Assembly (NCBI RefSeq): GCF_025639805.1
Contig: NZ_CP106735.1
Coordinates: 2,048,001 to 2,112,000, forward strand
Direction: 5' to 3'
From: Reichenbachiella carrageenanivorans
GTDB lineage: Bacteria > Bacteroidota > Bacteroidia > Cytophagales > Cyclobacteriaceae
DNA length: 64,000 nt
Shown here: piece by piece, positions 1-64,000 of the stretch
How the letters are laid out: every line of letters starts with the position of its first letter
How positions within the stretch are numbered: the first letter of the stretch is position 1
Program-made: the position numbers and the translations under genes
Notes under the pieces: generated by a model
Told to the model about the DNA's origin: nothing
The model's database searches: none
The model's input: only the letters and a program-made list of their open reading frames with translations

Positions 1-711
1 CCTGAAATTGCGCTCGATGCGAATCATTACATCGGTACCGCGCTTGAGTTTGGTCGCATTTGGGTACAACAAGGCATAGTCTTCGTCTGGGTACACTGGG
101 GGTAGCCACTCGCCTCGCCAAAACTGGTTGTTGTTGGCTGTGAGCGCAGCCTGTATGCCAGTGGCAAACATCCACTTAGAGCTAATCATAGAGACACCTG
201 CCACCAAGTCGAAACTGCCCAGACTAGTCTGGTAATACATGGGCAGAGACAGCCCTTCGGCTTCTGGAGTTTTAGATCCACTGTCTTTTTTGTTGGCATC
301 GTTACTTGGTATTTTCATACCTAGTGTCGCATTAATGTCGTATTTGTTGGTGCTCTTTACTCGTTGGGTGGCACTGAGTGAGATATCTCCCATGCCTGAA
401 GTATTGTCAAAATTCCCATTTACCCATTGGTAAGGGACTTTTACTTGTACGCCCAAGTTTTTAGTGATAGAAAATGACGCATCCAGATTGGCTACCTGCA
501 CGATGGGCGACAAGGTGGTTTCTCCATAGTAATAGCTCAGCTCTATGGACCGTAATTTCACATCGACCTTCTTGTTGAAGGTTTGATCTGGTTTCATGGC
601 ACCCATGGTGCAAAAACCTGCATCGCTACAGCCTTGAGCAACGAGTCCATCTGGGGCTATGACCAAATGTATCGTCCATATGAGTAGGTATCCTAATATT
701 TTTTTTTCCAT
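1..711 (-). CDS. Putative outer-membrane/transporter-like protein, 3' end beyond window
   Basis: An open minus-strand frame runs from the ATG whose complement is at 709-711 to the left edge (237 codons) without a stop. The protein starts MEKKILGYLLIWT, a charged n-region and hydrophobic core of a signal peptide. A GCSDAGFCTMGAM segment follows, containing two cysteines. The rest alternates polar and hydrophobic residues with many Tyr/Gly/Asn, as in beta-barrel outer-membrane proteins (for example LSYYYGETTLSP, VQVKVPYQWVNGNF, YDINATLGMKIP). I recognise the style of a conserved Bacteroidota outer-membrane protein but cannot assign a substrate. The C-terminus is missing because the window ends, so it should be treated as partial. 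The next gene on this strand (AI-2E type) lies about 80 bp upstream and may be an independent unit. Confidence 0.7.
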   Translation of the reverse strand, partial: MEKKILGYLLIWTIHLVIAPDGLVAQGCSDAGFCTMGAMKPDQTFNKKVDVKLRSIELSYYYGETTLSPIVQVANLDASFSITKNLGVQVKVPYQWVNGNFDNTSGMGDISLSATQRVKSTNKYDINATLGMKIPSNDANKKDSGSKTPEAEGLSLPMYYQTSLGSFDLVAGVSMISSKWMFATGIQAALTANNNQFWRGEWLPPVYPDEDYALLYPNATKLKRGTDVMIRIERNFR

Positions 712-792
712 AGCTTTAATATTATAGATTGTAATCTAAGGTCTAACAATTTCTTAGGCTAAACCACTGAATCTTTCGACCAATTCCCTCAG

Positions 793-1893
793 TTAGACTA
801 TCGGGTGATCTTCCAGTTCTGCTTGGGTGTAGTCTGTGCTTAGCTCTCCATTTTCTGACAGGGCAACAGCCACAAACTTCAGACTTGGAATTTCTTCACA
901 AACAATGATCATCATTACGGTAATCGGCACACTTAGAATCATGCCCATCACTCCCCAAATAGCTCCCCATATGGTCAAAGAAAGAATGACCACCAGCGAA
1001 CTCATATTGAGCGAATTACCCATCATTTTAGGTTCGATAATGTTGCCCACGATGACCTGAATTACTCCCACAGATACGAGTACGTAGCCAAACGGAGCCA
1101 ACTCTCCAAACTGGAGAATGGCAAAAAAAGCTGGGAATAGGGTAGCGATCAGCGAGCCTACGGTAGGGATATAGTTCAGTACAAAAATCATCATAGCCCA
1201 GAAAAATGGAGAATCGATATTTAAAAAGAATAATACGGCATAGCTCAGTAGTCCAGTGATGAAACTCACAAAAGTTTTGAGCAGGAGATAACGGCCGATG
1301 TTACGATCCATTTTGTTGAGCAAGGCGAATTTCTTTTTACGAATACTATCACTTGGGTAGAATGCTTCCATTTTTTTGTCGAATACGGTTTCTTCTACCA
1401 ATAAGAAAATGAGGTATATCAAAATAAGAAAAGCATCGCCAAATAAGGTAGTTGCAGTATCGATCATCATACCGATAAACTGAGTGAAGTCCGAATTTTT
1501 CACATAATTGGTCATGTGAGAAGCCACATCTACGCCTACAAGGCCATTGAGTTCTTGCATGGCCTGTACGAGATTGGTCTGGTATTCTTCAAGATTTTCA
1601 GAGAGGTTAGACATGCTGGTGTACAGTAGTTTGCCTACCACAAACAGGATTACATTCATCACTAAAAAAGAAAAAGTACTCTGTAGCCAGACAGGTACTT
1701 TGTTTCGGATATATGGGATTCTTACGAGGTATTCTCTAGCCTCATGAATGATAAACCAAATAAGCATGGCTACGATGAATGGGATTACGTACTCTTCCGT
1801 ATAGTAGAGTATCATTACTACAGCTACAGTACTTAGGAGTAAGTAGGTGATCTTAGCAAGATCAGGAGTCTTAGTTGAGTTTAGCGCAGACAT
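793..1893 (-). CDS. AI-2E family transporter (PerM/TqsA-type permease)
   Basis: 366 residues, the usual length for the AI-2E/PerM family of integral inner-membrane proteins. About seven to eight hydrophobic segments are visible: two near the N-terminus (residues ~15-50), one at ~70-90, then a soluble loop (~95-140), and a C-terminal block with the family's conserved pattern, including VLNYIPTVGSLIATLFP, GNIIEPKMMGNSLNMSSLVVILSL and WGAIWGVMGMILSVPI. Family members have been linked to autoinducer-2 export, sodium/proton exchange or simply remain uncharacterised, so the substrate here is unknown. It stands alone between an outer-membrane gene and nadA on opposite strands. Start is ATG (MSALNSTKTPDLAKI). 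Confidence 0.85.
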   Translation of the reverse strand: MSALNSTKTPDLAKITYLLLSTVAVVMILYYTEEYVIPFIVAMLIWFIIHEAREYLVRIPYIRNKVPVWLQSTFSFLVMNVILFVVGKLLYTSMSNLSENLEEYQTNLVQAMQELNGLVGVDVASHMTNYVKNSDFTQFIGMMIDTATTLFGDAFLILIYLIFLLVEETVFDKKMEAFYPSDSIRKKKFALLNKMDRNIGRYLLLKTFVSFITGLLSYAVLFFLNIDSPFFWAMMIFVLNYIPTVGSLIATLFPAFFAILQFGELAPFGYVLVSVGVIQVIVGNIIEPKMMGNSLNMSSLVVILSLTIWGAIWGVMGMILSVPITVMMIIVCEEIPSLKFVAVALSENGELSTDYTQAELEDHPIV

Positions 1894-2020
1894 TATTATT
1901 TGTTTGGTTTTATAGTAGTATTTGTCGCTGGTTTGAGTCTTTAATCAATAAAGATATTGTAAAATAATTAGCTCACCACATCAAAAATTCGTTGGTGGTC
2001 AAAGTTTATTTTTGAGTCAC

Positions 2021-2053
2021 TTTCGCTCAACCCCGTGATTTACATTAAATTTG
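2021..2053 (+). promoter_or_regulatory. Candidate nadA-nadB promoter
   Basis: The octamer TAAATTTG at 2046-2053 matches the Bacteroidota -7 consensus TAnnTTTG exactly. A TTTC at 2021-2024, 21 nt upstream, is one base from the -33 TTTG. The leader to the nadA ATG would be about 60 nt. This is a motif match only; no transcript data are available. Confidence 0.4.
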
Positions 2054-2118
2054 TATTATCAAGTAATTAAGGAGCTTTCAGACAGATCAATTGTCAGTAA
2101 AAGAAAGCAAATAGAGCC

Positions 2119-3078
2119 ATGGAGCAATTGGAATTAGAACCAAAAACCAGAGCAGAGTATCTGGAAGCAATAGTCAGACTGAAGAAGGAAAAAAATGCGG
2201 TCTTATTGGCGCATTATTATCAAGAAGCAGACATTCAGGATATTGCAGATTTTGTAGGCGACAGTTTAGGATTGTCGAGAAAAGCCGCTGAGACCGATGC
2301 AGATATCATCGTATTCGCAGGAGTGCATTTTATGGCAGAGACCGCTAAAATTATTAACCCAACAAAAAAAGTAATTTTACCAGATGTCAATGCAGGTTGT
2401 TCGCTAGCCGAATCAGCGCCCGCAGGGCCTTTTAAGGCGTTTGTAGAGGCACACCCTGATCACATTGTGGTCACTTATATCAACTGTACGGCTGAGATCA
2501 AGGCCATGAGTGATATCATCTGTACGTCATCCAATGCTGTAGATATTATCAATTCATTGCCAAAAGACCAGAAGATCATCTGTGCGCCAGATAGAAATTT
2601 GGGCGAGTATCTCAACCAACAAACAGGCCGTGATATGCTACTATGGGATGGCGCTTGTATGGTGCATGAGGCGTTTGCTATGGACAAAATATTGGATTTG
2701 CATAAAGACAATCCGAAGGCCAAATTTATAGCCCATCCAGAATCTGAGCAGCAAGTGCTGAGAGTGGCTTCCTTCGTAGGATCTACCGAGAAGCTACTTC
2801 ACTTTGTGGAAACCGACGAAGCCGAAGAATACATCGTAGCTACCGAAGCAGGTATTTTGCACGAAATGCAAAAGCGAGTACCCCATAAAACACTCATTCC
2901 TGCACCAGCCAAAGAAGACAATACCTGCGCTTGTAGCGAATGCCATTTCATGAAAATGAACACCCTAGAGAAACTATACCTCTGCCTTAAAAACGAAACT
3001 CCAGAAATAGATGTGCCAGAAGAAATAAGAAAGAAAGCGCTTGTTCCATTAGAGCGTATGTTTGAATTGTCGAAATAA
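2119..3078 (+). CDS. nadA: Quinolinate synthase NadA
   Basis: 319 residues, typical for NadA. The enzyme condenses iminoaspartate with dihydroxyacetone phosphate to quinolinate, in the cytoplasm, in de novo NAD synthesis. Visible family motifs: [22 protein letters not shown] near residue 30, [34 protein letters not shown] (a cluster cysteine), GACMVHEAF (second) and [12 protein letters not shown] near the C-terminus (third). These cysteines provide the three protein ligands for the 4Fe-4S cluster. The start ATG at 2119 is followed by an acidic N-terminus ([18 protein letters not shown]). The stop is three nucleotides before nadB, so the two form an operon and supply consecutive steps. Confidence 0.96.
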
Positions 3079-3081
3079 TAA

Positions 3082-4635
3082 ATGATCAAACACGATTTTC
3101 TTATCATAGGCTCTGGCCTGGCAGGACTCACCTATGCGCTCAAGGTAGCGAAGAGGTTTCCTGATAAAAGTCTGGCGGTAGTAACCAAAGCGGCCGCCAA
3201 TGAGTCTAATACCAAGTATGCCCAAGGTGGTATGGCAGTAGTCATAGACACGGTTACCGATTCGTACGAGCAGCACATCGAAGACACGCTAAAAGCGGGT
3301 GATGGGCTATGCGATAGAGATATTGTAGAGATGGTGGTACGAGAGGCACCTGATCGATTGAACGAGTTGCTCAGTTGGGGAGCAGAGTTCGATAAAAACA
3401 CCCTTGGGGGGTTTGATTTGGGTCGAGAAGGAGGTCATTCACAAAACCGTATTGTTCATCACAAAGATATTACAGGGTTTGAGTTAGAGGAGACACTGTT
3501 GTCTCAGGTATCGCAGTGCAAAAACATTAAACTGCTGAGTCATCATTTTGCCGTAGACTTGATTACCAATCACCACATCAAAGAGTGGAAAGGCAAACAT
3601 GACAACCAGTGCTACGGCGCCTATGTGCTAGATGAAAAGACAGGTAAAATAGAAACCTATTTGTCTAAAATCGTGCTGCTGGCTAGCGGAGGTATTGGTC
3701 AAGTATATCAAAATACCACCAACCCGAAGGTAGCTACGGGCGATGGTGTGGCGATGGCCTATAGAGCCAAAGCAAGTATTCAGCATATGGAGTTTGTGCA
3801 ATTTCACCCTACGGCATTATATGATACTCGTCCTGGACAGACTTTTCTGATATCAGAAGCGGTACGTGGTTTTGGGGCACTCTTGCGCAATAAGGCAGGA
3901 GCACTCTTTATGGAAACGTATGATGAACGCAAAGAGCTAGCCTCTCGCGATATCGTTTCGAGAGCGATAGACAGCGAACTGAAGAAAAGTGGAGATGAGC
4001 ATGTCTATCTAGATTGTCGCCATTTAGAACCCACTAGCTTTGAAAACCATTTTCCTAACATTTTGCAGAAATGCAAAGAACTGGGCATAGACTGGAAAAA
4101 GGACATGATCCCTGTAGTACCTGCCGCCCACTATCTGTGTGGAGGAATCCTGACAGATGAATTTGGTCAGACCCAAATTGCCAACTTGTTTGCTTGTGGT
4201 GAATGCGCTTGCACGGGGTTGCATGGTGCCAACCGTTTGGCTTCCAATTCTCTATTGGAAGCTTTGATATTTGCACACCGATGCTATGAGAAATCGAGTG
4301 AGCTGATTCATCAGAAGGACAAAATAGTGAATGTGTTGGACTGGAGCGAAGCAGGTACCACCAATCCCAAAGAACTGATTTTGATCACACACAACCGCAA
4401 GGAAGTACAAGCCATCATGAGCAACTACGTAGGTATTGTGCGGTCAGACCAGCGACTCAATCGGGCAATGAATCGACTGAAAGTACTGTATGAGGAAACG
4501 GAAGATTTATATAAGAAGACCAAGATTTCGCCACAGTTGTCTGAGTTGCGAAATCTAATTACTATAGCTTACCTCATTGTGAAGCAATCTCAGGCTCGAA
4601 CGGAAAATAGAGGAGGGTTTTACAAAGAAGGATAG
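3082..4635 (+). CDS. nadB: L-aspartate oxidase NadB
   Basis: 517 residues, the normal size. It oxidises L-aspartate to iminoaspartate using FAD, with fumarate or oxygen as acceptor, and hands the product to NadA. Motifs seen: the dinucleotide-binding GSGLAGLTYALKVAKR at residues 8-23, TKYAQGGMAVV, GREGGHSQNRIVHHKDITG, HMEFVQFHPTALY, LISEAVRGFGALLRN, and CGGILTDEFGQT...LFACGECACTGLHGANRLASNSLLE, the fumarate reductase/succinate dehydrogenase-family flavoprotein signature. The C-terminal helical domain (LNRAMNRLKVLYEETEDLY, ARTENRGGFYKEG) is complete. It is closely linked to nadA with a 3-nt gap. Confidence 0.96.
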   Translation: MIKHDFLIIGSGLAGLTYALKVAKRFPDKSLAVVTKAAANESNTKYAQGGMAVVIDTVTDSYEQHIEDTLKAGDGLCDRDIVEMVVREAPDRLNELLSWGAEFDKNTLGGFDLGREGGHSQNRIVHHKDITGFELEETLLSQVSQCKNIKLLSHHFAVDLITNHHIKEWKGKHDNQCYGAYVLDEKTGKIETYLSKIVLLASGGIGQVYQNTTNPKVATGDGVAMAYRAKASIQHMEFVQFHPTALYDTRPGQTFLISEAVRGFGALLRNKAGALFMETYDERKELASRDIVSRAIDSELKKSGDEHVYLDCRHLEPTSFENHFPNILQKCKELGIDWKKDMIPVVPAAHYLCGGILTDEFGQTQIANLFACGECACTGLHGANRLASNSLLEALIFAHRCYEKSSELIHQKDKIVNVLDWSEAGTTNPKELILITHNRKEVQAIMSNYVGIVRSDQRLNRAMNRLKVLYEETEDLYKKTKISPQLSELRNLITIAYLIVKQSQARTENRGGFYKEG

Positions 4636-4666
4636 GGGTAATATAAGCTAACAACGTTTACTTTAT

Positions 4667-6244
4667 ATGACAATAACCACTATTGATATGAGAGTAAATT
4701 TTAAAGTCCTAACGATGCTTTTCTTGTGGGTGCTTGTGTCGTGCGACGATGGAATCGCACCAGATTTTGTATTGCCCAAAGGAGCTGATCTATCGGAGTC
4801 TTTTTATGTGCATATCGATTTAAACGACCGATTTGATGATACATTCAAAGTAGAAATGTACGTAGGAGGATTGTCTGTCGACCATGCCGTGATACAGTTT
4901 GCAGCCACCGTACCCGGCACTTATGATATCATGAATGTGGGTCGATTTGTGCAGAATTTTGAGGTGAGAGACGAGAAAGGAAAATTCATACCTAGCGAAG
5001 CGATCAGTACCAACCAGTGGCAGATCAGTCGCCCTGCTGACGCACATAAGATTACTTATCAGGTAAAAGAGACTTTCGATACCGAGGTAAAGGAATACCC
5101 CATATATGCCATGGCTGGTACCTCTATAGAGGAGGATCACGTCTTGCTAAATACCCCCATGGTGATCGGCTATCCTGTAGGCTTGAAGGAAAGGGACTAC
5201 TTTGTGTCTTTGTCTTACCCGAGCAACTGGACGGTGGGGACTGCCCTGCCTGCCTATGAGGAGTTCGTATATCAGGCCACAGATTTCGATCATCTGGCAG
5301 ATTCTCCAATTCTCTTGGGGGAGCTGACTAGCCGTTCTACGGATTTGGGAGACGCCTCTATTCATGTGCATGTGTATAGTGAATATTATGGGATTACGGC
5401 TACACATGTGTTGGACGACGTCAATCAAATCTTAATCGATGCCGAGGCATTTTTGAAAGTACTGCCTACCGATCAATACGATTTTCTATATCATTTTGGA
5501 GATGTGAATGCAGGGGCTTTGGAGCATTCCAAAAGCTCGGTCTATGTGCTCAAGGATGCCCCATACGAAAAGGTGAATTACGGCCCATTGGTCAAGAGTA
5601 TCTCCGCCCATGAGTTTTTTCATGTGGTTACTCCTTTAAACATCCATAGCGAGATCATTGCGGATTTTAACTTTGCAGTGCCCACCCCCTCGCAGCACTT
5701 GTGGCTCTACGAAGGGGTGACCGAGTGGGCGTCGGATTTTATGCAGTATCGAAATGGCTCCATGTCGTTGGTCGCTTTGCTGGCACAGCTGAAAGAGAAA
5801 GTGAAAGTGGATCAAACAAAATATGATTTGAATTTTAGCTTGCAGCAAATCGGAACCGAGGCCTATACGGTACAGGGTAGCCCCCAGTTCAACAACGTCT
5901 ACAATAGAGGTGCCGTGGTGGCGAGCCTGTTGGACATCAGGCTACTGGAGCTATCTGGTGGCACATATGGGCTGCGGGAAGTGATTCTGGAACTGATTGA
6001 TGAATTTGGGCCAGATCATGCTTTCTCTGAGGTAGGTTTTTTCGATACTTTTGTAAATATGACCTATCCTGAGATAGCCGATTTTTTTGATGATTATATC
6101 AAAGATACCCAGCCATTGCCTATTGCCGCTTACTTTTCTAAAGTTGGAATTGCTTATGATCCATTGGATTTTGGATTTAGCAAAATGAGCAGCCTTACAG
6201 TTGATCAGGCTACTCTATTTGCGGCTTGGTCAAAGAATATGTAA
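4667..6244 (+). CDS. M61 (glycyl aminopeptidase-like) family peptidase lipoprotein
   Basis: 525 residues from 4667. The in-frame ATG at 4688 gives a cleaner lipoprotein signal (MRVNFKVLTMLFLWVLVSC), so 4688 is the more likely start and the product is probably a membrane-anchored lipoprotein with Cys in the LVSC lipobox. The zinc site is clear: HEFFH (H315, E316, H319 numbered from 4667) and a downstream glutamate in WLYEGVTEW (E349), the HExxH...E layout of clan MA and of M61 peptidases. The N-terminal ~200 residues are the beta-rich domain that precedes the catalytic domain in this family. The protein ends soon after the helical catalytic domain (DYIKDTQPLPIAAYFSKVGIAY), with no obvious C-terminal PDZ domain, which many M61 proteins carry. 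It ends 6 bp from the convergent gene at 6251. Confidence 0.8.
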   Translation: MTITTIDMRVNFKVLTMLFLWVLVSCDDGIAPDFVLPKGADLSESFYVHIDLNDRFDDTFKVEMYVGGLSVDHAVIQFAATVPGTYDIMNVGRFVQNFEVRDEKGKFIPSEAISTNQWQISRPADAHKITYQVKETFDTEVKEYPIYAMAGTSIEEDHVLLNTPMVIGYPVGLKERDYFVSLSYPSNWTVGTALPAYEEFVYQATDFDHLADSPILLGELTSRSTDLGDASIHVHVYSEYYGITATHVLDDVNQILIDAEAFLKVLPTDQYDFLYHFGDVNAGALEHSKSSVYVLKDAPYEKVNYGPLVKSISAHEFFHVVTPLNIHSEIIADFNFAVPTPSQHLWLYEGVTEWASDFMQYRNGSMSLVALLAQLKEKVKVDQTKYDLNFSLQQIGTEAYTVQGSPQFNNVYNRGAVVASLLDIRLLELSGGTYGLREVILELIDEFGPDHAFSEVGFFDTFVNMTYPEIADFFDDYIKDTQPLPIAAYFSKVGIAYDPLDFGFSKMSSLTVDQATLFAAWSKNM

Positions 6245-6250
6245 GCCTTT

Positions 6251-6574
6251 TTATTTAATGAGCTGATAGGCATCTAGTAAGAGGGCACTTTCTTGTAGGC
6301 CATTTTTCAGTTCGCAGAATTCTTGATAATCAAGGTTGAGCTGGATGTCTTGATGAGGCGTTTTGATGATGATACGAGTAGAATCGTCAGGAAAATAGAC
6401 GGCATGTGCTTCAAAATCGATGCGACTGTAGTTTTTCACAAAGGTTGAAAACTCTTTGTGTGTATAGCCAATGAGTAGGTTTTTGTATAGTACGCCTACG
6501 CGCTTGCAGCAAGCACAGTTGGTGATGCTAAGGTACGGGCCTTGAGATAGAATATGTGGTTTGCAGTTTTTCAT
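6251..6574 (-). CDS. Small conserved cysteine-containing protein (DUF6686-like)
   Basis: 107 residues, no signal peptide or membrane segment, so probably cytoplasmic. It starts MKNCKPHILSQGPYLSITNCACCKR; the cysteines at positions 4, 20, 22 and 23 look like a possible metal site, but no fold can be proven by eye. The remainder is mixed alpha/beta with DFEAHAVYFPDDSTRIIIKTPHQDIQLNL. It is the last gene of the minus-strand run behind the TonB receptor and HmuY-like genes, which suggests a role connected with heme or iron. The assignment to DUF6686 is from memory of the family and moderately sure. A stable hairpin separates it from the upstream gene, so its expression may be reduced relative to the rest. 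Confidence 0.6.
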   Translation of the reverse strand: MKNCKPHILSQGPYLSITNCACCKRVGVLYKNLLIGYTHKEFSTFVKNYSRIDFEAHAVYFPDDSTRIIIKTPHQDIQLNLDYQEFCELKNGLQESALLLDAYQLIK

Positions 6575-6582
6575 AATAAAGC

Positions 6583-6607
6583 GCTGGGCACCCTTCTGGC
6601 ACCCAGC
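6583..6607 (-). other. Intercistronic RNA hairpin
   Basis: Read on the minus strand, GCTGGGTGCC and GGTGCCCAGC pair over 10 bp (two G-U) around the loop AGAAG. It sits between the DUF6607-type gene and the small cysteine gene. No long T-run follows (only GCTTTATT), so it is a weak terminator or a processing/attenuation hairpin rather than a strong terminator. Confidence 0.5.
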
Positions 6608-6614
6608 TGACTTT

Positions 6615-7553
6615 TTACTTCAACGAAGTAAGCATTTGATCGCTCTTTAAATGTTTTTGAATAGCTTCCTTTATTTTGCTTTGAGCCACTCCGGAGTCAT
6701 ATGGCTGAGCAGCTATCATTTCTTTTTCTAGTGCGAATAGTCGTTGAAACATGATTTTATCATCTACTTTCATGTTGATCGCTAGGGTCTTGTTTTGCGC
6801 AAATAACTCGTCCCAGACCAGTCTTACATCTGCCCAGTAGGCTTGGTTGGTGTCCCACCACGCTTTGGCTACGTCGCATTTGCTGTCGTCTGTTTTGGTG
6901 TAAGTATTCCAGCCTTTTTCTTGTGCGAGTAGTATGTCTCCGTCTTCAGAGCGAATGATTTTATCATTGTCTTGCTCGTGCACCCAGCCGTAGTCTGTGA
7001 TTTCCTGACGGTTGACTCTGGTCATCACGTTGTAGTCTTTTCGCTTGCTAAACTCTCTTCTTGGCAGCGGCGCATCGGCTTTGCTCTCCCAGTAGTCTTT
7101 GCCGTCTACGTGCACCCAAGTGGCAGATCCTTCGTAGCGTGGGCTATCGTCTACCTGATACACTTTTTGTGTCCATTGGCCTTTTACTTCGGCGGGTGTT
7201 TTAGACACGTATTTCCAAGTATTTTCTTTGTCAAATACATAAAAATCAGTGTTTTCATACAGCCAATCTTGTCTCCAATGTTTGATAATCATCGTGTCGC
7301 CTATCACTAGTAAGTGTTGCAATACAATTTTGTCTTTATCTTCTGAAATAGGAAAAACATATTCCAATGCGCCAGAAGTGTAGTTTTCATGAAACTCATA
7401 GTCTTTGTCGGGAGCGAAAGTCTCGGCAAAGTTGAAACGGATATCATAGCATCCACACATGGCTTTGATGGCTGCGATATCTTCTTTTTTTTGTTTTTGT
7501 CCATAGGCCACTGTCGTGGAAATGAGCAAAAGTCCGATCATTACTTTTTTCAT
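6615..7553 (-). CDS. DUF6607-type secreted protein
   Basis: 312 residues with a signal peptide (MKKVMIGLLLISTTVAYGQ, cleavage near residue 19). The mature part begins with KKEDIAAIKAMCGCYDIRFNFAETFAPDKDYEFHENY; the MCGCYDI motif and the many W/Y residues (LVIGDTMIIKHWRQDWLYEN, VKGQWTQKVYQVDDSPRYEGSATWVHVDGKDYWESKADAPLPRRE) match a Bacteroidota domain of unknown function that I recall as DUF6607. No enzymatic motif is evident. Its position downstream of the HmuY-like and DoxX genes suggests a periplasmic or outer-membrane accessory role in heme/iron uptake; this is inference from context only. Confidence 0.75.
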   Translation of the reverse strand: MKKVMIGLLLISTTVAYGQKQKKEDIAAIKAMCGCYDIRFNFAETFAPDKDYEFHENYTSGALEYVFPISEDKDKIVLQHLLVIGDTMIIKHWRQDWLYENTDFYVFDKENTWKYVSKTPAEVKGQWTQKVYQVDDSPRYEGSATWVHVDGKDYWESKADAPLPRREFSKRKDYNVMTRVNRQEITDYGWVHEQDNDKIIRSEDGDILLAQEKGWNTYTKTDDSKCDVAKAWWDTNQAYWADVRLVWDELFAQNKTLAINMKVDDKIMFQRLFALEKEMIAAQPYDSGVAQSKIKEAIQKHLKSDQMLTSLK

Positions 7554-7595
7554 AATTATGCTTACTTTATTGATTTTAATATTTCTTTAAAAGGT

Positions 7596-8039
7596 TTAAT
7601 TATTAATGGATCCAGCATCGCCGGTTAAAAATGCGGTTTTCAGTTTTGGATAGTCGTAGGCGAGTAGTGCTAGATTGACCAATAGGTAAAAGCCGGTTTG
7701 GATCAATTCTCCCACCTCGTGAGGTTCTAGGTAGAGGTGAAACAAAAAGATATTGAGCGAAAGCGGCACGAGCATGACCGCACCCAGCAACGCATAGAGC
7801 TGGCTGATTAGTAGTAGTCCGCATACGATCTCAGCTACACCAAGCTGTGGCCAGAAGTAGCCAGTTCCTTTCAATCCGCCGATCATGGATTTGATTTTGA
7901 CCACATGATCGGGCAGCTCCACCCCTTGCTCAGCGGCAGGACGAGGGGGCTTGGGCACAAATTTTTGTGCGCCAGCGTAAACAAATAGCCCACCTAGGGC
8001 TATCCGTGTTACTAAAATCAGAATTCTTATTTTACTCAT
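7596..8039 (-). CDS. DoxX family membrane protein
   Basis: 147 residues with four predicted membrane segments (IRILILVTRIALGGLFVYAGAQKF at the N-terminus, then FWPQLGVAEIVCGLLLISQLYALLGAVMLVPLSLNIFLFHLYL and LIQTGFYLLVNLALLAY). The early ALGGLFVYAGAQKFVPK pattern and the GVAEIVCGLLLI stretch are typical of DoxX proteins. Its start overlaps the stop of the upstream HmuY-like gene by one base (TAATG), implying translational coupling. DoxX proteins are poorly defined biochemically (some associate with quinone-linked oxidoreductases); a role in heme uptake here is inferred from the operon. Confidence 0.85.
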   Translation of the reverse strand: MSKIRILILVTRIALGGLFVYAGAQKFVPKPPRPAAEQGVELPDHVVKIKSMIGGLKGTGYFWPQLGVAEIVCGLLLISQLYALLGAVMLVPLSLNIFLFHLYLEPHEVGELIQTGFYLLVNLALLAYDYPKLKTAFLTGDAGSINN

Positions 8040-9415
8040 TATTTCAATAATTGATATTGTATGCTGGTATATCCACGATCGCCATTTTCGGCGCTCAGCA
8101 TGCTGGTAAATTTGAGCTTGTAGTAGTTGTCGGCTGCGTCTTTGATCACGTAGAAGCGGTCTTCTTTCAGCGATGGTGCGGTGGTTTGGCTACCGCCATT
8201 GCGCCAGTTGGAGCCGATGGCATTTTGGGCGGCAGTCAGCGTGAGTGCTTGGGCATCCGACAAAGCATATCCGTCGTAGCTCACGTTGTCTGCGAGGACT
8301 ATTTCAGCTACCTCGGTGTTGTTTCGGTTGATGATGACATAATCATTGTAGGCGTAAGGTACGTTGTATCCAAAGTTGACTACGTTGGTAAAAGAGCCAT
8401 ACATCAGATCCCAACTGTTCTTTTCGGGCTCTACCGTGGTGGCGCCGTTGTCCAGGTCGAAGAAGCTAAAATTGTAAGACTCATCTACCGTGATGTCTGC
8501 CGTCTGAAAGGTGCTGGATGCGATATCGGCATACTGTACGGTGTAGCCTGTGCCGTTTTGTAGGATTCTGATTTTTTTCCAGTTTCGTCCGTCTCCTTCA
8601 CGGTTTACGATATAGACTTTGTTGTCTGTGGCTGTAGCCAATACCTTATTGAGTGCTAGCGAATCTAAGTCGCCATCGGGTGCATCTACCCAGTCTACGG
8701 CATCACCATTGTAGGCACCGAAGTTTTGAGCAGCGCCAAAACCGACGGTATCTTGTGCGGTCACTTTCGTCAAATCATTTTTGTCAATTTGCTGTGCCAT
8801 CATTTTTGCAGGATTGTTGATGATCACGCGGTGGTCACCTGCCGTCGAAAACCCTAAATCCCAAGTGTACTTGTCTACTTTGGTTTGTGTGATTTTGCTC
8901 AAATCAAAATAAGCTTGGTGACTAAACGTAGGGCCGCCAGCATCTAGCACTACTGTGCCAGATAACGCAACAAAATTCTCAGAAAACATAACCGTAAATT
9001 CTGTTTGATCTCCTAAGTCCAGTATTTGTGCTGGATCAGAAACAGTGAGTGTAATAGATTCATCCTGTTCAATATTAAGTGCAGACCCAGCCATTACCGT
9101 TATCAATACAGACTCATCTCCAACAGTATATGGGAGAGTGATTACGTTTTCGGTGGCCAATGGAGAAGTATAAAAGTCGGCTGATTCACCATAAGTAAGT
9201 GTTTCACTGGCAATACTGATGGAAAGTGAACCGTCCGCTTCTGCAGGTCTGGAAAACGAAATTTCAATATCTGCTGATGGGCTACTTTGTGAAATGCCCG
9301 CTTCCGTATTGGAGAAGTTTACTCGTACAGGTATTGCTTCGTCCTCTTCGCATGCCGTAAAGCCTAATAAAAGCAGGCCAGCCAGTAGATAGGTGGTAAT
9401 TCTCAAATTTTTCAT
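8039..9415 (-). CDS. HmuY-like heme-binding lipoprotein
   Basis: 458 residues. The N-terminus is a lipoprotein signal with lipobox GFTAC (Cys22), so it is likely anchored in the outer membrane. Residues ~30-150 form a beta-sandwich-like segment (IEISFSRPAEADGSLSI, SITLTVSDPAQILDLGD). Residues ~165-458 match HmuY: DLSKITQTKVDKYTWDLGFS, KNSWDLMYGSFTN and the C-terminal RFYVIKDAADNYYKLKFTSML...RGYTSIQYQLL, characteristic of the family. HmuY captures heme and passes it to a TonB receptor (HmuR in Porphyromonas gingivalis). The receptor gene lies 4 bp upstream in the same operon, and a Fur-type palindrome precedes that receptor. Whether the ligand here is heme itself is not shown by the sequence. 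Confidence 0.82.
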   Translation of the reverse strand: MKNLRITTYLLAGLLLLGFTACEEDEAIPVRVNFSNTEAGISQSSPSADIEISFSRPAEADGSLSISIASETLTYGESADFYTSPLATENVITLPYTVGDESVLITVMAGSALNIEQDESITLTVSDPAQILDLGDQTEFTVMFSENFVALSGTVVLDAGGPTFSHQAYFDLSKITQTKVDKYTWDLGFSTAGDHRVIINNPAKMMAQQIDKNDLTKVTAQDTVGFGAAQNFGAYNGDAVDWVDAPDGDLDSLALNKVLATATDNKVYIVNREGDGRNWKKIRILQNGTGYTVQYADIASSTFQTADITVDESYNFSFFDLDNGATTVEPEKNSWDLMYGSFTNVVNFGYNVPYAYNDYVIINRNNTEVAEIVLADNVSYDGYALSDAQALTLTAAQNAIGSNWRNGGSQTTAPSLKEDRFYVIKDAADNYYKLKFTSMLSAENGDRGYTSIQYQLLK

Positions 9416-9419
9416 TGTT

Positions 9420-11690
9420 TTAGTTTTTAATAAATTGATAACTGATCTTCATAAAAAAGGAGCGCCCATAGGCAACTGATGAGCGACCATCGCTGTTGCT
9501 GCTATGGGCTCCTCCTGTACTGATGTTATTGTTGATAGTGGTGAGATCCATTACATTTTTTGCCCCCATTCCTACGGTGAGTACGTCTTTCCAAGTTTTA
9601 GAGAGGCTAAGGTCGAGTAGATGGTAGTCGTTGAGCTGGCGGATTTCGGGATTGGAGTTGCCATTATCATCTTCTATAGACAGATATTGCTTGTTAGCTC
9701 CTACCCATTTGTAAAAGGCCGACAATCTGATGCCTGTGTCAAATAGGTCGTATCCCAATTGGGTAATCCATTCGGGAGAGTATAAAAATTGAGGGATATT
9801 TTGAGCGGAAGCATCTTCACTCAGGTTGTGATATCGACCGATATAAGACAGTCCCGCTTTTAATGTCAGTTTTTTACTTTGATAAGTTACCTGTCCAGCT
9901 GTGCCTAAGGTTTTATATTCCAAAATATTGGTATAGGTCGTCGTTTGATTGGTGCCTTCAGGAGTGAAATAGGAGATGCGGTTGTGTACGTCATTGTAAA
10001 AGCTACTTACTTTAAAACTCCACTTTGTGTCTTTAAATTGATGGGTCAGGTCTCCATTGATATTGTTTGAATATTCTGGTTCGAGTTCGTCGTTGCCCAC
10101 TATGTTGTGATTGGCATCGATAAATTCATGATAGAGCTCCCGTAGAGAAGGGGCACGAAACCCTCGACCATAGCTCAATCGCAGTTGTGAGTGCGGGGAA
10201 AAATTGTACTTGAGATTGATCGAGGCCGAGGGGTTGGCGTTAAAGATGGAATTATAAGTCAGGCGTATGCCAGGGCGTATTTTGAGTTTGTCACCCATGC
10301 TAATTTCGGTAGAGGCGAAAAGTCCCAAATCGGTCATGTGTTTGTCTCCAGAACTTAGCGTAGTACCTTGAGCACTTTCGAAAGTACCGTCTATGCCTAG
10401 TTGGGTGTGCCAGGTCGTATTGCCTAAGTGCCACTGTACCACATCGTCTAGTGTATTTCTGAAAAAAGTGGTTTGAAATGCGATGGTGTCCTGCCCGTCT
10501 GTGGTCGTTATATTCGGTACGCCATCGAGCAAGAAGTATTTGAATCGGTGCGTTTGTCGATTGTAGTCTGTATAGGAAATCACGGTATGCATGGCTCCTT
10601 TGCCTAGGGATAGTTCGGATTGCACCTGATGTATCCAGCGGTCAGTGAGATATTCTTTGTCAAAGGCATAGGGATCACTTTGAGGAGAGATCTGCTCTGG
10701 TGCTCCTTGGTTTTCAATGGTTTCGTTGAGGTAGTCCAGTCGGTAGTAGATAGAAAATCGCTCCGAATCATAGTGGATTTGACCCGATTGGAAAAACTGA
10801 TTTTTAGGATACCATAATCGGTCTCTTCCTGTGCCACCCCATCCGCCGAAGCGGTGTATTCGGGTATCGGCCTGAGCCGACCAATGAGAGTTGAGCCGAT
10901 AGCTGCCTGAGAGGTACCCGTTGTGTATGCCCTGATCGAAGACGCTGAATTCCTTGCCAACAGTTTCTTCTTGAATACCCATGTTTAGGTTCCACTTTTG
11001 ATGACGGTTGGTTTTGGTAATGACGTTGATCACACCAGCAAGTGCATCGGCACCGTAGTTTACTGCCATGGGACCTTCTATGATTTCTATGCGTTCGATG
11101 GTGTTTATATTGATTTGATTTAAGTCTATTTCATTGCTGACTCCGCTGCGACCTACGAGGGGCACTCCATCTAAGAGTACTTTCACATTCTGACCAGAAA
11201 GCCCCTGAAGGCTCACGGAAGAACTGCCTGTGGCATTGTCTCGGCTAAATCGGATGTTGAGTTCGCTGGCCAAAACTTCTGTTAAGGATTGTGCGCCTTG
11301 TGCTTGTATTCTAGCTTCATCGAGTACGTTTACTTGATATACCGATTGTTTGACAGATTGTGCTTGATATTGGCCTGTGACTACTATTTCGTTTAGTGTG
11401 TTTTCTTTGGAGAAGAGTTGCCACTGCTGTTTGCTGCTGTGGTGAATGGTGTCGGTTTTGGTTTTGAAATTGAGATGACTGATGGTGGCGATATAGGGCG
11501 GTGTCTGAGCGATACTGACTGTCCCAGTCTCGTCGGAGATATAGTATGCCGTAGCGGTTTGGTTGAGATCCGTGACCTGGATAGTCGCATGAGAAACGGG
11601 TTCATCATTGCTTATGATTTTTACTTCCTGTGCATGAGCTGCAAGTGCGGTGGATAGACAGATGATGAGTATATATTTGAGTCTTTTCAT
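9420..11690 (-). CDS. TonB-dependent outer-membrane receptor (HmuR-like)
   Basis: 756 residues. Signal peptide MKRLKYILIICLSTALAAHAQ, then a short carboxypeptidase-regulatory-like domain (~22-95), a plug domain (~115-230: TEVLASELNIRFSRDNATGSSSVSLQGLSGQNVKVLLDGVPLVGRSG, then IERIEIIEGPMAVNYGADALAGVINVITK) and a ~520-residue beta barrel containing the conserved LRLSYGRGFRAPSLRELYHEFIDANHNIVGNDELEPE segment of siderophore/heme receptors. The last residues are SYQFIKN. It heads the minus-strand operon with HmuY-like, DoxX and DUF6607-type genes, suggesting heme or iron-chelate import powered by TonB. A 17-bp perfect palindrome of Fur-box form ends 11 bp before its ATG, consistent with repression under iron-replete conditions. 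Confidence 0.9.
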   Translation of the reverse strand: MKRLKYILIICLSTALAAHAQEVKIISNDEPVSHATIQVTDLNQTATAYYISDETGTVSIAQTPPYIATISHLNFKTKTDTIHHSSKQQWQLFSKENTLNEIVVTGQYQAQSVKQSVYQVNVLDEARIQAQGAQSLTEVLASELNIRFSRDNATGSSSVSLQGLSGQNVKVLLDGVPLVGRSGVSNEIDLNQININTIERIEIIEGPMAVNYGADALAGVINVITKTNRHQKWNLNMGIQEETVGKEFSVFDQGIHNGYLSGSYRLNSHWSAQADTRIHRFGGWGGTGRDRLWYPKNQFFQSGQIHYDSERFSIYYRLDYLNETIENQGAPEQISPQSDPYAFDKEYLTDRWIHQVQSELSLGKGAMHTVISYTDYNRQTHRFKYFLLDGVPNITTTDGQDTIAFQTTFFRNTLDDVVQWHLGNTTWHTQLGIDGTFESAQGTTLSSGDKHMTDLGLFASTEISMGDKLKIRPGIRLTYNSIFNANPSASINLKYNFSPHSQLRLSYGRGFRAPSLRELYHEFIDANHNIVGNDELEPEYSNNINGDLTHQFKDTKWSFKVSSFYNDVHNRISYFTPEGTNQTTTYTNILEYKTLGTAGQVTYQSKKLTLKAGLSYIGRYHNLSEDASAQNIPQFLYSPEWITQLGYDLFDTGIRLSAFYKWVGANKQYLSIEDDNGNSNPEIRQLNDYHLLDLSLSKTWKDVLTVGMGAKNVMDLTTINNNISTGGAHSSNSDGRSSVAYGRSFFMKISYQFIKN

Positions 11691-11701
11691 TTTGCTTGTT
11701 A

Positions 11702-11718
11702 TTTAGAATAATTCTAAA
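11702..11718. promoter_or_regulatory. Fur-family-type operator (7-1-7 palindrome)
   Basis: TTTAGAATAATTCTAAA is a perfect 17-bp inverted repeat (8-1-8) whose core TTAGAATNATTCTAA has the 7-1-7 layout of Fur/PerR-family boxes. It lies 11 bp upstream of the TonB receptor start codon, where it would block initiation. Two close variants occur at 17738-17754 and 17790-17806. The regulator identity is inferred from architecture and from the iron-type target gene. Confidence 0.65.
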
Positions 11719-11882
11719 CAATGCAAAATTTGAGAAACTAAGTTGGGCTCACAATCGCTATTGATAAGGAAATTAGAATCACTAGTGTTAGTCAGTAACT
11801 ACTAGATATAGCTATAGTATGAAATGTTTTTTTGCCATCTATTGATAGGAATACAATTTGCATAAATATTATTACTTTTGTG

Positions 11883-11903
11883 ATTGATAGTGATACTTTC
11901 AAT
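11883..11903. promoter_or_regulatory. Palindromic operator candidate abutting the TetR gene
   Basis: Half-sites ATTGATAGT and ACTTTCAAT flank GAT; 8 of 9 positions pair. It ends exactly at the base before the TetR-family ATG. A 16-of-21 identical copy sits in the same position before the ABC gene (12601-12621). The best explanation is autoregulation by the TetR-family product; an RNA hairpin at the ribosome-binding region is the alternative. Confidence 0.6.
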
Positions 11904-12587
11904 ATGTCTTCCATCTCAATTATTCTTGGTGATAAATTTTTCAAAAAAGATCCTCAATCTTCTGATTTAGGTAGGAGGATAGTGAGTGAAGGGCTCGTGA
12001 TGTTAGATAGCCTTGGTTTTGAAGAATTTACATTTAAAAAATTGGCTGAATGCATTGCTTCAACAGAAGCGTCTATTTACCGATATTTTAAGAATAAGCA
12101 CAAATTTCTACTGTATCTGTCTAGCTACTATTGGGCTTGGCTGGAGTATGTCATTGCATTTGAAACGCATCATATTTCTAATCCTTCAGAAAAACTGGAT
12201 CGTATAATTGATATCGTTTGTGGTTCTTATGATTTGCCAAAAGTATTGGATGTTCCGGGTATCAGTCTTTCTAAGCTTCGGCATGTAATTGATAGTGAAT
12301 CAGATAAAACATACCTCAATCGTCAGGTGGATGAGATAAATAAGAAGGGGCTGTTTAGAGGTTATAAGGAACTATGTGGGACAATATCTTCGGTAATTGA
12401 AGAAATCAATCCCAAATACGAATATCCTAAAGCTCTAGTTAGCACGTTTATGGAGGCTGCGCATCAGCAGTCATTTTTTGCGCAGCACCTTCCTTCTCTG
12501 ACAGAGCTGAGTGTTGGGAAAGATTTGAAATTGGAGGTTCAAATAGCTGGCTTTATTAAGCATGCGGTGAAGTCGTCACTTAAATAA
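11904..12587 (+). CDS. TetR/AcrR family transcriptional regulator
   Basis: 227 residues from the ATG at 11904. A longer reading from a TTG at 11832 would add 24 unconserved residues and would put the palindrome inside the coding region, so 11904 is preferred. The N-terminal DNA-binding domain (residues ~15-65) is recognisable: GRRIVSEGLVMLDSLGFEEFTFKKLAECIASTEASIYRYFKNKHKFLLYLSSYYWAWLEY, with the helix-turn-helix centred on LAECIASTEASIYRYFKNK. The C-terminal ligand domain is helical and not assignable. It lies 34 bp before an ABC-HlyD-TolC export operon and probably controls it. Similar palindromes directly before its own ATG and before the ABC gene ATG are the likely binding sites. Confidence 0.85.
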   Translation: MSSISIILGDKFFKKDPQSSDLGRRIVSEGLVMLDSLGFEEFTFKKLAECIASTEASIYRYFKNKHKFLLYLSSYYWAWLEYVIAFETHHISNPSEKLDRIIDIVCGSYDLPKVLDVPGISLSKLRHVIDSESDKTYLNRQVDEINKKGLFRGYKELCGTISSVIEEINPKYEYPKALVSTFMEAAHQQSFFAQHLPSLTELSVGKDLKLEVQIAGFIKHAVKSSLK

Positions 12588-12600
12588 TTTTTTGTCCTAG

Positions 12601-12621
12601 AATGATAGTAATACTATTGAT
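12601..12621. promoter_or_regulatory. Second copy of the TetR-linked palindrome
   Basis: Half-sites AATGATAGT and ACTATTGAT flank AAT; the inner ATAGT/ACTAT arms pair perfectly. It ends at the base before the ABC transporter ATG, the same phase as the copy at 11883-11903 (16 of 21 bases identical). The shared core is TGATAGTNATACTNT. Confidence 0.6.
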
Positions 12622-14340
12622 ATGAATAGAGAAGAAATAATAGATGATGAAAAGTTGTCTCCCGTAAGACGTCTTTTTAGAATGCTGGCATTAGACAGGA
12701 GGGAGATATTTATCATATATGCCTATGCTATATTTAATGGGCTGATCAACTTGTCTTTACCCTTGGGTATCCAAGCCATTATTGCTTTTGTAATCAGTGC
12801 AGAATTTTCGGCTTCTTGGGGGCTGCTTATTTTTATTGTGGTCATTGGAGTGGCCACTTCAGGAGTCATTCAGGTATTGCAACTTAGCCTGACAGAGGTT
12901 TTGCAGCGGCGGATATTTACACGAGCTTCCTTTGAGTTTGCCTATCGAATTCCACGGTTTCGAATGGAGTCTGTGACTAGTTTCTATCCACCTGAGTTGA
13001 TGAATAGGTTTTTTGATACACTCAATGTCCAAAAGGGATTGCCCAAGATCTTAATCGATTTTTCTAGTTCCACACTTCAGATCTTGTTTGGTCTAATTCT
13101 ACTTTCTCTCTATCATCCATTTTTTGTATTCTTTGGTTTTCTATTGGTTAGTTTGATGGTACTTATTTTTTATTTAAGTGGGCCTAAAGGGTTGAAAACT
13201 AGCATTCTAGAATCGAAATATAAGTATCAGGTGGCTCACTGGCTTGAAGAATTGGCTCGAGTGATGGGTACTTTTAAATTGGCAGGAGAAACCTCATTGC
13301 CTACAGAGAAAACCAATGAGTATGTGGCCAGTTATTTGAAATATAGAAAGCAGCATTTCAAAGTATTGATTTTTCAATTCTCGAATATTGTAGCTTTCAA
13401 AACGATCATTACCGGAGGACTTTTGATCTTAGGTAGTATTTTAGTTATCAAACAGGAAATCAACCTTGGACAGTTTGTAGCGTCTGAGATCATCATACTT
13501 CTTGTACTTAGCTCGGCTGAGAAGCTGATCTTGACCATGGAAACGGTATACGATGTTTTGACAGGTTTAGAAAAGTTAGGACAGGTGACGGATATTTCAT
13601 TAGAAAAAGAAGGAGGTATTTCATTATCTGATGTATCTAATGAAAAGGGTGTTTCTCTAGAATTGTCCAATTTGTCTTATCAGTTTGAAGGCAGTCAATC
13701 CTATGCCTTAGACAAAGTAAGTTTGCACGTAAAAGCAGGCGAGAAAATTGGAATTATAGGAAACAATGAGTCAGGAAAAACGACTCTCATATCTATAATT
13801 TCAGGGTTGTATCAGGATTATACTGGATCTATATTGTTTAATGGTATACCGTTCGCAGACATTGATATTATCAGTTTTAGGTCTGTCATCGGAGACAATT
13901 TGAACCTTCAAGATCTGTTTCATGGGACATTGGCTCAAAACATCTCTGTAGGCAAAGATGACGTGTCAGTCGAAGATACTTTGAGGGCAATAGACCAGGT
14001 AGGTCTCAATGGCTTTTTGAAAAATTTACCAAAAGGTTTGGCTACAATGATAAACCCTGAAGGTCAGGGTTTATCCGATAGCGTCAAGCAGAAATTAATT
14101 TTGGCACGTACTCTTGCAGAGAGTCCCAAGATAGTAGTCATGGACAATGCATTGCAAGGCCTCGATTTCGAAGACAGAAAAAGGATTAGTAAAATCCTTA
14201 CAGGGAAAGAACAGAAATGGACGCTTATATCAGTGACTAATGACCCCTTAATCCTTAATAGTTGTGACCGGGTGGTCACGCTAGAATATGGCAAGATAGT
14301 AGACATTTCTTCATCACTAAGTACAAAGAGACCCAAGTAA
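12622..14340 (+). CDS. ABC transporter permease-ATPase fusion with degenerate nucleotide-binding domain
   Basis: 572 residues: a transmembrane domain (residues ~25-320, six hydrophobic stretches starting EIFIIYAYAIFNGLINLSLPLGIQAI) fused to an ATP-binding domain (~340-565), as in type I secretion exporters but without an N-terminal peptidase domain. Walker A is GNNESGKTTL. Other motifs depart from consensus: the LSGGQ signature reads LSDSV, the residue after the Walker B aspartate is Asn (IVVMDNALQGLD) instead of the catalytic Glu, and the switch His is Asn (SVTNDP). ATP hydrolysis may therefore be slow or need a partner. Followed 2 bp later by an HlyD-type gene and then TolC, it should be the inner-membrane part of a tripartite export system. 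Substrate unknown. Confidence 0.85.
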   Translation: MNREEIIDDEKLSPVRRLFRMLALDRREIFIIYAYAIFNGLINLSLPLGIQAIIAFVISAEFSASWGLLIFIVVIGVATSGVIQVLQLSLTEVLQRRIFTRASFEFAYRIPRFRMESVTSFYPPELMNRFFDTLNVQKGLPKILIDFSSSTLQILFGLILLSLYHPFFVFFGFLLVSLMVLIFYLSGPKGLKTSILESKYKYQVAHWLEELARVMGTFKLAGETSLPTEKTNEYVASYLKYRKQHFKVLIFQFSNIVAFKTIITGGLLILGSILVIKQEINLGQFVASEIIILLVLSSAEKLILTMETVYDVLTGLEKLGQVTDISLEKEGGISLSDVSNEKGVSLELSNLSYQFEGSQSYALDKVSLHVKAGEKIGIIGNNESGKTTLISIISGLYQDYTGSILFNGIPFADIDIISFRSVIGDNLNLQDLFHGTLAQNISVGKDDVSVEDTLRAIDQVGLNGFLKNLPKGLATMINPEGQGLSDSVKQKLILARTLAESPKIVVMDNALQGLDFEDRKRISKILTGKEQKWTLISVTNDPLILNSCDRVVTLEYGKIVDISSSLSTKRPK

Positions 14341-14342
14341 CC

Positions 14343-15704
14343 ATGTTGAATATTTCCAATAACCCAATGGATAGAGAGAAGCTTTTAAAAGACTTCTCGT
14401 CTTATCAGGAAGTCATGTCTTCACATGCTACCAAGAAGTTTGTTTTTCTACTTTGTGGGATTTTCGGGCTTATTTTCATTGGCTTGTTCTTGCCATGGAC
14501 ACAGAACATTAGGGCAAGAGGGACATTGATTACGTTGAGTCCAGATGGCCGTGAGCAATCGATCAATTCAGTGATCTCTGGTCGTATTGAAAAGTGGTAT
14601 GTGAGAGAGGGAGAGCTGATCGCAAAAGGAGATACAATCCTTCACCTTTCAGAAATGAAGACAGATTATTTAGATCCTAACTTGGTGGACAAAACTAAAA
14701 ATCAAGCAGATGCAAAGAAAGCTTCTAAGGGAGCGTATCTGAGAAAAGGTCAGGCGCTAGATCAGCAAATAGCTGCTTTAGGTAAGAATAAAGCGTTAAA
14801 ACTTAGACAAGCGCAAAACTACCTTCACCAATCTTCATTAAAACTAAGGTCTGATAGTTTGGAATTTGAGACAAGTCTGGTGAATCTTGATATTGCCCAG
14901 AAGCAATTCGGCCGACAGCAAAAACTTTATGATCAAGGGCTGAAGTCACTTACCGAACTAGAAGGTAAGAGACAAAAGCTTCAAGAAGCTAATAACAAAA
15001 AAATGTCGGCTGAGAATAAATGGTTGGCGAGTCAGAGTCAATACATCAATGCAGAGCTCAACCTAAGTACAGTAGAAAATGACTATCGCGAAAAAATAGC
15101 TAAGGCGCAGTCGGATAAAATGACGGCGCTATCTGGAGAAATGGAAGCAGAAAGTCAATATAATAAGCTTTCTATCCAACACGAAAGCTATACAAAACGA
15201 GCTAGTTTCTATTACATTCTGGCTCCCCAAGATGGTTATATCACGAAAGCAACCAAATCGGGAATTGGAGAAATATTGAAAGAAGGGGAGCAGATTTTCA
15301 CGTTTGTGCCAGAGCGCACAGAACTGGCCGTGGAGTTGCACGTCAGACCGCTCGACCTCCCACTGATAAGAGAAGGCAGGAAAGTGAGACTGCAATTTGA
15401 TGGCTGGCCTGCATTGGTCTTTAATGGCTGGCCAGATGTGTCTTTTGGAACCTTCGGAGGTACTATTGTGGGCTATGACAAAGTGGCCCGCAATGGCATG
15501 TTTAGAGTCCTGGTAGCTCCAGATAAGCAAGATGTTGCATGGCCCTCTTTGTTGAGATTGGGTAGTGGGGCGTACGGTATTGCTTTACTAAATAATGTCC
15601 CCGTATGGTATGAATTGTGGCGAAACCTAAATGGCTTTCCTCCCGATTTTTACACGAAGGAAGAAAAAGAAGCTAAGTTGAAAAAGGAGGTGAAATATGA
15701 ATAA
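14343..15704 (+). CDS. HlyD-type membrane fusion protein
   Basis: 453 residues. One N-terminal membrane anchor (KKFVFLLCGIFGLIFIGLFLPW, ~residues 31-52), then a biotinyl-lipoyl-like half motif (GREQSINSVISGRIEKWYVREGELIAKGDTILHLSEM, ~70-105), a long coiled coil (~115-285, rich in Lys/Gln/Glu/Ala) and the second lipoyl half with beta barrel (YYILAPQDGYITKATKSGIGEILKEGEQIFTFVPE, ~290-325; LPLIREGRKVRLQFDGWPALVF). This is the periplasmic adaptor that joins the ABC protein to TolC. Its last 8 nt overlap the TolC gene start, showing translational coupling. In-frame ATGs exist at 14343 and 14370; the first sits best with the operon spacing. Confidence 0.9.
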   Translation: MLNISNNPMDREKLLKDFSSYQEVMSSHATKKFVFLLCGIFGLIFIGLFLPWTQNIRARGTLITLSPDGREQSINSVISGRIEKWYVREGELIAKGDTILHLSEMKTDYLDPNLVDKTKNQADAKKASKGAYLRKGQALDQQIAALGKNKALKLRQAQNYLHQSSLKLRSDSLEFETSLVNLDIAQKQFGRQQKLYDQGLKSLTELEGKRQKLQEANNKKMSAENKWLASQSQYINAELNLSTVENDYREKIAKAQSDKMTALSGEMEAESQYNKLSIQHESYTKRASFYYILAPQDGYITKATKSGIGEILKEGEQIFTFVPERTELAVELHVRPLDLPLIREGRKVRLQFDGWPALVFNGWPDVSFGTFGGTIVGYDKVARNGMFRVLVAPDKQDVAWPSLLRLGSGAYGIALLNNVPVWYELWRNLNGFPPDFYTKEEKEAKLKKEVKYE

Positions 15705-17091
15705 GCTATTAACCATAATACTTGTCATATGTGCTTTTGAAACGCTGGCGCAGGAGCAATACCTGAATCAGTTAAGCCTAAATGAGTTCTATGAATTAGT
15801 GCGCACACACCATCCCATAGCTAAGCAAGCCGGACTCATTCTGGAAAGAGGAGAAGCTGTAGTGAGTCAGGCACGAGGTGCATTCGATCCAAAGTTGGTA
15901 TCCGAATTTCAAACCAAGCAATTCCAAGGCAAAAACTATTACGATGTGTGGGATAGCTATGTGAAAATACCAACTGCCTTGAATGTAGATCTCAAAGCGG
16001 GCTATGAACGAAACAGAGGACAGTATTTGAATCCTGAACATACCGTTCCCTCGGATGGTCTTTATTATGCAGGAATCAGTGTTCCTATAGGGCAAGGGCT
16101 TATTCATAACAGCAGAAATATTGACTTGAAGAAAAGCATGGCAGAGCAAAAAAACTTAGCCAGCCAGGCCAACGCCGTTTATAATAATCTGTTGCTGGAT
16201 GCGAATTATGTCTATTGGAACTGGTTTGAGGCTTATCAGAAGATGAAAGTGGCAGAGGCTAGTTTAGCACTCATCACCGAACGGTTCAATGGCATACGTG
16301 CTGGTGTTTTTAATGGGGATAAAGCTTCTATCGACTCTGTGGAATCATTGATTCAAGTTCAAAGTTGGAAAAATGAACTTAATAAATCGAAGCTCGATTT
16401 TCAGAATGCGGGTATCCAGATGGAGAATTTTATTTGGGATTCTACTCAAGTACATGAGTCGCACCCAGATACCGTTTGGCAAAAACAGGACATACTAGTG
16501 GTAGATGAGTATATAAACTATGCCATAAGCAACCATCCTGATTTGAAAGCTTTGCAAGCTAATTTGATGACACTAGAACTGGATAAAAAAATGTCGGCTG
16601 AAAATATAAAACCCGTGCTCAACCTGAATTACAATTTCTTGATGGCTAGCGGATCTTCAGACGAAGCTATGTCAGGGCTTTCTAATAATTATAAAGGTGG
16701 GTTTGAGTTTAGTTTTCCTCTACTCGTAAGGAAAGAAAGAGCCAAACTAAAGCAAGCCAAACTGAAGCTAGAAGAGGGTGGTTTGAAATTGACTAACAAG
16801 TCGAGAGTAGTAACGAATAAAGTATTTCAGTCCTACGGCAAACTTATTGTGTTGCTCGAAATGCTTGAGCAGCAAAGGCTGATAGTTCAGAATTATAAGC
16901 GTCTACTAGAAGGTGAGCGAGTGAAATTTAGAAATGGAGAGAGTTCTATTTTTTTGGTAAATAGCAGAGAAAACAAAAAAATAGAAGCTGAAATGAAGTT
17001 GGTCAATTTAGAAGCAGAGTATGGTCGGGCAGTAGGAATGGTGAATTGGTCAAGCGGTTATTTCGTCAACCAACTTCAAAGCGGATCATAA
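15697..17091 (+). CDS. TolC-family outer-membrane efflux protein
   Basis: 464 residues with a signal peptide (MNKLLTIILVICAFETLAQ). The two-fold repeated OEP architecture is visible: LSLNEFYELVRTHHPIAKQAGLILERGEAVVSQARGAFDPKL at the start of the first repeat and VVDEYINYAISNHPDLKALQANLMTLELDKKMSAENIKPVLNLNYNF at the start of the second, each followed by long amphipathic helices (for example RLLEGERVKFRNGESSIFLVNSRENKKIEAEMKLVNLEAEYGRAVG). It forms the outer-membrane channel of the TetR-regulated exporter. It overlaps the preceding HlyD gene by 8 nt and converges on the LuxR-type gene with 4 bp between stops. Confidence 0.92.
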   Translation: MNKLLTIILVICAFETLAQEQYLNQLSLNEFYELVRTHHPIAKQAGLILERGEAVVSQARGAFDPKLVSEFQTKQFQGKNYYDVWDSYVKIPTALNVDLKAGYERNRGQYLNPEHTVPSDGLYYAGISVPIGQGLIHNSRNIDLKKSMAEQKNLASQANAVYNNLLLDANYVYWNWFEAYQKMKVAEASLALITERFNGIRAGVFNGDKASIDSVESLIQVQSWKNELNKSKLDFQNAGIQMENFIWDSTQVHESHPDTVWQKQDILVVDEYINYAISNHPDLKALQANLMTLELDKKMSAENIKPVLNLNYNFLMASGSSDEAMSGLSNNYKGGFEFSFPLLVRKERAKLKQAKLKLEEGGLKLTNKSRVVTNKVFQSYGKLIVLLEMLEQQRLIVQNYKRLLEGERVKFRNGESSIFLVNSRENKKIEAEMKLVNLEAEYGRAVGMVNWSSGYFVNQLQSGS

Positions 17092-17095
17092 AAGA

Positions 17096-17728
17096 CTACA
17101 AATTAACGAGGCCAGACTTGACCGCATATACGATCAACTCTACTGGTGAGGTGAGCCCCAATTTCTTAAGCATATTCTTTCTATGCGAATTGATGGTGTG
17201 TGAGCTGATGTTGAGCTTATCTGCGATCTGATTGGTCGTGAGCCCTTTTACTATCCATTCTAATACTTCGATTTCTCTGGCAGAAAGGAGTTCGTCGTTT
17301 TTGGTTTGCTGCTCGCTTGTTTTGGGCTGCATGAGTACGTCAAGTATATCTCCACAGTAGAATCGTTTGCCTAGCCGGATACTTTCCAGTGCCGATTTTA
17401 TTTCTTGTGCATCGCAGTGTGTGGTGAGTATGCCCCGGATACCCATTTCTTTGAGCTGCTGGATCAGGGTGTGGTCGGAGAGGTCTACGACCAGTAGCAC
17501 GTCTACATGTGGTAGGTGTATCAAGTCTGTAATCTTAGCAAGCGCATGATCATTAGAGCCTGATAGGTCTGCCAGTATTAAAGTACCCGTAGGATCCAAT
17601 GCTGATAGTCCCTCTAATGAGTCCGATGTGCCAACGATCTGAAAATGCGGCGAATCACTAATGATCTGCTTCCAGCCCATCATGGAGACGTAGTTGGGAT
17701 TGACGAGAAATGTACGAGTAGCCGGCAA
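17096..17728 (-). CDS. LuxR/NarL-type response regulator with degenerate receiver
   Basis: 210 residues starting from TTG at 17728; a stop lies just upstream and the next internal ATG would delete the first beta strand, so TTG is the best start. Residues 6-120 are a CheY-like receiver: the phospho-acceptor position is Asp54 (ILADLSG), but the usual acidic pair is replaced (FLVNPNYV) and the conserved C-terminal Lys is missing (GIRGILTTHCD). Residues ~145-210 are a GerE-type helix-turn-helix (LSAREIEVLEWIVKGLTTNQIADKLNISSHTINSHRKNMLKKLGL). It may work without phosphorylation. Two Fur-like palindromes lie upstream, the closer one 9 bp from the TTG. No partner kinase is adjacent. Confidence 0.85.
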   Translation of the reverse strand: MPATRTFLVNPNYVSMMGWKQIISDSPHFQIVGTSDSLEGLSALDPTGTLILADLSGSNDHALAKITDLIHLPHVDVLLVVDLSDHTLIQQLKEMGIRGILTTHCDAQEIKSALESIRLGKRFYCGDILDVLMQPKTSEQQTKNDELLSAREIEVLEWIVKGLTTNQIADKLNISSHTINSHRKNMLKKLGLTSPVELIVYAVKSGLVNL

Positions 17729-17737
17729 TTTTTTCTA

Positions 17738-17754
17738 TTTAGAACAATTCTAAA
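17738..17754. promoter_or_regulatory. Fur-like box upstream of the LuxR-type gene (proximal)
   Basis: TTTAGAACAATTCTAAA differs by one base from the perfect palindrome in front of the TonB receptor. It ends 9 bp before the TTG start of the minus-strand regulator, nearly the same spacing as at the receptor. Confidence 0.6.
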
Positions 17755-17789
17755 CAAAGCTAGAGCTCGAATTTGGTATTTCCAAATTG

Positions 17790-17806
17790 TTTGGAATGAT
17801 TCTAAA
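17790..17806. promoter_or_regulatory. Fur-like box upstream of the LuxR-type gene (distal)
   Basis: TTTGGAATGATTCTAAA differs from a perfect palindrome at one arm position. Just beside it, ATTTGGTATTTCCAAAT (17771-17787) is another 17-bp near-palindrome of related shape. The divergent CheY-like gene begins at 17954, so these sites could affect both promoters. Confidence 0.5.
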
Positions 17807-17953
17807 TAAATCCATGGATGAAAATCGACGTTAACTAGTGGCTTGAGTAGACCGTTCATATAAATTAGCTTCAAATATTATGGGTACATAGGTACGTGGT
17901 GCGGTAATTTGCTATATTTATTTAAGGACTATTTCCAGCTAAAAAGACCAGTT

Positions 17954-18325
17954 ATGACGACTATACTAGTAGTAGACGATTCCAAGTTTCAAAGAGAAAC
18001 GATCAAGAATGTATTAGAAGAGGCAGGATATGAAGTAATAGGTGAAGCCGCTAATGGAGAAGATGCCATCAAGTTGGCGCTTATACTCAAGCCCGAGATC
18101 ATCACTTTAGATAATGTATTGCCCGATATGTTTGGTCTTGATGTGATGGACGAGCTCAACGACGTAGACTTTAAAGCCAAGGTTATCATGATCAGTGCTG
18201 TAGGTCAGGACATTGCCCAGCGCGAAGCCAAAGAAATAGGTATTTTAGAGTACATCGTGAAGCCATTTGAAAAGCAAGACCTGCTAGATAAAGTGCTCAA
18301 ATTGGCTACGATGGAGCGGTTTTAA
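17954..18325 (+). CDS. Single-domain CheY-like response regulator
   Basis: 123 residues from ATG 17954 (MTTILVVDDSKFQR). Upstream in-frame codons back to 17909 are not conserved in style and would spoil the compact domain. All receiver landmarks are present: acidic pair DD at 8-9, phospho-acceptor Asp53 (IITLDNVLPDM), Ser81 (VIMISAVGQ) and Lys103 (YIVKPFEK). It has no output domain, so it acts by protein contact, as CheY or Spo0F do. No kinase or chemotaxis gene is nearby. It is divergent from the LuxR-type gene, sharing a 225-bp region that has Fur-like palindromes. Confidence 0.9.
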   Translation: MTTILVVDDSKFQRETIKNVLEEAGYEVIGEAANGEDAIKLALILKPEIITLDNVLPDMFGLDVMDELNDVDFKAKVIMISAVGQDIAQREAKEIGILEYIVKPFEKQDLLDKVLKLATMERF

Positions 18326-18500
18326 TCTACATGATGCATTAGGACTTCGTGATGAGCGGTTAAAAAGCGATAAATCAGGAAGTTTTTCGAAGAAATCATA
18401 GCACCGCTATGGAGATGAGTAAAACGAAACGAAGTGTCTGATTTGAAATTGTTTAATCTCGGAATAGATTTCTTTAATGCATAAAGCAGGTTTAATCTAC
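18321..18500. repeat. Structured intergenic element bounded by TTTAATCTAC repeats
   Basis: The direct repeat TTTAATCTAC occurs at 18321-18330 (over the stop of the CheY-like gene) and 18491-18500. Inside, ATGCATTA (18334-18341) and its complement TAATGCAT (18475-18482) lie near the two ends, and a nested hairpin fills the centre: outer arms AAATCAG/CTGATTT (18372-18378/18438-18444) and inner CATAGC-ACC-GCTATG (18397-18411). No coding sequence is evident. It could be a short non-autonomous mobile or REP-like element, or a structured RNA. Confidence 0.45.
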
Positions 18501-18514
18501 GCTTTTTAGAAGGT

Positions 18515-18565
18515 AAAAAAATCCAGCAGCGCTTTGCTATGTAGAGCGCTGCTGGATTTTTTTTT
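18515..18565. terminator. Bidirectional intrinsic terminator
   Basis: A 13-bp perfect stem (ATCCAGCAGCGCT with AGCGCTGCTGGAT) closes an 11-nt loop and is flanked by A and T runs on both sides, so it terminates either strand. It sits directly after the stop of the minus-strand beta-helix gene and downstream of the CheY-like gene. Confidence 0.9.
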
Positions 18566-18566
18566 C

Positions 18567-20561
18567 TTACTGTACCAGTATTCTATTGGTCAGTTGGTGG
18601 TCTCCATGTGCGAGGAGAAGCACATACATACCCGCTTTTATATGCTCAGGTAGTCTAAACTGCTCTTTATTCGTAGTGATTTTCTTTTGATACATGAGCT
18701 GCCCAGAAGTAGAGAGTAGTTGTAGCTCCCCATTTTGATAGATGTCTGGTATTTCTACTGTGAGTTCTTTTTGGATAACAGGGTTTGGGTATACGGTAAA
18801 TTTGCTGGTGCTTTCCATAGTTTCTTTGTTCATTTCTAGCGTTCTGGAGCCAGCTACTGTTCCCCAGGTGAAAGTTTCCCATTGCTGAACCGAAGTACCT
18901 TTGGCTTTCAGAGGTGCGTTGGTCTCGTTGAGTTGTGCCCATACATACATACCATTGATATTTGCCTTTAGTGCTACTTTGTTATTCCCTATATCTTCCC
19001 ATGAGAATCTCGCCCAAGTACCGATCGAAGCTGCCGTGGCTTGCAGAGGGGCATTGGTCACATTTATTGTTGCACTTAGATATTTACCATTCGAATTGGC
19101 TTTGAGAGCAATTAGCCCGTAGCCAGCATCTTCTACTACAAACTCTTGCGCATTGCCTACACTAGCACTATTGGCATGCACTGGATTATTAGTGATGTTT
19201 TGTTCTGCGGTTACGTAATACCCATTTGTTGCTTGTAGCCAGATTGTGCTTCCTGTCGGTGCTACACTACTGCTACTGCTTTGATATTCATAGGCACCTA
19301 TATCTACTTGGCCTACCCTGCTGTTGCCATCATAATCTAGGCTGGGCGCTTGAGTAGCAGTGCCTGTATTTATGGCTGGTGAGCCAGATTGCAATTTAAA
19401 ATCGGCTATTCCAGCGTTTGCAAATAATGGATTGAGGCTAAACAAGTTGTTGGAAGTCGTTCCAGATCCGTTGGTTCTAGAATAGTTGTTGTTGCTATTG
19501 TTGTAGCTGATGTTATTGCGAACGGTGAGGTTGGTAGCTCCAGTGAAATTGATAAGTATCCCATATCTACCATTGTTGTAGATCGTGTTGTTGGTCAGAT
19601 GGCAATTGTAAACTAATCCAGTGCCTACAGGGTGTTTGTAGTACATCATGCCGTCTTCCGTGTTTTCATAAAAAAGGTTGTTGTACACGTTTATGTTGTA
19701 TACGTCACCACTTCCTTCTGTCATGATCGCCATGCCTGCCCCTACGCAGTTGGTTACTTTATTATTGTACACGTTTATATCGCGCACGGATGGTGCAGCG
19801 AAGCCGAGCGTACCACCTCCATCTAGGTAGATGCCACGTCTGGTAAGGCCATGGATATAATTATCGTGGACACTACCATTTCTTACGCCAGCTTTCAGAT
19901 CTATTCCTTCTCCACCATTGATCGGGTCTCCTCCATTGAATACTTCATTGCCGGCGATTTCAAAGTCTACCACTCCATTGGCTAGTGTTATGCACTCATT
20001 CCAGCCACCATTACATGCTTTTTCTACTTTATTGTCTAGAATTTTAAGGTTGTAGATGTTGTTGTAATCCCCAGGGTCTGAGCCGAAAGGTACACCCCAT
20101 GCGATTATTCCAGAGGAAAAAGTATTGTATGTATGATTGTTGGAAATTTGGATACCTTCACACGGCCCTTCAATATTAAACCCGTTATGTCCGTTTTGTA
20201 CTTTCATGCCAGATATTCGAACGTAATTTTTCCTAACAAGCTTAAATGCAGCATTATTCAAGATCACTTGATGTTCGTCTCCAGGGAAGGCGTCGAAGGT
20301 GAGCCAATTGCTAGACGTACCGCTATTGGCAATGACTACGTTGTTGTAATAAGTGCCTTTTTTGATGTAGACATGGTCTCCTGCTCCAGCTACAGCCGCA
20401 GCTTTCTGGATGGTCTTCCAAGGAGTATTGAGGCTTCCATTGTTGCTGTCGTTGCCTGTAGTAGCTACATAGTAGTTGGTCGCTAAGCCTTGATGGACTC
20501 CTGCCATCAAGGCTATGGCTAGAAGGAGTCCCAATCGTTTTTTTGTAAAATTTTTCATCAT
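18567..20561 (-). CDS. Secreted right-handed beta-helix protein with beta-trefoil and T9SS sorting domain
   Basis: 664 residues. Signal peptide (MMKNFTKKRLGLLLAIALMAGVHQGLA), then YYVATTGNDSNNGSLNTPWKTIQKA and VYIKKGTY, the start of a DUF1565/pectate-lyase-like parallel beta-helix (~30-425) with many Asn-rich coils. Residues ~440-570 contain three ~45-residue repeats, each with a (G)KYL/GYY-type strand and TNAPL-type turn, resembling a fascin-like beta-trefoil carbohydrate-binding module. The C-terminal ~75 residues (VYPNP..., then SGQLMYQKKI, GMYVLLLAHGD) are a type A T9SS sorting domain, so it is secreted or surface bound. It is divergent from the HTCS gene of the PUL and is a candidate polysaccharide lyase, hydrolase or epimerase; no specific family residue could be pinned down. 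Confidence 0.8.
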   Translation of the reverse strand: MMKNFTKKRLGLLLAIALMAGVHQGLATNYYVATTGNDSNNGSLNTPWKTIQKAAAVAGAGDHVYIKKGTYYNNVVIANSGTSSNWLTFDAFPGDEHQVILNNAAFKLVRKNYVRISGMKVQNGHNGFNIEGPCEGIQISNNHTYNTFSSGIIAWGVPFGSDPGDYNNIYNLKILDNKVEKACNGGWNECITLANGVVDFEIAGNEVFNGGDPINGGEGIDLKAGVRNGSVHDNYIHGLTRRGIYLDGGGTLGFAAPSVRDINVYNNKVTNCVGAGMAIMTEGSGDVYNINVYNNLFYENTEDGMMYYKHPVGTGLVYNCHLTNNTIYNNGRYGILINFTGATNLTVRNNISYNNSNNNYSRTNGSGTTSNNLFSLNPLFANAGIADFKLQSGSPAINTGTATQAPSLDYDGNSRVGQVDIGAYEYQSSSSSVAPTGSTIWLQATNGYYVTAEQNITNNPVHANSASVGNAQEFVVEDAGYGLIALKANSNGKYLSATINVTNAPLQATAASIGTWARFSWEDIGNNKVALKANINGMYVWAQLNETNAPLKAKGTSVQQWETFTWGTVAGSRTLEMNKETMESTSKFTVYPNPVIQKELTVEIPDIYQNGELQLLSTSGQLMYQKKITTNKEQFRLPEHIKAGMYVLLLAHGDHQLTNRILVQ

Positions 20562-20828
20562 GTTTTGTTTTTGTTTTGTTTCAATTTTATGAATCTAATA
20601 TCTTGATTAGCCTTTTGAAAGGTGTGGTTGCCAGTATATTAGATGTACTTATGGATAATTGCTTGGAAGGGGTTTTTGCTCCAAAATGGCCAGATATGGC
20701 GCTTATACCACAGTAAAAGGCAGTATTTCAAAATATGAACCATGTATGCTGTAGTTATAAAAATGTATCTGCCAGTTCACGGTATAGTCTTTCAGGGGAG
20801 GAGTACTCGGATATAGTAAATGTTTTAA

Positions 20829-20836
20829 TAGATTTG
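20829..20836 (+). promoter_or_regulatory. Candidate -7 box for the HTCS gene
   Basis: TAGATTTG matches the Bacteroidota TAnnTTTG consensus 20 bp before the GTG start. No convincing -33 TTTG was found at the right distance, so this is weak. The rest of the 295-bp divergent region (20562-20856) shows no gene; it has T/G-rich runs next to the beta-helix gene start. Confidence 0.3.
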
Positions 20837-20856
20837 ATTTAGTACATTTAGATATA

Positions 20857-23800
20857 GTGAAGAGAAATAGGTCATACTTATATAGCATGCTTAGGATACT
20901 AGGAGCAGTATTTTTTTGGTTGGGGAATAACCCGTCCATAGCTGCAGATCGCCCCCTAGAGTATGCACAAAAGCTGACCATATCAGACGGTCTGGCTCAC
21001 AATGGAGTGACCTCTATGCTTGAGGATTCGAAAGGCTATCTATGGATAGGCACTTATGATGGACTCAATCGCTACGATGGATATAATTTTGAAGTGTATA
21101 AAAATACACTTGAGCACCATCAGTTGCTGAGCAATCGAGTGCGAACCATTACAGAGGATAAAAATGGGAATATCTGGATTGGAACAGATGATGGGATTTC
21201 GCTCTACAATTATTCCGAAGAGCGGTTCAGTGATTTGTATTCTTATTTGGATTTGGCTCATAGTATGCATGGGCCAATAGTCCGAAAAATCCTCATGGAT
21301 GAAGAAAACGGATACATGATCTGTGCCATGGAGGATGGAGAGGTCTTAATTTTTAATGACGACGATTATTCTTTTAAGCAGGCTTTTGCTTTGCCAAGCG
21401 AAATGACCGAACAGATGGTGCATTTTTATGATGTCATCAAACTAGATAAGCAAAATTACCTCCTAGCATCGTCTATAGGGATCGTTCGTTTTAATCTGAA
21501 ACAAGGGAAATTTTATAGTATAATACCAGAAGACGTTATCCAAGCCAATTCTATTACTATCATTGGAGAAAACCATTTTTTAGTAACACAGAACGCTGGA
21601 TTTGTAATACTCAAAATAGATCGAAGTACTACAGATTATGGGATGACAGTGGAGTCGAAGCAAATGACTCAATTTCATTTTAACAGTGCCATGCTCGATG
21701 ATTTGGGCCATGTATGGCTCGGCACGGTCAATGCAGGCGTGATACAGATCCGAGGGGTCGAAGCACTCATCAACCAAACACCATGGATGACCTATCGCTA
21801 TAATGAAGACGATGGATTGCTACGTGTAGGCTGTATTGTGTCATCTACCTTAGGGAGTTCTTGGGTGGGGTCGTTCAATAAGGGGCTATTTCGATTCGAT
21901 ATCAATGAAAATCCATTCAAATCATACAATACCAGAATGAATTTTCCGAATGGCTTCAAAACCAATGAAATACTACATATGCGCGCCTTCGGTAGAAACA
22001 AGATATATGTAACGGCCAACCGAGGTGGGTTGGCTTTGTTCAATACGGACGAGCAGGTATTTGAACCTTTACCCTTTCAAATGCCAATAAATTCATCAGA
22101 TCGGGTAGGGGGTGTATTTGTGGGAGTGGACAAAGACATATGGATAAAGGCTGGAAGCTCTCCAGGTGTTTTAAGAGTTCGTCAAGGGCAATCCATCACG
22201 GAGACTGTCAGGTTTGAAGGCCTGCCTCAGTTTGATAAGGTAAGACCAGTCAATTGGGCCAATGACAAATTGGGAAATCTTTGGATTGCCAGCAATGAGG
22301 ATGTATATCTAGTAGCCATCGATGCAAATGGAGAAACTACAGGTGTAGCCTCTTTAAATAGTCACCCCTTTTTCAAAAACAAACCCATAAAACTGGCGAG
22401 GGTTATCTATCAAGATCCGATGTATCCATATATCTGGATTGGGACAGATGCAGATGGACTTTTTCGAATAGAATTTGAAAAAAATCAACCGCTTCAGGAA
22501 ATGAAAGTGATGAGTTTTCAGAGCGACAAGACCAACCCATATGCTATTTCGAGTGATTTTGTTTCCAGTATTATCCGTTTGCCCAATGGCGAACTGTGGA
22601 TAGGAACCGAACGAGGAGGCATCTGCAAAGTGCTGGATAGCGACAAAGAACCTAAATTTATTGTCTTTTCTGAAAAACATGGACTGTCCAATAATGTAGT
22701 AAAGAGCATTCAATACGATGATGAGTACAATCTATGGATTTCTACTAATATTGGCCTCAATAAATTCAATACCAAGACAAATGTCTTTCGCAAATTTAGC
22801 TTGGTCGACGGACTACCATTCGAAGATTTCACCTACCCTTCTGTCCAGTTAGACAATGGTTATTTTGTGTTTTCTGGAATGGAGGGGCTTTGTTATTTCA
22901 AGCCACAAGACATCAACGATAGTGAGGCGCTACCCAAGTTGGAGTTTGGAAACTTCAAGGTTTTCAATGACTTGGTGCAGCCAGGTGATTCTCTTCATGG
23001 TCGGGTCTTATTAGATCAGCGGATTAATAAAGTAGACCAAATTTCTTTGTATCACAACGAAAATGTGTTTTCGCTTGAGCTGAAATCACTGCATTATTCC
23101 AAGCCTGACAATTACTTTCTAAAATATCAGCTATATCCCGTCAACAACGACTGGGTCGAAGTGCCTTCGAGTCAGCGGACGGTCTATTACAACGGGCTCG
23201 TGCCAGGGAAGTATGAGCTTCGTGTCATGGCGTCCAATTCTCTCAACCAGTGGACGCAGCCACGTGTCTTGAAGATTGTCATAGACCCCCCCTTTTGGAA
23301 AACCAACTGGGCCTACTTCGGCTATGTACTTTTGGTTGCCTTGCTTATTGGGGTCATTATGAAGGTACTGCTTAGAATCAATTCACTAAGGCACAATTTG
23401 CAAATTGAAAAACTGGAAAAGCAACAAGTGAAGGAGTTAAATTCCTCTCGTTTGGAATTGTTTATGAATATATCTCATGAATTCAGGACACCACTCACCT
23501 TAGTGTCAGGTCTGATTTCGAGATTGGCCAATATGTTCAAATCCAACAAAGACGTGACGCACCATTTAGATTTGGTCCAGCGACAGTCCAAAAAGATGTT
23601 TCAGCTGATAGAGCAGGTTCATGATTATCAGAAAGCTCAGCAGAGTTTATTAAAACTCAATATGGCAGGTTTTGACGTGATCGATTTTATAGATGATATC
23701 AAAAAAGACTTTGAGTATCTCGCTTTGAGTAGTGGCAAACACTGGCAGGTGAAAGGCGACGCCCAGTCTCTCTATATGATGGGCGATAGAAAAAAACTGG

Positions 23801-25023
23801 AAATCGTACTCAACAACCTGATTAGCAATGCATTCAAATTTACCGAGGAGGGAGACTATATCACTTTAGCGTTTGCACACAAAGACGATGAGATCACCTT
23901 GTCGGTCACAGATACAGGCAGAGGGATCGATGATGTAGACTTGCCTAATCTCTTCAAGCGTTTTTATAGATCATGGAAAGAAAACACGTACTCTGTAGGT
24001 TCAGGAATTGGGCTTGAGTTTTCCAAAATGCTTGTAGAACTACACTATGGGACGATTGTAGTAGAGAGTGAATTAGGAGAGGGATCCAAATTTATAGTGA
24101 CCATACCTACCAAAGTCAGCGAAACCAATATCTATGACCAAGGCAAAATCACAGATATATTAAATACTGAAAGTGAAATAGAAGAAGTAGAGTTGGGGGC
24201 AGATGACCTTATGGCTACCGAAATCCCCGTAGATGAAAATCTGAAGGCACTCCATGTGTTTGTGGTAGAAGACAATGCCGACTTGCGAGAGTTTATTTCA
24301 GAAGTCCTGTCTGGTCATTTTCAAGTCTCCGCTTTTCATCACGGCATGCAGTGCCTCGATCAGATGGAAGAAGAATGGCCTGATCTCATTGTGAGTGATA
24401 TTCTCATGCCCGAAATGAACGGACTCGAACTGTGCCAAAAGGTCAAATCTGATATACGAACCAGTCACATTCCGATCATATTACTTACCTCACGGTCTAC
24501 CATTCAGGACAGGATCGTAGGATTAGAAGTGGGTGCAGATGCTTATATCAACAAACCGTTTGATGTAAAGCACTTGATCGTGCGAGCACAGACGCTCTTG
24601 AGGAATAGACAGCAGCTCAGAGAACGGTTTCAGAATGAACTACCACTCGTATTGCAAAAGACCGATAATGGCCAAAATGACCATGCCTTTTTGGAAAAGC
24701 TCTACGAGTTGATGGCCGAAAATCTAGATAATCAGGACGTAGATATCAATCTGTTTGCCAAAGAACTGTATCTAAACAGGACTCATTTTTACCAAAAAGT
24801 AAAAGCGTTGACCAACCAAACTCCTTTTGAGCTATTGAAAAACTACCGTTTGAAAAGAGCCGCTGAATTGCTTATGCAAAAGGATGCGAGAGTCAACGAA
24901 GTCTACATGATGACAGGGTTTAAAAGCCGCACACACTTCGCCAAGTTATTCAAAGAGAAGTATCACGCTACCCCGGGCAAATATGCCGAAGAGTCGCTCG
25001 ACAAGCTCAAGTCGAACGACTGA
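20857..25023 (+). CDS. Hybrid two-component system sensor-regulator (HTCS)
   Basis: 1388 residues, normal for an HTCS. Start GTG (KRNRSYLYSMLRILGAVFFWLG), with ATG at 20887 as alternative. Order: signal peptide; about 14 beta-propeller repeats of Reg_prop type (GYLWIGTYDGLNRYDGYNF, GNIWIGTDDGISLYN) to ~residue 720; Y_Y_Y domain (PDNYFLKYQLYPVNNDWVEV); membrane segment ~815-835 (AYFGYVLLVALLIGVIMKVLL); histidine kinase with H-box NISHEFRTPL (His874) and G boxes (VTDTGRGI, GSGIGLEFSKML); receiver with Asp1181 (IVSDILMPEMNG) and KPF; C-terminal AraC HTH (NRTHFYQKVKALTNQTPFELLKNYRLKRAAELL). It senses a periplasmic oligosaccharide and should activate the downstream PUL; it is the only regulator inside the locus. 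Confidence 0.95.
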   Translation: MKRNRSYLYSMLRILGAVFFWLGNNPSIAADRPLEYAQKLTISDGLAHNGVTSMLEDSKGYLWIGTYDGLNRYDGYNFEVYKNTLEHHQLLSNRVRTITEDKNGNIWIGTDDGISLYNYSEERFSDLYSYLDLAHSMHGPIVRKILMDEENGYMICAMEDGEVLIFNDDDYSFKQAFALPSEMTEQMVHFYDVIKLDKQNYLLASSIGIVRFNLKQGKFYSIIPEDVIQANSITIIGENHFLVTQNAGFVILKIDRSTTDYGMTVESKQMTQFHFNSAMLDDLGHVWLGTVNAGVIQIRGVEALINQTPWMTYRYNEDDGLLRVGCIVSSTLGSSWVGSFNKGLFRFDINENPFKSYNTRMNFPNGFKTNEILHMRAFGRNKIYVTANRGGLALFNTDEQVFEPLPFQMPINSSDRVGGVFVGVDKDIWIKAGSSPGVLRVRQGQSITETVRFEGLPQFDKVRPVNWANDKLGNLWIASNEDVYLVAIDANGETTGVASLNSHPFFKNKPIKLARVIYQDPMYPYIWIGTDADGLFRIEFEKNQPLQEMKVMSFQSDKTNPYAISSDFVSSIIRLPNGELWIGTERGGICKVLDSDKEPKFIVFSEKHGLSNNVVKSIQYDDEYNLWISTNIGLNKFNTKTNVFRKFSLVDGLPFEDFTYPSVQLDNGYFVFSGMEGLCYFKPQDINDSEALPKLEFGNFKVFNDLVQPGDSLHGRVLLDQRINKVDQISLYHNENVFSLELKSLHYSKPDNYFLKYQLYPVNNDWVEVPSSQRTVYYNGLVPGKYELRVMASNSLNQWTQPRVLKIVIDPPFWKTNWAYFGYVLLVALLIGVIMKVLLRINSLRHNLQIEKLEKQQVKELNSSRLELFMNISHEFRTPLTLVSGLISRLANMFKSNKDVTHHLDLVQRQSKKMFQLIEQVHDYQKAQQSLLKLNMAGFDVIDFIDDIKKDFEYLALSSGKHWQVKGDAQSLYMMGDRKKLEIVLNNLISNAFKFTEEGDYITLAFAHKDDEITLSVTDTGRGIDDVDLPNLFKRFYRSWKENTYSVGSGIGLEFSKMLVELHYGTIVVESELGEGSKFIVTIPTKVSETNIYDQGKITDILNTESEIEEVELGADDLMATEIPVDENLKALHVFVVEDNADLREFISEVLSGHFQVSAFHHGMQCLDQMEEEWPDLIVSDILMPEMNGLELCQKVKSDIRTSHIPIILLTSRSTIQDRIVGLEVGADAYINKPFDVKHLIVRAQTLLRNRQQLRERFQNELPLVLQKTDNGQNDHAFLEKLYELMAENLDNQDVDINLFAKELYLNRTHFYQKVKALTNQTPFELLKNYRLKRAAELLMQKDARVNEVYMMTGFKSRTHFAKLFKEKYHATPGKYAEESLDKLKSND

Positions 25024-25115
25024 TCAAGTCTAACACGTTTAATTTTTTGTTTAAGGCAGTTTTTAAAAAGAAAAATTAAGGTTTCAATAGGCTTGAAATT
25101 TGACTTTAAACGGCA

Positions 25116-25148
25116 TTTTCTGTAGAAATATACTCATATGTACATTTG
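25116..25148 (+). promoter_or_regulatory. Candidate PUL promoter
   Basis: TACATTTG at 25141-25148 matches TAnnTTTG exactly, with a T-rich TTTTCTG stretch about 20 bp upstream as a possible -33. It would give an ~80-nt leader for the GH42-like gene. The HTCS binding site is not identifiable by eye. Confidence 0.35.
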
Positions 25149-25232
25149 AAAAACGGATAAAGACAAGCCTTGATTTGTAATGATGCTTATTTGAGCTAAG
25201 GAAATTCTTCTAGTTATTAAATTTGATATGAT

Positions 25233-27806
25233 ATGAAATCACACTACTGTCTTTTTGGATTTGGTTCAACCAAGTTCTATTTGTTTATCTGTTTGCTTAT
25301 GGGAGTCGGCCAGCTTCAAGCACAAACCTTAGAGGACCAGGCCAAACAAAAAATAACCGAATTAGAAACGCTTATCACCGCAGCCGAAAAAGAAGGAGTA
25401 GATGCTACCCCAGAGAAAATCACGGTACGTACTGCGGAGGTTTTTCTAAAATATGCCAACTGGGATGAGGCAAACAAGGCTACTAATGTAGACTACTTTA
25501 AACTCGTGCCGATATATGCAGATACGGCTACACAAGCGGCGGAATTTTTGCCAGACTACGAACGACGAGAGGTCATTAAAATGCTGGACGAGGGCATAGC
25601 TTACCTCACGAAATTGATAGCAGGAGAAGTATTTCGAAAGCCAGGACATCAATTTGATTGGTCTACAGCTACGCATCAAGGCGACCAGATTGTAGCGGAT
25701 GGTAGACCCGTATTTTTGTCTGATTATACTTGGAAACCCGCCACAGACGAATTGACAGAATATCACGGCAACGAAGACGGGTTTTATATTTCTCCTTCTC
25801 ATGTTTCTAACCAAGAAGGTGATCTCAATGCTTGGATGCTCAATGATTTGGCAGCTAAAGAATCAGGCACATTAGGGTTTATTTTTATCAACAATAAAGG
25901 AGTGAAACAATGGGCAGAAGATGCTTATGGGCCAGATTTTATCATGCGCGAAGAGACTTACACTGGATATGATATAGACAATCCAGGCGCTAGAGAAATG
26001 ATGGGCAAGCTATTGGAAGGTGTAGTTCCTACCATGGATGGTAAAAAATACAGCGAGTTGGGATACATGCTTTGTAATGAGCCCCATTTTTATACCAACA
26101 AGTCAGGAGAAAAAAACACTTGGGCGAGTGGGCCAGTTTCCGAATATAGTAAAGACAAGTTTAGAATTTGGCTCGAAGGAGTACATGGCACTATAGCAAC
26201 GCTTAATACCCTTTGGGGCACTAGTTTCGGTAGTTTCGATGAGGTGACTATAGACATCCCAATAGACCTATCATTGCGAGGTACACCTATGTGGTACGAT
26301 TGGGCTACATTCAATAATTATCGCGTGACCGAATGGTACAAGTGGTTGAAGTCAGAAATCAGAAAATATGACGCAGATGCCAAAGTGCACCTCAAAATCA
26401 TGCCTAACCTGTGGACAGAAAATGAAAGAAACCATGGCATAGATATGGAAGCGCTTACCGAAATGAGTGAAATCATAGGCAATGACGCAGGTGCCGCATA
26501 CAAAAGGATGTGGGGACACGGAGAGTGGGAAGAATATTACCAGTTCGAGTGGAGAGAGATGTGCATGGGACATGATTTTTATAAATCAGTAGGGCCCAAT
26601 AAAATCATGTACAACACCGAAGCGCACTTTTTGTCTACAGTCGTATCTAGAGATATGAATCAAGACCCAAGGTATGCACGCGCCACCTATTGGATGGCTC
26701 ATACCCAAGGCCTGACGGCAAGCCAAACTTGGTATTGGGCTAGACAGGAGGATGGATCTATTAGAAATGAATCTGGCAATGGCTACGCAGGATCCAATAA
26801 TCAGCAACCACGAATTGTAAATGAAGTGGCCAAGACGATGTACGATATCAACGCCTATGCAGAAGAGGTTTTGGCCATGCAGCGTCAGCGCAAGCCTATC
26901 AGAATATTTTATTCAGAGTCGTCGGCGTTCAATAAGTCCGCGCACATGGACGACGTATTTGAACTTTACGAAGATCTCAATTTCGAAGGAGTACCATTAG
27001 GCTTTGCGACCAAAAATATCATCGAATCTCAAGATAAATCACTTTGGGATGTGATCTTGGTGCATAAGACCGAATACGTTACCGAAGCCGAATTGGCAGC
27101 ACTTCAGAGTTACCTCAATGCAGGAGGAACGGTGATCGTAGATGCGGGGAGTCTCAAGAAAAACCAGTACGGCCAAGCACTAAGCACTAGCCTGTCTGGA
27201 GGCAATCTCATGACAGCAGGTAGCAGTGAAGATATGGCACAGAAGGCCATGACCTTGATCGAAAGCAAAGGAAATACCCCGGGAGTTACGCTTACCGAAA
27301 CTAGCACCGCAGGATTCAAAGGATGTATTTGGAAATGTGTGAAAAATGCTGACGGCAACCAAGTAGTCTCTATCGTCAATGTAGGCAAGGTAGATGCTAA
27401 AGTTAACCTAGCACTCAATGGCGCAACCCAAGGTACCGCGATCAAAGATCTGTTCAAAGGCATTGATATTCCTAATAATCAGGTACTGGAACCCTACGAT
27501 ATGCTATTTGTAGAAGTGAGGGACGAGAAAACCAAAGAAGTGTTAGAGGTAAAAAAAAAAGATAAGAAGGAAGCCGTGATTTTCCCTAATCCCACAAAAG
27601 GAGACGTGAATATTCGATTTTCTAAAATGGAAGAAAACGTAGAAGTCACCATTTTTGATATTTTGGGTAGGCCTGTTTCTACGCAGCAGTACAGTCAGGT
27701 GATGGAGGTCTCTGCGAAAATCGGAGAAAACCATCCTGCAGGCACCTATGTGCTACGCATTCAGGGCGACAATTTCAAACAAAGTCAATTGCTCATCAAA
27801 GAGTAA
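25233..27806 (+). CDS. GH42-like clan GH-A glycoside hydrolase with T9SS sorting domain
   Basis: 857 residues. Signal peptide to ~residue 31 (FICLLMGVGQLQAQ). Residues ~140-550 form a clan-A barrel: LGFIFINNKGVKQWAEDAYG, acid/base candidate Glu283 in YMLCNEPHFY, nucleophile candidate Glu463 in IMYNTEAHFLS, and SQTWYWARQEDGS. Residues ~575-690 resemble the trimerisation domain of GH42 beta-galactosidases (RIFYSESSAF, WDVILVHKTEYVTEAELAALQSYLNAGGTVIVDAGS). The C-terminus is a type A T9SS sorting domain (VIFPNPTKGDVNIRF, GTYVLRIQGDNF). Known relatives (GH42, GH50, GH165, GH167) act on beta-galactosides of algal galactans; the exact family cannot be set by eye. It is the first gene after the HTCS, so probably export to the medium or surface for first-line attack. 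Confidence 0.75.
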   Translation: MKSHYCLFGFGSTKFYLFICLLMGVGQLQAQTLEDQAKQKITELETLITAAEKEGVDATPEKITVRTAEVFLKYANWDEANKATNVDYFKLVPIYADTATQAAEFLPDYERREVIKMLDEGIAYLTKLIAGEVFRKPGHQFDWSTATHQGDQIVADGRPVFLSDYTWKPATDELTEYHGNEDGFYISPSHVSNQEGDLNAWMLNDLAAKESGTLGFIFINNKGVKQWAEDAYGPDFIMREETYTGYDIDNPGAREMMGKLLEGVVPTMDGKKYSELGYMLCNEPHFYTNKSGEKNTWASGPVSEYSKDKFRIWLEGVHGTIATLNTLWGTSFGSFDEVTIDIPIDLSLRGTPMWYDWATFNNYRVTEWYKWLKSEIRKYDADAKVHLKIMPNLWTENERNHGIDMEALTEMSEIIGNDAGAAYKRMWGHGEWEEYYQFEWREMCMGHDFYKSVGPNKIMYNTEAHFLSTVVSRDMNQDPRYARATYWMAHTQGLTASQTWYWARQEDGSIRNESGNGYAGSNNQQPRIVNEVAKTMYDINAYAEEVLAMQRQRKPIRIFYSESSAFNKSAHMDDVFELYEDLNFEGVPLGFATKNIIESQDKSLWDVILVHKTEYVTEAELAALQSYLNAGGTVIVDAGSLKKNQYGQALSTSLSGGNLMTAGSSEDMAQKAMTLIESKGNTPGVTLTETSTAGFKGCIWKCVKNADGNQVVSIVNVGKVDAKVNLALNGATQGTAIKDLFKGIDIPNNQVLEPYDMLFVEVRDEKTKEVLEVKKKDKKEAVIFPNPTKGDVNIRFSKMEENVEVTIFDILGRPVSTQQYSQVMEVSAKIGENHPAGTYVLRIQGDNFKQSQLLIKE

Positions 27807-27833
27807 TTGACTTTGTGTAAAGAAAGTGGAGAG

Positions 27834-29756
27834 ATGAAAAGACGTAGTTTTTTTAAAAAATCGGCAGGGGCAGCTGTAGCAGCTAGCCTGATGCCGCTAG
27901 GAGCGGAGGCAGTAGCTAGCAAGCAGGATATTGGGGTGCGTACGAGTGATAAGTGGCACCATTTAGGAAAGGGCAAATCAGAAATTCCCAATCGTAAGAA
28001 AAAAGTACAATACGAAGTAGTAGTGATAGGAGCAGGTATTGCTGGTATCTGTGCGGCCGTGACAGCGGCTCGCACAGGTGCCAAAACCGTGCTCATCAAC
28101 GACCGCTCGGTACTTGGGGGCAATGCCTCTAGCGAAATCCGTGTGACAGTCAACGGAGTACAATGGCTCAAAAATGAGCACCGGATGGAACGAGAAACGG
28201 GAGTCATAGAAGAATTTCAGTTGGAAAATTGGTATTACAACCCTCAGGAATCATACCCCGTGTGGGATCATGTCCTTTACGACTATGTGACACGCCAGCC
28301 CAACCTAGACGTAATGCTCAATACTCAAGCACTAGAAGCGTATATGGATGGCAGCCAGATCAAAGCTGCTAGATGTTGGCAAATGACAACCGAAACGGAG
28401 TATACCGTAGAAGGTCAGCAGTTTATCGATTGCTCTGGAGATGGTCTGCTTGCTGCTACAGCAGGAGCCGAATACCGAACGGGTAGAGAGGCTCGTGCTG
28501 AGTTTAACGAATCATTTGCACCTGAAGTGGCCGATGGCTGGCAGATGGGAGCCACACTCATGATGATCACCAAAGACATGGGCAGACCTGTGCCGTACTA
28601 TCCACCGTCCTTTACGATCAAATATGAGGCTGAAAAAGCCCACGATAGAAAAATCAAACAAATCAAAGAGGGATATTGGTGGGTAGAGTTGGGTAGCGAT
28701 GACGATATCATCGCAGATCAAGAATTCAACCGTCACAAACTCATGGGCTACATGCATGGCGTATGGGACTATATCAAAAACTCAGGAAACTTTCCCGAAT
28801 CTGAAAACATCGTATTGGACTGGGTGGGCTCTGTGCCAGGGCGTAGAGAATCTCGTCGTTTTATGGGAGATCATATACTCACCCAAAAAGAAATGGAAAA
28901 CTACAAGCATTTTCCCGATGCTGTGGGTTATGGCGGTTGGTCGCTCGATGAGCACAATCCTGGCGGAATCGAAAATCTATCCGAGCCACCAAGCTATTTT
29001 CATGACAAATTCAAACAGGTGTATGAAATCCCTTTCAAATCACTGTATTCAAAGAATATTACGAACCTCTTGTTTGCTGGTCGCAATGTAAGTGTGACAC
29101 ATATAGCCCTCTCATCTACTCGTGTGCAAGCCACTTGTGCTACTATGGGCATGGCCGTAGGTACAGCAGCAGCACTTGGCGTGCAAAAAGGCGTGACACC
29201 GAGACAGATAGCGAATGAGCATATCGATGAATTGCAAGAGCAACTCCTACGTGATGATGCCTATATCCCTAATCGACCAGCCAGAGATAGTAAGGATCTG
29301 GCGAGAAAGGCGGATGTATTGTTTGCGTCATCTACCACTAGTGGAGATGTGAAATTGCTCATCGATGGAGTCTCGCGAGATGAAATTGGAAAAATCCATC
29401 ATTGGCAGTCACGAGGCCTCGATGCCGAAGTACGGCTAGAGTGGAAAAAGCCAGTGAGTATATCTAGCATAGAGCTAAAAGGAGATACCAATCTCCAACG
29501 TGCCATTCACATGCATAAAAACCCACTTAAAAACAAAGACCAGGTATTGGGGATGCCCCCAGAGCTGATCAAGGCCTGTAGTGCACAAGTACGGGTGAAA
29601 GGCAAATGGGTAGATGTAGCATCGGTCTCCAACAACCTGACCAGGTTAGTGAAGATGAAGATTGATCCAGTTAAAACTACCGCGGTACGTATCCTTCTCA
29701 AAGAAACCTGGGGCGCTGAAAACATTAAGTTGTTTGAAATTCGCTGTTATAGCTAA
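27834..29756 (+). CDS. Tat-exported FAD-dependent oxidoreductase with C-terminal discoidin-like domain
   Basis: 640 residues from ATG 27834; an upstream TTG at 27807 would bury the signal. N-terminus KRRSFFKKSAGAAVAASLMPLGAEA is a twin-arginine signal, so the flavoprotein is folded in the cytoplasm and exported. Residues ~55-480 are an FAD_oxidored (PF12831-like) domain: YEVVVIGAGIAGICAAVTAARTGAKTVLINDRSVLGGNASSEIR, GQQFIDCSGDGLLAATAGAEYRTGRE, SVPGRRESRRF and LLFAGRNVSVTHIALSSTRVQATCATMGMAVGTAAAL. The last ~135 residues (EVRLEWKKPVSISSIELKGDTNLQRAI..., VRILLKETWGAENIKLFEIRC) look like a galactose-binding/F5-8 type beta-sandwich. Its stop shares a base with the next ATG (TAATG). Substrate is unknown; context suggests a sugar or glycan. 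Confidence 0.8.
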   Translation: MKRRSFFKKSAGAAVAASLMPLGAEAVASKQDIGVRTSDKWHHLGKGKSEIPNRKKKVQYEVVVIGAGIAGICAAVTAARTGAKTVLINDRSVLGGNASSEIRVTVNGVQWLKNEHRMERETGVIEEFQLENWYYNPQESYPVWDHVLYDYVTRQPNLDVMLNTQALEAYMDGSQIKAARCWQMTTETEYTVEGQQFIDCSGDGLLAATAGAEYRTGREARAEFNESFAPEVADGWQMGATLMMITKDMGRPVPYYPPSFTIKYEAEKAHDRKIKQIKEGYWWVELGSDDDIIADQEFNRHKLMGYMHGVWDYIKNSGNFPESENIVLDWVGSVPGRRESRRFMGDHILTQKEMENYKHFPDAVGYGGWSLDEHNPGGIENLSEPPSYFHDKFKQVYEIPFKSLYSKNITNLLFAGRNVSVTHIALSSTRVQATCATMGMAVGTAAALGVQKGVTPRQIANEHIDELQEQLLRDDAYIPNRPARDSKDLARKADVLFASSTTSGDVKLLIDGVSRDEIGKIHHWQSRGLDAEVRLEWKKPVSISSIELKGDTNLQRAIHMHKNPLKNKDQVLGMPPELIKACSAQVRVKGKWVDVASVSNNLTRLVKMKIDPVKTTAVRILLKETWGAENIKLFEIRCYS

Positions 29757-30883
29757 TGTATGCGATTGGGTATATATGGCTAGGGTGGATAGGAGCTTTT
29801 ATAAGTGCTCTTGTCCCCTGTTTCTCACTTGATGATCCAATAGCCATCACCCATTCTGTGGAGCTTTATCACCCTGGGATGTCTGCTGATGAAACAGGTC
29901 AGCTTCAGTTGGTAGAGCTCCGCAATACGCAAGGACAAACGGAGCAATATTATCTTGATGTAGAGTCGGTGATTTGTGCAGATCAGATCTGCAAGGTGGT
30001 TCCTGTGCGCTTGTATTGGGATCTATTAGGTCGCTATCAGCATTACGAATTGCGTCATGGAGTAGTGTTAGAAAAATCCGAAGGTCAACCTTTTGATCAG
30101 GAGGATTATGATCTATTGCAAACCATTCTAAAGAATCCTAATTCCAGTTTTGCAGAAATGACCTATGAGGATATTACCCGAACCAACGTACATGGTGAAG
30201 TGGATGGATACTCTGGTGCTACCTCTTTTATCTTAGGAAACCATGAGTCTGTGATAGGAGCCACATGGACTTGCTTTACACTCTGGCACTGGGTTTATGG
30301 TGAGGTAGTGGAGGTCATTAGGGAGATTTCAGGAGAAAACAGCACAGTGTTGGCACTTCAGACTTATATCGAGTCAGAGGACGACGCTTTTTGCACCTTT
30401 GCTCTGGAAGAGATCAATCGTAAGCCATACAATTCTGCTGAGATACAGAAAACAGTACTGGCTCATGCTTCTAGTTTTAATGAAAAGCAGTTTTTTCTAG
30501 CCCTGAAGTATTTCAATCAATGGCCTGATGAAGTTTATTTCTCTTCTGTTTTAGCTCTTTTAGACAAAACCTCACCAAGTCATAGTGTTTTACTATTGAA
30601 TGAAATTGTAAATACTCGGCGTGTGATTGCTACCGATTTTTATGATTCCTTCTCAAGGTATCTCTCATCAGAGATGTCTTATCAAGAGGTAGATTTAGTG
30701 ATTCAGATGCTTGAAAAACACCCAACAAATTCTTTGCAGATACATCAGCAGTTGTTCAACTTATTGACCGACGATATTTTGACTTCGCGTAGCGTATACT
30801 GGTATCTGTCTGGGCTGTCTTTGACTAAACCTCAGGAATTGCAATTAGAAATTTATTATAAAAAACACCAACAAAATCTTTGA
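29756..30883 (+). CDS. FMN-binding-like exported protein, putative flavinylation target
   Basis: 375 residues, translationally coupled to the FAD oxidoreductase. An N-terminal hydrophobic segment (residues 3-24) may be a signal or anchor, though it lacks the usual positive n-region and its Cys22 follows Pro, so a lipobox is doubtful. Residues ~75-175 resemble the FMN-binding domain: VRLYWDLLGRYQHYELRHGVVLEKSEGQPFDQEDYDLL, then VDGYSGATS. The stretch D150-G-Y-S-G-A-T156 fits the D-g-x-(s/t)-g-A-T motif at which ApbE transferases attach FMN to Thr. The C-terminal ~190 residues are helical, HEAT-like. No gene in this window encodes ApbE. Inferred role: electron partner of the upstream flavoenzyme; direct homology was not testable here. 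Confidence 0.6.
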   Translation: MYAIGYIWLGWIGAFISALVPCFSLDDPIAITHSVELYHPGMSADETGQLQLVELRNTQGQTEQYYLDVESVICADQICKVVPVRLYWDLLGRYQHYELRHGVVLEKSEGQPFDQEDYDLLQTILKNPNSSFAEMTYEDITRTNVHGEVDGYSGATSFILGNHESVIGATWTCFTLWHWVYGEVVEVIREISGENSTVLALQTYIESEDDAFCTFALEEINRKPYNSAEIQKTVLAHASSFNEKQFFLALKYFNQWPDEVYFSSVLALLDKTSPSHSVLLLNEIVNTRRVIATDFYDSFSRYLSSEMSYQEVDLVIQMLEKHPTNSLQIHQQLFNLLTDDILTSRSVYWYLSGLSLTKPQELQLEIYYKKHQQNL

Positions 30884-30959
30884 TCAATAGGGAATGAAGA
30901 GAAGTGCCTTTTTGTGCACAATTCGCTCCATGTTTATTGAAAACACAACCTTAAAGAAT

Positions 30960-32582
30960 ATGACGAATAAGTTGAAAACAAAATGGATACAGAGGTCAGC
31001 TCCACTTGTGGCGCTGGTGTTTCTGATCGCATGTGGATCTGAGATCCAAACGGAAGTCTATCGACCGATCAGTGGAGAGGGCAAATATATACTTACACCA
31101 GAAGCACCAGGCACACCTCAAATCAATGGGCCAGCTGTGTTTGGTGTGCGTCCAGGCTCACCCTTTTTATATACAATTCCAGCTACTGGACAGCGTCCAC
31201 TGACTTTCGAAGTGCAAAACCTGCCAGCAGGTTTACAGCTCGATGTGCACACAGGCGTGATCAGTGGTACGATCTCAGATAAGTCCATGCGCAATTACAA
31301 CATCACTTTGGTGGCTAAAAACCAATTAGGTGTAGACCGCAAAGTACTTGAGGTAAAAGTGGGACAAACCATCTGTCTCACACCACCATTGGGCTGGAAC
31401 TCATGGAACTGCTGGAAAACGCAGGTGACCCAAGAGCGCGTCTTGGCTTCTGCTCGTGCCATGGTAGACAAAGGGTTGTCCAACTATGGGTGGTCTTTCA
31501 TCAACATCGATGATGCTTGGCAAGGTCTGCGTGGAGGAAAGCACCAAGGCATACAAGCAGATCCAGTGAAGTTTCCAGATATGAAACAAATGTGCGATGA
31601 AATACATGCCATGGGGCTCAAAGTAGGGATCTATTCTTCGCCTTGGATCACCACTTACGCAGGCTATGTAGGAGGATCGAGCCAAAATCCAGAGGGAGAC
31701 TGGGACGATACTACTATGCATCCCGACGATTTACGTAAGACCAAGGCCTTTTGGCAAGTGGGTGAGTATACTTTCGATGATAAAGATGCCCTGCAGTGGG
31801 CCGATTGGGGGATCGATTATTTGAAATATGACTGGAACCCTAATGATCGAGCAAGTACGCAGCGAATGGCTGACGCACTCCAAAATAGCGGTAGAGATAT
31901 TGTCTATTCGTTATCCAATACTGCGCCCATGCAGCATGCAGATTTATTCTCCAAAGTAGTCAATTGTTTTCGAACGGCTGGCGATCTCAAAGATCGTTGG
32001 GATCAGGAAGGTAGCCACCTCAACATCCGAGAGGAGTGGGTGCTGCATCGCAATTGGCTCGATTCTGCTTTTAGCGGTTCGCCAGGCCACTACCCAGATG
32101 CAGATATGCTTGTGATTGGCGATGTAGTCACTAGTGGCCCTGAAGGCAAGCCTGTGCCTTCTCGACTTACAGCCGATGAGCAGTATAGCCATGTGTCACT
32201 ATGGACACTGTGGTCATCTCCATTGCTCATAGGTTGCCCTATAGAGACCCTGGACGATTTCACACTCAACCTGCTCACCAATAGTGAAGTACTCGATATT
32301 CATCAAGATGCTGTGGGAGTAGCCGCTCAATCAGTGTATCTCGACGAGGGGTCTGAGATTTTTGTCAAAGTATTGGCAGATGGTAGCAAAGCCGTGGGTC
32401 TTTTCAATACTGGAAAAGAGTCTCAGACCATAGCAATGCCCTGGTCTCTTGCCAAACTACAAGGCGTTCAGCAGGTGAGAGACGTCTGGAGGCAAAAAGA
32501 CATTGGTTTGTACGAGGGGAAATTTTCGGCTCAAGTACCTTCACATGGAGTGGTTTTAGTTCGCTTCATGGCGAATGAATAA
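30960..32582 (+). CDS. GH27 alpha-galactosidase-like lipoprotein with Ig-like domain
   Basis: 540 residues from ATG 30960, chosen because it gives a clean lipoprotein signal (KTKWIQRSAPLVALVFLIACGS); the frame is open back to 30894. Residues ~55-130 form a putative Ig/He_PIG domain (PLTFEVQNLPAGLQLDVHTGVISGT). The GH27 barrel begins CLTPPLGWNSWNCW and includes YGWSFINIDDAWQG, MGLKVGIYSSPW, the nucleophile Asp291 in YLKYDWN, and FRTAGDLKDRW with the likely acid/base Asp; LWSSPLLIGCPIETLDDFTLNLLTN is also typical. A C-terminal beta domain follows. It should release terminal alpha-linked galactose, at the outer membrane or periplasm. Close to the FMN-binding-like gene (76 bp), same strand. Confidence 0.9.
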   Translation: MTNKLKTKWIQRSAPLVALVFLIACGSEIQTEVYRPISGEGKYILTPEAPGTPQINGPAVFGVRPGSPFLYTIPATGQRPLTFEVQNLPAGLQLDVHTGVISGTISDKSMRNYNITLVAKNQLGVDRKVLEVKVGQTICLTPPLGWNSWNCWKTQVTQERVLASARAMVDKGLSNYGWSFINIDDAWQGLRGGKHQGIQADPVKFPDMKQMCDEIHAMGLKVGIYSSPWITTYAGYVGGSSQNPEGDWDDTTMHPDDLRKTKAFWQVGEYTFDDKDALQWADWGIDYLKYDWNPNDRASTQRMADALQNSGRDIVYSLSNTAPMQHADLFSKVVNCFRTAGDLKDRWDQEGSHLNIREEWVLHRNWLDSAFSGSPGHYPDADMLVIGDVVTSGPEGKPVPSRLTADEQYSHVSLWTLWSSPLLIGCPIETLDDFTLNLLTNSEVLDIHQDAVGVAAQSVYLDEGSEIFVKVLADGSKAVGLFNTGKESQTIAMPWSLAKLQGVQQVRDVWRQKDIGLYEGKFSAQVPSHGVVLVRFMANE

Positions 32583-32617
32583 AATGAACATCACAAAGTA
32601 ATACTTATTAGTCTATT

Positions 32618-33610
32618 ATGAAATATACTTTTTTAATGGCCTTATACGCCATGTGCAGTGTTGGTGTGCAAGCTCAAAACCCATTCATTACACACAAATT
32701 CATAGCAGATCCTTCTGCGCATGTATTCAACGATCGTGTTTATGTTTATGCCTCTCACGACGAAGACGATGCTGAGTATTATGATATGGTAGACTGGGCT
32801 TGTTTTTCATCTAGCGATTTGGCTACTTGGGTAGATCATGGAGCCGTTTTGTCCTTGTCGGAATTGTCGTGGGCGGATAAATGGGCTTGGGCACCAGATG
32901 CAGCTCAGCGCAATGGTCTGTATTACCTCTATTATCCTGTAGAGCGAAACAAAATTGGGGTAGCGGTATCAGATCGCCCAGAAGGGCCATTTGAAGACCC
33001 ACTAGATCAGCCCATAATAGATGGACTGGTCGAACCCTTTGCTGGCAAAGAAGCTATAGACCCCGCAGTATTTATAGACGACGATGGACAGGCGTATCTC
33101 TATTTTGGTTGTAGAGAACCTCGCGTGACCAAGCTCAAGGACAACATGATCGAAAGAGACGGGGAGTTGATGGAAGTAGTGATTTTAGACCAAATGGGAA
33201 GGCGACAAGTTTGGCACGAAAAGCCAAAAGAGGCCAAGAATGTACAAGCCAATTATGGAGGAGATGGCGTGTATGGTGAAGGGCCTTGGGTTTTTGAGAG
33301 AAATGGCATCTATTATTTCACTTATGCCAATGGCTGGTCGATAGATGCTACCATGGTATATGCGATTTCGGACAATCCGCTAGGACCATTTGTGTACCAA
33401 GGCAAGGTGATGGAGCCCGTGAGTTCTAATACTTCTCATGGTTCTATAATCGAGTACAAAGGGCAGTGGTACGTGTTTTATCACACCAAAGATATCTCAG
33501 GCAAAAACTACCGTAGATCAGTGGCCGTAGATCAGCTATTTTTTGATGAGAAGGGACAAATAAAAACAGTTGCTCCCACTCGAACTGGGGTGAGTGCAGT
33601 GAGAAATTAG
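32618..33610 (+). CDS. GH43-like five-bladed propeller glycosidase
   Basis: 330 residues with a signal peptide (MKYTFLMALYAMCSVGVQAQ). The three catalytic acids of clan GH-F are in place: Asp31 in FIADPSAHVF (general base), Asp148 in AIDPAVFIDDDG (pKa modulator) and Glu221 in YGEGPWVFERNG (acid). Blade motifs include VYVYASHDEDD, WAPDAAQRNGLYYLYYP, YLYFGCRE and GQWYVFYHTKD. GH43 enzymes usually remove arabinose or xylose, but some act on galactans; here the substrate is not readable from sequence. It is short, with no extra carbohydrate-binding module. It lies 35 bp after the GH27 gene, and a possible weak terminator follows. Confidence 0.88.
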   Translation: MKYTFLMALYAMCSVGVQAQNPFITHKFIADPSAHVFNDRVYVYASHDEDDAEYYDMVDWACFSSSDLATWVDHGAVLSLSELSWADKWAWAPDAAQRNGLYYLYYPVERNKIGVAVSDRPEGPFEDPLDQPIIDGLVEPFAGKEAIDPAVFIDDDGQAYLYFGCREPRVTKLKDNMIERDGELMEVVILDQMGRRQVWHEKPKEAKNVQANYGGDGVYGEGPWVFERNGIYYFTYANGWSIDATMVYAISDNPLGPFVYQGKVMEPVSSNTSHGSIIEYKGQWYVFYHTKDISGKNYRRSVAVDQLFFDEKGQIKTVAPTRTGVSAVRN

Positions 33611-33652
33611 TCTGTTTAACTTTATTTTATTTGTCACTTTTTGTTCTGAAAA

Positions 33653-33671
33653 AAAGCCGTATGTCGGTTTT
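33653..33671 (+). terminator. Weak hairpin/terminator after the GH43-like gene
   Basis: AAAGCCG (one G-T pair) and CGGTTTT pair around TATGT, followed by CTGTG rather than a long T-run. The 149-bp gap at 33611-33759 has no gene, and this hairpin suggests partial separation of the GH27/GH43 unit from the sulfatase-GH2 unit. Confidence 0.3.
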
Positions 33672-33759
33672 CTGTGAGTTTTTTACTTGTGCATACAAAA
33701 GGAAGACTCATAGATACAGCTAATAGTCGTGAAACCTATTTCTTCGAATTTATAATACT

Positions 33760-35115
33760 ATGATTATGAAGAAGAGTTCAATTTTATTTTTAATGATGTT
33801 TGTTTTTGGCTACAGCCAAGCACAGGATCAGCCCAATATTGTTTTATTATTTGTGGATGATTATGGGTGGTCAGACGTAGGGTATCGCAACAGCACGTTC
33901 CATACCCCTCATATCGATCAACTCAAGTCGGAAAGCTTGGATTTTTCCAGAGCCTATGTCACCACACCTACCTGTAGTCCTAGTCGGGCTTCGTTGCTCA
34001 CGGGCAAAGAATCTATTCGAATGGGATTGCCTCGCCATATCATAGATGGTGATAGCAAGAATGCAACCTTCGGCTCAGACGGATCTATTTCAGAATACAA
34101 TTATTGGCCTACAGATCCAGTACAGATGCCTTCGCGCAACTGGCTGCCCTTAGAGGAAATCACCTATGCGGAGCGTCTCAAGGAATTTGGGTATTACAAT
34201 ATGTTTATTGGGAAGTGGCATCTCGGACACGAACCATACCATCCTACTTTGCAAGGGTTCGACGATTACTATGGCTATGCTAATGCGGGTCATCCCAAAG
34301 GCTACTATGCCCCATTTTTCAAACATGAAAATATGCTGTCTGAGTTTGGTAGTGAGGATTATCTCACGGATGTACTTACCGACAAAGCAGAGGATTTTAT
34401 CAAAAACCACGATCGTAAGCAGCCTTTTATGCTGTCTATGTGGTACTACAATGTCCATGGCCCACACAGAGGACGCAAGGACTTTTTAGAACAATACAAA
34501 AAAGAAGGGCTAGAAGATAGATATGCCAACTATGCAGCGATGGTGAGTGCCATGGACGAGTCGGTGGGTAGAGTCAGGCAGGCGTTGGCCGAGGAGGGAC
34601 TAGACAAAAATACCATTATCATCTTTACTTCTGATCAAGGAGGGTATTTCACTAATGCACCTCTTTCGGGAGGCAAAACTGGTGGTAATACCTTGGGAGA
34701 AGGAGGTGCCAGAGTGCCTTTTATGATTTTGTATCCTGGCGTGACTACGCCAAATACCACTACAGGTCAGCCCATTCAGACACTAGATGTATACCCTACA
34801 CTCATAGAGATTGCATCGGGCAAAAAATGTAAAGACACCCAGATCAACGGAGTAAGCCTACTGCCAGTGTTAGCAGGTAAAAAATTGAAGTCAAGAGACT
34901 TACACTTTTTTAGAAGTTATGAAGATCAGTATGCAGCTATAATGTCTGGAGATTGGAAGCTTGTCAAATATCACAGTGGAAAATATGAGTTGTTCAATAT
35001 TGGTGAAGACATCAGCGAACAAAATAATCTCATAGGCCAGGGGTTGAAACAAGAGCAGCAGTTGATGGATCGGCTCGATCGATGGGAGCAGGAAGCTGTC
35101 CCAGTTTACAACTAA
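33760..35115 (+). CDS. S1-family sulfatase (formylglycine type), secreted
   Basis: 451 residues; ATG at 33760 or 33766, both giving the signal KKSSILFLMMFVFGYSQAQ. Metal-binding FVDDYGWSDVGY (Asp33/Asp34), the formylglycine motif TCSPSRASLLTG with Cys72, GKWHLGH, and IIIFTSDQGGYFT mark a type I sulfatase. Maturation by an FGE or anSME enzyme encoded elsewhere is needed. The C-terminal region (YEDQYAAIMSGDWKLVKYHSGKYELFNIGEDISEQNNL) is complete. No lipobox, so periplasmic or secreted. It is the first of two adjacent sulfatases (20 bp gap), which differ in the region after the Cys motif, suggesting different sulfate positions. Confidence 0.93.
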   Translation: MIMKKSSILFLMMFVFGYSQAQDQPNIVLLFVDDYGWSDVGYRNSTFHTPHIDQLKSESLDFSRAYVTTPTCSPSRASLLTGKESIRMGLPRHIIDGDSKNATFGSDGSISEYNYWPTDPVQMPSRNWLPLEEITYAERLKEFGYYNMFIGKWHLGHEPYHPTLQGFDDYYGYANAGHPKGYYAPFFKHENMLSEFGSEDYLTDVLTDKAEDFIKNHDRKQPFMLSMWYYNVHGPHRGRKDFLEQYKKEGLEDRYANYAAMVSAMDESVGRVRQALAEEGLDKNTIIIFTSDQGGYFTNAPLSGGKTGGNTLGEGGARVPFMILYPGVTTPNTTTGQPIQTLDVYPTLIEIASGKKCKDTQINGVSLLPVLAGKKLKSRDLHFFRSYEDQYAAIMSGDWKLVKYHSGKYELFNIGEDISEQNNLIGQGLKQEQQLMDRLDRWEQEAVPVYN

Positions 35116-35135
35116 CGAGATTAAAATAAATAAGC

Positions 35136-36524
35136 ATGAAATACAATTACTCACTAATTACAGCGATATGTGTCCTAGTAGGATTAGGTCTTGTCAGCTG
35201 TACAGACAAACCTGAAGTAGTAAAGCCACCCAATGTGTTGTTTTTATTGGTAGACGACATGGGCTACGGCGAACTGGCGTCTTATGGTCAGGAAGTAATT
35301 CAAACACCACACTTAGATGAGTTGGCAAGTCAGGGAATGAGCTTCAATAATTTTTATACAGGTACGTCGGTATGTTCCCCCTCTCGGGCATCGCTTATGA
35401 CAGGGATGCATACTGGGCATGTTAGTATCAGAGGAAATAAAGGGCAGTATGACGATGGGAAATGGGATAGAGTTCCCCTCAAAAAATCGGAAGTTACGTT
35501 AGGTGAAATGATGAAATCCGCAGGCTATCAAACGGCCTTTGTCGGTAAATGGCACCTGGGGCTACCAGAGGATTTGAGTACTTGGGCGATGGGACGTGGA
35601 TATGACTATGCCGTGCAGGAGCAATGGGGTACATCAGACAAAGGAGAAACCTTCGACGAGCGTATGCATTGGATCAACAATCGCATGGATTCATCTTTTT
35701 ATGATTATACCAAATACGATTGTATAGACGAGTTTAGAACCAATTTTGCTTTAGAGTATTTGGAAAAAAAGTCTACTGACAAGCCTTTTTTCTTACTCAT
35801 GTCTTATAGAATACCTCATGCACATGAGTTTTTTTTGAGAGATACTACGATGTATACAGGGCGTGGCTGGCCAGAGATTGAGCGCAGACATGCTGCCAGA
35901 ATCACCATGTTAGACCAGCAGGTTCATCGTCTACTTAGCCAGCTCGAAAAGAGTGGAGAGTTAGAAAATACACTAGTCATATTCACCAGCGACAATGGCC
36001 CTCACAATGAGAATAAGCACGACAAGGATTTCTTTCAGAGCTCTGGTGGACTCAAAGGCTACAAAAGAGACTTGCACGAGGGAGGTATTCGTGTGCCTAT
36101 GATCGCCTACTGGAAAGGCAAAGTAGCTGCTGGCATACGTACCGATCAACAGGCTGTGTTTTATGATGTGATGCCTACTTTGGCAGATTTGGTGGGGATA
36201 GCTGCCCCAGATCAAACGGACGGCGTATCATTTTTGCCGACGCTATTGGGACAAACGCAGACCGAACAACACGATCATTTTTATTGGGAAATCCAAGAAG
36301 GCTCAAATGCCAAAGGGTTTAAACAAGCCGCATTAAAAGACCAATGGAAAGCGGTAAGGGTTGCGGATAGCTATCATACAGAATTGTATGATTTGAGCAC
36401 GGATCCGTACGAACAAAATGATCGCTCGGCAGATTATCCAGAGCTTGTAGAGCAAATGAATCAAATATTAAAAACAGAAAGTGTAGTGATCGAACACTAC
36501 CCTTATTCAGGAGGTATATTCTAA
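35136..36524 (+). CDS. S1-family sulfatase lipoprotein
   Basis: 462 residues. Lipobox LVSC (Cys22) indicates membrane anchoring. Motifs: FLLVDDMGYGELASYGQ, TSVCSPSRASLMTG with formylglycine Cys80, HTGHVSIRGNKGQ, GYQTAFVGKWHLGLP, FFLLMSYRIPHAHEF, VIFTSDNGPHNENKHDKDFFQSSGGLKGYKRDLHEGGIRVPMIAYWKG, a pattern shared with the sulfatase at 58916 and typical of arylsulfatase A-like PUL enzymes. The stop overlaps the start of the next GH2 gene (TAATG), so desulfation and beta-galactoside cleavage are probably co-produced. Confidence 0.94.
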   Translation: MKYNYSLITAICVLVGLGLVSCTDKPEVVKPPNVLFLLVDDMGYGELASYGQEVIQTPHLDELASQGMSFNNFYTGTSVCSPSRASLMTGMHTGHVSIRGNKGQYDDGKWDRVPLKKSEVTLGEMMKSAGYQTAFVGKWHLGLPEDLSTWAMGRGYDYAVQEQWGTSDKGETFDERMHWINNRMDSSFYDYTKYDCIDEFRTNFALEYLEKKSTDKPFFLLMSYRIPHAHEFFLRDTTMYTGRGWPEIERRHAARITMLDQQVHRLLSQLEKSGELENTLVIFTSDNGPHNENKHDKDFFQSSGGLKGYKRDLHEGGIRVPMIAYWKGKVAAGIRTDQQAVFYDVMPTLADLVGIAAPDQTDGVSFLPTLLGQTQTEQHDHFYWEIQEGSNAKGFKQAALKDQWKAVRVADSYHTELYDLSTDPYEQNDRSADYPELVEQMNQILKTESVVIEHYPYSGGIF

Positions 36525-38953
36525 TGAGAAAGGCTTACATCTACACAACAGCAATAGGTTTATGGGTCTCATGGTGCGTGTGTGCCAGTAGTTTTGGGCA
36601 AGCAGTGGTACAGACTACTGTGAGATCACAGGCCAAATTCAACAAAAATTGGAAATTTGAACAGGCAGATAATCCAGTATATCGCTCGCCAGATTTTGAT
36701 GATACCGCTTGGCGCACACTCGACCTGCCACACGACTGGAGCATAGAAGGCGATTACAGCGCAGACCATCCGTCAGGAGCTAGAAACGGCTATTTCCCAG
36801 AAGGGATTGGCTGGTATCGCAAAAGCTTTATACTGGGAGACTCACTCACCTACAAACAATTGGCGATACAGTTCGACGGTGTGTTTATGAATTCAGAAGT
36901 CTGGATCAATGGTCATTTCTTAGGGAGATACCCATACGGGTACAATACTTTCCAATATGGCCTCACAGAGTTTCTCCATATAGGAGATGGACAGGAGAAC
37001 GTATTGGCCGTGAGAGTAGACAATTCACTCCCAGAGGCTACCCGATGGTACAATGGCTCGGGCATCTATCGCAATGTGCATTTGATCACGACCAACTATA
37101 CGCACTTCAATAATTATGATGGCGTATTTGTGACTACACCAGTAGCTCAAGCCGAAAGAGCAGTGATTCATATAGACTATCGTGTCATTGGCAATCTTTT
37201 CTCGAAAGCCGAAATAGATAAGTATAGAGCAAATAAATGGAAAAAGGAAAAAGTGCAGCACGCCTGTACGCTTAGGTCTATAGTATACGATGCACAAGGC
37301 CAAGAAGTCGCGCGCGTAGAGCAGCAGCAATCCCTAGAAAATTTCGATAAGCATATTGCATACGCTCAAGAACTGGAAGTGAAAAGTCCTAAAAGATGGT
37401 CTGCAGATACTCCGTATATGTATTACCTCAAAAGCGAAATCGAATATGAGGGCAAGATACTCGACGATAAGGTAACGCCATTTGGTATCCGTCACCTAGA
37501 GTATCATCCAGACAAAGGAATGCTTGTCAACGAAAAACAAGTAAAACTCAAAGGCGTGAGTTTGCACCATGATGGTGGATCTGTAGGTGCGGCGGTTCCA
37601 GACAAAATCTGGTATTATCGCCTCAAAAAATGGAAAGAAATGGGATGCAATGCCATACGTACTACTCACAATCCTTTTTCTCCCGAGTTTTATAATATGT
37701 GTGACACCATGGGATTCTATGTGCTCAATGAAGCCTTCGATGAGTGGACGATGGGCTGGGCTTACAATTTTTCTGAAAACAATAGAGGCAAGGCAGACAA
37801 CGGCTATCAGCACTATTTCGATCAGTGGGCAGAAACAGACCTGCGAGCCATGATTCGCAGAGATCGCAATCACCCCTCGGTAGTCATGTACAGTATAGGC
37901 AATGAAATCCCCGATCAGCTAGACAAACTTGGGGGGCAAAAGGCGCAGCGCTTAGTCGCGATTTGTCACGAAGAAGATCCTACTCGACCCGTCACTGCGG
38001 GCAATGATCAGGCTGTCAAAGGGCGAGTATCTGGTTTGATGGATGCTTTGGATATCTCTGGATACAACTATGTGGCTCGTCATCACAAAGAAGAAATGTA
38101 CGCTCCCGAGAGAGCGCTACGACCAGACAAACTATGTATTGGTACGGAGACCAGCCTTACATTAGATTATTTCTTGGCCTATCGCGACAATGATTATGTA
38201 CTAGGACAATTTGTCTGGGTAGGGCAAGATTACCTCGGAGAAGCCAAAAAAGCTCCACAGCGTGGTTGGCAGCGAGGACTCCTCGATGTGTCTGGCAATC
38301 CTCGACCTTCCTTTTATCAGCACCAAAGCTATTGGAGTGAGACTCCAGTCATCCACATGGTGGCCGCCAAAGACAGTGTAAACGGAACCCTCAGATCATC
38401 TTGGAACTGGGACAAAAAAGATAAAATGTTTCTCTCCGTATATACCAACTGCGATGAAGTGGAGCTTTCGCTCAATGGCAAATCTCTAGGTAGAAAAAAA
38501 GTAGATCCAGATACCTATCTGTTAGAATGGCCACTCTCTTATCAGCCAGGAGAGCTCAAGGCCAAAGGCTATACCAATAGAAAAGTAGTAGCCGAACATG
38601 TATTGAAGACCACTGGTCGCCCTAGTGAAGTGGTAGCTCACCCAGTTTGGACGCAGCTTGTGGCCGACAATCAAGACATTTCGATTCTCGAAGTATCACT
38701 GGTCGACAAGTACGGACGCATAGTGCCCGAAGCCGTCAATGAAGTAAATGTGACAATAGATGGCCCCGCCCGCTTGTTGGGTATTGATAGCGGTGACTTG
38801 TACTACGAAGGGAAATTCTCTGACCCAAAAAGAAACGCAACTAGAGGAAAGATGCTTGTGATCATCCAGGCCAAAGATACCCCAGGAGAGGTCAGGGTGA
38901 AGCTAGCGAGTGAAAAACTCAAACCAGCGGAGATAACCCTAGAAGTGAAGTAA
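36524..38953 (+). CDS. GH2 beta-galactosidase-like enzyme, first of three
   Basis: 809 residues, signal peptide to about residue 27 (SWCVCASSFGQA). Domain order: sugar-binding jelly roll (FNKNWKFEQ, DLPHDWSIEGDY, GWYRKSF), Ig-like domain, TIM barrel (KLKGVSLHHDGGSVGAAVPDKIWYYRLKKWKEMGCNAIRTTHNPFSPEFY), acid/base Glu461 in YSIGNEIPDQ, nucleophile Glu542 in CIGTETS, then DUF4982 and GH2_C5-like domains (VYTNCDEVELSLNGKSLGRKK; DGPARLLGIDSGD). This architecture is standard for PUL beta-galactosidases. The start codon shares a base with the sulfatase stop. The paralogue at 41376 has the same layout, while the one at 39025 differs in the active-site context. Confidence 0.93.
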   Translation: MRKAYIYTTAIGLWVSWCVCASSFGQAVVQTTVRSQAKFNKNWKFEQADNPVYRSPDFDDTAWRTLDLPHDWSIEGDYSADHPSGARNGYFPEGIGWYRKSFILGDSLTYKQLAIQFDGVFMNSEVWINGHFLGRYPYGYNTFQYGLTEFLHIGDGQENVLAVRVDNSLPEATRWYNGSGIYRNVHLITTNYTHFNNYDGVFVTTPVAQAERAVIHIDYRVIGNLFSKAEIDKYRANKWKKEKVQHACTLRSIVYDAQGQEVARVEQQQSLENFDKHIAYAQELEVKSPKRWSADTPYMYYLKSEIEYEGKILDDKVTPFGIRHLEYHPDKGMLVNEKQVKLKGVSLHHDGGSVGAAVPDKIWYYRLKKWKEMGCNAIRTTHNPFSPEFYNMCDTMGFYVLNEAFDEWTMGWAYNFSENNRGKADNGYQHYFDQWAETDLRAMIRRDRNHPSVVMYSIGNEIPDQLDKLGGQKAQRLVAICHEEDPTRPVTAGNDQAVKGRVSGLMDALDISGYNYVARHHKEEMYAPERALRPDKLCIGTETSLTLDYFLAYRDNDYVLGQFVWVGQDYLGEAKKAPQRGWQRGLLDVSGNPRPSFYQHQSYWSETPVIHMVAAKDSVNGTLRSSWNWDKKDKMFLSVYTNCDEVELSLNGKSLGRKKVDPDTYLLEWPLSYQPGELKAKGYTNRKVVAEHVLKTTGRPSEVVAHPVWTQLVADNQDISILEVSLVDKYGRIVPEAVNEVNVTIDGPARLLGIDSGDLYYEGKFSDPKRNATRGKMLVIIQAKDTPGEVRVKLASEKLKPAEITLEVK

Positions 38954-39024
38954 GAACAGGAAGAAACGGTTCGGAGAATGGCATATATTGAAAGTAAGTT
39001 GAGAGATAGTAAAATAGAAAGGAT

Positions 39025-41373
39025 ATGAAAAAAGTAGTAGTAGCAGGCATTAATCTGCTGATCATTTTAATGATGATATCGTGCTCAGGAGAGCAAATGA
39101 TGGATGTGAAGATCAATTCAGATTGGAAATTCAAACGATTAAAAGCATCAGATAATGCAGAAGAAAAATACTATTTGTCAGACTACGATGATGCCAGTTG
39201 GGAGCGTGTAAGCCTGCCTCATACGGCCAATGTAGAGCCTTTGGTGGTCAACGACCAGTGGCAGGGCACTTGCTGGTATCGAAAGTCATTCGCTGTACCT
39301 GAGGTAAACGAAGCCAAAAAAGTAGTACTCGAACTGGAAGCAGCCATGAACTATAGTCAAATCTGGATCAATGGTGTGCAAGTAGCCGAGCATCAAGGAG
39401 GATATTTGCCAGTAGTAGTAGATGCTACGCCATATGTCAAAGCAGGGCAAGACAATATACTCGCGATTAGATTAAATAATACCGACAATGCCATCACGGG
39501 GCCTAAACCACTACACAAATTGGATTTTAACATGTATGGTGGATTGTATCGTAATGCATGGCTTAGACTCAAAGATGAGGTGTATATCTCTCACCCCGTA
39601 TTGGCCAACAAAGAAGCTGGAGGGGGAGTATTCATCACTTACCCGACTGTATCCGAAAGACAATCTGTAGTTCAGATCAAAACGCACGTAGTCAATGATG
39701 CTGCTGACCAAAAACAGGTACATGTAGTACAATCGATTTACTATCAGGATTCATTGGTGGCTACTCAATCATCCGAAACCTTTGCAGTAGCAGGAGGAAA
39801 GGACATAGAATCTGTCGTGCGTATTACGCTAGATCGTCCGAGATTATGGTCGCCAGAGGTGCCTAATTTGTACGCACTAAAAACCGAAGTGATGGCGGAT
39901 GGAAAACTTGTAGATCATCAAACAGAAAGATTCGGAATTCGAGATTTTGTATTCGACGACAACAACGAACTGTACATCAACGGGAAAAAGACTTTTCTCA
40001 GAGGGGTCAATCGTCACCAAGAGTATCCATTTGTAGGCTATGCCATGTCAGACAATGCGCAGTACCGTGACGCCAAAAAGATCAAAGACGCAGGATTCAA
40101 TTTCATCCGATTGTCTCATTACCCGCATTCTCCCGCATTTATGGATGCTTGTGACGAGCTGGGTTTAGTAGTGATCGATGCCATTTTAGGCTGGCAATAT
40201 TACTTAGACAATGATCAGTTTAGAGCGTATTGCTATCGTTCTGCCAAAGAGCTGGTACTTAGAGACCGCAATCGCCCAAGCGTATTGGCATGGGAAGTCT
40301 CGCTCAACGAAACACAGATGCCTATATTCTTTATGGAAGAGCTGCACCGTATTGTACATGCCGAGATGCCAGGGCAGAATGTATATACCTGCGGATGGAA
40401 GCCAGAGGTTTACGACATTTATTTGCAAGCCCGTCAGCATAGGATTTTGCATCATTATGATTCTATCCAGACCAAACCATATGAGGTTTCTGAATATGGG
40501 GATTGGGAATATTATTCTAACAATGCGGGACTCAACCAAGATCAACTCCCTAAGAACCTAAGAATAGAAAAATGCAGTCGTCAGTTACGAGGCTTTGGAG
40601 AAAAGCGCTTGCTCTATCAAGCCACCAATGTGCAAGAGGCGCACAACGATAACATGAATACACCTGCCTTTGGCGATAGCTATTGGGTCATGTACGACTA
40701 CAACAGAGGCTACTACGACAACATAGAAGCCTCGGGTATCATGGATATTTTCCGAATACCTAAATTTGCGTACTACTTTTATCAGAGCCAGCAAGAACCA
40801 GAGGATCAGGTTGTACTTCAAATTGCCTCTTGGTGGACAGAGGAGTCTCCCTTGGATGTCAGAGTATTTAGCAACTGTGATGAAGTAGCATTGTACCTCA
40901 ACGATGAGCAGATTGGCAAACAACAGCCGAATCAAGACTCCATTTCTTATAACCTTAACCACCCTCCATTTACCTTTAGTTTACCCGAATTTGTAGCAGG
41001 TACACTGAAAGCTGTAGGGTATATAGATGGAAAACCTGTAGCCGAACATCTTGTGAAAACACCAGGCAAAGTAGCTGGTCTCAAAATGTGGCTCGATGAG
41101 AGTGGCAAGGCACCTCAAGCAGGTGTCAACGATGTCTTGTTTTTGTATATCGCTGCGGTAGACGAGCAGGGTATCGTGATTCCAGCCTATGACCAGCCTA
41201 TCGATGTATCTGTATTGGGCGATGCGGAGATAATGAATGTAGGTGCCGTGCAAGCAGAAGCGGGTATAGCTACAGCCTTGATTCGGGTAGGTACCGCCCA
41301 AGGAAAAGTAACGATGAAGGCAACAGCCGTAGGGTTACCTAATAAAGAGTTTTCATTTGAAGTGAACCAATAG
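39025..41373 (+). CDS. GH2 family glycosidase lipoprotein, second of three
   Basis: 782 residues. Lipobox-like MMISCSG near residue 20 suggests a lipoprotein. Sugar-binding domain (WKFKRLKASDNAEEKYYLSDYDDASWERVSLPHTANVEP, CWYRKSFAVP), Ig-like domain, barrel (FLRGVNRHQEYPFVGYAMSDNAQYRDAKKIKDAGFNFIRLSHYPHSPAFMDACDELGL), acid/base candidate Glu429 in WEVSLNETQMP and nucleophile candidate Glu490 in YEVSEYGDW. The C-terminal NCDEVALYLNDEQIGKQQ and AGTLKAVGYIDGKPVAEHLVKTPG regions resemble those of its neighbours. The SLNE and SEYG contexts differ from the SIGNE/GTE of the flanking GH2 proteins, so the subfamily and specificity are probably different. It starts 71 bp after the first GH2. Confidence 0.9.
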   Translation: MKKVVVAGINLLIILMMISCSGEQMMDVKINSDWKFKRLKASDNAEEKYYLSDYDDASWERVSLPHTANVEPLVVNDQWQGTCWYRKSFAVPEVNEAKKVVLELEAAMNYSQIWINGVQVAEHQGGYLPVVVDATPYVKAGQDNILAIRLNNTDNAITGPKPLHKLDFNMYGGLYRNAWLRLKDEVYISHPVLANKEAGGGVFITYPTVSERQSVVQIKTHVVNDAADQKQVHVVQSIYYQDSLVATQSSETFAVAGGKDIESVVRITLDRPRLWSPEVPNLYALKTEVMADGKLVDHQTERFGIRDFVFDDNNELYINGKKTFLRGVNRHQEYPFVGYAMSDNAQYRDAKKIKDAGFNFIRLSHYPHSPAFMDACDELGLVVIDAILGWQYYLDNDQFRAYCYRSAKELVLRDRNRPSVLAWEVSLNETQMPIFFMEELHRIVHAEMPGQNVYTCGWKPEVYDIYLQARQHRILHHYDSIQTKPYEVSEYGDWEYYSNNAGLNQDQLPKNLRIEKCSRQLRGFGEKRLLYQATNVQEAHNDNMNTPAFGDSYWVMYDYNRGYYDNIEASGIMDIFRIPKFAYYFYQSQQEPEDQVVLQIASWWTEESPLDVRVFSNCDEVALYLNDEQIGKQQPNQDSISYNLNHPPFTFSLPEFVAGTLKAVGYIDGKPVAEHLVKTPGKVAGLKMWLDESGKAPQAGVNDVLFLYIAAVDEQGIVIPAYDQPIDVSVLGDAEIMNVGAVQAEAGIATALIRVGTAQGKVTMKATAVGLPNKEFSFEVNQ

Positions 41374-41375
41374 TA

Positions 41376-44300
41376 ATGATTAGATACCTCGTTTTTATTG
41401 CCTTGTTTTTGATGTCGAGTGTGACTTGGGGTCAGCAGACATTGTCTTTTGATCAAAACTGGAAGTTTACGCTTGGTGATTATGAAGGTGCGCAGGAGGT
41501 GGGTTATATCGATGACCACTGGCGCAAACTGAATGTGCCTCACGATTGGAGTATCGAAGGAGAATACGACGAAGATCATCCTATGGGAGGCCAATGCGGC
41601 TATCTGCCAGCAGGCTTTGGCTGGTACCGCAAAACGATAGCCGTACCTGAAGAGTGGAAAGGAAAGCATGTACAGATTGCATTCGATGGGGTGTTTATGA
41701 ACAGCACCGTCTGGGCCAATGGCCGCCTGCTCGGCACGAGGCCTTATGGTTGGATTTCTTTTGCCTACGACATCAGTACTGAGGTACAGTCGTCAGATAC
41801 GATCACTATTGCCGTCAGGGTAGACAACGATAAACAACCTGCGGCTCGGTGGTACACTGGTAGCGGGATCTATGCACATACATGGATTCATGTAAAAGAC
41901 CCTGTGCATATTCCAAACAATGGATTGTTTATACGCACCACAGGAAATGAGGTGAGCATAGACACAGAGTTGAATAATACCAAGTCAAAAAAGTATAAGA
42001 CATCCCTCAATACAACGATCCTGGACCCTGACGGAAAGAAAGTAGCCAGTAGTAGCAGTGCCCTGACATTGGCCGCCAAGGCCGAATCGCTTGTCAAGCA
42101 AAAACTCACGATTACCGATCCTAAGCTATGGTCAGTGTCATCTCCTCAGCTGTATACAGCAATTAGTGAAGTGGTAATAGGCAAGCGTGTAGCAGATCGG
42201 GTAACTACTCGATTTGGCGTACGAGATATCGAATGGAAACCAGAGACGGGTATGTGGCTCAATGGCGAAAACATAAAACTGCAAGGCGTGTGCAATCATC
42301 AGGATGCAGGAGCACTGGGCGCGGCAGTTCCAGATAAGATGGTTCGTTTTAGAATTCGTCAGCTCAAGGCCATGGGAGTAAATGCCATTCGAACTTCGCA
42401 CAATCCACAAACGCCAATCTTTTACCAAATCTGCGACGAAGAAGGCATGATGGTCATGGATGAAATTTTTGATGGATGGAAGAAAAAAGCGGCCAATGAC
42501 TACGGGGCACATGCTTTTGATAGTTGGTGGAAGCAAGACCTGACCGATTGGATCAAAAGAGATCGCAATCATCCGTCTATCGTCATTTATAGCGTGGGCA
42601 ACGAGACAGAGGGAGAGATAGGAGAAGCACTTGTCGCACAGTGCCACCTATTGGACGATACACGCCCAGTCACTTCCGGACACTCATCATCTGAGTACAT
42701 GGATGTTTTTGGTGTGAATGGTAGTAGTGAAAAAATGGGGTGGTTCGAAAATCTCGAAACTGATCGTGTGTTTATCGGTACAGAAAACACCCATACCTGG
42801 CAGGTAAGAGGCTTTTATCGTACGCAAACATGGTACAGAGATGGTTACCCCAATGCTCGGCAAAAGCCTTATGATTATCCAGACCTGACGGAGCAAGAAG
42901 TATTTACCTATGACTGGACCAATGCTGCCGGTAAGGCGAACTACAAGCAGATCTTTAACTCTAGCTATGACAATGCCATGGTGCGACTGACCTCGCGCCA
43001 AAACATTGCTCAACTTCGAGATATCCCCAATTATGCGGGTTCGTTTCGCTGGACGGGATACGACTACATAGGAGAGGCCAGTTATGTACATGGTGGTTGG
43101 CCATTCAAGTCTTTTATGGGTGGAGCAATAGATATGGCCAATTTTGAAAAGGATTTGTTTTATCTCTACCAGAGTCAATGGACAACCCAGCCCATGGTGC
43201 ATATTTTACCCCACTGGACACACCCAACATTGGCCTTAGATACGACCATACCTGTATGGGTGTATTCTAATTGCGACGAGGTAGAATTGTTTTTGGATGG
43301 GCGCTCACTCGGCAAGCAGACACCTGGAGAGGCTTGGGATCAGATGCAGTGTCAGTGGATGGTTGGTTGGCAACCAGGCGAGCTCAAAGCGGTGGGTTAC
43401 AAGGCAGGAAAGGCTGTGATAGAAGAGATCGTCCGCACAGCTGGTGCTCCAGCACAATTGGCACTATCGATCGACGGAGAACCCTTGGATCAGCGCAAGG
43501 ATGACTTAGTACAAGTGCGTGTGACTACACAAGATGAGAAAGGAGCATTTTACCCTTATGGAGAAAATAGAAGTTATTTTTATGTGATAGGCTCGGGGCG
43601 AATACAGGCACTCGACAACGGCAGCCCGATAGACGTAGAAAAACACTTTGAAGCCAAAGACCGTCAAGCCTTTTTTGGTTTGACCAGAGCTTATATTGCC
43701 TCTACCGATGCCGAAGGCCCTGTCACCTTGCTGGTGGGATCTATTTTGGGCGAGAAAAAACAAGTATCGTCCAATAAAGTAAGCATAGATACCCAGTTGT
43801 TGGCCTTGCGTGGTCAACAGGCGAATCCAACGCTCAAGATCTATTATACCACAGATGGTAGCGAACCAAAAACAACGTCTACAGTCTATGAAAAAGCTTT
43901 TGAAGTGCCATTGGGTACTACTGTTCGGGCATTGGTGACGGCAGATGGGGAGGCCGTATGCCAAATGCAAGAGCGATTTGCGATGGACGAAGGTTTTGTC
44001 TGGGATGCCAAAGCGATGGCGGCAGTGCCAGGAGGAGATCAGGCCGAAGATGCGACCTACGATGTGGCCATATTTTCAAATCAAGGCAAAGGATACCAAG
44101 GCAAAGGGTATTTGGATTTCGGTAGAAATGCTGGTGGATATGTGGAGTGGTATCAGGAAAATGATGGCAGTCCAGGACAGTTTTTATTACAAATACGATA
44201 CAGCGCTTTAAACAAAATCAGGGATACATATCGGGTAAGATTGACAGTGAATGGAAAAGATCAAGAGCTCGAATGGCCAGCTACTTCAGGATATAGAAGT

Positions 44301-44411
44301 ACTTGGGATACCGTAGAAGTGTTAGTAAATTTTGGCTCTGGAGCCAATACTGTTCGAATTACCTCATTGCAAGACGATGGCCTTTGCATTGATGAACTAA
44401 AAGTGAAATAA
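41376..44411 (+). CDS. GH2 beta-galactosidase-like enzyme with C-terminal binding module, third of three
   Basis: 1011 residues, signal peptide MIRYLVFIALFLMSSVTWGQ. Sugar-binding domain (FDQNWKFTLGDYEG, NVPHDWSIEGEYDEDHPMGG), Ig-like domain, barrel (KLQGVCNHQDAGALGAAVPDKMVRFRIRQLKAMGVNAIRTSHNPQTPIFY), acid/base Glu410 in YSVGNETEGE, nucleophile Glu470 in FIGTENTH. After the GH2_C5-like part come a chitobiase/Fn3-associated strand pair (TLKIYYTTDGSEPKTTSTVYEKAFEVP) and a final ~125-residue beta-sandwich (GYLDFGRNAGGYVEWYQENDGS...DGLCIDELKV) resembling CBM6/CBM35. The extra modules suggest action on insoluble or large polymer. Only 2 bp separate it from the preceding gene. Confidence 0.92.
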   Translation: MIRYLVFIALFLMSSVTWGQQTLSFDQNWKFTLGDYEGAQEVGYIDDHWRKLNVPHDWSIEGEYDEDHPMGGQCGYLPAGFGWYRKTIAVPEEWKGKHVQIAFDGVFMNSTVWANGRLLGTRPYGWISFAYDISTEVQSSDTITIAVRVDNDKQPAARWYTGSGIYAHTWIHVKDPVHIPNNGLFIRTTGNEVSIDTELNNTKSKKYKTSLNTTILDPDGKKVASSSSALTLAAKAESLVKQKLTITDPKLWSVSSPQLYTAISEVVIGKRVADRVTTRFGVRDIEWKPETGMWLNGENIKLQGVCNHQDAGALGAAVPDKMVRFRIRQLKAMGVNAIRTSHNPQTPIFYQICDEEGMMVMDEIFDGWKKKAANDYGAHAFDSWWKQDLTDWIKRDRNHPSIVIYSVGNETEGEIGEALVAQCHLLDDTRPVTSGHSSSEYMDVFGVNGSSEKMGWFENLETDRVFIGTENTHTWQVRGFYRTQTWYRDGYPNARQKPYDYPDLTEQEVFTYDWTNAAGKANYKQIFNSSYDNAMVRLTSRQNIAQLRDIPNYAGSFRWTGYDYIGEASYVHGGWPFKSFMGGAIDMANFEKDLFYLYQSQWTTQPMVHILPHWTHPTLALDTTIPVWVYSNCDEVELFLDGRSLGKQTPGEAWDQMQCQWMVGWQPGELKAVGYKAGKAVIEEIVRTAGAPAQLALSIDGEPLDQRKDDLVQVRVTTQDEKGAFYPYGENRSYFYVIGSGRIQALDNGSPIDVEKHFEAKDRQAFFGLTRAYIASTDAEGPVTLLVGSILGEKKQVSSNKVSIDTQLLALRGQQANPTLKIYYTTDGSEPKTTSTVYEKAFEVPLGTTVRALVTADGEAVCQMQERFAMDEGFVWDAKAMAAVPGGDQAEDATYDVAIFSNQGKGYQGKGYLDFGRNAGGYVEWYQENDGSPGQFLLQIRYSALNKIRDTYRVRLTVNGKDQELEWPATSGYRSTWDTVEVLVNFGSGANTVRITSLQDDGLCIDELKVK

Positions 44412-44440
44412 ACGGATTTTAGAGAGATAGGGATCATACG

Positions 44441-46966
44441 ATGACATTAAAGAGAAGGAAATTTTTACAAAGTTTAGGGCTGGTAGTGCCAGCGCTGAGT
44501 ACGCCACTTCACAAGGTACTAGCGAGTGAAAAAACCGAACGTGTACTAGCATCAGCTGCTAAAAGTGGGCCTTTCAAACTTTCGTTTAATGAACTCAATG
44601 ATCGTGTGTGGATTGGTGATCAATTTTGGAGTGTGCCTATGGAGGATTGGGAGATCCGTCAGGGGCGCCTAGAATGCACAGGGATAGAACGTCATTCGAG
44701 GCTTCACTTACTCACACATGTACTAGGTGAAGCGGCCGGGGATTTTATGCTTGAGGCGACCTTAGGCTTATTGGCAGACAAGGGCAATCAAGGTACAGTA
44801 GGTTTTTCTGTCGGAATCAAAGATTTTACAGACCCAGATAGCATCAAAGCCGCTTGCTATTTTGGAAAAGGAGTAACAGCAGGGGTATCGCTAGAAAGTG
44901 AATTATTTCTTGGTGATCAATCAGCTACCTTGCCAGAAGGTTTCAATTTTAAAAAATTCACGCTCCAACTAGAAGGAGCCACCTCCGACGGGCAGCAGGT
45001 TATGACCTTGACGGCCACAGACGATCATCAGCTTTCGTCCAAGCTTTCATATACGCATACAGGAGCATTAGATGGACTAGTTGCCTTGGTCAATCATATC
45101 AAGAAGGAGGATCAAAGCACTTTTTGGTGGAGTAGTCTGGCACTGTCAGGTTCAAAGGTAGTATACCGCCCAGCCAATAGTTTTGGCCCTATTCTTTGGG
45201 CTATGTACACACTTTCTGATGCGAAAGTGAAACTGATGGCGCAGATGCCCCCTATTGGGACGAAGGATAGTCAACAAGTAGAATTGCAACTGAAGCGAAA
45301 AGGCAAGTGGAAAAAAGTGATGACCAGCCCTATCGATAAACTGTCTTATACAGCCCTCTTTGTGATTACGGATTGGGATACTACAGCAGACTGTGCTTAT
45401 CGGCTGATCTATGATATAGATGGGGAAAAACACGAGTATGTAGGGAATATCAGAAAAGAACCCGCCAATGGCGAACTCAGATTTGGGGGTCTTACTTGCC
45501 AGGAGTGGAGAGGCTACCCTTACAGCCCATTGGTGCAAAATTTGGAAAAAACAGATCCAGATATGCTCTGTTTTTCAGGGGATCAGATCTATGAGCAGAA
45601 CGGAGGCTATCCCATCAAGCGACAACCAGAAAACAAAGCGATTTTAAGTTACCTCGGCAAATATTATATGTTTGGATGGGCTTTTGGCCATGTGATGCGC
45701 GACCGACCTACGATATGTACACCCGACGATCATGATGTATTTCAGGGCAACCTTTGGGGGGAAGGAGGCGAAGGGATTTCGTTCGAAGATTGGGATCGTG
45801 TGCAAGATGCCCATGGCGGATTTGTACAAACCCCTCAAATGGTAAATGTAGTAAATCGTACCCAGTGCGGTCATTTGCCAGACCCTGTTCAATCGGCCAC
45901 CTTGTCTTCTGGTATTACTACCTGGTTTACAAACATGAACTATGGCAGAGTGAGTTTTGCCATAGTGAGCGACCGTTTGTTCAAATCTGGCCCAGAAAAA
46001 GTTAGAGCAGGTGAGGGCAGAATAGATCATGTCAGAGATCGGTTGATGCCACAAGAATTAGAATCTGAGGAGTTGGTCTTCATGGGGCAGGCCCAATTGG
46101 CTTTTCTCAACGAATGGATAGCAGAGTGGAAAGGAGTAGATATGAAAGTGATGCTGAGTCAGACCTTGTTTTCTAATGTAGGGACACATCACGGGTGGAA
46201 AAAGGAATTTTTATATGGAGATATGGATTCTGGTGGGTGGCCTAAGGCACAGCGCGATGAGGTCATTCGTATCATGCGAAAGGCTTGTGTATTTCATATC
46301 AATGGAGATCAGCACCTGCCCTTTATCGTGCAGTATAGTGTAGACGAAAAGCGTGATGGAGGATGGACATTTTGTACGCCAGCTGTCTCTACAGGCTACT
46401 CCCGATGGGGGCAGCCAGACTTAGTCAATATGCCATTTACCGACCGGCCCAAGCATAACCTGCCAAATACAGGATGCTACAGAGATGTCTTTGGCAATGA
46501 TAACTATGTATATGCAGTAGGCAACCCTGAAGATGACGTAAGAAAGATCAAAAACCGTTATACAGTCGCCCAAATGAAGGCTTCTGGGTTTGGGCTAGTC
46601 ACTTTCGATACGGTAGAGCGAACCATCAAAATGGAGGCCTTTAGGTTTTTGGCTCAGCTCGATAGTAAGTCAGAGGAGAACACTTACCCCGGGTGGCCAC
46701 TAACGATCAATCAGCTGGACAATGACGGTCGGAGAGCTTTTGGGTACTTGCCTCAATTGAAAATGAGCAAGCCCAATCAGTTGGTGAAAATCATCAATGA
46801 AGAAAATGGAGAACTCGTGCAGGCCATCAGAGTGAAGGGGAATCATTACACCCCATCAGTATATGCCTTGGCTAGATATACAATAGTCGTAGGCGAGGAG
46901 GACAACCGTAAGGAGATTAATAACGTACAAATTACGTCTAATGCGAACGATGTGCTACCTTTGTAA
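44441..46966 (+). CDS. Tat-exported PhoD-like metallophosphoesterase
   Basis: 841 residues. N-terminal twin-arginine signal (KRRKFLQSLGLVVPALSTPLHKVLA). Residues ~45-230 form a beta-rich, lectin-like domain; the PhoD-like phosphatase domain follows (~320 onwards): RFGGLTCQEWRGYPYSPLVQNLEK, DMLCFSGDQIYEQ, ICTPDDHDVFQGNLWG, NYGRVSFAIVSDRLFKSGP, and the metal-site NGDQHLPF near residue 618. PhoD enzymes hydrolyse phosphomono- and diesters with Fe/Ca. Inside a sulfatase-rich PUL it could remove phosphate or another substituent from the glycan, or act on a sulfate ester; the substrate cannot be decided here. It is 29 bp behind the third GH2 and 22 bp before a TonB-type barrel gene. Confidence 0.8.
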   Translation: MTLKRRKFLQSLGLVVPALSTPLHKVLASEKTERVLASAAKSGPFKLSFNELNDRVWIGDQFWSVPMEDWEIRQGRLECTGIERHSRLHLLTHVLGEAAGDFMLEATLGLLADKGNQGTVGFSVGIKDFTDPDSIKAACYFGKGVTAGVSLESELFLGDQSATLPEGFNFKKFTLQLEGATSDGQQVMTLTATDDHQLSSKLSYTHTGALDGLVALVNHIKKEDQSTFWWSSLALSGSKVVYRPANSFGPILWAMYTLSDAKVKLMAQMPPIGTKDSQQVELQLKRKGKWKKVMTSPIDKLSYTALFVITDWDTTADCAYRLIYDIDGEKHEYVGNIRKEPANGELRFGGLTCQEWRGYPYSPLVQNLEKTDPDMLCFSGDQIYEQNGGYPIKRQPENKAILSYLGKYYMFGWAFGHVMRDRPTICTPDDHDVFQGNLWGEGGEGISFEDWDRVQDAHGGFVQTPQMVNVVNRTQCGHLPDPVQSATLSSGITTWFTNMNYGRVSFAIVSDRLFKSGPEKVRAGEGRIDHVRDRLMPQELESEELVFMGQAQLAFLNEWIAEWKGVDMKVMLSQTLFSNVGTHHGWKKEFLYGDMDSGGWPKAQRDEVIRIMRKACVFHINGDQHLPFIVQYSVDEKRDGGWTFCTPAVSTGYSRWGQPDLVNMPFTDRPKHNLPNTGCYRDVFGNDNYVYAVGNPEDDVRKIKNRYTVAQMKASGFGLVTFDTVERTIKMEAFRFLAQLDSKSEENTYPGWPLTINQLDNDGRRAFGYLPQLKMSKPNQLVKIINEENGELVQAIRVKGNHYTPSVYALARYTIVVGEEDNRKEINNVQITSNANDVLPL

Positions 46967-46988
46967 GGCACGCTAAAAACAAAATGAA

Positions 46989-49397
46989 ATGAACCTTTCT
47001 AAATGTAAAGTTTGTCTGATCTCATCATTCATTATTCTTTTTGGAGTCGCAAGGAGTCATATGGTTATGGCTCAATCGGCTAAAGTCACTGTGAGCGGGC
47101 AGCTCATAGACGAAAATGGTGAAGGGGTACCATTTTCTAACGTAGCTTTTTTGTCGCTTGCCGATTCCACTATGATTGGCGGTACTGTCACAGATTTCGA
47201 AGGTGTTTTTCACGCTCAGATAGAGACGGGCGTGTACAACGTCCGGTTGTCGTATATCGGCTACCATACCGAAATAATACCTGAAGTGTCAATAGCCGGC
47301 ACAATGAATATGGGAAAGATCGCCCTAAAGCCAGACGTGCAGAGAATGGAAGAAGTGGTGATCGAATCGAGTAAGTATGAGGTAGAAGTAAAACCAGGAA
47401 GCAAAATATTTAATGTAGCCAATACGCCCGCTGCCGAATCTAGCAATGCTGTAGACCTACTGCAGACAGTCCCTTCGGCAGGAGTGAATATGGATGATGA
47501 AATTACTTTCAGAGGAAGGAAAGTAGCTATTTTGATCGATGGTGTAGAAACGGATGTGGTTAATATCTTGGAGCAAATACCCGCTTCAGAAATTGAATCG
47601 ATCGAAGTGATAAGCAACCCATCGGCCAAGTACAACACCAAAAATGGAGAAAGTATCATCAACATTATTCTGAAAAAGAATAAAGATAAAGAAGGAGTTA
47701 ATGCCAATGCTACCGTAGGAGTAGGGAGTGATGGGTTTAAAAAAATAGACACAGGGCTGAAATGGAGCAAGAATAAGTTTGAAATAGGGGGCAATGCCAA
47801 CATGAAGCTCAACAATGTGTATGACGAAGGACGATCCTTCAGAACTAGTTTTAATAACGACACCACGCAGACAGATCAGCTGTACAAAGGGTCCAACGAA
47901 GATTTTAGCAGATACTACAGACTATATTCGAGATATAGATTTACTGATAGTAATCTGCTTCAGGTGTCGCTAGCTACTAGCGCCAACCATGTGGATAGAG
48001 AGAAGGATTACGAAGTAGAATTTTCTAAAAAGGATGCTGTAACCAGATACTCACACCGGACTCGTAAAGGAGACGAAAAAAGAAGATGGTTTAGAGGAGA
48101 TATATTTTTCAAGCAAATGTTTAGAGACGATCAAGACGAATTGCGCTTGAGAGGCAAGATGACACACTATGATCGTAATGAGGAATATGTGTTTATCGAT
48201 AGCCTATTTTTTGCCGACGAGTCGTTCAATAGAGTAGACCGTAAAGATCAGATCAACGATCATATCTCTAATGACAATGAGTATAGGTTTTCGGCCGACT
48301 ATGAGCGAATACTCTCCTCGTTGTACAGCTTGGAATCGGGAGTGGTAGCCAGACTCAAAAGTGCAGAGCGAGCGTATCTCTACAATGAATATAACGACAG
48401 CACCCAAAGTTGGGTAATGAATCAGGGACGTTCCAATGATTTTTTATACAACGAAACAGAGTACGGAGGGTATTTACTATTCAAAGCCAAGTGGGCAGGC
48501 TTCGAAGCATTGAGTTATAGCTTAGGGATGCGTGCCACCTATAATTTGCTCGATCCACAGGCCGAGGGAGTAGCTGGTGATTTTGTCAATCAGTTTTGGA
48601 ATTTCTTGCCAAGTGCGCAGTTTGCCTATCAGGTCGACGATACCCAAAGTGTATCTCTCAACTTCTCACGCAAAAACAAGAATCCAGCATACTATAGACT
48701 AAATCCTTATGTGACCTACTATAGTCCTACCTCTATCAGTTATGGAAATCCATTTTTGAAACCAGAAATGATCAATGCGCTAGAACTGGGCTACGACAAA
48801 ATGTGGGATGGAGACAGGATCTACTGGAGCAACAGTGTGTACTACAAGACGGTAGAAGACGCAGCCATCAGATACCGGTTTGAGGATGAAAACGAAGTAG
48901 TCAATTTTACTTACGAAAATGTAGATGCAGCATCCTCGATGGGATGGGAGATGATTACCAATTTTAAAATGGATGAGCACTGGAAGATCAATACCAGTAT
49001 CAACCTTTACAATTCGGCTTATACGACATACAACAATTCACAAGAACTTATTAGGCGCCGTGGGTCTAATTTTACTTCTAAGTCGAGCCTAGAGTATAAA
49101 AATCCAATCGGTTTCTCTGGGCAGTTGCAGATGAATTATTTCTCAGAAAAGCTCACAGCACAAGGCTACGACGAACCCTTTTATTATGCCGATTTGGTGA
49201 TGAGACAAAAATTAGTAAACGATCAGTTGACAGTAAGTTTAAGGGTGTCTGATATCTTCAATACTTGGCGTCGAAACTCAGTAGTAGATCAGTCAGATTC
49301 GTTTGCATCCGAAAATTATTACTCTAGAAACTCCTATAGGTGTTATTTTTCGGTGTCATATCAGCTGAGCAAGCTTACCTTTAAAAATGCCTCATAA
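46989..49397 (+). CDS. TonB-dependent receptor of the OMP_b-brl_3 type
   Basis: 802 residues. A signal peptide (SSFIILFGVARSHMVMAQ) is followed by a carboxypeptidase-regulatory-like domain (VTVSGQLIDENGEGVPFSNVAFLSLADSTMIGGTVTDFEGVFHAQIE), a plug-like region (SNAVDLLQTVPSAGVNMDDEITFRGRKVAILIDGVETDVVNILEQIPASEIESIEVISNPSAKYNTKNGESIINIILKK) and a large barrel ending in SVSYQLSKLTFKNAS. This plug-barrel form belongs to the outer-membrane beta-barrel 3 group, distinct from SusC, and it has no SusD partner next to it. It is the last gene of the sulfatase-GH2 unit, followed by a terminator. Role in uptake of a PUL product or phosphate compound is inferred from position. Confidence 0.85.
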   Translation: MNLSKCKVCLISSFIILFGVARSHMVMAQSAKVTVSGQLIDENGEGVPFSNVAFLSLADSTMIGGTVTDFEGVFHAQIETGVYNVRLSYIGYHTEIIPEVSIAGTMNMGKIALKPDVQRMEEVVIESSKYEVEVKPGSKIFNVANTPAAESSNAVDLLQTVPSAGVNMDDEITFRGRKVAILIDGVETDVVNILEQIPASEIESIEVISNPSAKYNTKNGESIINIILKKNKDKEGVNANATVGVGSDGFKKIDTGLKWSKNKFEIGGNANMKLNNVYDEGRSFRTSFNNDTTQTDQLYKGSNEDFSRYYRLYSRYRFTDSNLLQVSLATSANHVDREKDYEVEFSKKDAVTRYSHRTRKGDEKRRWFRGDIFFKQMFRDDQDELRLRGKMTHYDRNEEYVFIDSLFFADESFNRVDRKDQINDHISNDNEYRFSADYERILSSLYSLESGVVARLKSAERAYLYNEYNDSTQSWVMNQGRSNDFLYNETEYGGYLLFKAKWAGFEALSYSLGMRATYNLLDPQAEGVAGDFVNQFWNFLPSAQFAYQVDDTQSVSLNFSRKNKNPAYYRLNPYVTYYSPTSISYGNPFLKPEMINALELGYDKMWDGDRIYWSNSVYYKTVEDAAIRYRFEDENEVVNFTYENVDAASSMGWEMITNFKMDEHWKINTSINLYNSAYTTYNNSQELIRRRGSNFTSKSSLEYKNPIGFSGQLQMNYFSEKLTAQGYDEPFYYADLVMRQKLVNDQLTVSLRVSDIFNTWRRNSVVDQSDSFASENYYSRNSYRCYFSVSYQLSKLTFKNAS

Positions 49398-49460
49398 AAA
49401 ACATCTAATCGACTAGGGTAAAGGTTGGCTGACCATTTGAAGCCATCAAGAAAAACTAAA

Positions 49461-49492
49461 AAAAACAGGTTGTCATTTGATCGCCTGTTTTT
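49461..49492 (+). terminator. Intrinsic terminator after the TonB-type gene
   Basis: AAAAACAGG and CCTGTTTTT pair over 9 bp around a 14-nt loop and are followed by further Ts. The remainder of the 357-bp gap (49398-49754) has only unconvincing reading frames, so it is treated as terminator plus promoter region of the GH110 gene. Confidence 0.75.
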
Positions 49493-49754
49493 TTTGATCT
49501 CTTGGGTATTGTCTAGGTGTGTGCTCACAGAGAAGAGTGTCTGTCTACGTTTTTCTAATGTCTGTTCCCATACAGAATTGGATAGCGGTCATAATCGACA
49601 GCTCCTACTAGCAGTCTGTTTTATGCCCTTCAGGCTGTCTATTCACATGGTTTACTTAAAACTACATTTTGTTGACCCCTAAGGACAACCCTTCTTTTAA
49701 AAAAATGAAAATTCACAAACTGAATAGTTCGATCATTTTTAAAAAGAGAAGCAA

Positions 49755-51641
49755 GTGAAGAATAATAAGAGTTTTATAGTGTCGATTTTGTTAATCACTA
49801 TAGTTACGTTGGCTAGTTTTATTGGTAGCAAAAAGGGAGAGATAGTTACGTTCGATTTGTCTATTGCCGAGGATGCTACGCCAGCCGTTTTGGCTCGGGT
49901 CATGCAGGCCAAGACGGACCCTTTGTCTGAGGTCAAGTTCGAAAAGGGTACTTATCATTTTTACCCCGATAAGGCTTTCGAAAAATTTTGCTTTATTTCA
50001 AATCATGACGATGTAATGGTTCGAACGGCTTTTCCTCTATTTGATTTCGATGGACTGACCATCGATGGCCAAGGTTCTACTTTTATTTTTCATGGTCCCA
50101 TGGTTCCGTTTTTGGTAGATGGAAGCAAAAATGTAGTATTCAAAAACCTATCTATTGACTGGGCGATGTCTTTTCACAGTGAGGCACTTGTAGTAGCGAA
50201 CGACCTCAAGAAGAAAACCTTCGACATCAAAATATCAAAAGAGTACCCATATGAGATTAGAAATGAGCAACTCATTTTTGTGAAAGAATATTACGAACAC
50301 AGCATAGGCCAGTCTATACTATACGACCCCCAACGTAACGCCATTGCTTATGACACAGAGTCGTACACCCCACTCACTTCGATCAATCGAGTAGCTGTTC
50401 AGCGTTATGTGAATGACATATCCTACAAGTACAAAATAGATCCACGGTCTCCAGAGATGAAAGACATCGGTAAGGAGCAAAGCCTCCGTGTAGAAGAGCT
50501 AGAGCCAGGACTTGTTCGCATCTACAATCACCGCAAAAAAATACCAGCGGTAGGTATGATATTCACCGCCAAAGGAGATCAAGCTGTGAATCGATTAGCA
50601 CCAGCTTTCCGAGTCACCAATACCATTGGGTTTGATGCCCAAAATATAAATGTTCACCATGCTGGAGGCATGGGGCTGATTGCCGAAAATTCGGAAAATT
50701 TGATCCTAGACAATTTCAACGTGACACCATCAAAAGGGCGTATGGTATCTACCACCGCCGATGCTACTCACTTTGTAGGCTGCCGAGGCAAGGTCGTATT
50801 GAAAAACTGTACGTTCAACAATCAGCTGGACGATGCCAGCAATATCCACGGGACGTACCAAGAAGTGATCGACGTTATAGATGAGTATACACTAGGAGTA
50901 CGTATGGGACATTCTCAGCAGCAAGGGTTTGTGATCGGCAGAACAGGTGATAAGATTGGGTTGGTTAGAATAGAAGAGTCCTTTTATCCATACGATGAAA
51001 TTACGATTCAATCGATCCAACCATTGAATGGCCGCTATCAGTTGATCACTTTCAACGAAAAATTACCAGCAACTATTGAATCTGGGGATTTGATCGAAAA
51101 CCTAGATGCGTATCCAGATTTATTGGTAGAAAATTGCAACATCAGTGGCAATCGTGCCAGAGGTTTGCTTATCTCTAATCCAAAAAAATCGGTAATCAAA
51201 AACAACTATTTCAGTACAGAGATGGAGGCGATATTGGTGCCTGTAGAGAGTGGCCATTGGTATGAATCGGGCAATGCCGTGGACCTCACCATTACGGGCA
51301 ATACTTTCCAAGACTGTACACACAGTGGTCAGAATAGAGGGGTGATAAGGTTTGTCCCAGATGATGAGAATGAAAACATAGCCTTCAAGGATGTACTTAT
51401 CGCCAATAATACCTTCAACCATTTTGACAATCTAGTCTTGGAGATTGCCAATACAGAAAATCTAAAGTTTACGAAAAACACAATCACCAATTCTGGGACT
51501 TTCCCAATGCTATTTCCTGAGAACCCAGCGATTAGAATTAAGAGTTCGAAAGAAATTGTTTTTGAGAAAAACGAGTACACAGGGAAGGCAGATGTGATGA
51601 TAGAGACGGGCAAGTCTATGTCCGACATTTTATTTCAATAA
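49755..51641 (+). CDS. GH110 alpha-1,3-galactosidase-like beta-helix enzyme
   Basis: 628 residues. An N-terminal hydrophobic segment (SFIVSILLITIVTLASFIG) serves as signal or anchor. A parallel beta-helix fills residues ~90-610 (FDFDGLTIDGQGSTFIFHGPMVPFLVDGSKNVVFKNLSIDW). The GH110 hallmark TADATHFVGCRGKVVLKNCTFNNQLDDASNIHGTYQ around residue 335-370, with its paired aspartates, is present, as is FRVTNTIGFDAQNINVHHAGGMGLIAENSENL. Known GH110 enzymes remove terminal alpha-1,3-galactose; marine examples act on alpha-galactobiose and desulfated lambda-carrageenan fragments. It is separated from upstream genes by a terminator and lies just before SusC, so it may belong to the SusCD transcript or have its own promoter. 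Confidence 0.9.
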   Translation: MKNNKSFIVSILLITIVTLASFIGSKKGEIVTFDLSIAEDATPAVLARVMQAKTDPLSEVKFEKGTYHFYPDKAFEKFCFISNHDDVMVRTAFPLFDFDGLTIDGQGSTFIFHGPMVPFLVDGSKNVVFKNLSIDWAMSFHSEALVVANDLKKKTFDIKISKEYPYEIRNEQLIFVKEYYEHSIGQSILYDPQRNAIAYDTESYTPLTSINRVAVQRYVNDISYKYKIDPRSPEMKDIGKEQSLRVEELEPGLVRIYNHRKKIPAVGMIFTAKGDQAVNRLAPAFRVTNTIGFDAQNINVHHAGGMGLIAENSENLILDNFNVTPSKGRMVSTTADATHFVGCRGKVVLKNCTFNNQLDDASNIHGTYQEVIDVIDEYTLGVRMGHSQQQGFVIGRTGDKIGLVRIEESFYPYDEITIQSIQPLNGRYQLITFNEKLPATIESGDLIENLDAYPDLLVENCNISGNRARGLLISNPKKSVIKNNYFSTEMEAILVPVESGHWYESGNAVDLTITGNTFQDCTHSGQNRGVIRFVPDDENENIAFKDVLIANNTFNHFDNLVLEIANTENLKFTKNTITNSGTFPMLFPENPAIRIKSSKEIVFEKNEYTGKADVMIETGKSMSDILFQ

Positions 51642-51809
51642 AAACAATAACCAAATTACTATGAAAAACGAGGATGAAATTCCCAATACGAGTTAGTAAC
51701 CCCGTTTGAGGGCAGTGCAAAGTTCGATATAAAAGATGCCGACGAGGGTCATCTATCGAAACACACACGATAATGATGCAAAATAAATTCGATTAGAAAT
51801 TCTATTTAT

Positions 51810-54800
51810 ATGAAAATAAAATACTTACCAGATTATAAGAGGGTGTTATACCCTGCTTTCTTGGTGCTGATGATGATTGTGGCCATGGGGTCAGAAGCAA
51901 TCGCTCAGGACAACATCGTGAAAGGAAAAGTGACGGATGCTACGGATGGGTCAGAGTTACCAGGTGTCAACGTGTTGGTCAATGGTACCTCTAAAGGTAC
52001 AGTCACCGACATTAACGGAAATTTTTCAATTTCTGCAGGAAAAGGCGAAACGCTTAGGTTCAGTTTTATCGGGATGAAACCGGTGGATGTTGCCGTGACT
52101 GGCAGTGTAGTAGATGTACAATTGAACCCAGATTATACCGAACTCGAAGAGGTCGTAGTCGTAGGATATGGTTCGCAAAAGAAAATAGAAGTGACTGGTG
52201 CTGTGGCTCAGTTGAAGAGCGAAGACATTACCCGATTTGTGACTTCTGATGTGGGGGCTGCTCTGCAAGGACAGATCGCCGGTGTAAACGTAGTGTCTTC
52301 TGGTTCGCCAGGGGCATCTGCTGAAATACAGATCAGAGGGGTGAGCTCTATTGCAGGTGCCAGCACACCGTTATACGTAGTAGATGGAGTGCCTCAAGAG
52401 GGTGACCCTAGACTGAGCCCTAATGAGATCCAAACCATCGATGTATTGAAAGATGCCGCTTCGGCAGCCATCTATGGTACTAGAGGATCGTCGGGGGTTA
52501 TTCTTATCACTACCAAACAAGGTACAAAAGGAACCATGAGAGTGAGTTTGGACGGTAGCTATGGCGTTCAGGACATTACTTCTGGTACTCCGTTGATGAA
52601 TGCACAAGAGCAGACTTATTTTGATATTGTAAAACAGAGAAATATCTCTGGAACACCTGACAATCAAATCGTGCTTGAGTTAGCCAAATCACCAGAAAAT
52701 TTTCAAAACGATACTGATTTGGGTGAATTGGTTTTTATAGACAAAGCGGCTGTTCAAAACTATAGTGCTAATATTTCTGGAGGATCTGGAGATGTAGCTT
52801 ACAATGTGACACTTGGCTATTATAACAAAGAAGGAGTAGTTGTCAATTCAGATTTCGAAAGACTTAACACGCGTATCAACACCACTTACAAAAATGGTAA
52901 GTGGAAACTATTTTCTAGTGTAGGTATGTCGCTCGAAGAAACATCATACTCTCCAGGAGGGATTATCACACAGACGATCAAATATTATCCTACACAAGAT
53001 AATTTAGATTTAGATTCAGATGAGCCAATTTCTACATTAGGTGGAGCTCAAAGCAACAGGCTGGGTTGGGTGTTGGCCAGTTTCAACAACGAAGATCATA
53101 TGGAGCGCAACAGGGTCTTTGGCAATTTCAATGCAGACTATGAAATAGTCAAAGGGCTTACCGTATCGAGTAGATTAGGGATTACGGCTAGCAATGACTA
53201 CAGAAAAAGATTTGTGCCATATCAGGAGGTATACGACAGGATTTCAGGAGATCTTATTTCGGACCCTTCTAATAGTAGCGTAGAGATGCTGACGGCTAAT
53301 CAAAGTTCTATGAGTTGGGATGTGAGAGCACATTACAACAAGACGTTCAACAAGAAGCATAACCTATCTCTGACAGCAGTTTACTCAGTAGAGGATTATC
53401 AAAATGAGTTTTATAATGCGAAGAAGCTAGGCGTACTAGACAATAGCATCAAAGTACTCAGCGGTGCTGCCGAAAGCCCATCTGCGAATTCGGACAACAA
53501 CTATGTGCGCAGACTAATCGGTATGATGGGACGTGTACAGTACAACTATAAAAGCAAATACATGATAAGTGCCAGTGTCAGAAGAGACGGATCTTCTCAG
53601 TTTTCTTCAGAAAACAGATGGGGCGTATTCCCTTCTGTATCTGCGGGTTGGAACGTGGCAGAAGAAGGTTTTTGGACGCCTTTGGTCAATACAGTAAATG
53701 GATTTAAACTAAGAGCCAGTTATGGTACTGTGGGTAACGAAAGATTCGATCCATATTCTTACTCGGCGAGTATTACCAGAAGCGTGGATTATGCTTTCAA
53801 CTCAGGCAGTGGAGAGACACTAGCCAATGGGTCTACTCAGACAAGCTATGCTAACGCATTGGTGAAATGGGAAATTTCTAAGCAGGCCAATTTTGGTGCT
53901 GATTTTGGTTTTTTTGGTAATCGCTTGACCTTGTCGGCCGACTATTACAATACATCTAAAGAAGACATGCTATTCCCGATTGTACTACCAGGATCTGCTG
54001 GAGGTGGAGCCAATTCTTCAGTAGTACTCAATGTGGGTAACATGACAAACCAAGGAATGGAGTTTGCGCTGGGTTATCAGGGTATTACTGCTGGAGTCAA
54101 ATGGGGCATCAACGGTACATTTGCTACCAATCAGAATGAAATTACTAAGATCAATGGAGAGGGTGGTTTTGTCTTTACCAATGATTTCGGTTTGATATCA
54201 GGTGCCAAGGATCAATCGCAGGTCACTGTACTTAGCGAAGGGTATGAGGCTGGAGCCTTCTTTATCTTCGAAACCAACGGCATCGCAGATACCAATGAAA
54301 AATTGGCCGCCTATCAGCAGATCAATCCAAACGCCAGAATGGGCGACTTGATCTATGTAGATAGTGACGGAGATGGAGCAATTTCACAATCAGACAGAGT
54401 ATACAAAGGCAGTGGATTGCCTGAGTATGAGATCGGAGCCAATTTCAATGCAGGTTTCAAGCAATTCGATTTCTCTATGCAATGGTACGCTGCGCTAGGC
54501 CACGAAGTGATGAATGGCGCAAAAGCTACGGCTTATGCCTATGGTAGACACAAAGACTTAGTATCTGCTTGGTCAGAGGCTAATCCTGTGACCTCGATTC
54601 CAGCTTATCGTGGAGATTTGAAACAGCACGATAACTATAAAGGGTACACAGATCTATGGCTAGAAGACGGTTCTTATATTCGTCTGAAAACCATTACGCT
54701 CGGTTATTCTCTTCCTGCTGGTGTGTTAGAAAAAGTAGGCGTGAGCAAATTTAGAGTGTATGCTTCAGCGCAAAATTTATTCACATTCACCAAGTACACA

Positions 54801-54905
54801 GGGTACGATCCCGAAATCGGAGGGGGTATACAATCCAGAGGTCTGGACAAAGGCAACTACCCGATGACTGCCCTTTATCTACTTGGTGTAAATCTTAACT
54901 TTTAA
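51810..54905 (+). CDS. SusC-like TonB-linked outer-membrane transporter
   Basis: 1031 residues. A signal peptide (YPAFLVLMMIVAMGSEAIAQ) is followed by a carboxypeptidase-regulatory-like domain (VKGKVTDATDGSELPGVNVLVNGTSKGTVTDINGNFSI), the SusC signature ELEEVVVVGYGSQKKIEVTGAV, plug (GAALQGQIAGVNVVSSGSPGASAEIQIRGVSSIAGASTPLYVVDGVP, IDVLKDAASAAIYGTRGSSGVILITTK) and a barrel ending GVNLNF with the C-terminal aromatic. It imports glycan oligomers into the periplasm with SusD as lid. SusD follows after 11 bp and a surface glycan-binding lipoprotein after that. The SusCD pair makes the locus a bona fide PUL. Confidence 0.97.
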   Translation: MKIKYLPDYKRVLYPAFLVLMMIVAMGSEAIAQDNIVKGKVTDATDGSELPGVNVLVNGTSKGTVTDINGNFSISAGKGETLRFSFIGMKPVDVAVTGSVVDVQLNPDYTELEEVVVVGYGSQKKIEVTGAVAQLKSEDITRFVTSDVGAALQGQIAGVNVVSSGSPGASAEIQIRGVSSIAGASTPLYVVDGVPQEGDPRLSPNEIQTIDVLKDAASAAIYGTRGSSGVILITTKQGTKGTMRVSLDGSYGVQDITSGTPLMNAQEQTYFDIVKQRNISGTPDNQIVLELAKSPENFQNDTDLGELVFIDKAAVQNYSANISGGSGDVAYNVTLGYYNKEGVVVNSDFERLNTRINTTYKNGKWKLFSSVGMSLEETSYSPGGIITQTIKYYPTQDNLDLDSDEPISTLGGAQSNRLGWVLASFNNEDHMERNRVFGNFNADYEIVKGLTVSSRLGITASNDYRKRFVPYQEVYDRISGDLISDPSNSSVEMLTANQSSMSWDVRAHYNKTFNKKHNLSLTAVYSVEDYQNEFYNAKKLGVLDNSIKVLSGAAESPSANSDNNYVRRLIGMMGRVQYNYKSKYMISASVRRDGSSQFSSENRWGVFPSVSAGWNVAEEGFWTPLVNTVNGFKLRASYGTVGNERFDPYSYSASITRSVDYAFNSGSGETLANGSTQTSYANALVKWEISKQANFGADFGFFGNRLTLSADYYNTSKEDMLFPIVLPGSAGGGANSSVVLNVGNMTNQGMEFALGYQGITAGVKWGINGTFATNQNEITKINGEGGFVFTNDFGLISGAKDQSQVTVLSEGYEAGAFFIFETNGIADTNEKLAAYQQINPNARMGDLIYVDSDGDGAISQSDRVYKGSGLPEYEIGANFNAGFKQFDFSMQWYAALGHEVMNGAKATAYAYGRHKDLVSAWSEANPVTSIPAYRGDLKQHDNYKGYTDLWLEDGSYIRLKTITLGYSLPAGVLEKVGVSKFRVYASAQNLFTFTKYTGYDPEIGGGIQSRGLDKGNYPMTALYLLGVNLNF

Positions 54906-54916
54906 TAAGCAGAGAT

Positions 54917-56665
54917 ATGAAACGAAATATAAAATACTTATTCCTAGTGCTGTTGATAGGCATTATGCCGTCATGTAAGGAGGAATTTCTTGAGGAGACT
55001 AACCCTAATGAGACCGCTACAGATAATTACTGGTCTGATCTAAATGATACCAATGCGGGACTTAATGCAGCATATTCTTCATTGCTCAATCATTTTGTAT
55101 TGAGTATCACAGAAGAAGCCTGGAAATCAGACATGGGATGGCCAGGATATGGTAGACCTACTCCTACAGCTACTGCTGAAGGCGTGTCGTGGTACTACAA
55201 GACCTATACAGATGGCACCAATTCGATCAGACAGAAATGGGAAGGTTGCTATTTAGGGATTTTTAGGGCCAATCAAGTCATCGAGGCACTCGACAATCTC
55301 GAAGGGACAGTCAATGAAGAAGAGTGGAAGATTCAAATGGGTCAAGCCCGATTTTTGAGAGGTCTGTTGCATTTTTACTTGTATTCTACTTATAACAAAG
55401 GCGAGATCATCATCAGAGATTTTGTGCCTCGTTCACAAGAAGACTTCAACAAAGGATTGTCTCCAGCGGCAGAAGTGCTTACGTTTTTTAGAGCAGATTT
55501 AGATTTTGCTTATAAAAATTTGCCCGCCAAGTATGAAGAAAATGTGAAGACTGGACGGGCTACAGCTGGCGCAGCCGCTACCGTTTTGGGTACTAGCTAT
55601 CTACACGAGGGAGAAATAGACTTGGCGATCCCACTATTCGAAGATGTGATTAACAACCCTGAATACGGTTATAAGTTGGTAACGGACTTGGATTTACTAT
55701 TCACCACCGCAGGTGAGTTCAACGATGAATCTATTTTCGAAATCGTATACAATGAAGAGTTGAGATCTGATTTGGGACAATGGGACGAGCAGAGTTTGTC
55801 TAACAGGATGGTCAACAACTCAGTGGCCTCTACAGGTTTTTTCACACCTGCATGGTTGGCTAGCAAGTATAAGAACGAGCCAATGGATCCACTGGATGAT
55901 AGAAACTACTATATAGACCCTATCGCGGGCAAAGTGCAAAGAAACGTGCCATTGAGAGCCTCAGCGATGGTGGCTTTGATCGAAGACGAGCAGACCCTTT
56001 ACTACCTGACGGATAATGTGAGCACGAATATGAAAAACTCGGCTACTGGGTGGGGATTCGCTTTGTATAAAAAGTATAGCAATCATGACTATTTGGAAGA
56101 TGAAAATGATTTGCCTCGTGGCAGTTGGAATTCAGGTAAGAACGTGACCGTAAACAGATTGGCAGATGTGTACCTGATGCTTGCGGAGTGTTATATCAGC
56201 AAAGGGCAAATTGCAGAAGCACTTGCACTAATCAACGATATTCGAGCCAGATGGGGATTGATATTGTTAGGGCCTAGTGGAGGGTCTACTACTCGTACTT
56301 ACGACAATGTAGTCTATACAGAGGCCACTTTGATGGATCACCTGATGTATGTAGAGAAACCTCTGGAGATGTCAGTAGAAGGGCATGCCACGCGATGGAT
56401 AGACTTGCGTAGATGGGGCAAGATTGGTGAGAATTTCGAAAAACTATCGAAGGAAACCTACTATCTGGTGGATTATACACATTCTAAAATGGACGGTACC
56501 ACGGCTACACGATTCAAGTCATCATTGGTGCTTAATCCAGGGGCTTTGGCATCAATCACGGTAGACTATGAATATGATCTGACTGCAGCAAACTACAACC
56601 CAGAGCTGCATGATTATCTGCCAATTCCATCCAGCGAAGTGGTGAGCAACCCAAATATTAAGTAA
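54917..56665 (+). CDS. SusD-like starch/glycan-binding outer-membrane lipoprotein
   Basis: 582 residues. Lipobox IMPSC (Cys20). The RagB/SusD fold is visible: ETNPNETATDNYWSDLNDTNAGLNAAYSSLLN, EGCYLGIFRANQVIEALDNLEG, QMGQARFLRGLLHFYLYSTYNKGEIIIRDF, ATAGAAATVLGTSYLHEGE, a NRLADVYLMLAECYISKGQIAEALALINDIRARWG tetratricopeptide-like helix pair, and the C-terminal EKPLEMSVEGHATRWIDLRRWG...YLPIPSSEVVSNPNIK. It binds the substrate and caps SusC. Its stop shares a base with the next start (TAATG). Confidence 0.96.
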   Translation: MKRNIKYLFLVLLIGIMPSCKEEFLEETNPNETATDNYWSDLNDTNAGLNAAYSSLLNHFVLSITEEAWKSDMGWPGYGRPTPTATAEGVSWYYKTYTDGTNSIRQKWEGCYLGIFRANQVIEALDNLEGTVNEEEWKIQMGQARFLRGLLHFYLYSTYNKGEIIIRDFVPRSQEDFNKGLSPAAEVLTFFRADLDFAYKNLPAKYEENVKTGRATAGAAATVLGTSYLHEGEIDLAIPLFEDVINNPEYGYKLVTDLDLLFTTAGEFNDESIFEIVYNEELRSDLGQWDEQSLSNRMVNNSVASTGFFTPAWLASKYKNEPMDPLDDRNYYIDPIAGKVQRNVPLRASAMVALIEDEQTLYYLTDNVSTNMKNSATGWGFALYKKYSNHDYLEDENDLPRGSWNSGKNVTVNRLADVYLMLAECYISKGQIAEALALINDIRARWGLILLGPSGGSTTRTYDNVVYTEATLMDHLMYVEKPLEMSVEGHATRWIDLRRWGKIGENFEKLSKETYYLVDYTHSKMDGTTATRFKSSLVLNPGALASITVDYEYDLTAANYNPELHDYLPIPSSEVVSNPNIK

Positions 56666-58320
56666 TGACAACCCTAAATATCATGATTATGAAAAATAGA
56701 GGAATAATATTAGCTCTTTTTGCGCTAACCTTCATATTAGGGTGTGCAGAGGACGAGTATGTAGCACCTACCAAAGTGGTAGATGTGTCTTGGTATACCA
56801 GTATACACCCGGGTACACCATACAGCATAGATGTAGATACCTATATCGCTTTTATGGATTTGTCACAGAATGAATTGAGTCATAAGTGGGTCATCGAAGA
56901 AGGAAATCATTTTCTGAAAAATGGTTTTAGTAATAACGATACCCTGGCACATTTCATAGATGAAACTGCTGGTCTGGAAACAGATGAAAAAACAATCAAT
57001 GTTTTGTTTGCCAAAACTGGCTTAAATACAGTAAGGCTTTATAACACCTTTAGTGAGCCAGTTACCTACCCAGGTACAGTTCCTTTAGAGGCTTATCAAG
57101 AAACAGACGTATGGGTGATAGATACTACGATGGTAGTAGATGTATATGGTGACCTAGAACCTGCTTTCAAAGTTTTTCAAAACGGAACGGAGATTCTAAA
57201 CATACCTAGTGACAGTATAACCTCTACAGAAAACATAGCGGATTGGCCTGTTATCGATGTAGAAGTCAATACGACACTGACGTTTGTAGATATGACAACT
57301 CAGGACAGACCAAATGGAAGATCTTGGGAGATAGCGGGTACTCCTGCTACGTCTGGCGATTCGGTAGCTGTCATTAGCTTTTTGCAGTATGGCACTACGG
57401 CCAACTTGGGTAGGTTTACTTCTACTAGAGGAGGTGATCGACCTACCAAGAGCAGGTCGAAGATTATTCCTTTGAAAGTAAGAGTAGTGTCTTCTGCAGC
57501 TCCCTTCGAATTGATCGGTGAAGCTAGCGAACTGGAAGATGAAGTGATTACATTTCAAGTGGCAGGTGTCATAGATGACAATACACTAGCTGGACAAACG
57601 GCTAATTTTACCGTTCATGTGACCAATGCAGATGCAGCTTTTGATGCCGATATACCCGTACAGTCTTTGGCGGTCAACTCGGAAGATGGTTCAATGTTAG
57701 AATTGACCCTGAGTCAGCCAATATACAATTCTGATGTCATTACAGTGAGTTATGCAGGAGGTTCGATTAAGTCTACTGATGCTCGTGATCTGCAGGATTT
57801 TAGTACAGCAGCAGTAGAGACCTATAAGGCGCCTAATGTACTTACTGATTCGGATAGATATGGGTTCGAAACCTATGTAGACACAAACGGTAACGCTAAA
57901 GGTTGGTGGTCGCAGCACCCTCAGTGGCAAAGGTCTGGCGACCAGGCAGCAACTGGAGACTTCTCTATGTCATGGAGTACAGATGATTATGCTGCTGTGC
58001 CTAATGCTACTACTACCCATGGAGATGGAGATATGACACTCCCTGCAGATGTGTACACGATGTCTATCAAAGTGTGGATAGACCCTGCATCAGGTATCGA
58101 AGGTGTACGTACAAACTTAACGCCTTGGCAGTTGATCGAATGGGATTTTACTGGAATAGCCAAAGGCAGTTGGGTCACTTTGTCTCAGACCATTACTACC
58201 GCGGCAGTTACTACCAAAATGGTGCTGCAATACAATAAAGCCGACTCTCCAGCACTGACTGGGGCTCAGAAGTTCTATGTAGATGACATCTCTTTTGTGC
58301 CATTAGAACTAAGACCTTAA
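56665..58320 (+). CDS. SusE/F-position surface glycan-binding lipoprotein
   Basis: 551 residues from 56665; the ATG at 56689 (MKNRGIILALFALTFILGCAED) gives a textbook lipoprotein signal and may be the true start. After the lipid Cys come PKD/Ig-like stretches (SWYTSIHPGTPYSIDVDTYIAFMDLSQNELSHKWVIEEGN) and a region (LELTLSQPIYNSDVITVSYAGGSIKSTDARDLQDFS) typical of surface glycan-binding proteins. The last ~150 residues (GFETYVDTNGNAKGWWSQHPQWQRSGDQAATGDFSMSW..., KFYVDDISFVPLELRP) resemble a carbohydrate-binding jelly roll with exposed Trp residues. No catalytic motif. It follows SusD with a one-base overlap and precedes a strong hairpin. Confidence 0.85.
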   Translation: MTTLNIMIMKNRGIILALFALTFILGCAEDEYVAPTKVVDVSWYTSIHPGTPYSIDVDTYIAFMDLSQNELSHKWVIEEGNHFLKNGFSNNDTLAHFIDETAGLETDEKTINVLFAKTGLNTVRLYNTFSEPVTYPGTVPLEAYQETDVWVIDTTMVVDVYGDLEPAFKVFQNGTEILNIPSDSITSTENIADWPVIDVEVNTTLTFVDMTTQDRPNGRSWEIAGTPATSGDSVAVISFLQYGTTANLGRFTSTRGGDRPTKSRSKIIPLKVRVVSSAAPFELIGEASELEDEVITFQVAGVIDDNTLAGQTANFTVHVTNADAAFDADIPVQSLAVNSEDGSMLELTLSQPIYNSDVITVSYAGGSIKSTDARDLQDFSTAAVETYKAPNVLTDSDRYGFETYVDTNGNAKGWWSQHPQWQRSGDQAATGDFSMSWSTDDYAAVPNATTTHGDGDMTLPADVYTMSIKVWIDPASGIEGVRTNLTPWQLIEWDFTGIAKGSWVTLSQTITTAAVTTKMVLQYNKADSPALTGAQKFYVDDISFVPLELRP

Positions 58321-58340
58321 TTCTTATTTGAATCAATAGA

Positions 58341-58372
58341 CCACTCATTGGTTTTTCTAAACCAATGAGTGG
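58341..58372 (+). other. Perfect 14-bp hairpin after the SusCD unit
   Basis: CCACTCATTGGTTT pairs perfectly with AAACCAATGAGTGG around the 4-nt loop TTCT. No T-run follows (GCTACATAAAA), so it is not a standard terminator; it may protect the 3' end of the SusCDE message or mark a processing site before the small lipoprotein gene. Confidence 0.75.
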
Positions 58373-58392
58373 CTACATAAAATATACTGATT

Positions 58393-58836
58393 ATGAAAAA
58401 TTTATTATTCGCATTAGGTCTGCTTGCAGTCGTGGCAAGCAGTTGTGACGAAAAAGTGTGGCCCATGTCTGAATTGGAACTGGTGCCTGTCTACTCTGTG
58501 ACCGAAATAGTAGGTACAGACGCTCCATTTGCATTGGAGGTGTACAAAGAGAAAAGCCTCGCGATTACTTTCGTAAAACAAGATTTGCTAGAAAGCACGG
58601 AGACTTACGACTATATAGATGCCTCTGATGAGGTAAACTATGGGTTTACTTTTTCTGCCAAAGAAGAAATCTTGCTAGAAGACTCTACCACTACTATACA
58701 TACACTGGACTATGAAATAAGTGCAGACAAAGCTACTGGGGTAGGCTCGATGACGATCACTACTACAGAAGAAGATGCCACAGTGACTACGCTAGTATAT
58801 ACCGCAGAGGTGGCGGAAGAGGAACGTTACAACTAA
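58393..58836 (+). CDS. Small hypothetical lipoprotein
   Basis: 147 residues with a lipoprotein signal (MKNLLFALGLLAVVASSC, Cys18). The mature chain is acidic and beta-rich (SVTEIVGTDAPFALEVYKEKSLAITFVKQDL, NYGFTFSAKEEILLEDSTTTIHTLDYEISADKATGVGSMTITTTEEDATVTTLVYTAEVAEEE), with many Thr/Glu and no catalytic motif. I do not recognise the family. It sits between the surface glycan-binding lipoprotein and a sulfatase, is followed by a clear terminator, and is therefore probably the last gene of the SusCD unit. A surface-exposed accessory binding role is a guess. Confidence 0.7.
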   Translation: MKNLLFALGLLAVVASSCDEKVWPMSELELVPVYSVTEIVGTDAPFALEVYKEKSLAITFVKQDLLESTETYDYIDASDEVNYGFTFSAKEEILLEDSTTTIHTLDYEISADKATGVGSMTITTTEEDATVTTLVYTAEVAEEERYN

Positions 58837-58853
58837 TTGAAAATTTAATGAAG

Positions 58854-58895
58854 AAAGCAAACGGCTATATACTTCTATAGCTGTTTGCTTTTTTT
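58854..58895 (+). terminator. Intrinsic terminator after the small lipoprotein
   Basis: AAAGCAAACGGCTAT pairs with ATAGCTGTTTGCTTT (one G-T) around an 8-nt loop, then a T-run. It ends just upstream of the third sulfatase gene, which probably has its own promoter or relies on read-through. Confidence 0.88.
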
Positions 58896-58915
58896 ATTTC
58901 TTACCTACGGATACG

Positions 58916-60388
58916 ATGAACGTAAAGCAAAAAAAGAGAATAGTGATACAAAAATTAAGTATGGCATTGGTGCTGGTATGGATGGCAACAGGCTGTACCA
59001 CTCCTGCAGCAGAGCAAGCCACAGAGCGCAAACCCAACATTGTCTACATCTTGGCAGACGATCTGGGTTATGGAGATTTGAGCTGCTATGGTCAGCAAAA
59101 ATATGAAACACCCCATATAGATGCACTAGCTGCAAGAGGGATGAAGTTTACACAGCACTACTCTGGATCGGCGGTTTGTGCGCCTTCAAGATCTTCCTTA
59201 CTCACTGGCGAGCACACCGGCCATACACCTATTCGCGGCAATCAAGAGATAGGAGAAGAAGGACAGGTGCCTTTGCCTGCTGAAGCCTACACCATAGCCG
59301 AAATGCTGAAAGAGGCCGGGTACAAAACGGGAGCGTTTGGCAAGTGGGGACTAGGCTTTGTAGGTACGGAGGGAGACCCTAATAAGCAAGGGTTCGACGA
59401 GTTTTATGGTTACAATTGCCAAAGAATGGCACATCGTTACTATCCGGCATATCTCTGGCACAATCAACAAAAAGTGACTTTGGAGGGCAATGACTGGACA
59501 AATAAGGAAGTGTATGCGCCAGAAAAAATACAAGACGCCACTTTGCAGTTTATCGAAGATAATAAAGACGAGCCCTTTTTTGCTTATGTACCATTGGTGT
59601 TGCCTCATGCCGAACTGATATCACCCAAAGATTCTATATTTGATACCTTCAAAGGCAAATATGTTGAAGACAAACCGTTTGAGCTGCCTCACAATTATTT
59701 GTCCGACTATGGACCCGATATCGAGTTGCACAAGTATTGTTCGCAAGAAGCCCCTCATGCTGTGTATGCCACGATGGTGACACGCATCGACAATTATGTA
59801 GCTCAGATTGTAGACAAACTAGAAGCAGAAGGTATTGCAGACAATACGGTCGTTATTTTCACGAGCGACAATGGCCCAGCTATAGAAGGCGGTGCAGACC
59901 CAGATTTTTTTAATGGCAATGGAGGCCTTAGAGGATACAAACGTGATCTATACGAAGGAGGCATTCGAGCACCTTTTATCGTAGTTTGGCCTGGAAAGGT
60001 GAAGCCCGCATCAATGAGTGAACATGTGTCTACCTTTTGGGACATGATGCCCACTTTTGCTGATATAGCAGGTGTAGATTTGAAAGCGTCTACTGATGGC
60101 TTATCGATGTTGCCTACTATACTAGGTGCAGGTGAGCAAGCCCAGCACAACCATTTGTACTGGGAGTTTAATGTGAGAGGTGGACGCAAGGCCGTTCGAA
60201 AGGGGGATTGGAAAGCCGTGGCTTATAATATGAAGAAAAACGGGTATGACAATATTGAACTCTATAATATCAAAGAGGACGAATCAGAGCAAAACAACGT
60301 GGCAGATAGTCATCCAGAATTGGTAGCAGAGCTCAAGCAAATCATGATAGATGAGCATCAGGATTCTCAGCTTTTTCCTTTTCAATAA
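58916..60388 (+). CDS. S1-family sulfatase lipoprotein, third in the locus
   Basis: 490 residues. Lipobox ATGC (Cys27) after a long positively charged n-region. Motifs: NIVYILADDLGYGDLSCYGQQKYETPHIDALAARG, AVCAPSRSSLLTG with formylglycine Cys88, HTGHTPIRGNQE, AYTIAEMLKEAGYKTGAFGKWGLGF, VIFTSDNGPAIEGGADPDFFNGNGGLRGYKRDLYEGGIRAPFIVVWPGKVKP, and GGRKAVRKGDWKAVAYN near the C-terminus. The motif NGGLRGYKRDLYEGGIR is shared with the sulfatase at 35136, while the one at 33760 lacks this version. Likely outer-membrane or periplasmic desulfation of the PUL glycan; the sulfate position is not predictable. Confidence 0.94.
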   Translation: MNVKQKKRIVIQKLSMALVLVWMATGCTTPAAEQATERKPNIVYILADDLGYGDLSCYGQQKYETPHIDALAARGMKFTQHYSGSAVCAPSRSSLLTGEHTGHTPIRGNQEIGEEGQVPLPAEAYTIAEMLKEAGYKTGAFGKWGLGFVGTEGDPNKQGFDEFYGYNCQRMAHRYYPAYLWHNQQKVTLEGNDWTNKEVYAPEKIQDATLQFIEDNKDEPFFAYVPLVLPHAELISPKDSIFDTFKGKYVEDKPFELPHNYLSDYGPDIELHKYCSQEAPHAVYATMVTRIDNYVAQIVDKLEAEGIADNTVVIFTSDNGPAIEGGADPDFFNGNGGLRGYKRDLYEGGIRAPFIVVWPGKVKPASMSEHVSTFWDMMPTFADIAGVDLKASTDGLSMLPTILGAGEQAQHNHLYWEFNVRGGRKAVRKGDWKAVAYNMKKNGYDNIELYNIKEDESEQNNVADSHPELVAELKQIMIDEHQDSQLFPFQ

Positions 60389-60402
60389 AAAAACAAATTT
60401 TG

Positions 60403-60498
60403 AAAAAGGGACTGTCTAAAAAAAGTCATATAAGCAATTAGGCTGAATGTTCAATAGATATTTTTGGATAAATAGGATTTTTGAGATAGTCCCTTTTT
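60403..60498. repeat. Inverted-repeat element / bidirectional terminator
   Basis: AAAAAGGGACTGTCT (60403-60417) and AGATAGTCCCTTTTT (60484-60498) form a 15-bp stem with one G-T around 66 nt. The GGGACTGTCT end resembles terminal inverted repeats of some insertion sequences and also common terminators. It lies between convergent gene ends, so termination in both directions is plausible; a small MITE-like remnant is the alternative. Confidence 0.55.
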
Positions 60499-60544
60499 TA
60501 TGAAAATAAAACCTAAAGGAGATTTAAGACTCTAAATTTTTCAG

Positions 60545-63500
60545 CTAAGATTTTACAAATCGTTGAGTAGATTCCGTTTGATCGTAGATCACACGGATGA
60601 AATACATGCCCTGATTATATGGAGCAATATCGATAAAAAAGCTGTTGAGCCCTGCAGTTGTACCTGTATATATATCTTCATAGAGTATCGCACCCGTAGC
60701 ATCAAGCAATAGGATCTGCACAGGGCCTTTGGCAGGTAGTATCATGTTGAGTCGAATGTTCGATGCGTTATGGCCTGCTGGGTTTGGGTATGCATTTTCC
60801 ACGACTAGCTCTTGAGCAAAATCGATACACCCTTCATTGTTTTGGATATTTATATCTTCAAACTCTTCATCTAAATCTTCTACTGTGATACAGGTATAGC
60901 CAATGTTGTTGGCTGTACTGGCAAACGAAAAGTTGAGTGGATAGGTGATGATTTGATTTCTAAGCAAAGTCCCTTCATAACTTTCGTAAATGGACGACTG
61001 ATTGTCTAAATCGATTCGGATATCAAAGCCATTAAGGGTGACATTCCCACTATTTTTTACGGTAAGTGTCAGGTTGGTTTTGCCATTTTGCTCTTCGGTG
61101 GTGATTTGTACTAGTTCCAAATCTAAGATAGGTTCAGCTACGGTAATAGGTATGGTCAAGGTGTCACTGCAGCCTTCTGTCGTACTAGAAATTAGTGAGG
61201 CGTTATAATCACCAAGGGTAAGGTAGGTGTGTTGTGGGTTGATTTCGGTACTGGTGACAGGGGTAGTGTCTTCGAAGGTCCACAAGTAGCTATCGGCATC
61301 GTTGGATTGGTTGGTGAAATCGATTGTAAGTGGGGCAGAGCCAATGTCTGTACTGGCGATGAAATTGGCTGTAGGAGAGGCGTAGATCGTTACCGTTTTT
61401 TGGACGATTCCTTCGCAACCGATATCATCTATGGCTGTTAGGCTTACTTCATAATTGCCAGCAGTTTCGAAATTAATTAATGCAGGATTGCTATTGCCAG
61501 TACTTTCTTCTCCGAATGTCCAGTTGTAAGCCACTACGTTGGTTGTTGCCGAAGTAGAAGCATCTTCGAAAACCGTAAACTCATTGTCGCAGTTGTTGTC
61601 TACTGTAAAATTAGCCGCTGGCAGATCATGAATTGTAAAACCTTGGCTCACAGTACTAGTACACAAGTTGCTTGGAGTGACAGTGAGTGTGGCGGTGTAG
61701 TCTCCAGGTGTGCTGTAGACAGCTATAGGGTTTTGGGTATTCGGTAAAATGTCTCCATTGATATTCCAATACCAAGTATTAATCGGATTTTCAACTTCTG
61801 TTTCGGTCTGATCTATAAACTGAGTAGCCGCATCTAGACAGCCAAGGTCTATACTGAAAGCAGCCATTGGAGATAGTTTCACGTTTACATTTTGGGAGAC
61901 TGTGTCTTTGCAGCCGAAGGTACTTTCAATTCTAAGTTCGACGGGATAAATGCCTTTTTGATCGAAAGTGAAAATGGGATCTTCTTCTGCAGAGGTACCC
62001 AACCCACCAAAATCCCAATGGTAATTTTCAATGTTGGCAAAAGCCCCACTAGTAGACTCATTTACAAACTGAACTGGCGCTTCTTCGCAAGGAGGCCCAT
62101 AGGCGAAATTAGCTACAGGTTTGTCATCGATCGTTAGGGGTAGCACGAGTTCATTGCTACAGCCTAGGTTGTTGGCGACGGTAAGGGATACCTCATAGTT
62201 GCCGGAAGCGGTATATTTATGTGTAGGGCTGGTTAGGCCTCCAGAGGCAAAGCTATCCCCATCTCCGTATATCCAGGTTTCTCCAGTGATACCTGATCCA
62301 GAGGTGAGGTTGGTAAATTGAGTAACATCGCCCAAGCACTTGTCTTGGATGGAAAAGTCAATATTGGGGCCAGCGATCAAGTCGATGTCTGGTTCGGCGC
62401 TCGACGTAGCGCAGCCGGGTATACTGGCGGTGAGTGTCACGGTCTTGCTGCCGTCGGTGTCGAAGGTGAAGGCGCCGTCTTTGTCAGAGCTGCTGCCTTC
62501 GCCGTTGTAGTCCCAGGCGTAGGTCAAAGTGGCTCCGACGTAAGCCGTTTCGTCAAAATCGTTGGTAAAGGTAAGTTCGGCTCCCGTACAGATCGGCGCC
62601 ACCGGAGGGGTGAAAGTAGGCGTCACAGGCTCTGGGTAGATGGATATGGTGTCTTGCACCAAGTTGGAGCAGGTGCCGTCGTTGACAGTTAAAACCACTA
62701 CGCTATCACCTACTTGAGAAAAAGTATGAGTTGGGCTTATGGCTGTACTGCCGATAGTAGTCCCGCCGTTAAAGCTCCACTCATAAGTCAACCCACCTCC
62801 GTCGATGGGCGTGAAGGTATTGGATTGCCCGATGCATTCGTTGGAAGAAGTGGTGAAGGAAATGGCGGGAGCGGTGTTATTTGAAATGATTGTTGATTGG
62901 GTTGAGATATATGGTATTTCGTCTGTATCATAAACAGAGAGACTTACTTTGTTTGAAAAGCCACCTGATTCAAAATATATCTTCTCTTCAGGTAGAAATG
63001 AAATGGATGTTTGAATATTGGATTCGCACACATTATCGAAATCTATATTGTATAGTCGTCCTTGAAAATTAGCCATTAATAAGTCCCATTTACTTCCGTT
63101 TTTAACTAAGTCCACACCAAAATCTCGGCTACTCGACATAAAATTGCCTAAATCTATAGCTGTTGGTGAATCATTTAAAGTACTGAAATCAAACCTATAA
63201 AGCGGGCCATTTCTTGATGTAACAAAGCCTTGGTAGCCAGTTCCGTCAGTATCAATGCTTAGGCCAAGGGGATCGTTTAGCGAAAACCCAATGTGAGAAC
63301 TTACATCTGTAATTACTGGGGTATTAGAGATTTGATCTCCAAAATCTAACTTGAATAATGTAGCTTGGCTTCTAGCTACCAGAAAGCCAACCCAATGGTC
63401 GCATTCTTTTACAATATCAATGGCAGTACCTGAATTGATGCCTGCAAAGGAGAATTCGCTAAAGGTAAATGTTTCATTAATTGAATTGCCAAAATCGATT

Positions 63501-64000
63501 AAGACTACATTTGAAGAGCTAGCATTTACAATAAATGCATAGAATTGATTGTTTTCACGTACTATTTTGACTGCAGTAGGGACGTTGAGAGTCATTCCAC
63601 TAGAAATTTCAACTATGTTTGGAGTATTGAGTAATGAGTTGCCAAAGCTGAGTAAATAGATTTCTGAACTTGTATCGCCTGTTATGATGGCGTGCCAACC
63701 TATTCCATCCCAAAAGACATCTATGCCAGTTGGAGAGTTGAGTAAGTTTGAAAATGATCCGAGATTTTCCACTAAAGGGCTGCTCCCTATGGATGTTCCA
63801 AAATTTATTCTAACAAGAGAATTGTTTGATCGAGCTGGGACAAATGCTATTATATTTCCATTATCTATTTCGGCGTCCACATCATAGCAACTTGATAAGC
63901 TTCCTGTGGTAATTAGATAAGAAGAGGGAACATTTTTTAAATCATCATTTGCACAGAAATCCCAAGAGTAGCTTGTGGCAAGAGTTGAGTTGTTTTCTAT
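60545..64000 (-). CDS. Giant PKD-repeat surface protein with CARDB and T9SS domains, N-terminus beyond window
   Basis: The frame is open from the stop at 60545 to the right edge (1151 codons seen); reading from a GTG at 63880 would drop 40 in-frame, protein-like codons including SYSWDFCANDD, so the gene is partial. The visible N-terminal ~300 residues contain about six ~45-residue repeats of propeller type (LVRINFGTSIGSSPLVENLGSF, LYRFDFSTLNDSPTAIDLGNF). Then come about seven to eight PKD domains (YEWSFNGGTT...SPTHTFSQVGDSVVVLTV, YHWDFGGLG...FDQKGIYPVEL, YNWTFGEESTGNSNPALINFETAGNYEVSLTA). A CARDB-like domain (LTLTVKNSGNVTLNGFDIRIDLDN) and a type A T9SS sorting domain (AYPNPAGHNASNIRL, GMYFIRVIYDQTE) end the protein. 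Probably a secreted adhesin or surface scaffold. Confidence 0.85.
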   Translation of the reverse strand: MENNSTLATSYSWDFCANDDLKNVPSSYLITTGSLSSCYDVDAEIDNGNIIAFVPARSNNSLVRINFGTSIGSSPLVENLGSFSNLLNSPTGIDVFWDGIGWHAIITGDTSSEIYLLSFGNSLLNTPNIVEISSGMTLNVPTAVKIVRENNQFYAFIVNASSSNVVLIDFGNSINETFTFSEFSFAGINSGTAIDIVKECDHWVGFLVARSQATLFKLDFGDQISNTPVITDVSSHIGFSLNDPLGLSIDTDGTGYQGFVTSRNGPLYRFDFSTLNDSPTAIDLGNFMSSSRDFGVDLVKNGSKWDLLMANFQGRLYNIDFDNVCESNIQTSISFLPEEKIYFESGGFSNKVSLSVYDTDEIPYISTQSTIISNNTAPAISFTTSSNECIGQSNTFTPIDGGGLTYEWSFNGGTTIGSTAISPTHTFSQVGDSVVVLTVNDGTCSNLVQDTISIYPEPVTPTFTPPVAPICTGAELTFTNDFDETAYVGATLTYAWDYNGEGSSSDKDGAFTFDTDGSKTVTLTASIPGCATSSAEPDIDLIAGPNIDFSIQDKCLGDVTQFTNLTSGSGITGETWIYGDGDSFASGGLTSPTHKYTASGNYEVSLTVANNLGCSNELVLPLTIDDKPVANFAYGPPCEEAPVQFVNESTSGAFANIENYHWDFGGLGTSAEEDPIFTFDQKGIYPVELRIESTFGCKDTVSQNVNVKLSPMAAFSIDLGCLDAATQFIDQTETEVENPINTWYWNINGDILPNTQNPIAVYSTPGDYTATLTVTPSNLCTSTVSQGFTIHDLPAANFTVDNNCDNEFTVFEDASTSATTNVVAYNWTFGEESTGNSNPALINFETAGNYEVSLTAIDDIGCEGIVQKTVTIYASPTANFIASTDIGSAPLTIDFTNQSNDADSYLWTFEDTTPVTSTEINPQHTYLTLGDYNASLISSTTEGCSDTLTIPITVAEPILDLELVQITTEEQNGKTNLTLTVKNSGNVTLNGFDIRIDLDNQSSIYESYEGTLLRNQIITYPLNFSFASTANNIGYTCITVEDLDEEFEDINIQNNEGCIDFAQELVVENAYPNPAGHNASNIRLNMILPAKGPVQILLLDATGAILYEDIYTGTTAGLNSFFIDIAPYNQGMYFIRVIYDQTESTQRFVKS

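Follow-up and report, generated by a model that had tools for sequence, protein, structure and literature searches.

The window, which is the whole stretch of 64,000 nucleotides of Reichenbachiella carrageenanivorans analysed here, harbors a PUL in which the gene of a flavoenzyme (FADox) is followed by that of an FMN-binding-like protein (FMN-like). The genes are as follows:

20857..25023, + strand: hybrid two-component regulator (HTCS) of the PUL
25233..27806, + strand: GH167 glycoside hydrolase, immediately upstream of FADox (PDB 9whd, E 3.8e-278)
27834..29756, + strand: FADox, Tat-type exported PF12831 FAD-dependent oxidoreductase, 640 aa (PF12831, E 5e-89)
29756..30883, + strand: FMN-like, predicted exported and putatively ApbE-flavinylated carrier, 375 aa (from model, motif and alignment)
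30894..32582, + strand: GH27-type alpha-galactosidase (PF16499)
33760..36524, + strand: two sulfatases, 33760-35115 and 35136-36524 (PF00884)
36524..44411, + strand: three GH2 enzymes
49755..51641, + strand: GH110 alpha-1,3-galactosidase-like enzyme
51810..56665, + strand: SusC/SusD pair
58916..60388, + strand: third sulfatase of the PUL (PF00884)

SusC/SusD, glycoside hydrolases and a regulator are thus all present, as in the definition of a SusCD-type PUL, and the carrageenan-tied enzymes GH167 and GH110 are accompanied by sulfatases. The link of these two families to carrageenan is given in an excerpt of PMC6262041. The 18 ORFs scanned from 20857 to 60388 include no endo-carrageenase (GH16, GH82, GH150); lambda-carrageenase-like genes were detected by blastp in nine of 63 related loci. 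The preliminary description had tied the pair to polysaccharide loci, which was upheld: PUL marker genes occur in 46 of the 53 long loci and in one of 20 ApbE-centred controls, and GH167, GH110, GH127 or lambda-carrageenase genes in 31 of the 53 and in none of the controls. The window PUL resembles the carrageenan PULs of Zobellia and Pseudoalteromonas by its GH110, GH2 and GH42-like (GH167) enzymes and sulfatases, and that of Zobellia also by SusC/SusD, but the excerpts of those reports describe no exported flavin redox pair (PMC5698469, PMC6262041). For Maribacter, an FAD-dependent oxidoreductase near a SusC/D pair is reported in an excerpt that does not contain the word flavin (PMC11345257).

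Three regions are distinguished in FADox:

27834..27938, + strand: twin-arginine signal region, residues 1-35, MKRRSFF..., with conserved M1, R3, R4 and F6
28014..29246, + strand: FAD-binding catalytic domain, residues 61-471
29289..29753, + strand: CBM32-like C-terminal beta sandwich, residues 486-640

The HMM search aligned FADox to positions 1-416 of the 416 of the PF12831 profile, and its predicted model has a pLDDT of 81.9 and a pTM of 0.86. In the signal, M1, R3, R4 and F6 are each conserved in at least 90% of 53 aligned sequences, and 45 of these carry RR within their first 15 residues. The profile match, the Tat-type signal and the CBM32-like fold agree with the earlier view of a twin-arginine FAD oxidoreductase with a galactose-binding-like C-terminus; a redox activity with bound FAD is putative.

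In FMN-like, the following features were recognized:

29894..30295, + strand: divergent FMN-binding-like domain, residues 47-180 (from predicted strand/helix order and weak PF04205 matches)
29975..29992, + strand: C74-x4-C79 hairpin with conserved cysteines (92-sequence alignment)
30203..30223, + strand: candidate flavinylation motif D150-G-Y-S-G-A-T156 (from alignment and published motif definition)
30341..30880, + strand: HEAT/ARM-like helical repeat, residues 196-375

The motif DGYSGAT, already pointed out in the preliminary description, agrees with the ApbE motif D-x-x-[S/T]-G-A-[S/T], whose Thr or Ser is the acceptor according to an excerpt of PMC12052999. Among 92 aligned sequences, including that of the window, T156 and D150 are each conserved in 91, G154 in 89 and A155 in 85; sequence P0003 has S instead of T156 in a broken motif (GPS). 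A poorly conserved T156, which would have spoken against the preliminary description, was therefore not observed. The cysteines C74, C79 and C173 are kept in 90, 91 and 88 of the 92, respectively, and a hydrophobic N-terminal segment, from which export is predicted by a simple Kyte-Doolittle rule, is present in 84. The three conserved cysteines and the C-terminal HEAT/ARM repeat are additions to the preliminary description.

The predicted model of FMN-like has a pLDDT of 91.4 and a pTM of 0.84, and residues 47-180 form strands 47-56, 62-75, 78-88 and 94-99, a helix at 115-126, the motif loop and a helix at 170-180. This is the order of solved FMN-binding domains, which an excerpt of PMC10339131 describes as three antiparallel strands, helix, motif and helix, with a motif loop that here has a pLDDT below 50. 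At the profile level, the window protein has no Pfam match below 0.1 and does not reach the gathering cut-off of PF04205, which is matched weakly by 15 of 68 members of the family at E<=1 (best 0.0018) and by one of ten more distant members tested singly (E 0.22). The hhalign comparison with seven canonical FMN-binding sequences, one of which (L131) was cut wrongly, gave a score of 37.3 against at most 19.1 and exceeded 60 of 60 shuffles, with an alignment that is confident over the motif only. The full-length fold search was informative on the repeat domain alone, whose similarities took up its list; families absent from that list are not excluded for FMN-like. The FMN-binding fold proposed earlier is therefore consistent in its strand and helix order and unproven as a fold, given the low confidence of the motif loop and that list.

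As previously described, the two genes overlap, the TAA stop of FADox and the ATG start of FMN-like having one base in common. In 55 of 63 loci, a count that includes near-identical loci and covers records of four phyla, FADox is the gene immediately preceding FMN-like, in the same orientation. Among the eight loci with no FADox next to FMN-like, two are truncated at the end of a contig (L043, L056), and a nitroreductase (L041), a cytochrome-type gene (L048) or an acetolactate decarboxylase (L052) stands beside FMN-like instead. Cytochrome-type neighbours were seen in L048 and L058. As for plasmids, FADox matches that cover at least 80% of the enzyme come from only two of 72,556 records, and the same two alone hold FMN-like; the genes are adjacent in one and separated by a sulfatase in the other. 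That two unrelated genes came together by chance in a large PUL is extremely improbable, since the adjacency in 55 of 63 loci across four phyla and the two shared plasmid records refute it, and nothing other than the absence of annotation speaks for it.

In a phylum sample of 395 genomes, 18 FADox matches were obtained at E<=2e-50 and 16 were examined, ten exported and six cytosolic. FMN-like stands beside eight of the ten exported PF12831 enzymes and none of the six cytosolic ones. The link with export has exceptions: FMN-like is immediately followed by a PF12831 paralogue of 614 aa without a signal in L008 and L012, and by a fragment of one in L027, and no signal was seen in the second FADox of L005. 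Exported enzymes that lack FMN-like were found in L107 (FADox) and in genome G347 (PF12831). A weak ninth genome, G223 (E 4.6e-4), held no FMN-like and was dropped.

The search for apbE elsewhere in the genome, suggested in the preliminary description, located it away from the locus, at G000:C1:1374616-1375446. Every one of the 49 other FMN-like-bearing genomes searched encodes ApbE, compared with 80 of 149 in the class sample. It belongs to the gene row itself in L106, with the order FADox-ApbE-FMNlike, and in L110 and L154, with the order SusC-SusD-FMNlike-FADox-ApbE; in the set of 63 loci used for FADox adjacency it is in no gene row. The ApbE of L054, on the opposite strand and about 5.6 kb off, was not counted. 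The conservation of T156, the three gene rows with ApbE and the 49 of 49 genomes indicate that the motif is not a chance occurrence, and we infer that FMN is covalently attached to T156.

Alternatively, FMN-like might be a HEAT-repeat scaffold or chaperone that keeps the motif for structure, or an FMN-binding sensor, rather than the carrier of FADox. The ARM/HEAT-like repeat makes up half of the protein, the three cysteines are conserved nearly as well as the motif, and the similarity to PF04205 is weak, all of which would fit such a role. This role is nevertheless quite improbable in view of the retention of T156 and D150, the gene rows with ApbE, and the six cytosolic PF12831 enzymes that lack FMN-like.

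The pairing and how well it is conserved, the motif, the link to ApbE and the PUL context are all established on sequences. From them we propose that FADox and FMN-like probably work together as a redox module outside the cytosol, within a PUL for carrageenan-type galactans: FADox would be a periplasmic flavin dehydrogenase that oxidises a galactan piece, and the electrons would leave via a covalently flavinylated HEAT/ARM-repeat carrier. By the general rules of Sec and Tat export, FADox would load FAD in the cytosol before its export by Tat, and FMN-like would be exported by Sec. The CBM32-like domain may hold FADox on the glycan or oligosaccharide, which its FAD would oxidise, while ApbE, encoded elsewhere in the genome, would attach FMN to Thr156. 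Reduced FADox would then pass electrons to this FMN, with the HEAT/ARM repeat as the likely docking surface, and an acceptor encoded outside the locus, membrane-bound or a cytochrome, would receive them from FMN-like. The putatively flavinylated exported protein and its exported FAD enzyme partner, envisaged earlier for galactan loci, are supported by the conserved motif, the three gene rows with ApbE and the strand/helix order; the oxidation of the glycan or a sugar, also proposed there, is a candidate function.

Both the flow from FADox to FMN-like and oxidation as its direction are inferred, and the flow may be reversed. FADox would then be a periplasmic reductase, comparable to fumarate or urocanate reductase, to which flavinylated FMN-like supplies electrons for reducing a substituent, or an oxidised sugar, set free in galactan breakdown. 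Flavocytochrome c3 and urocanate reductase are among its solved relatives, and the hosts of the loci include Labilibacter, Saccharicrinis and Pontiellaceae, which we take to be facultative or strict anaerobes. The FMN-binding/FAD cases FrdA and UrdA in an excerpt of PMC8238504 are reductases as well. Against this, FADox belongs to PF12831 and matches PF00890 (FAD_binding_2) over 37 residues only (62-98), short of the full-length domain, and reducing a food polysaccharide brings no obvious gain. Many hosts are, moreover, presumably aerobic flavobacteria, and we consider the reversed flow rather unlikely.

Within the oxidative reading, a special form would be the removal of a non-sugar substituent (e.g., methyl, pyruvyl or lactyl), the released small acid being imported by a CstA-family carrier. 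CstA is a pyruvate or peptide carrier. Its gene (PF02554, one representative tested) occurs in 15 of the 63 loci, at position +1 of FMN-like in 13 and +3 in two; further cases are L107, where it adjoins FADox, and L109 and L111, where it follows the second-clade pairs. It had no match in the window's own genome, which rules it out as an obligatory partner, and none in 48 of the 63 loci within the stretch covered; L108 is adjoined by a separate P450-ferredoxin-reductase set. P450/ferredoxin sets act on 6-O-methyl-galactose. Substituent removal appears unlikely as the specific reaction. A conserved +1 gene first taken for Gfo/Idh/MocA (GH109-like) proved to be CstA. The recurrence of this carrier and the carrageenan-type context go beyond the preliminary description.

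Compared with ApbE-flavinylated PF04205 carriers (NqrC, RnfG and multi-FMN proteins), FMN-like is alike in motif, predicted export, strand/helix order and ApbE in the genome or, in three loci, the gene row. It differs from the NqrC/RnfG type by falling below Pfam detection in the window, by the conserved C74, C79 and C173, by the fusion to a HEAT/ARM-like repeat and by its ties to PULs. The flavoenzyme part of FrdA and UrdA systems is FAD_binding_2, whereas FADox is a PF12831 enzyme with a CBM32-like domain, found in sugar loci and probably working in the opposite direction. According to an excerpt of PMC8238504, these systems likewise team an extracytosolic FAD enzyme with a covalent-FMN domain (putative here), which in Listeria FrdA is in the same protein instead of in two. 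The same excerpt proposes a flavinylated relay, a NapH-like protein, for the electrons of another extracytosolic oxidase, the alcohol oxidase exaA; there the oxidase is different, the NapH-like protein is in the membrane and no PUL is involved.

The excerpts of the cited literature assign flavinylated carriers to respiration and iron reduction and present polysaccharide loci as hydrolytic systems. No description of an exported flavin redox pair in polysaccharide breakdown was found in the open-access literature searched, within which the present pair would be a previously undescribed variant of flavinylated extracytosolic electron transfer. It would add an enzymatic step to carrageenan-type loci and assign a role to a hypothetical protein family found in dozens of genomes. 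More tentatively, and with somewhat less than even chances, PULs for the sulfated galactans of red algae may include an oxidative reaction in the periplasm that feeds the electron-transport chain via a dedicated, covalently flavinylated HEAT-repeat carrier, the polysaccharide being partly respired outside the cytoplasm in addition to its hydrolysis. The pairing of FADox with FMN-like, accompanied or not by CstA and ApbE and drawing on several PF12831 subfamilies, would then represent a general cassette for extracytosolic glycan oxidation in Bacteroidota, Kiritimatiellota, Verrucomicrobiota and Planctomycetota, and a sulfated polysaccharide of algae would yield energy outside the cytoplasm. The loci yielded no membrane redox partner of general occurrence. 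The Mo-hydroxylase genes XdhC and MobA, each present in five loci, of which one was followed, were discarded as general partners.

Two adjoining genes of the window probably encode a flavinylated redox pair, which is conserved and bound to polysaccharide utilisation loci (PULs):
27834–29756 (+), FADox, 640 aa, PF12831 FAD-dependent oxidoreductase (Pfam E 5e-89)
29756–30883 (+), FMN-like, 375 aa, putatively flavinylated by ApbE

The N-terminus of FADox reads MKRRSFF, a twin-arginine start, and one base is common to its TAA stop and the ATG of FMN-like, as the preliminary description held. GH167 lies directly 5′ of FADox, and GH110 and sulfatases lie 3′ of the pair; the locus is therefore considered carrageenan-type. 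No endo-carrageenase was found among the 18 window ORFs scanned. A PhoD-like phosphatase of 841 aa (44441–46966) is also located inside this galactan locus.

FMN-like matched nothing in Pfam at E up to 10 except one coiled-coil entry (0.16), nothing in NCBIfam at E up to 0.1 and no PDB sequence at E up to 10. Its residues 150–156, DGYSGAT, are the sole occurrence among 37 window ORFs of D-x-x-[S/T]-G-A-[S/T], the ApbE motif according to PMC12052999; the chance expectation from composition in a protein of this length is 0.002. A protein search returned FMN-like itself and nine relatives, and a genome scan gave 63 loci in records named Bacteroidota, Kiritimatiellota, Planctomycetota or Verrucomicrobiota. 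A phylum sample of 395 genomes yielded nine with matches; the weakest of these was set aside. Conservation of T156, proposed earlier as a test, was confirmed in an alignment of 92 sequences (window included; duplicates with identical C-terminal 200 residues removed): T156 and D150 are each kept in 91/92, G154 in 89/92 and A155 in 85/92, the sole exception at position 156 being the metagenome protein P0003. Cysteines C74 (90/92), C79 (91/92) and C173 (88/92) are also kept. In the database, FMN-like (P0001, 334 aa) is predicted to begin at Met42; this omits window 29756–29878 and with it the signal region as well as H39-P40, a conserved dipeptide.

FADox lies immediately 5′ of FMN-like in 55 of the 63 loci. 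The other eight are L041, L042, L043, L048, L052, L053, L056 and L059: contig ends interrupt L043 and L056; in L042 two PF12831 genes lie 3 to 9 kb 5′; and the neighbour is a nitroreductase in L041, a cytochrome-type membrane protein in L048 and an acetolactate decarboxylase in L052. Among 72,556 plasmid records, FADox matched over 80% of its length in two, and FMN-like in the same two only. On the Flammeovirga kamogawensis plasmid the two genes adjoin and are surrounded by genes for sulfatases, GH110 and lambda-carrageenase-like enzymes, and FMN-like is annotated 'hypothetical protein'; in the Persicobacter plasmid a sulfatase separates the two genes, and SusC/SusD follow. The exported FADox enzymes also include a second clade (about 600 aa, 31–38% identity to the window enzyme) with FMN-like relatives of its own, several within SusCD loci. 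Two pairs stand in tandem in L005:2809-11110, where the second FADox shows no signal; one FMN-like is surrounded by three FADox-type genes in L008:5814-12903; and in L158:8541-15097 the two neighbours of FMN-like are large proteins of 631 and 1114 aa, not a PF12831 enzyme.

When the 395 genomes were searched with FADox, scoring no more than three candidates in each, 18 matches reached E<=2e-50, and 16 of these were examined. FMN-like adjoins 8/10 exported enzymes, once with ApbE between, and 0/6 forms without export signal (758–799 aa); the exported enzymes of locus L107 and genome G347 lack it. An SSF symporter adjoins the signal-less form in L109 and L115, and the same holds for L155 and L169, which are not among the 18. 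Signal-less 614-aa paralogues occur at L008:11059-12903, L012:11070-12914 and L009:2607-4451, with a fragment at L027:11080-11631; in L008, L012 and L027 they lie directly 3′ of FMN-like, with exported FADox on the opposite side, and an SSF symporter adjoins three of them, including those of L008 and L012. The pattern is not absolute, the paralogues beside FMN-like and the second FADox of L005 running against it, but it favours FMN-like as a partner that is required extracytoplasmically. Another PF12831 enzyme is encoded in the window's genome (G000:C1:2749733-2752009; L115:8734-11010), signal-less, of 758 aa and 41% identical, with an SSF symporter on one side, a GH2-like gene on the other and no FMN-like.

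Markers were assigned by blastp best matches (E<=1e-10) to window genes or Pfam-tested representatives. Of the 53 loci that span 18 kb or more, counted with near-identical loci included, 45 contain sulfatases, 46 at least one PUL marker, and 31 GH167, GH110, GH127 or lambda-carrageenase. The corresponding counts are none, one and none in 20 control regions centred on ApbE, taken from 20 of the genomes that hold these loci and all 20 kb long except one of 16.9 kb. The controls show PUL enrichment around the pair, not its exact size. The co-occurrence with polysaccharide loci proposed earlier as a check was found.

ApbE stands in the gene row in three loci, L106 (sulfatase-FADox-ApbE-FMNlike), L110 (SusC-SusD-FMNlike-FADox-ApbE) and L154 (identical order), and in none of the 63 genome-scan loci. 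It is present in all 49 searched genomes with FMN-like, a subset of those known that includes a few from other phyla, and in 80/149 genomes sampled from the window's class, a comparison that ignores kinship. The search for apbE elsewhere in the window's genome, also proposed earlier, found one, and the one canonical FMN_bind match is NqrC.

The word 'polysaccharide' is absent from the accessible part of the flavinylation survey PMC8238504, as are 'polysaccharide' and 'glycan' from that of its 2024 follow-up, PMC11334425; no description of the FADox/FMN-like combination was found in the accessible portions of the open-access literature searched. A figure legend in the carrageenan paper PMC5698469, in the part accessible, lists 'FR/SR' and 'UNK'; these could mean that the pair had been noticed before, with no function assigned. 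The putative redox pair stands on firmer ground than when first described.

FADox would oxidise the galactan or its oligosaccharides, its FAD would pass electrons to the FMN of FMN-like, and these may proceed to an acceptor outside. Cytochrome-type genes adjoining the pair in L048 and L058, and near it in L031, are consistent with a cytochrome as acceptor in some hosts; no general membrane partner was found across the loci compared. A CstA-family short membrane carrier (PF02554) occurs in 15/63 loci, in 13 of them as the gene at +1 of FMN-like, and follows the pair in both FMN-like clades (L004, L012, L013, L031, L109, L111 and others), which suggests import of a small product; the window's own genome has none.

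Other genes accompany the pair in particular hosts. In Neolewinella agarilytica (L058:11261-16007), a PSCyt1-PSCyt2-PSD1 protein and a DUF1501 protein lie directly 3′; in Tamlana (L165:6059-7500, L031:16860-19156), 2Fe-2S and molybdopterin Mo-hydroxylase subunits, XdhC, MobA and a small cytochrome c are near. P450, 2Fe-2S ferredoxin, ferredoxin reductase and zinc alcohol dehydrogenase genes lie beside it in L108:12108-17858 (Pfam-tested) and L010:11105-16745 (by eye), resembling oxidative O-demethylation sets. CoA-transferase family III genes are near the pair in L049:11095-17126 and L108:2222-7890 (one gene tested, in L049), as are, by eye, enoyl-CoA hydratase-like and aldehyde-dehydrogenase-like genes.
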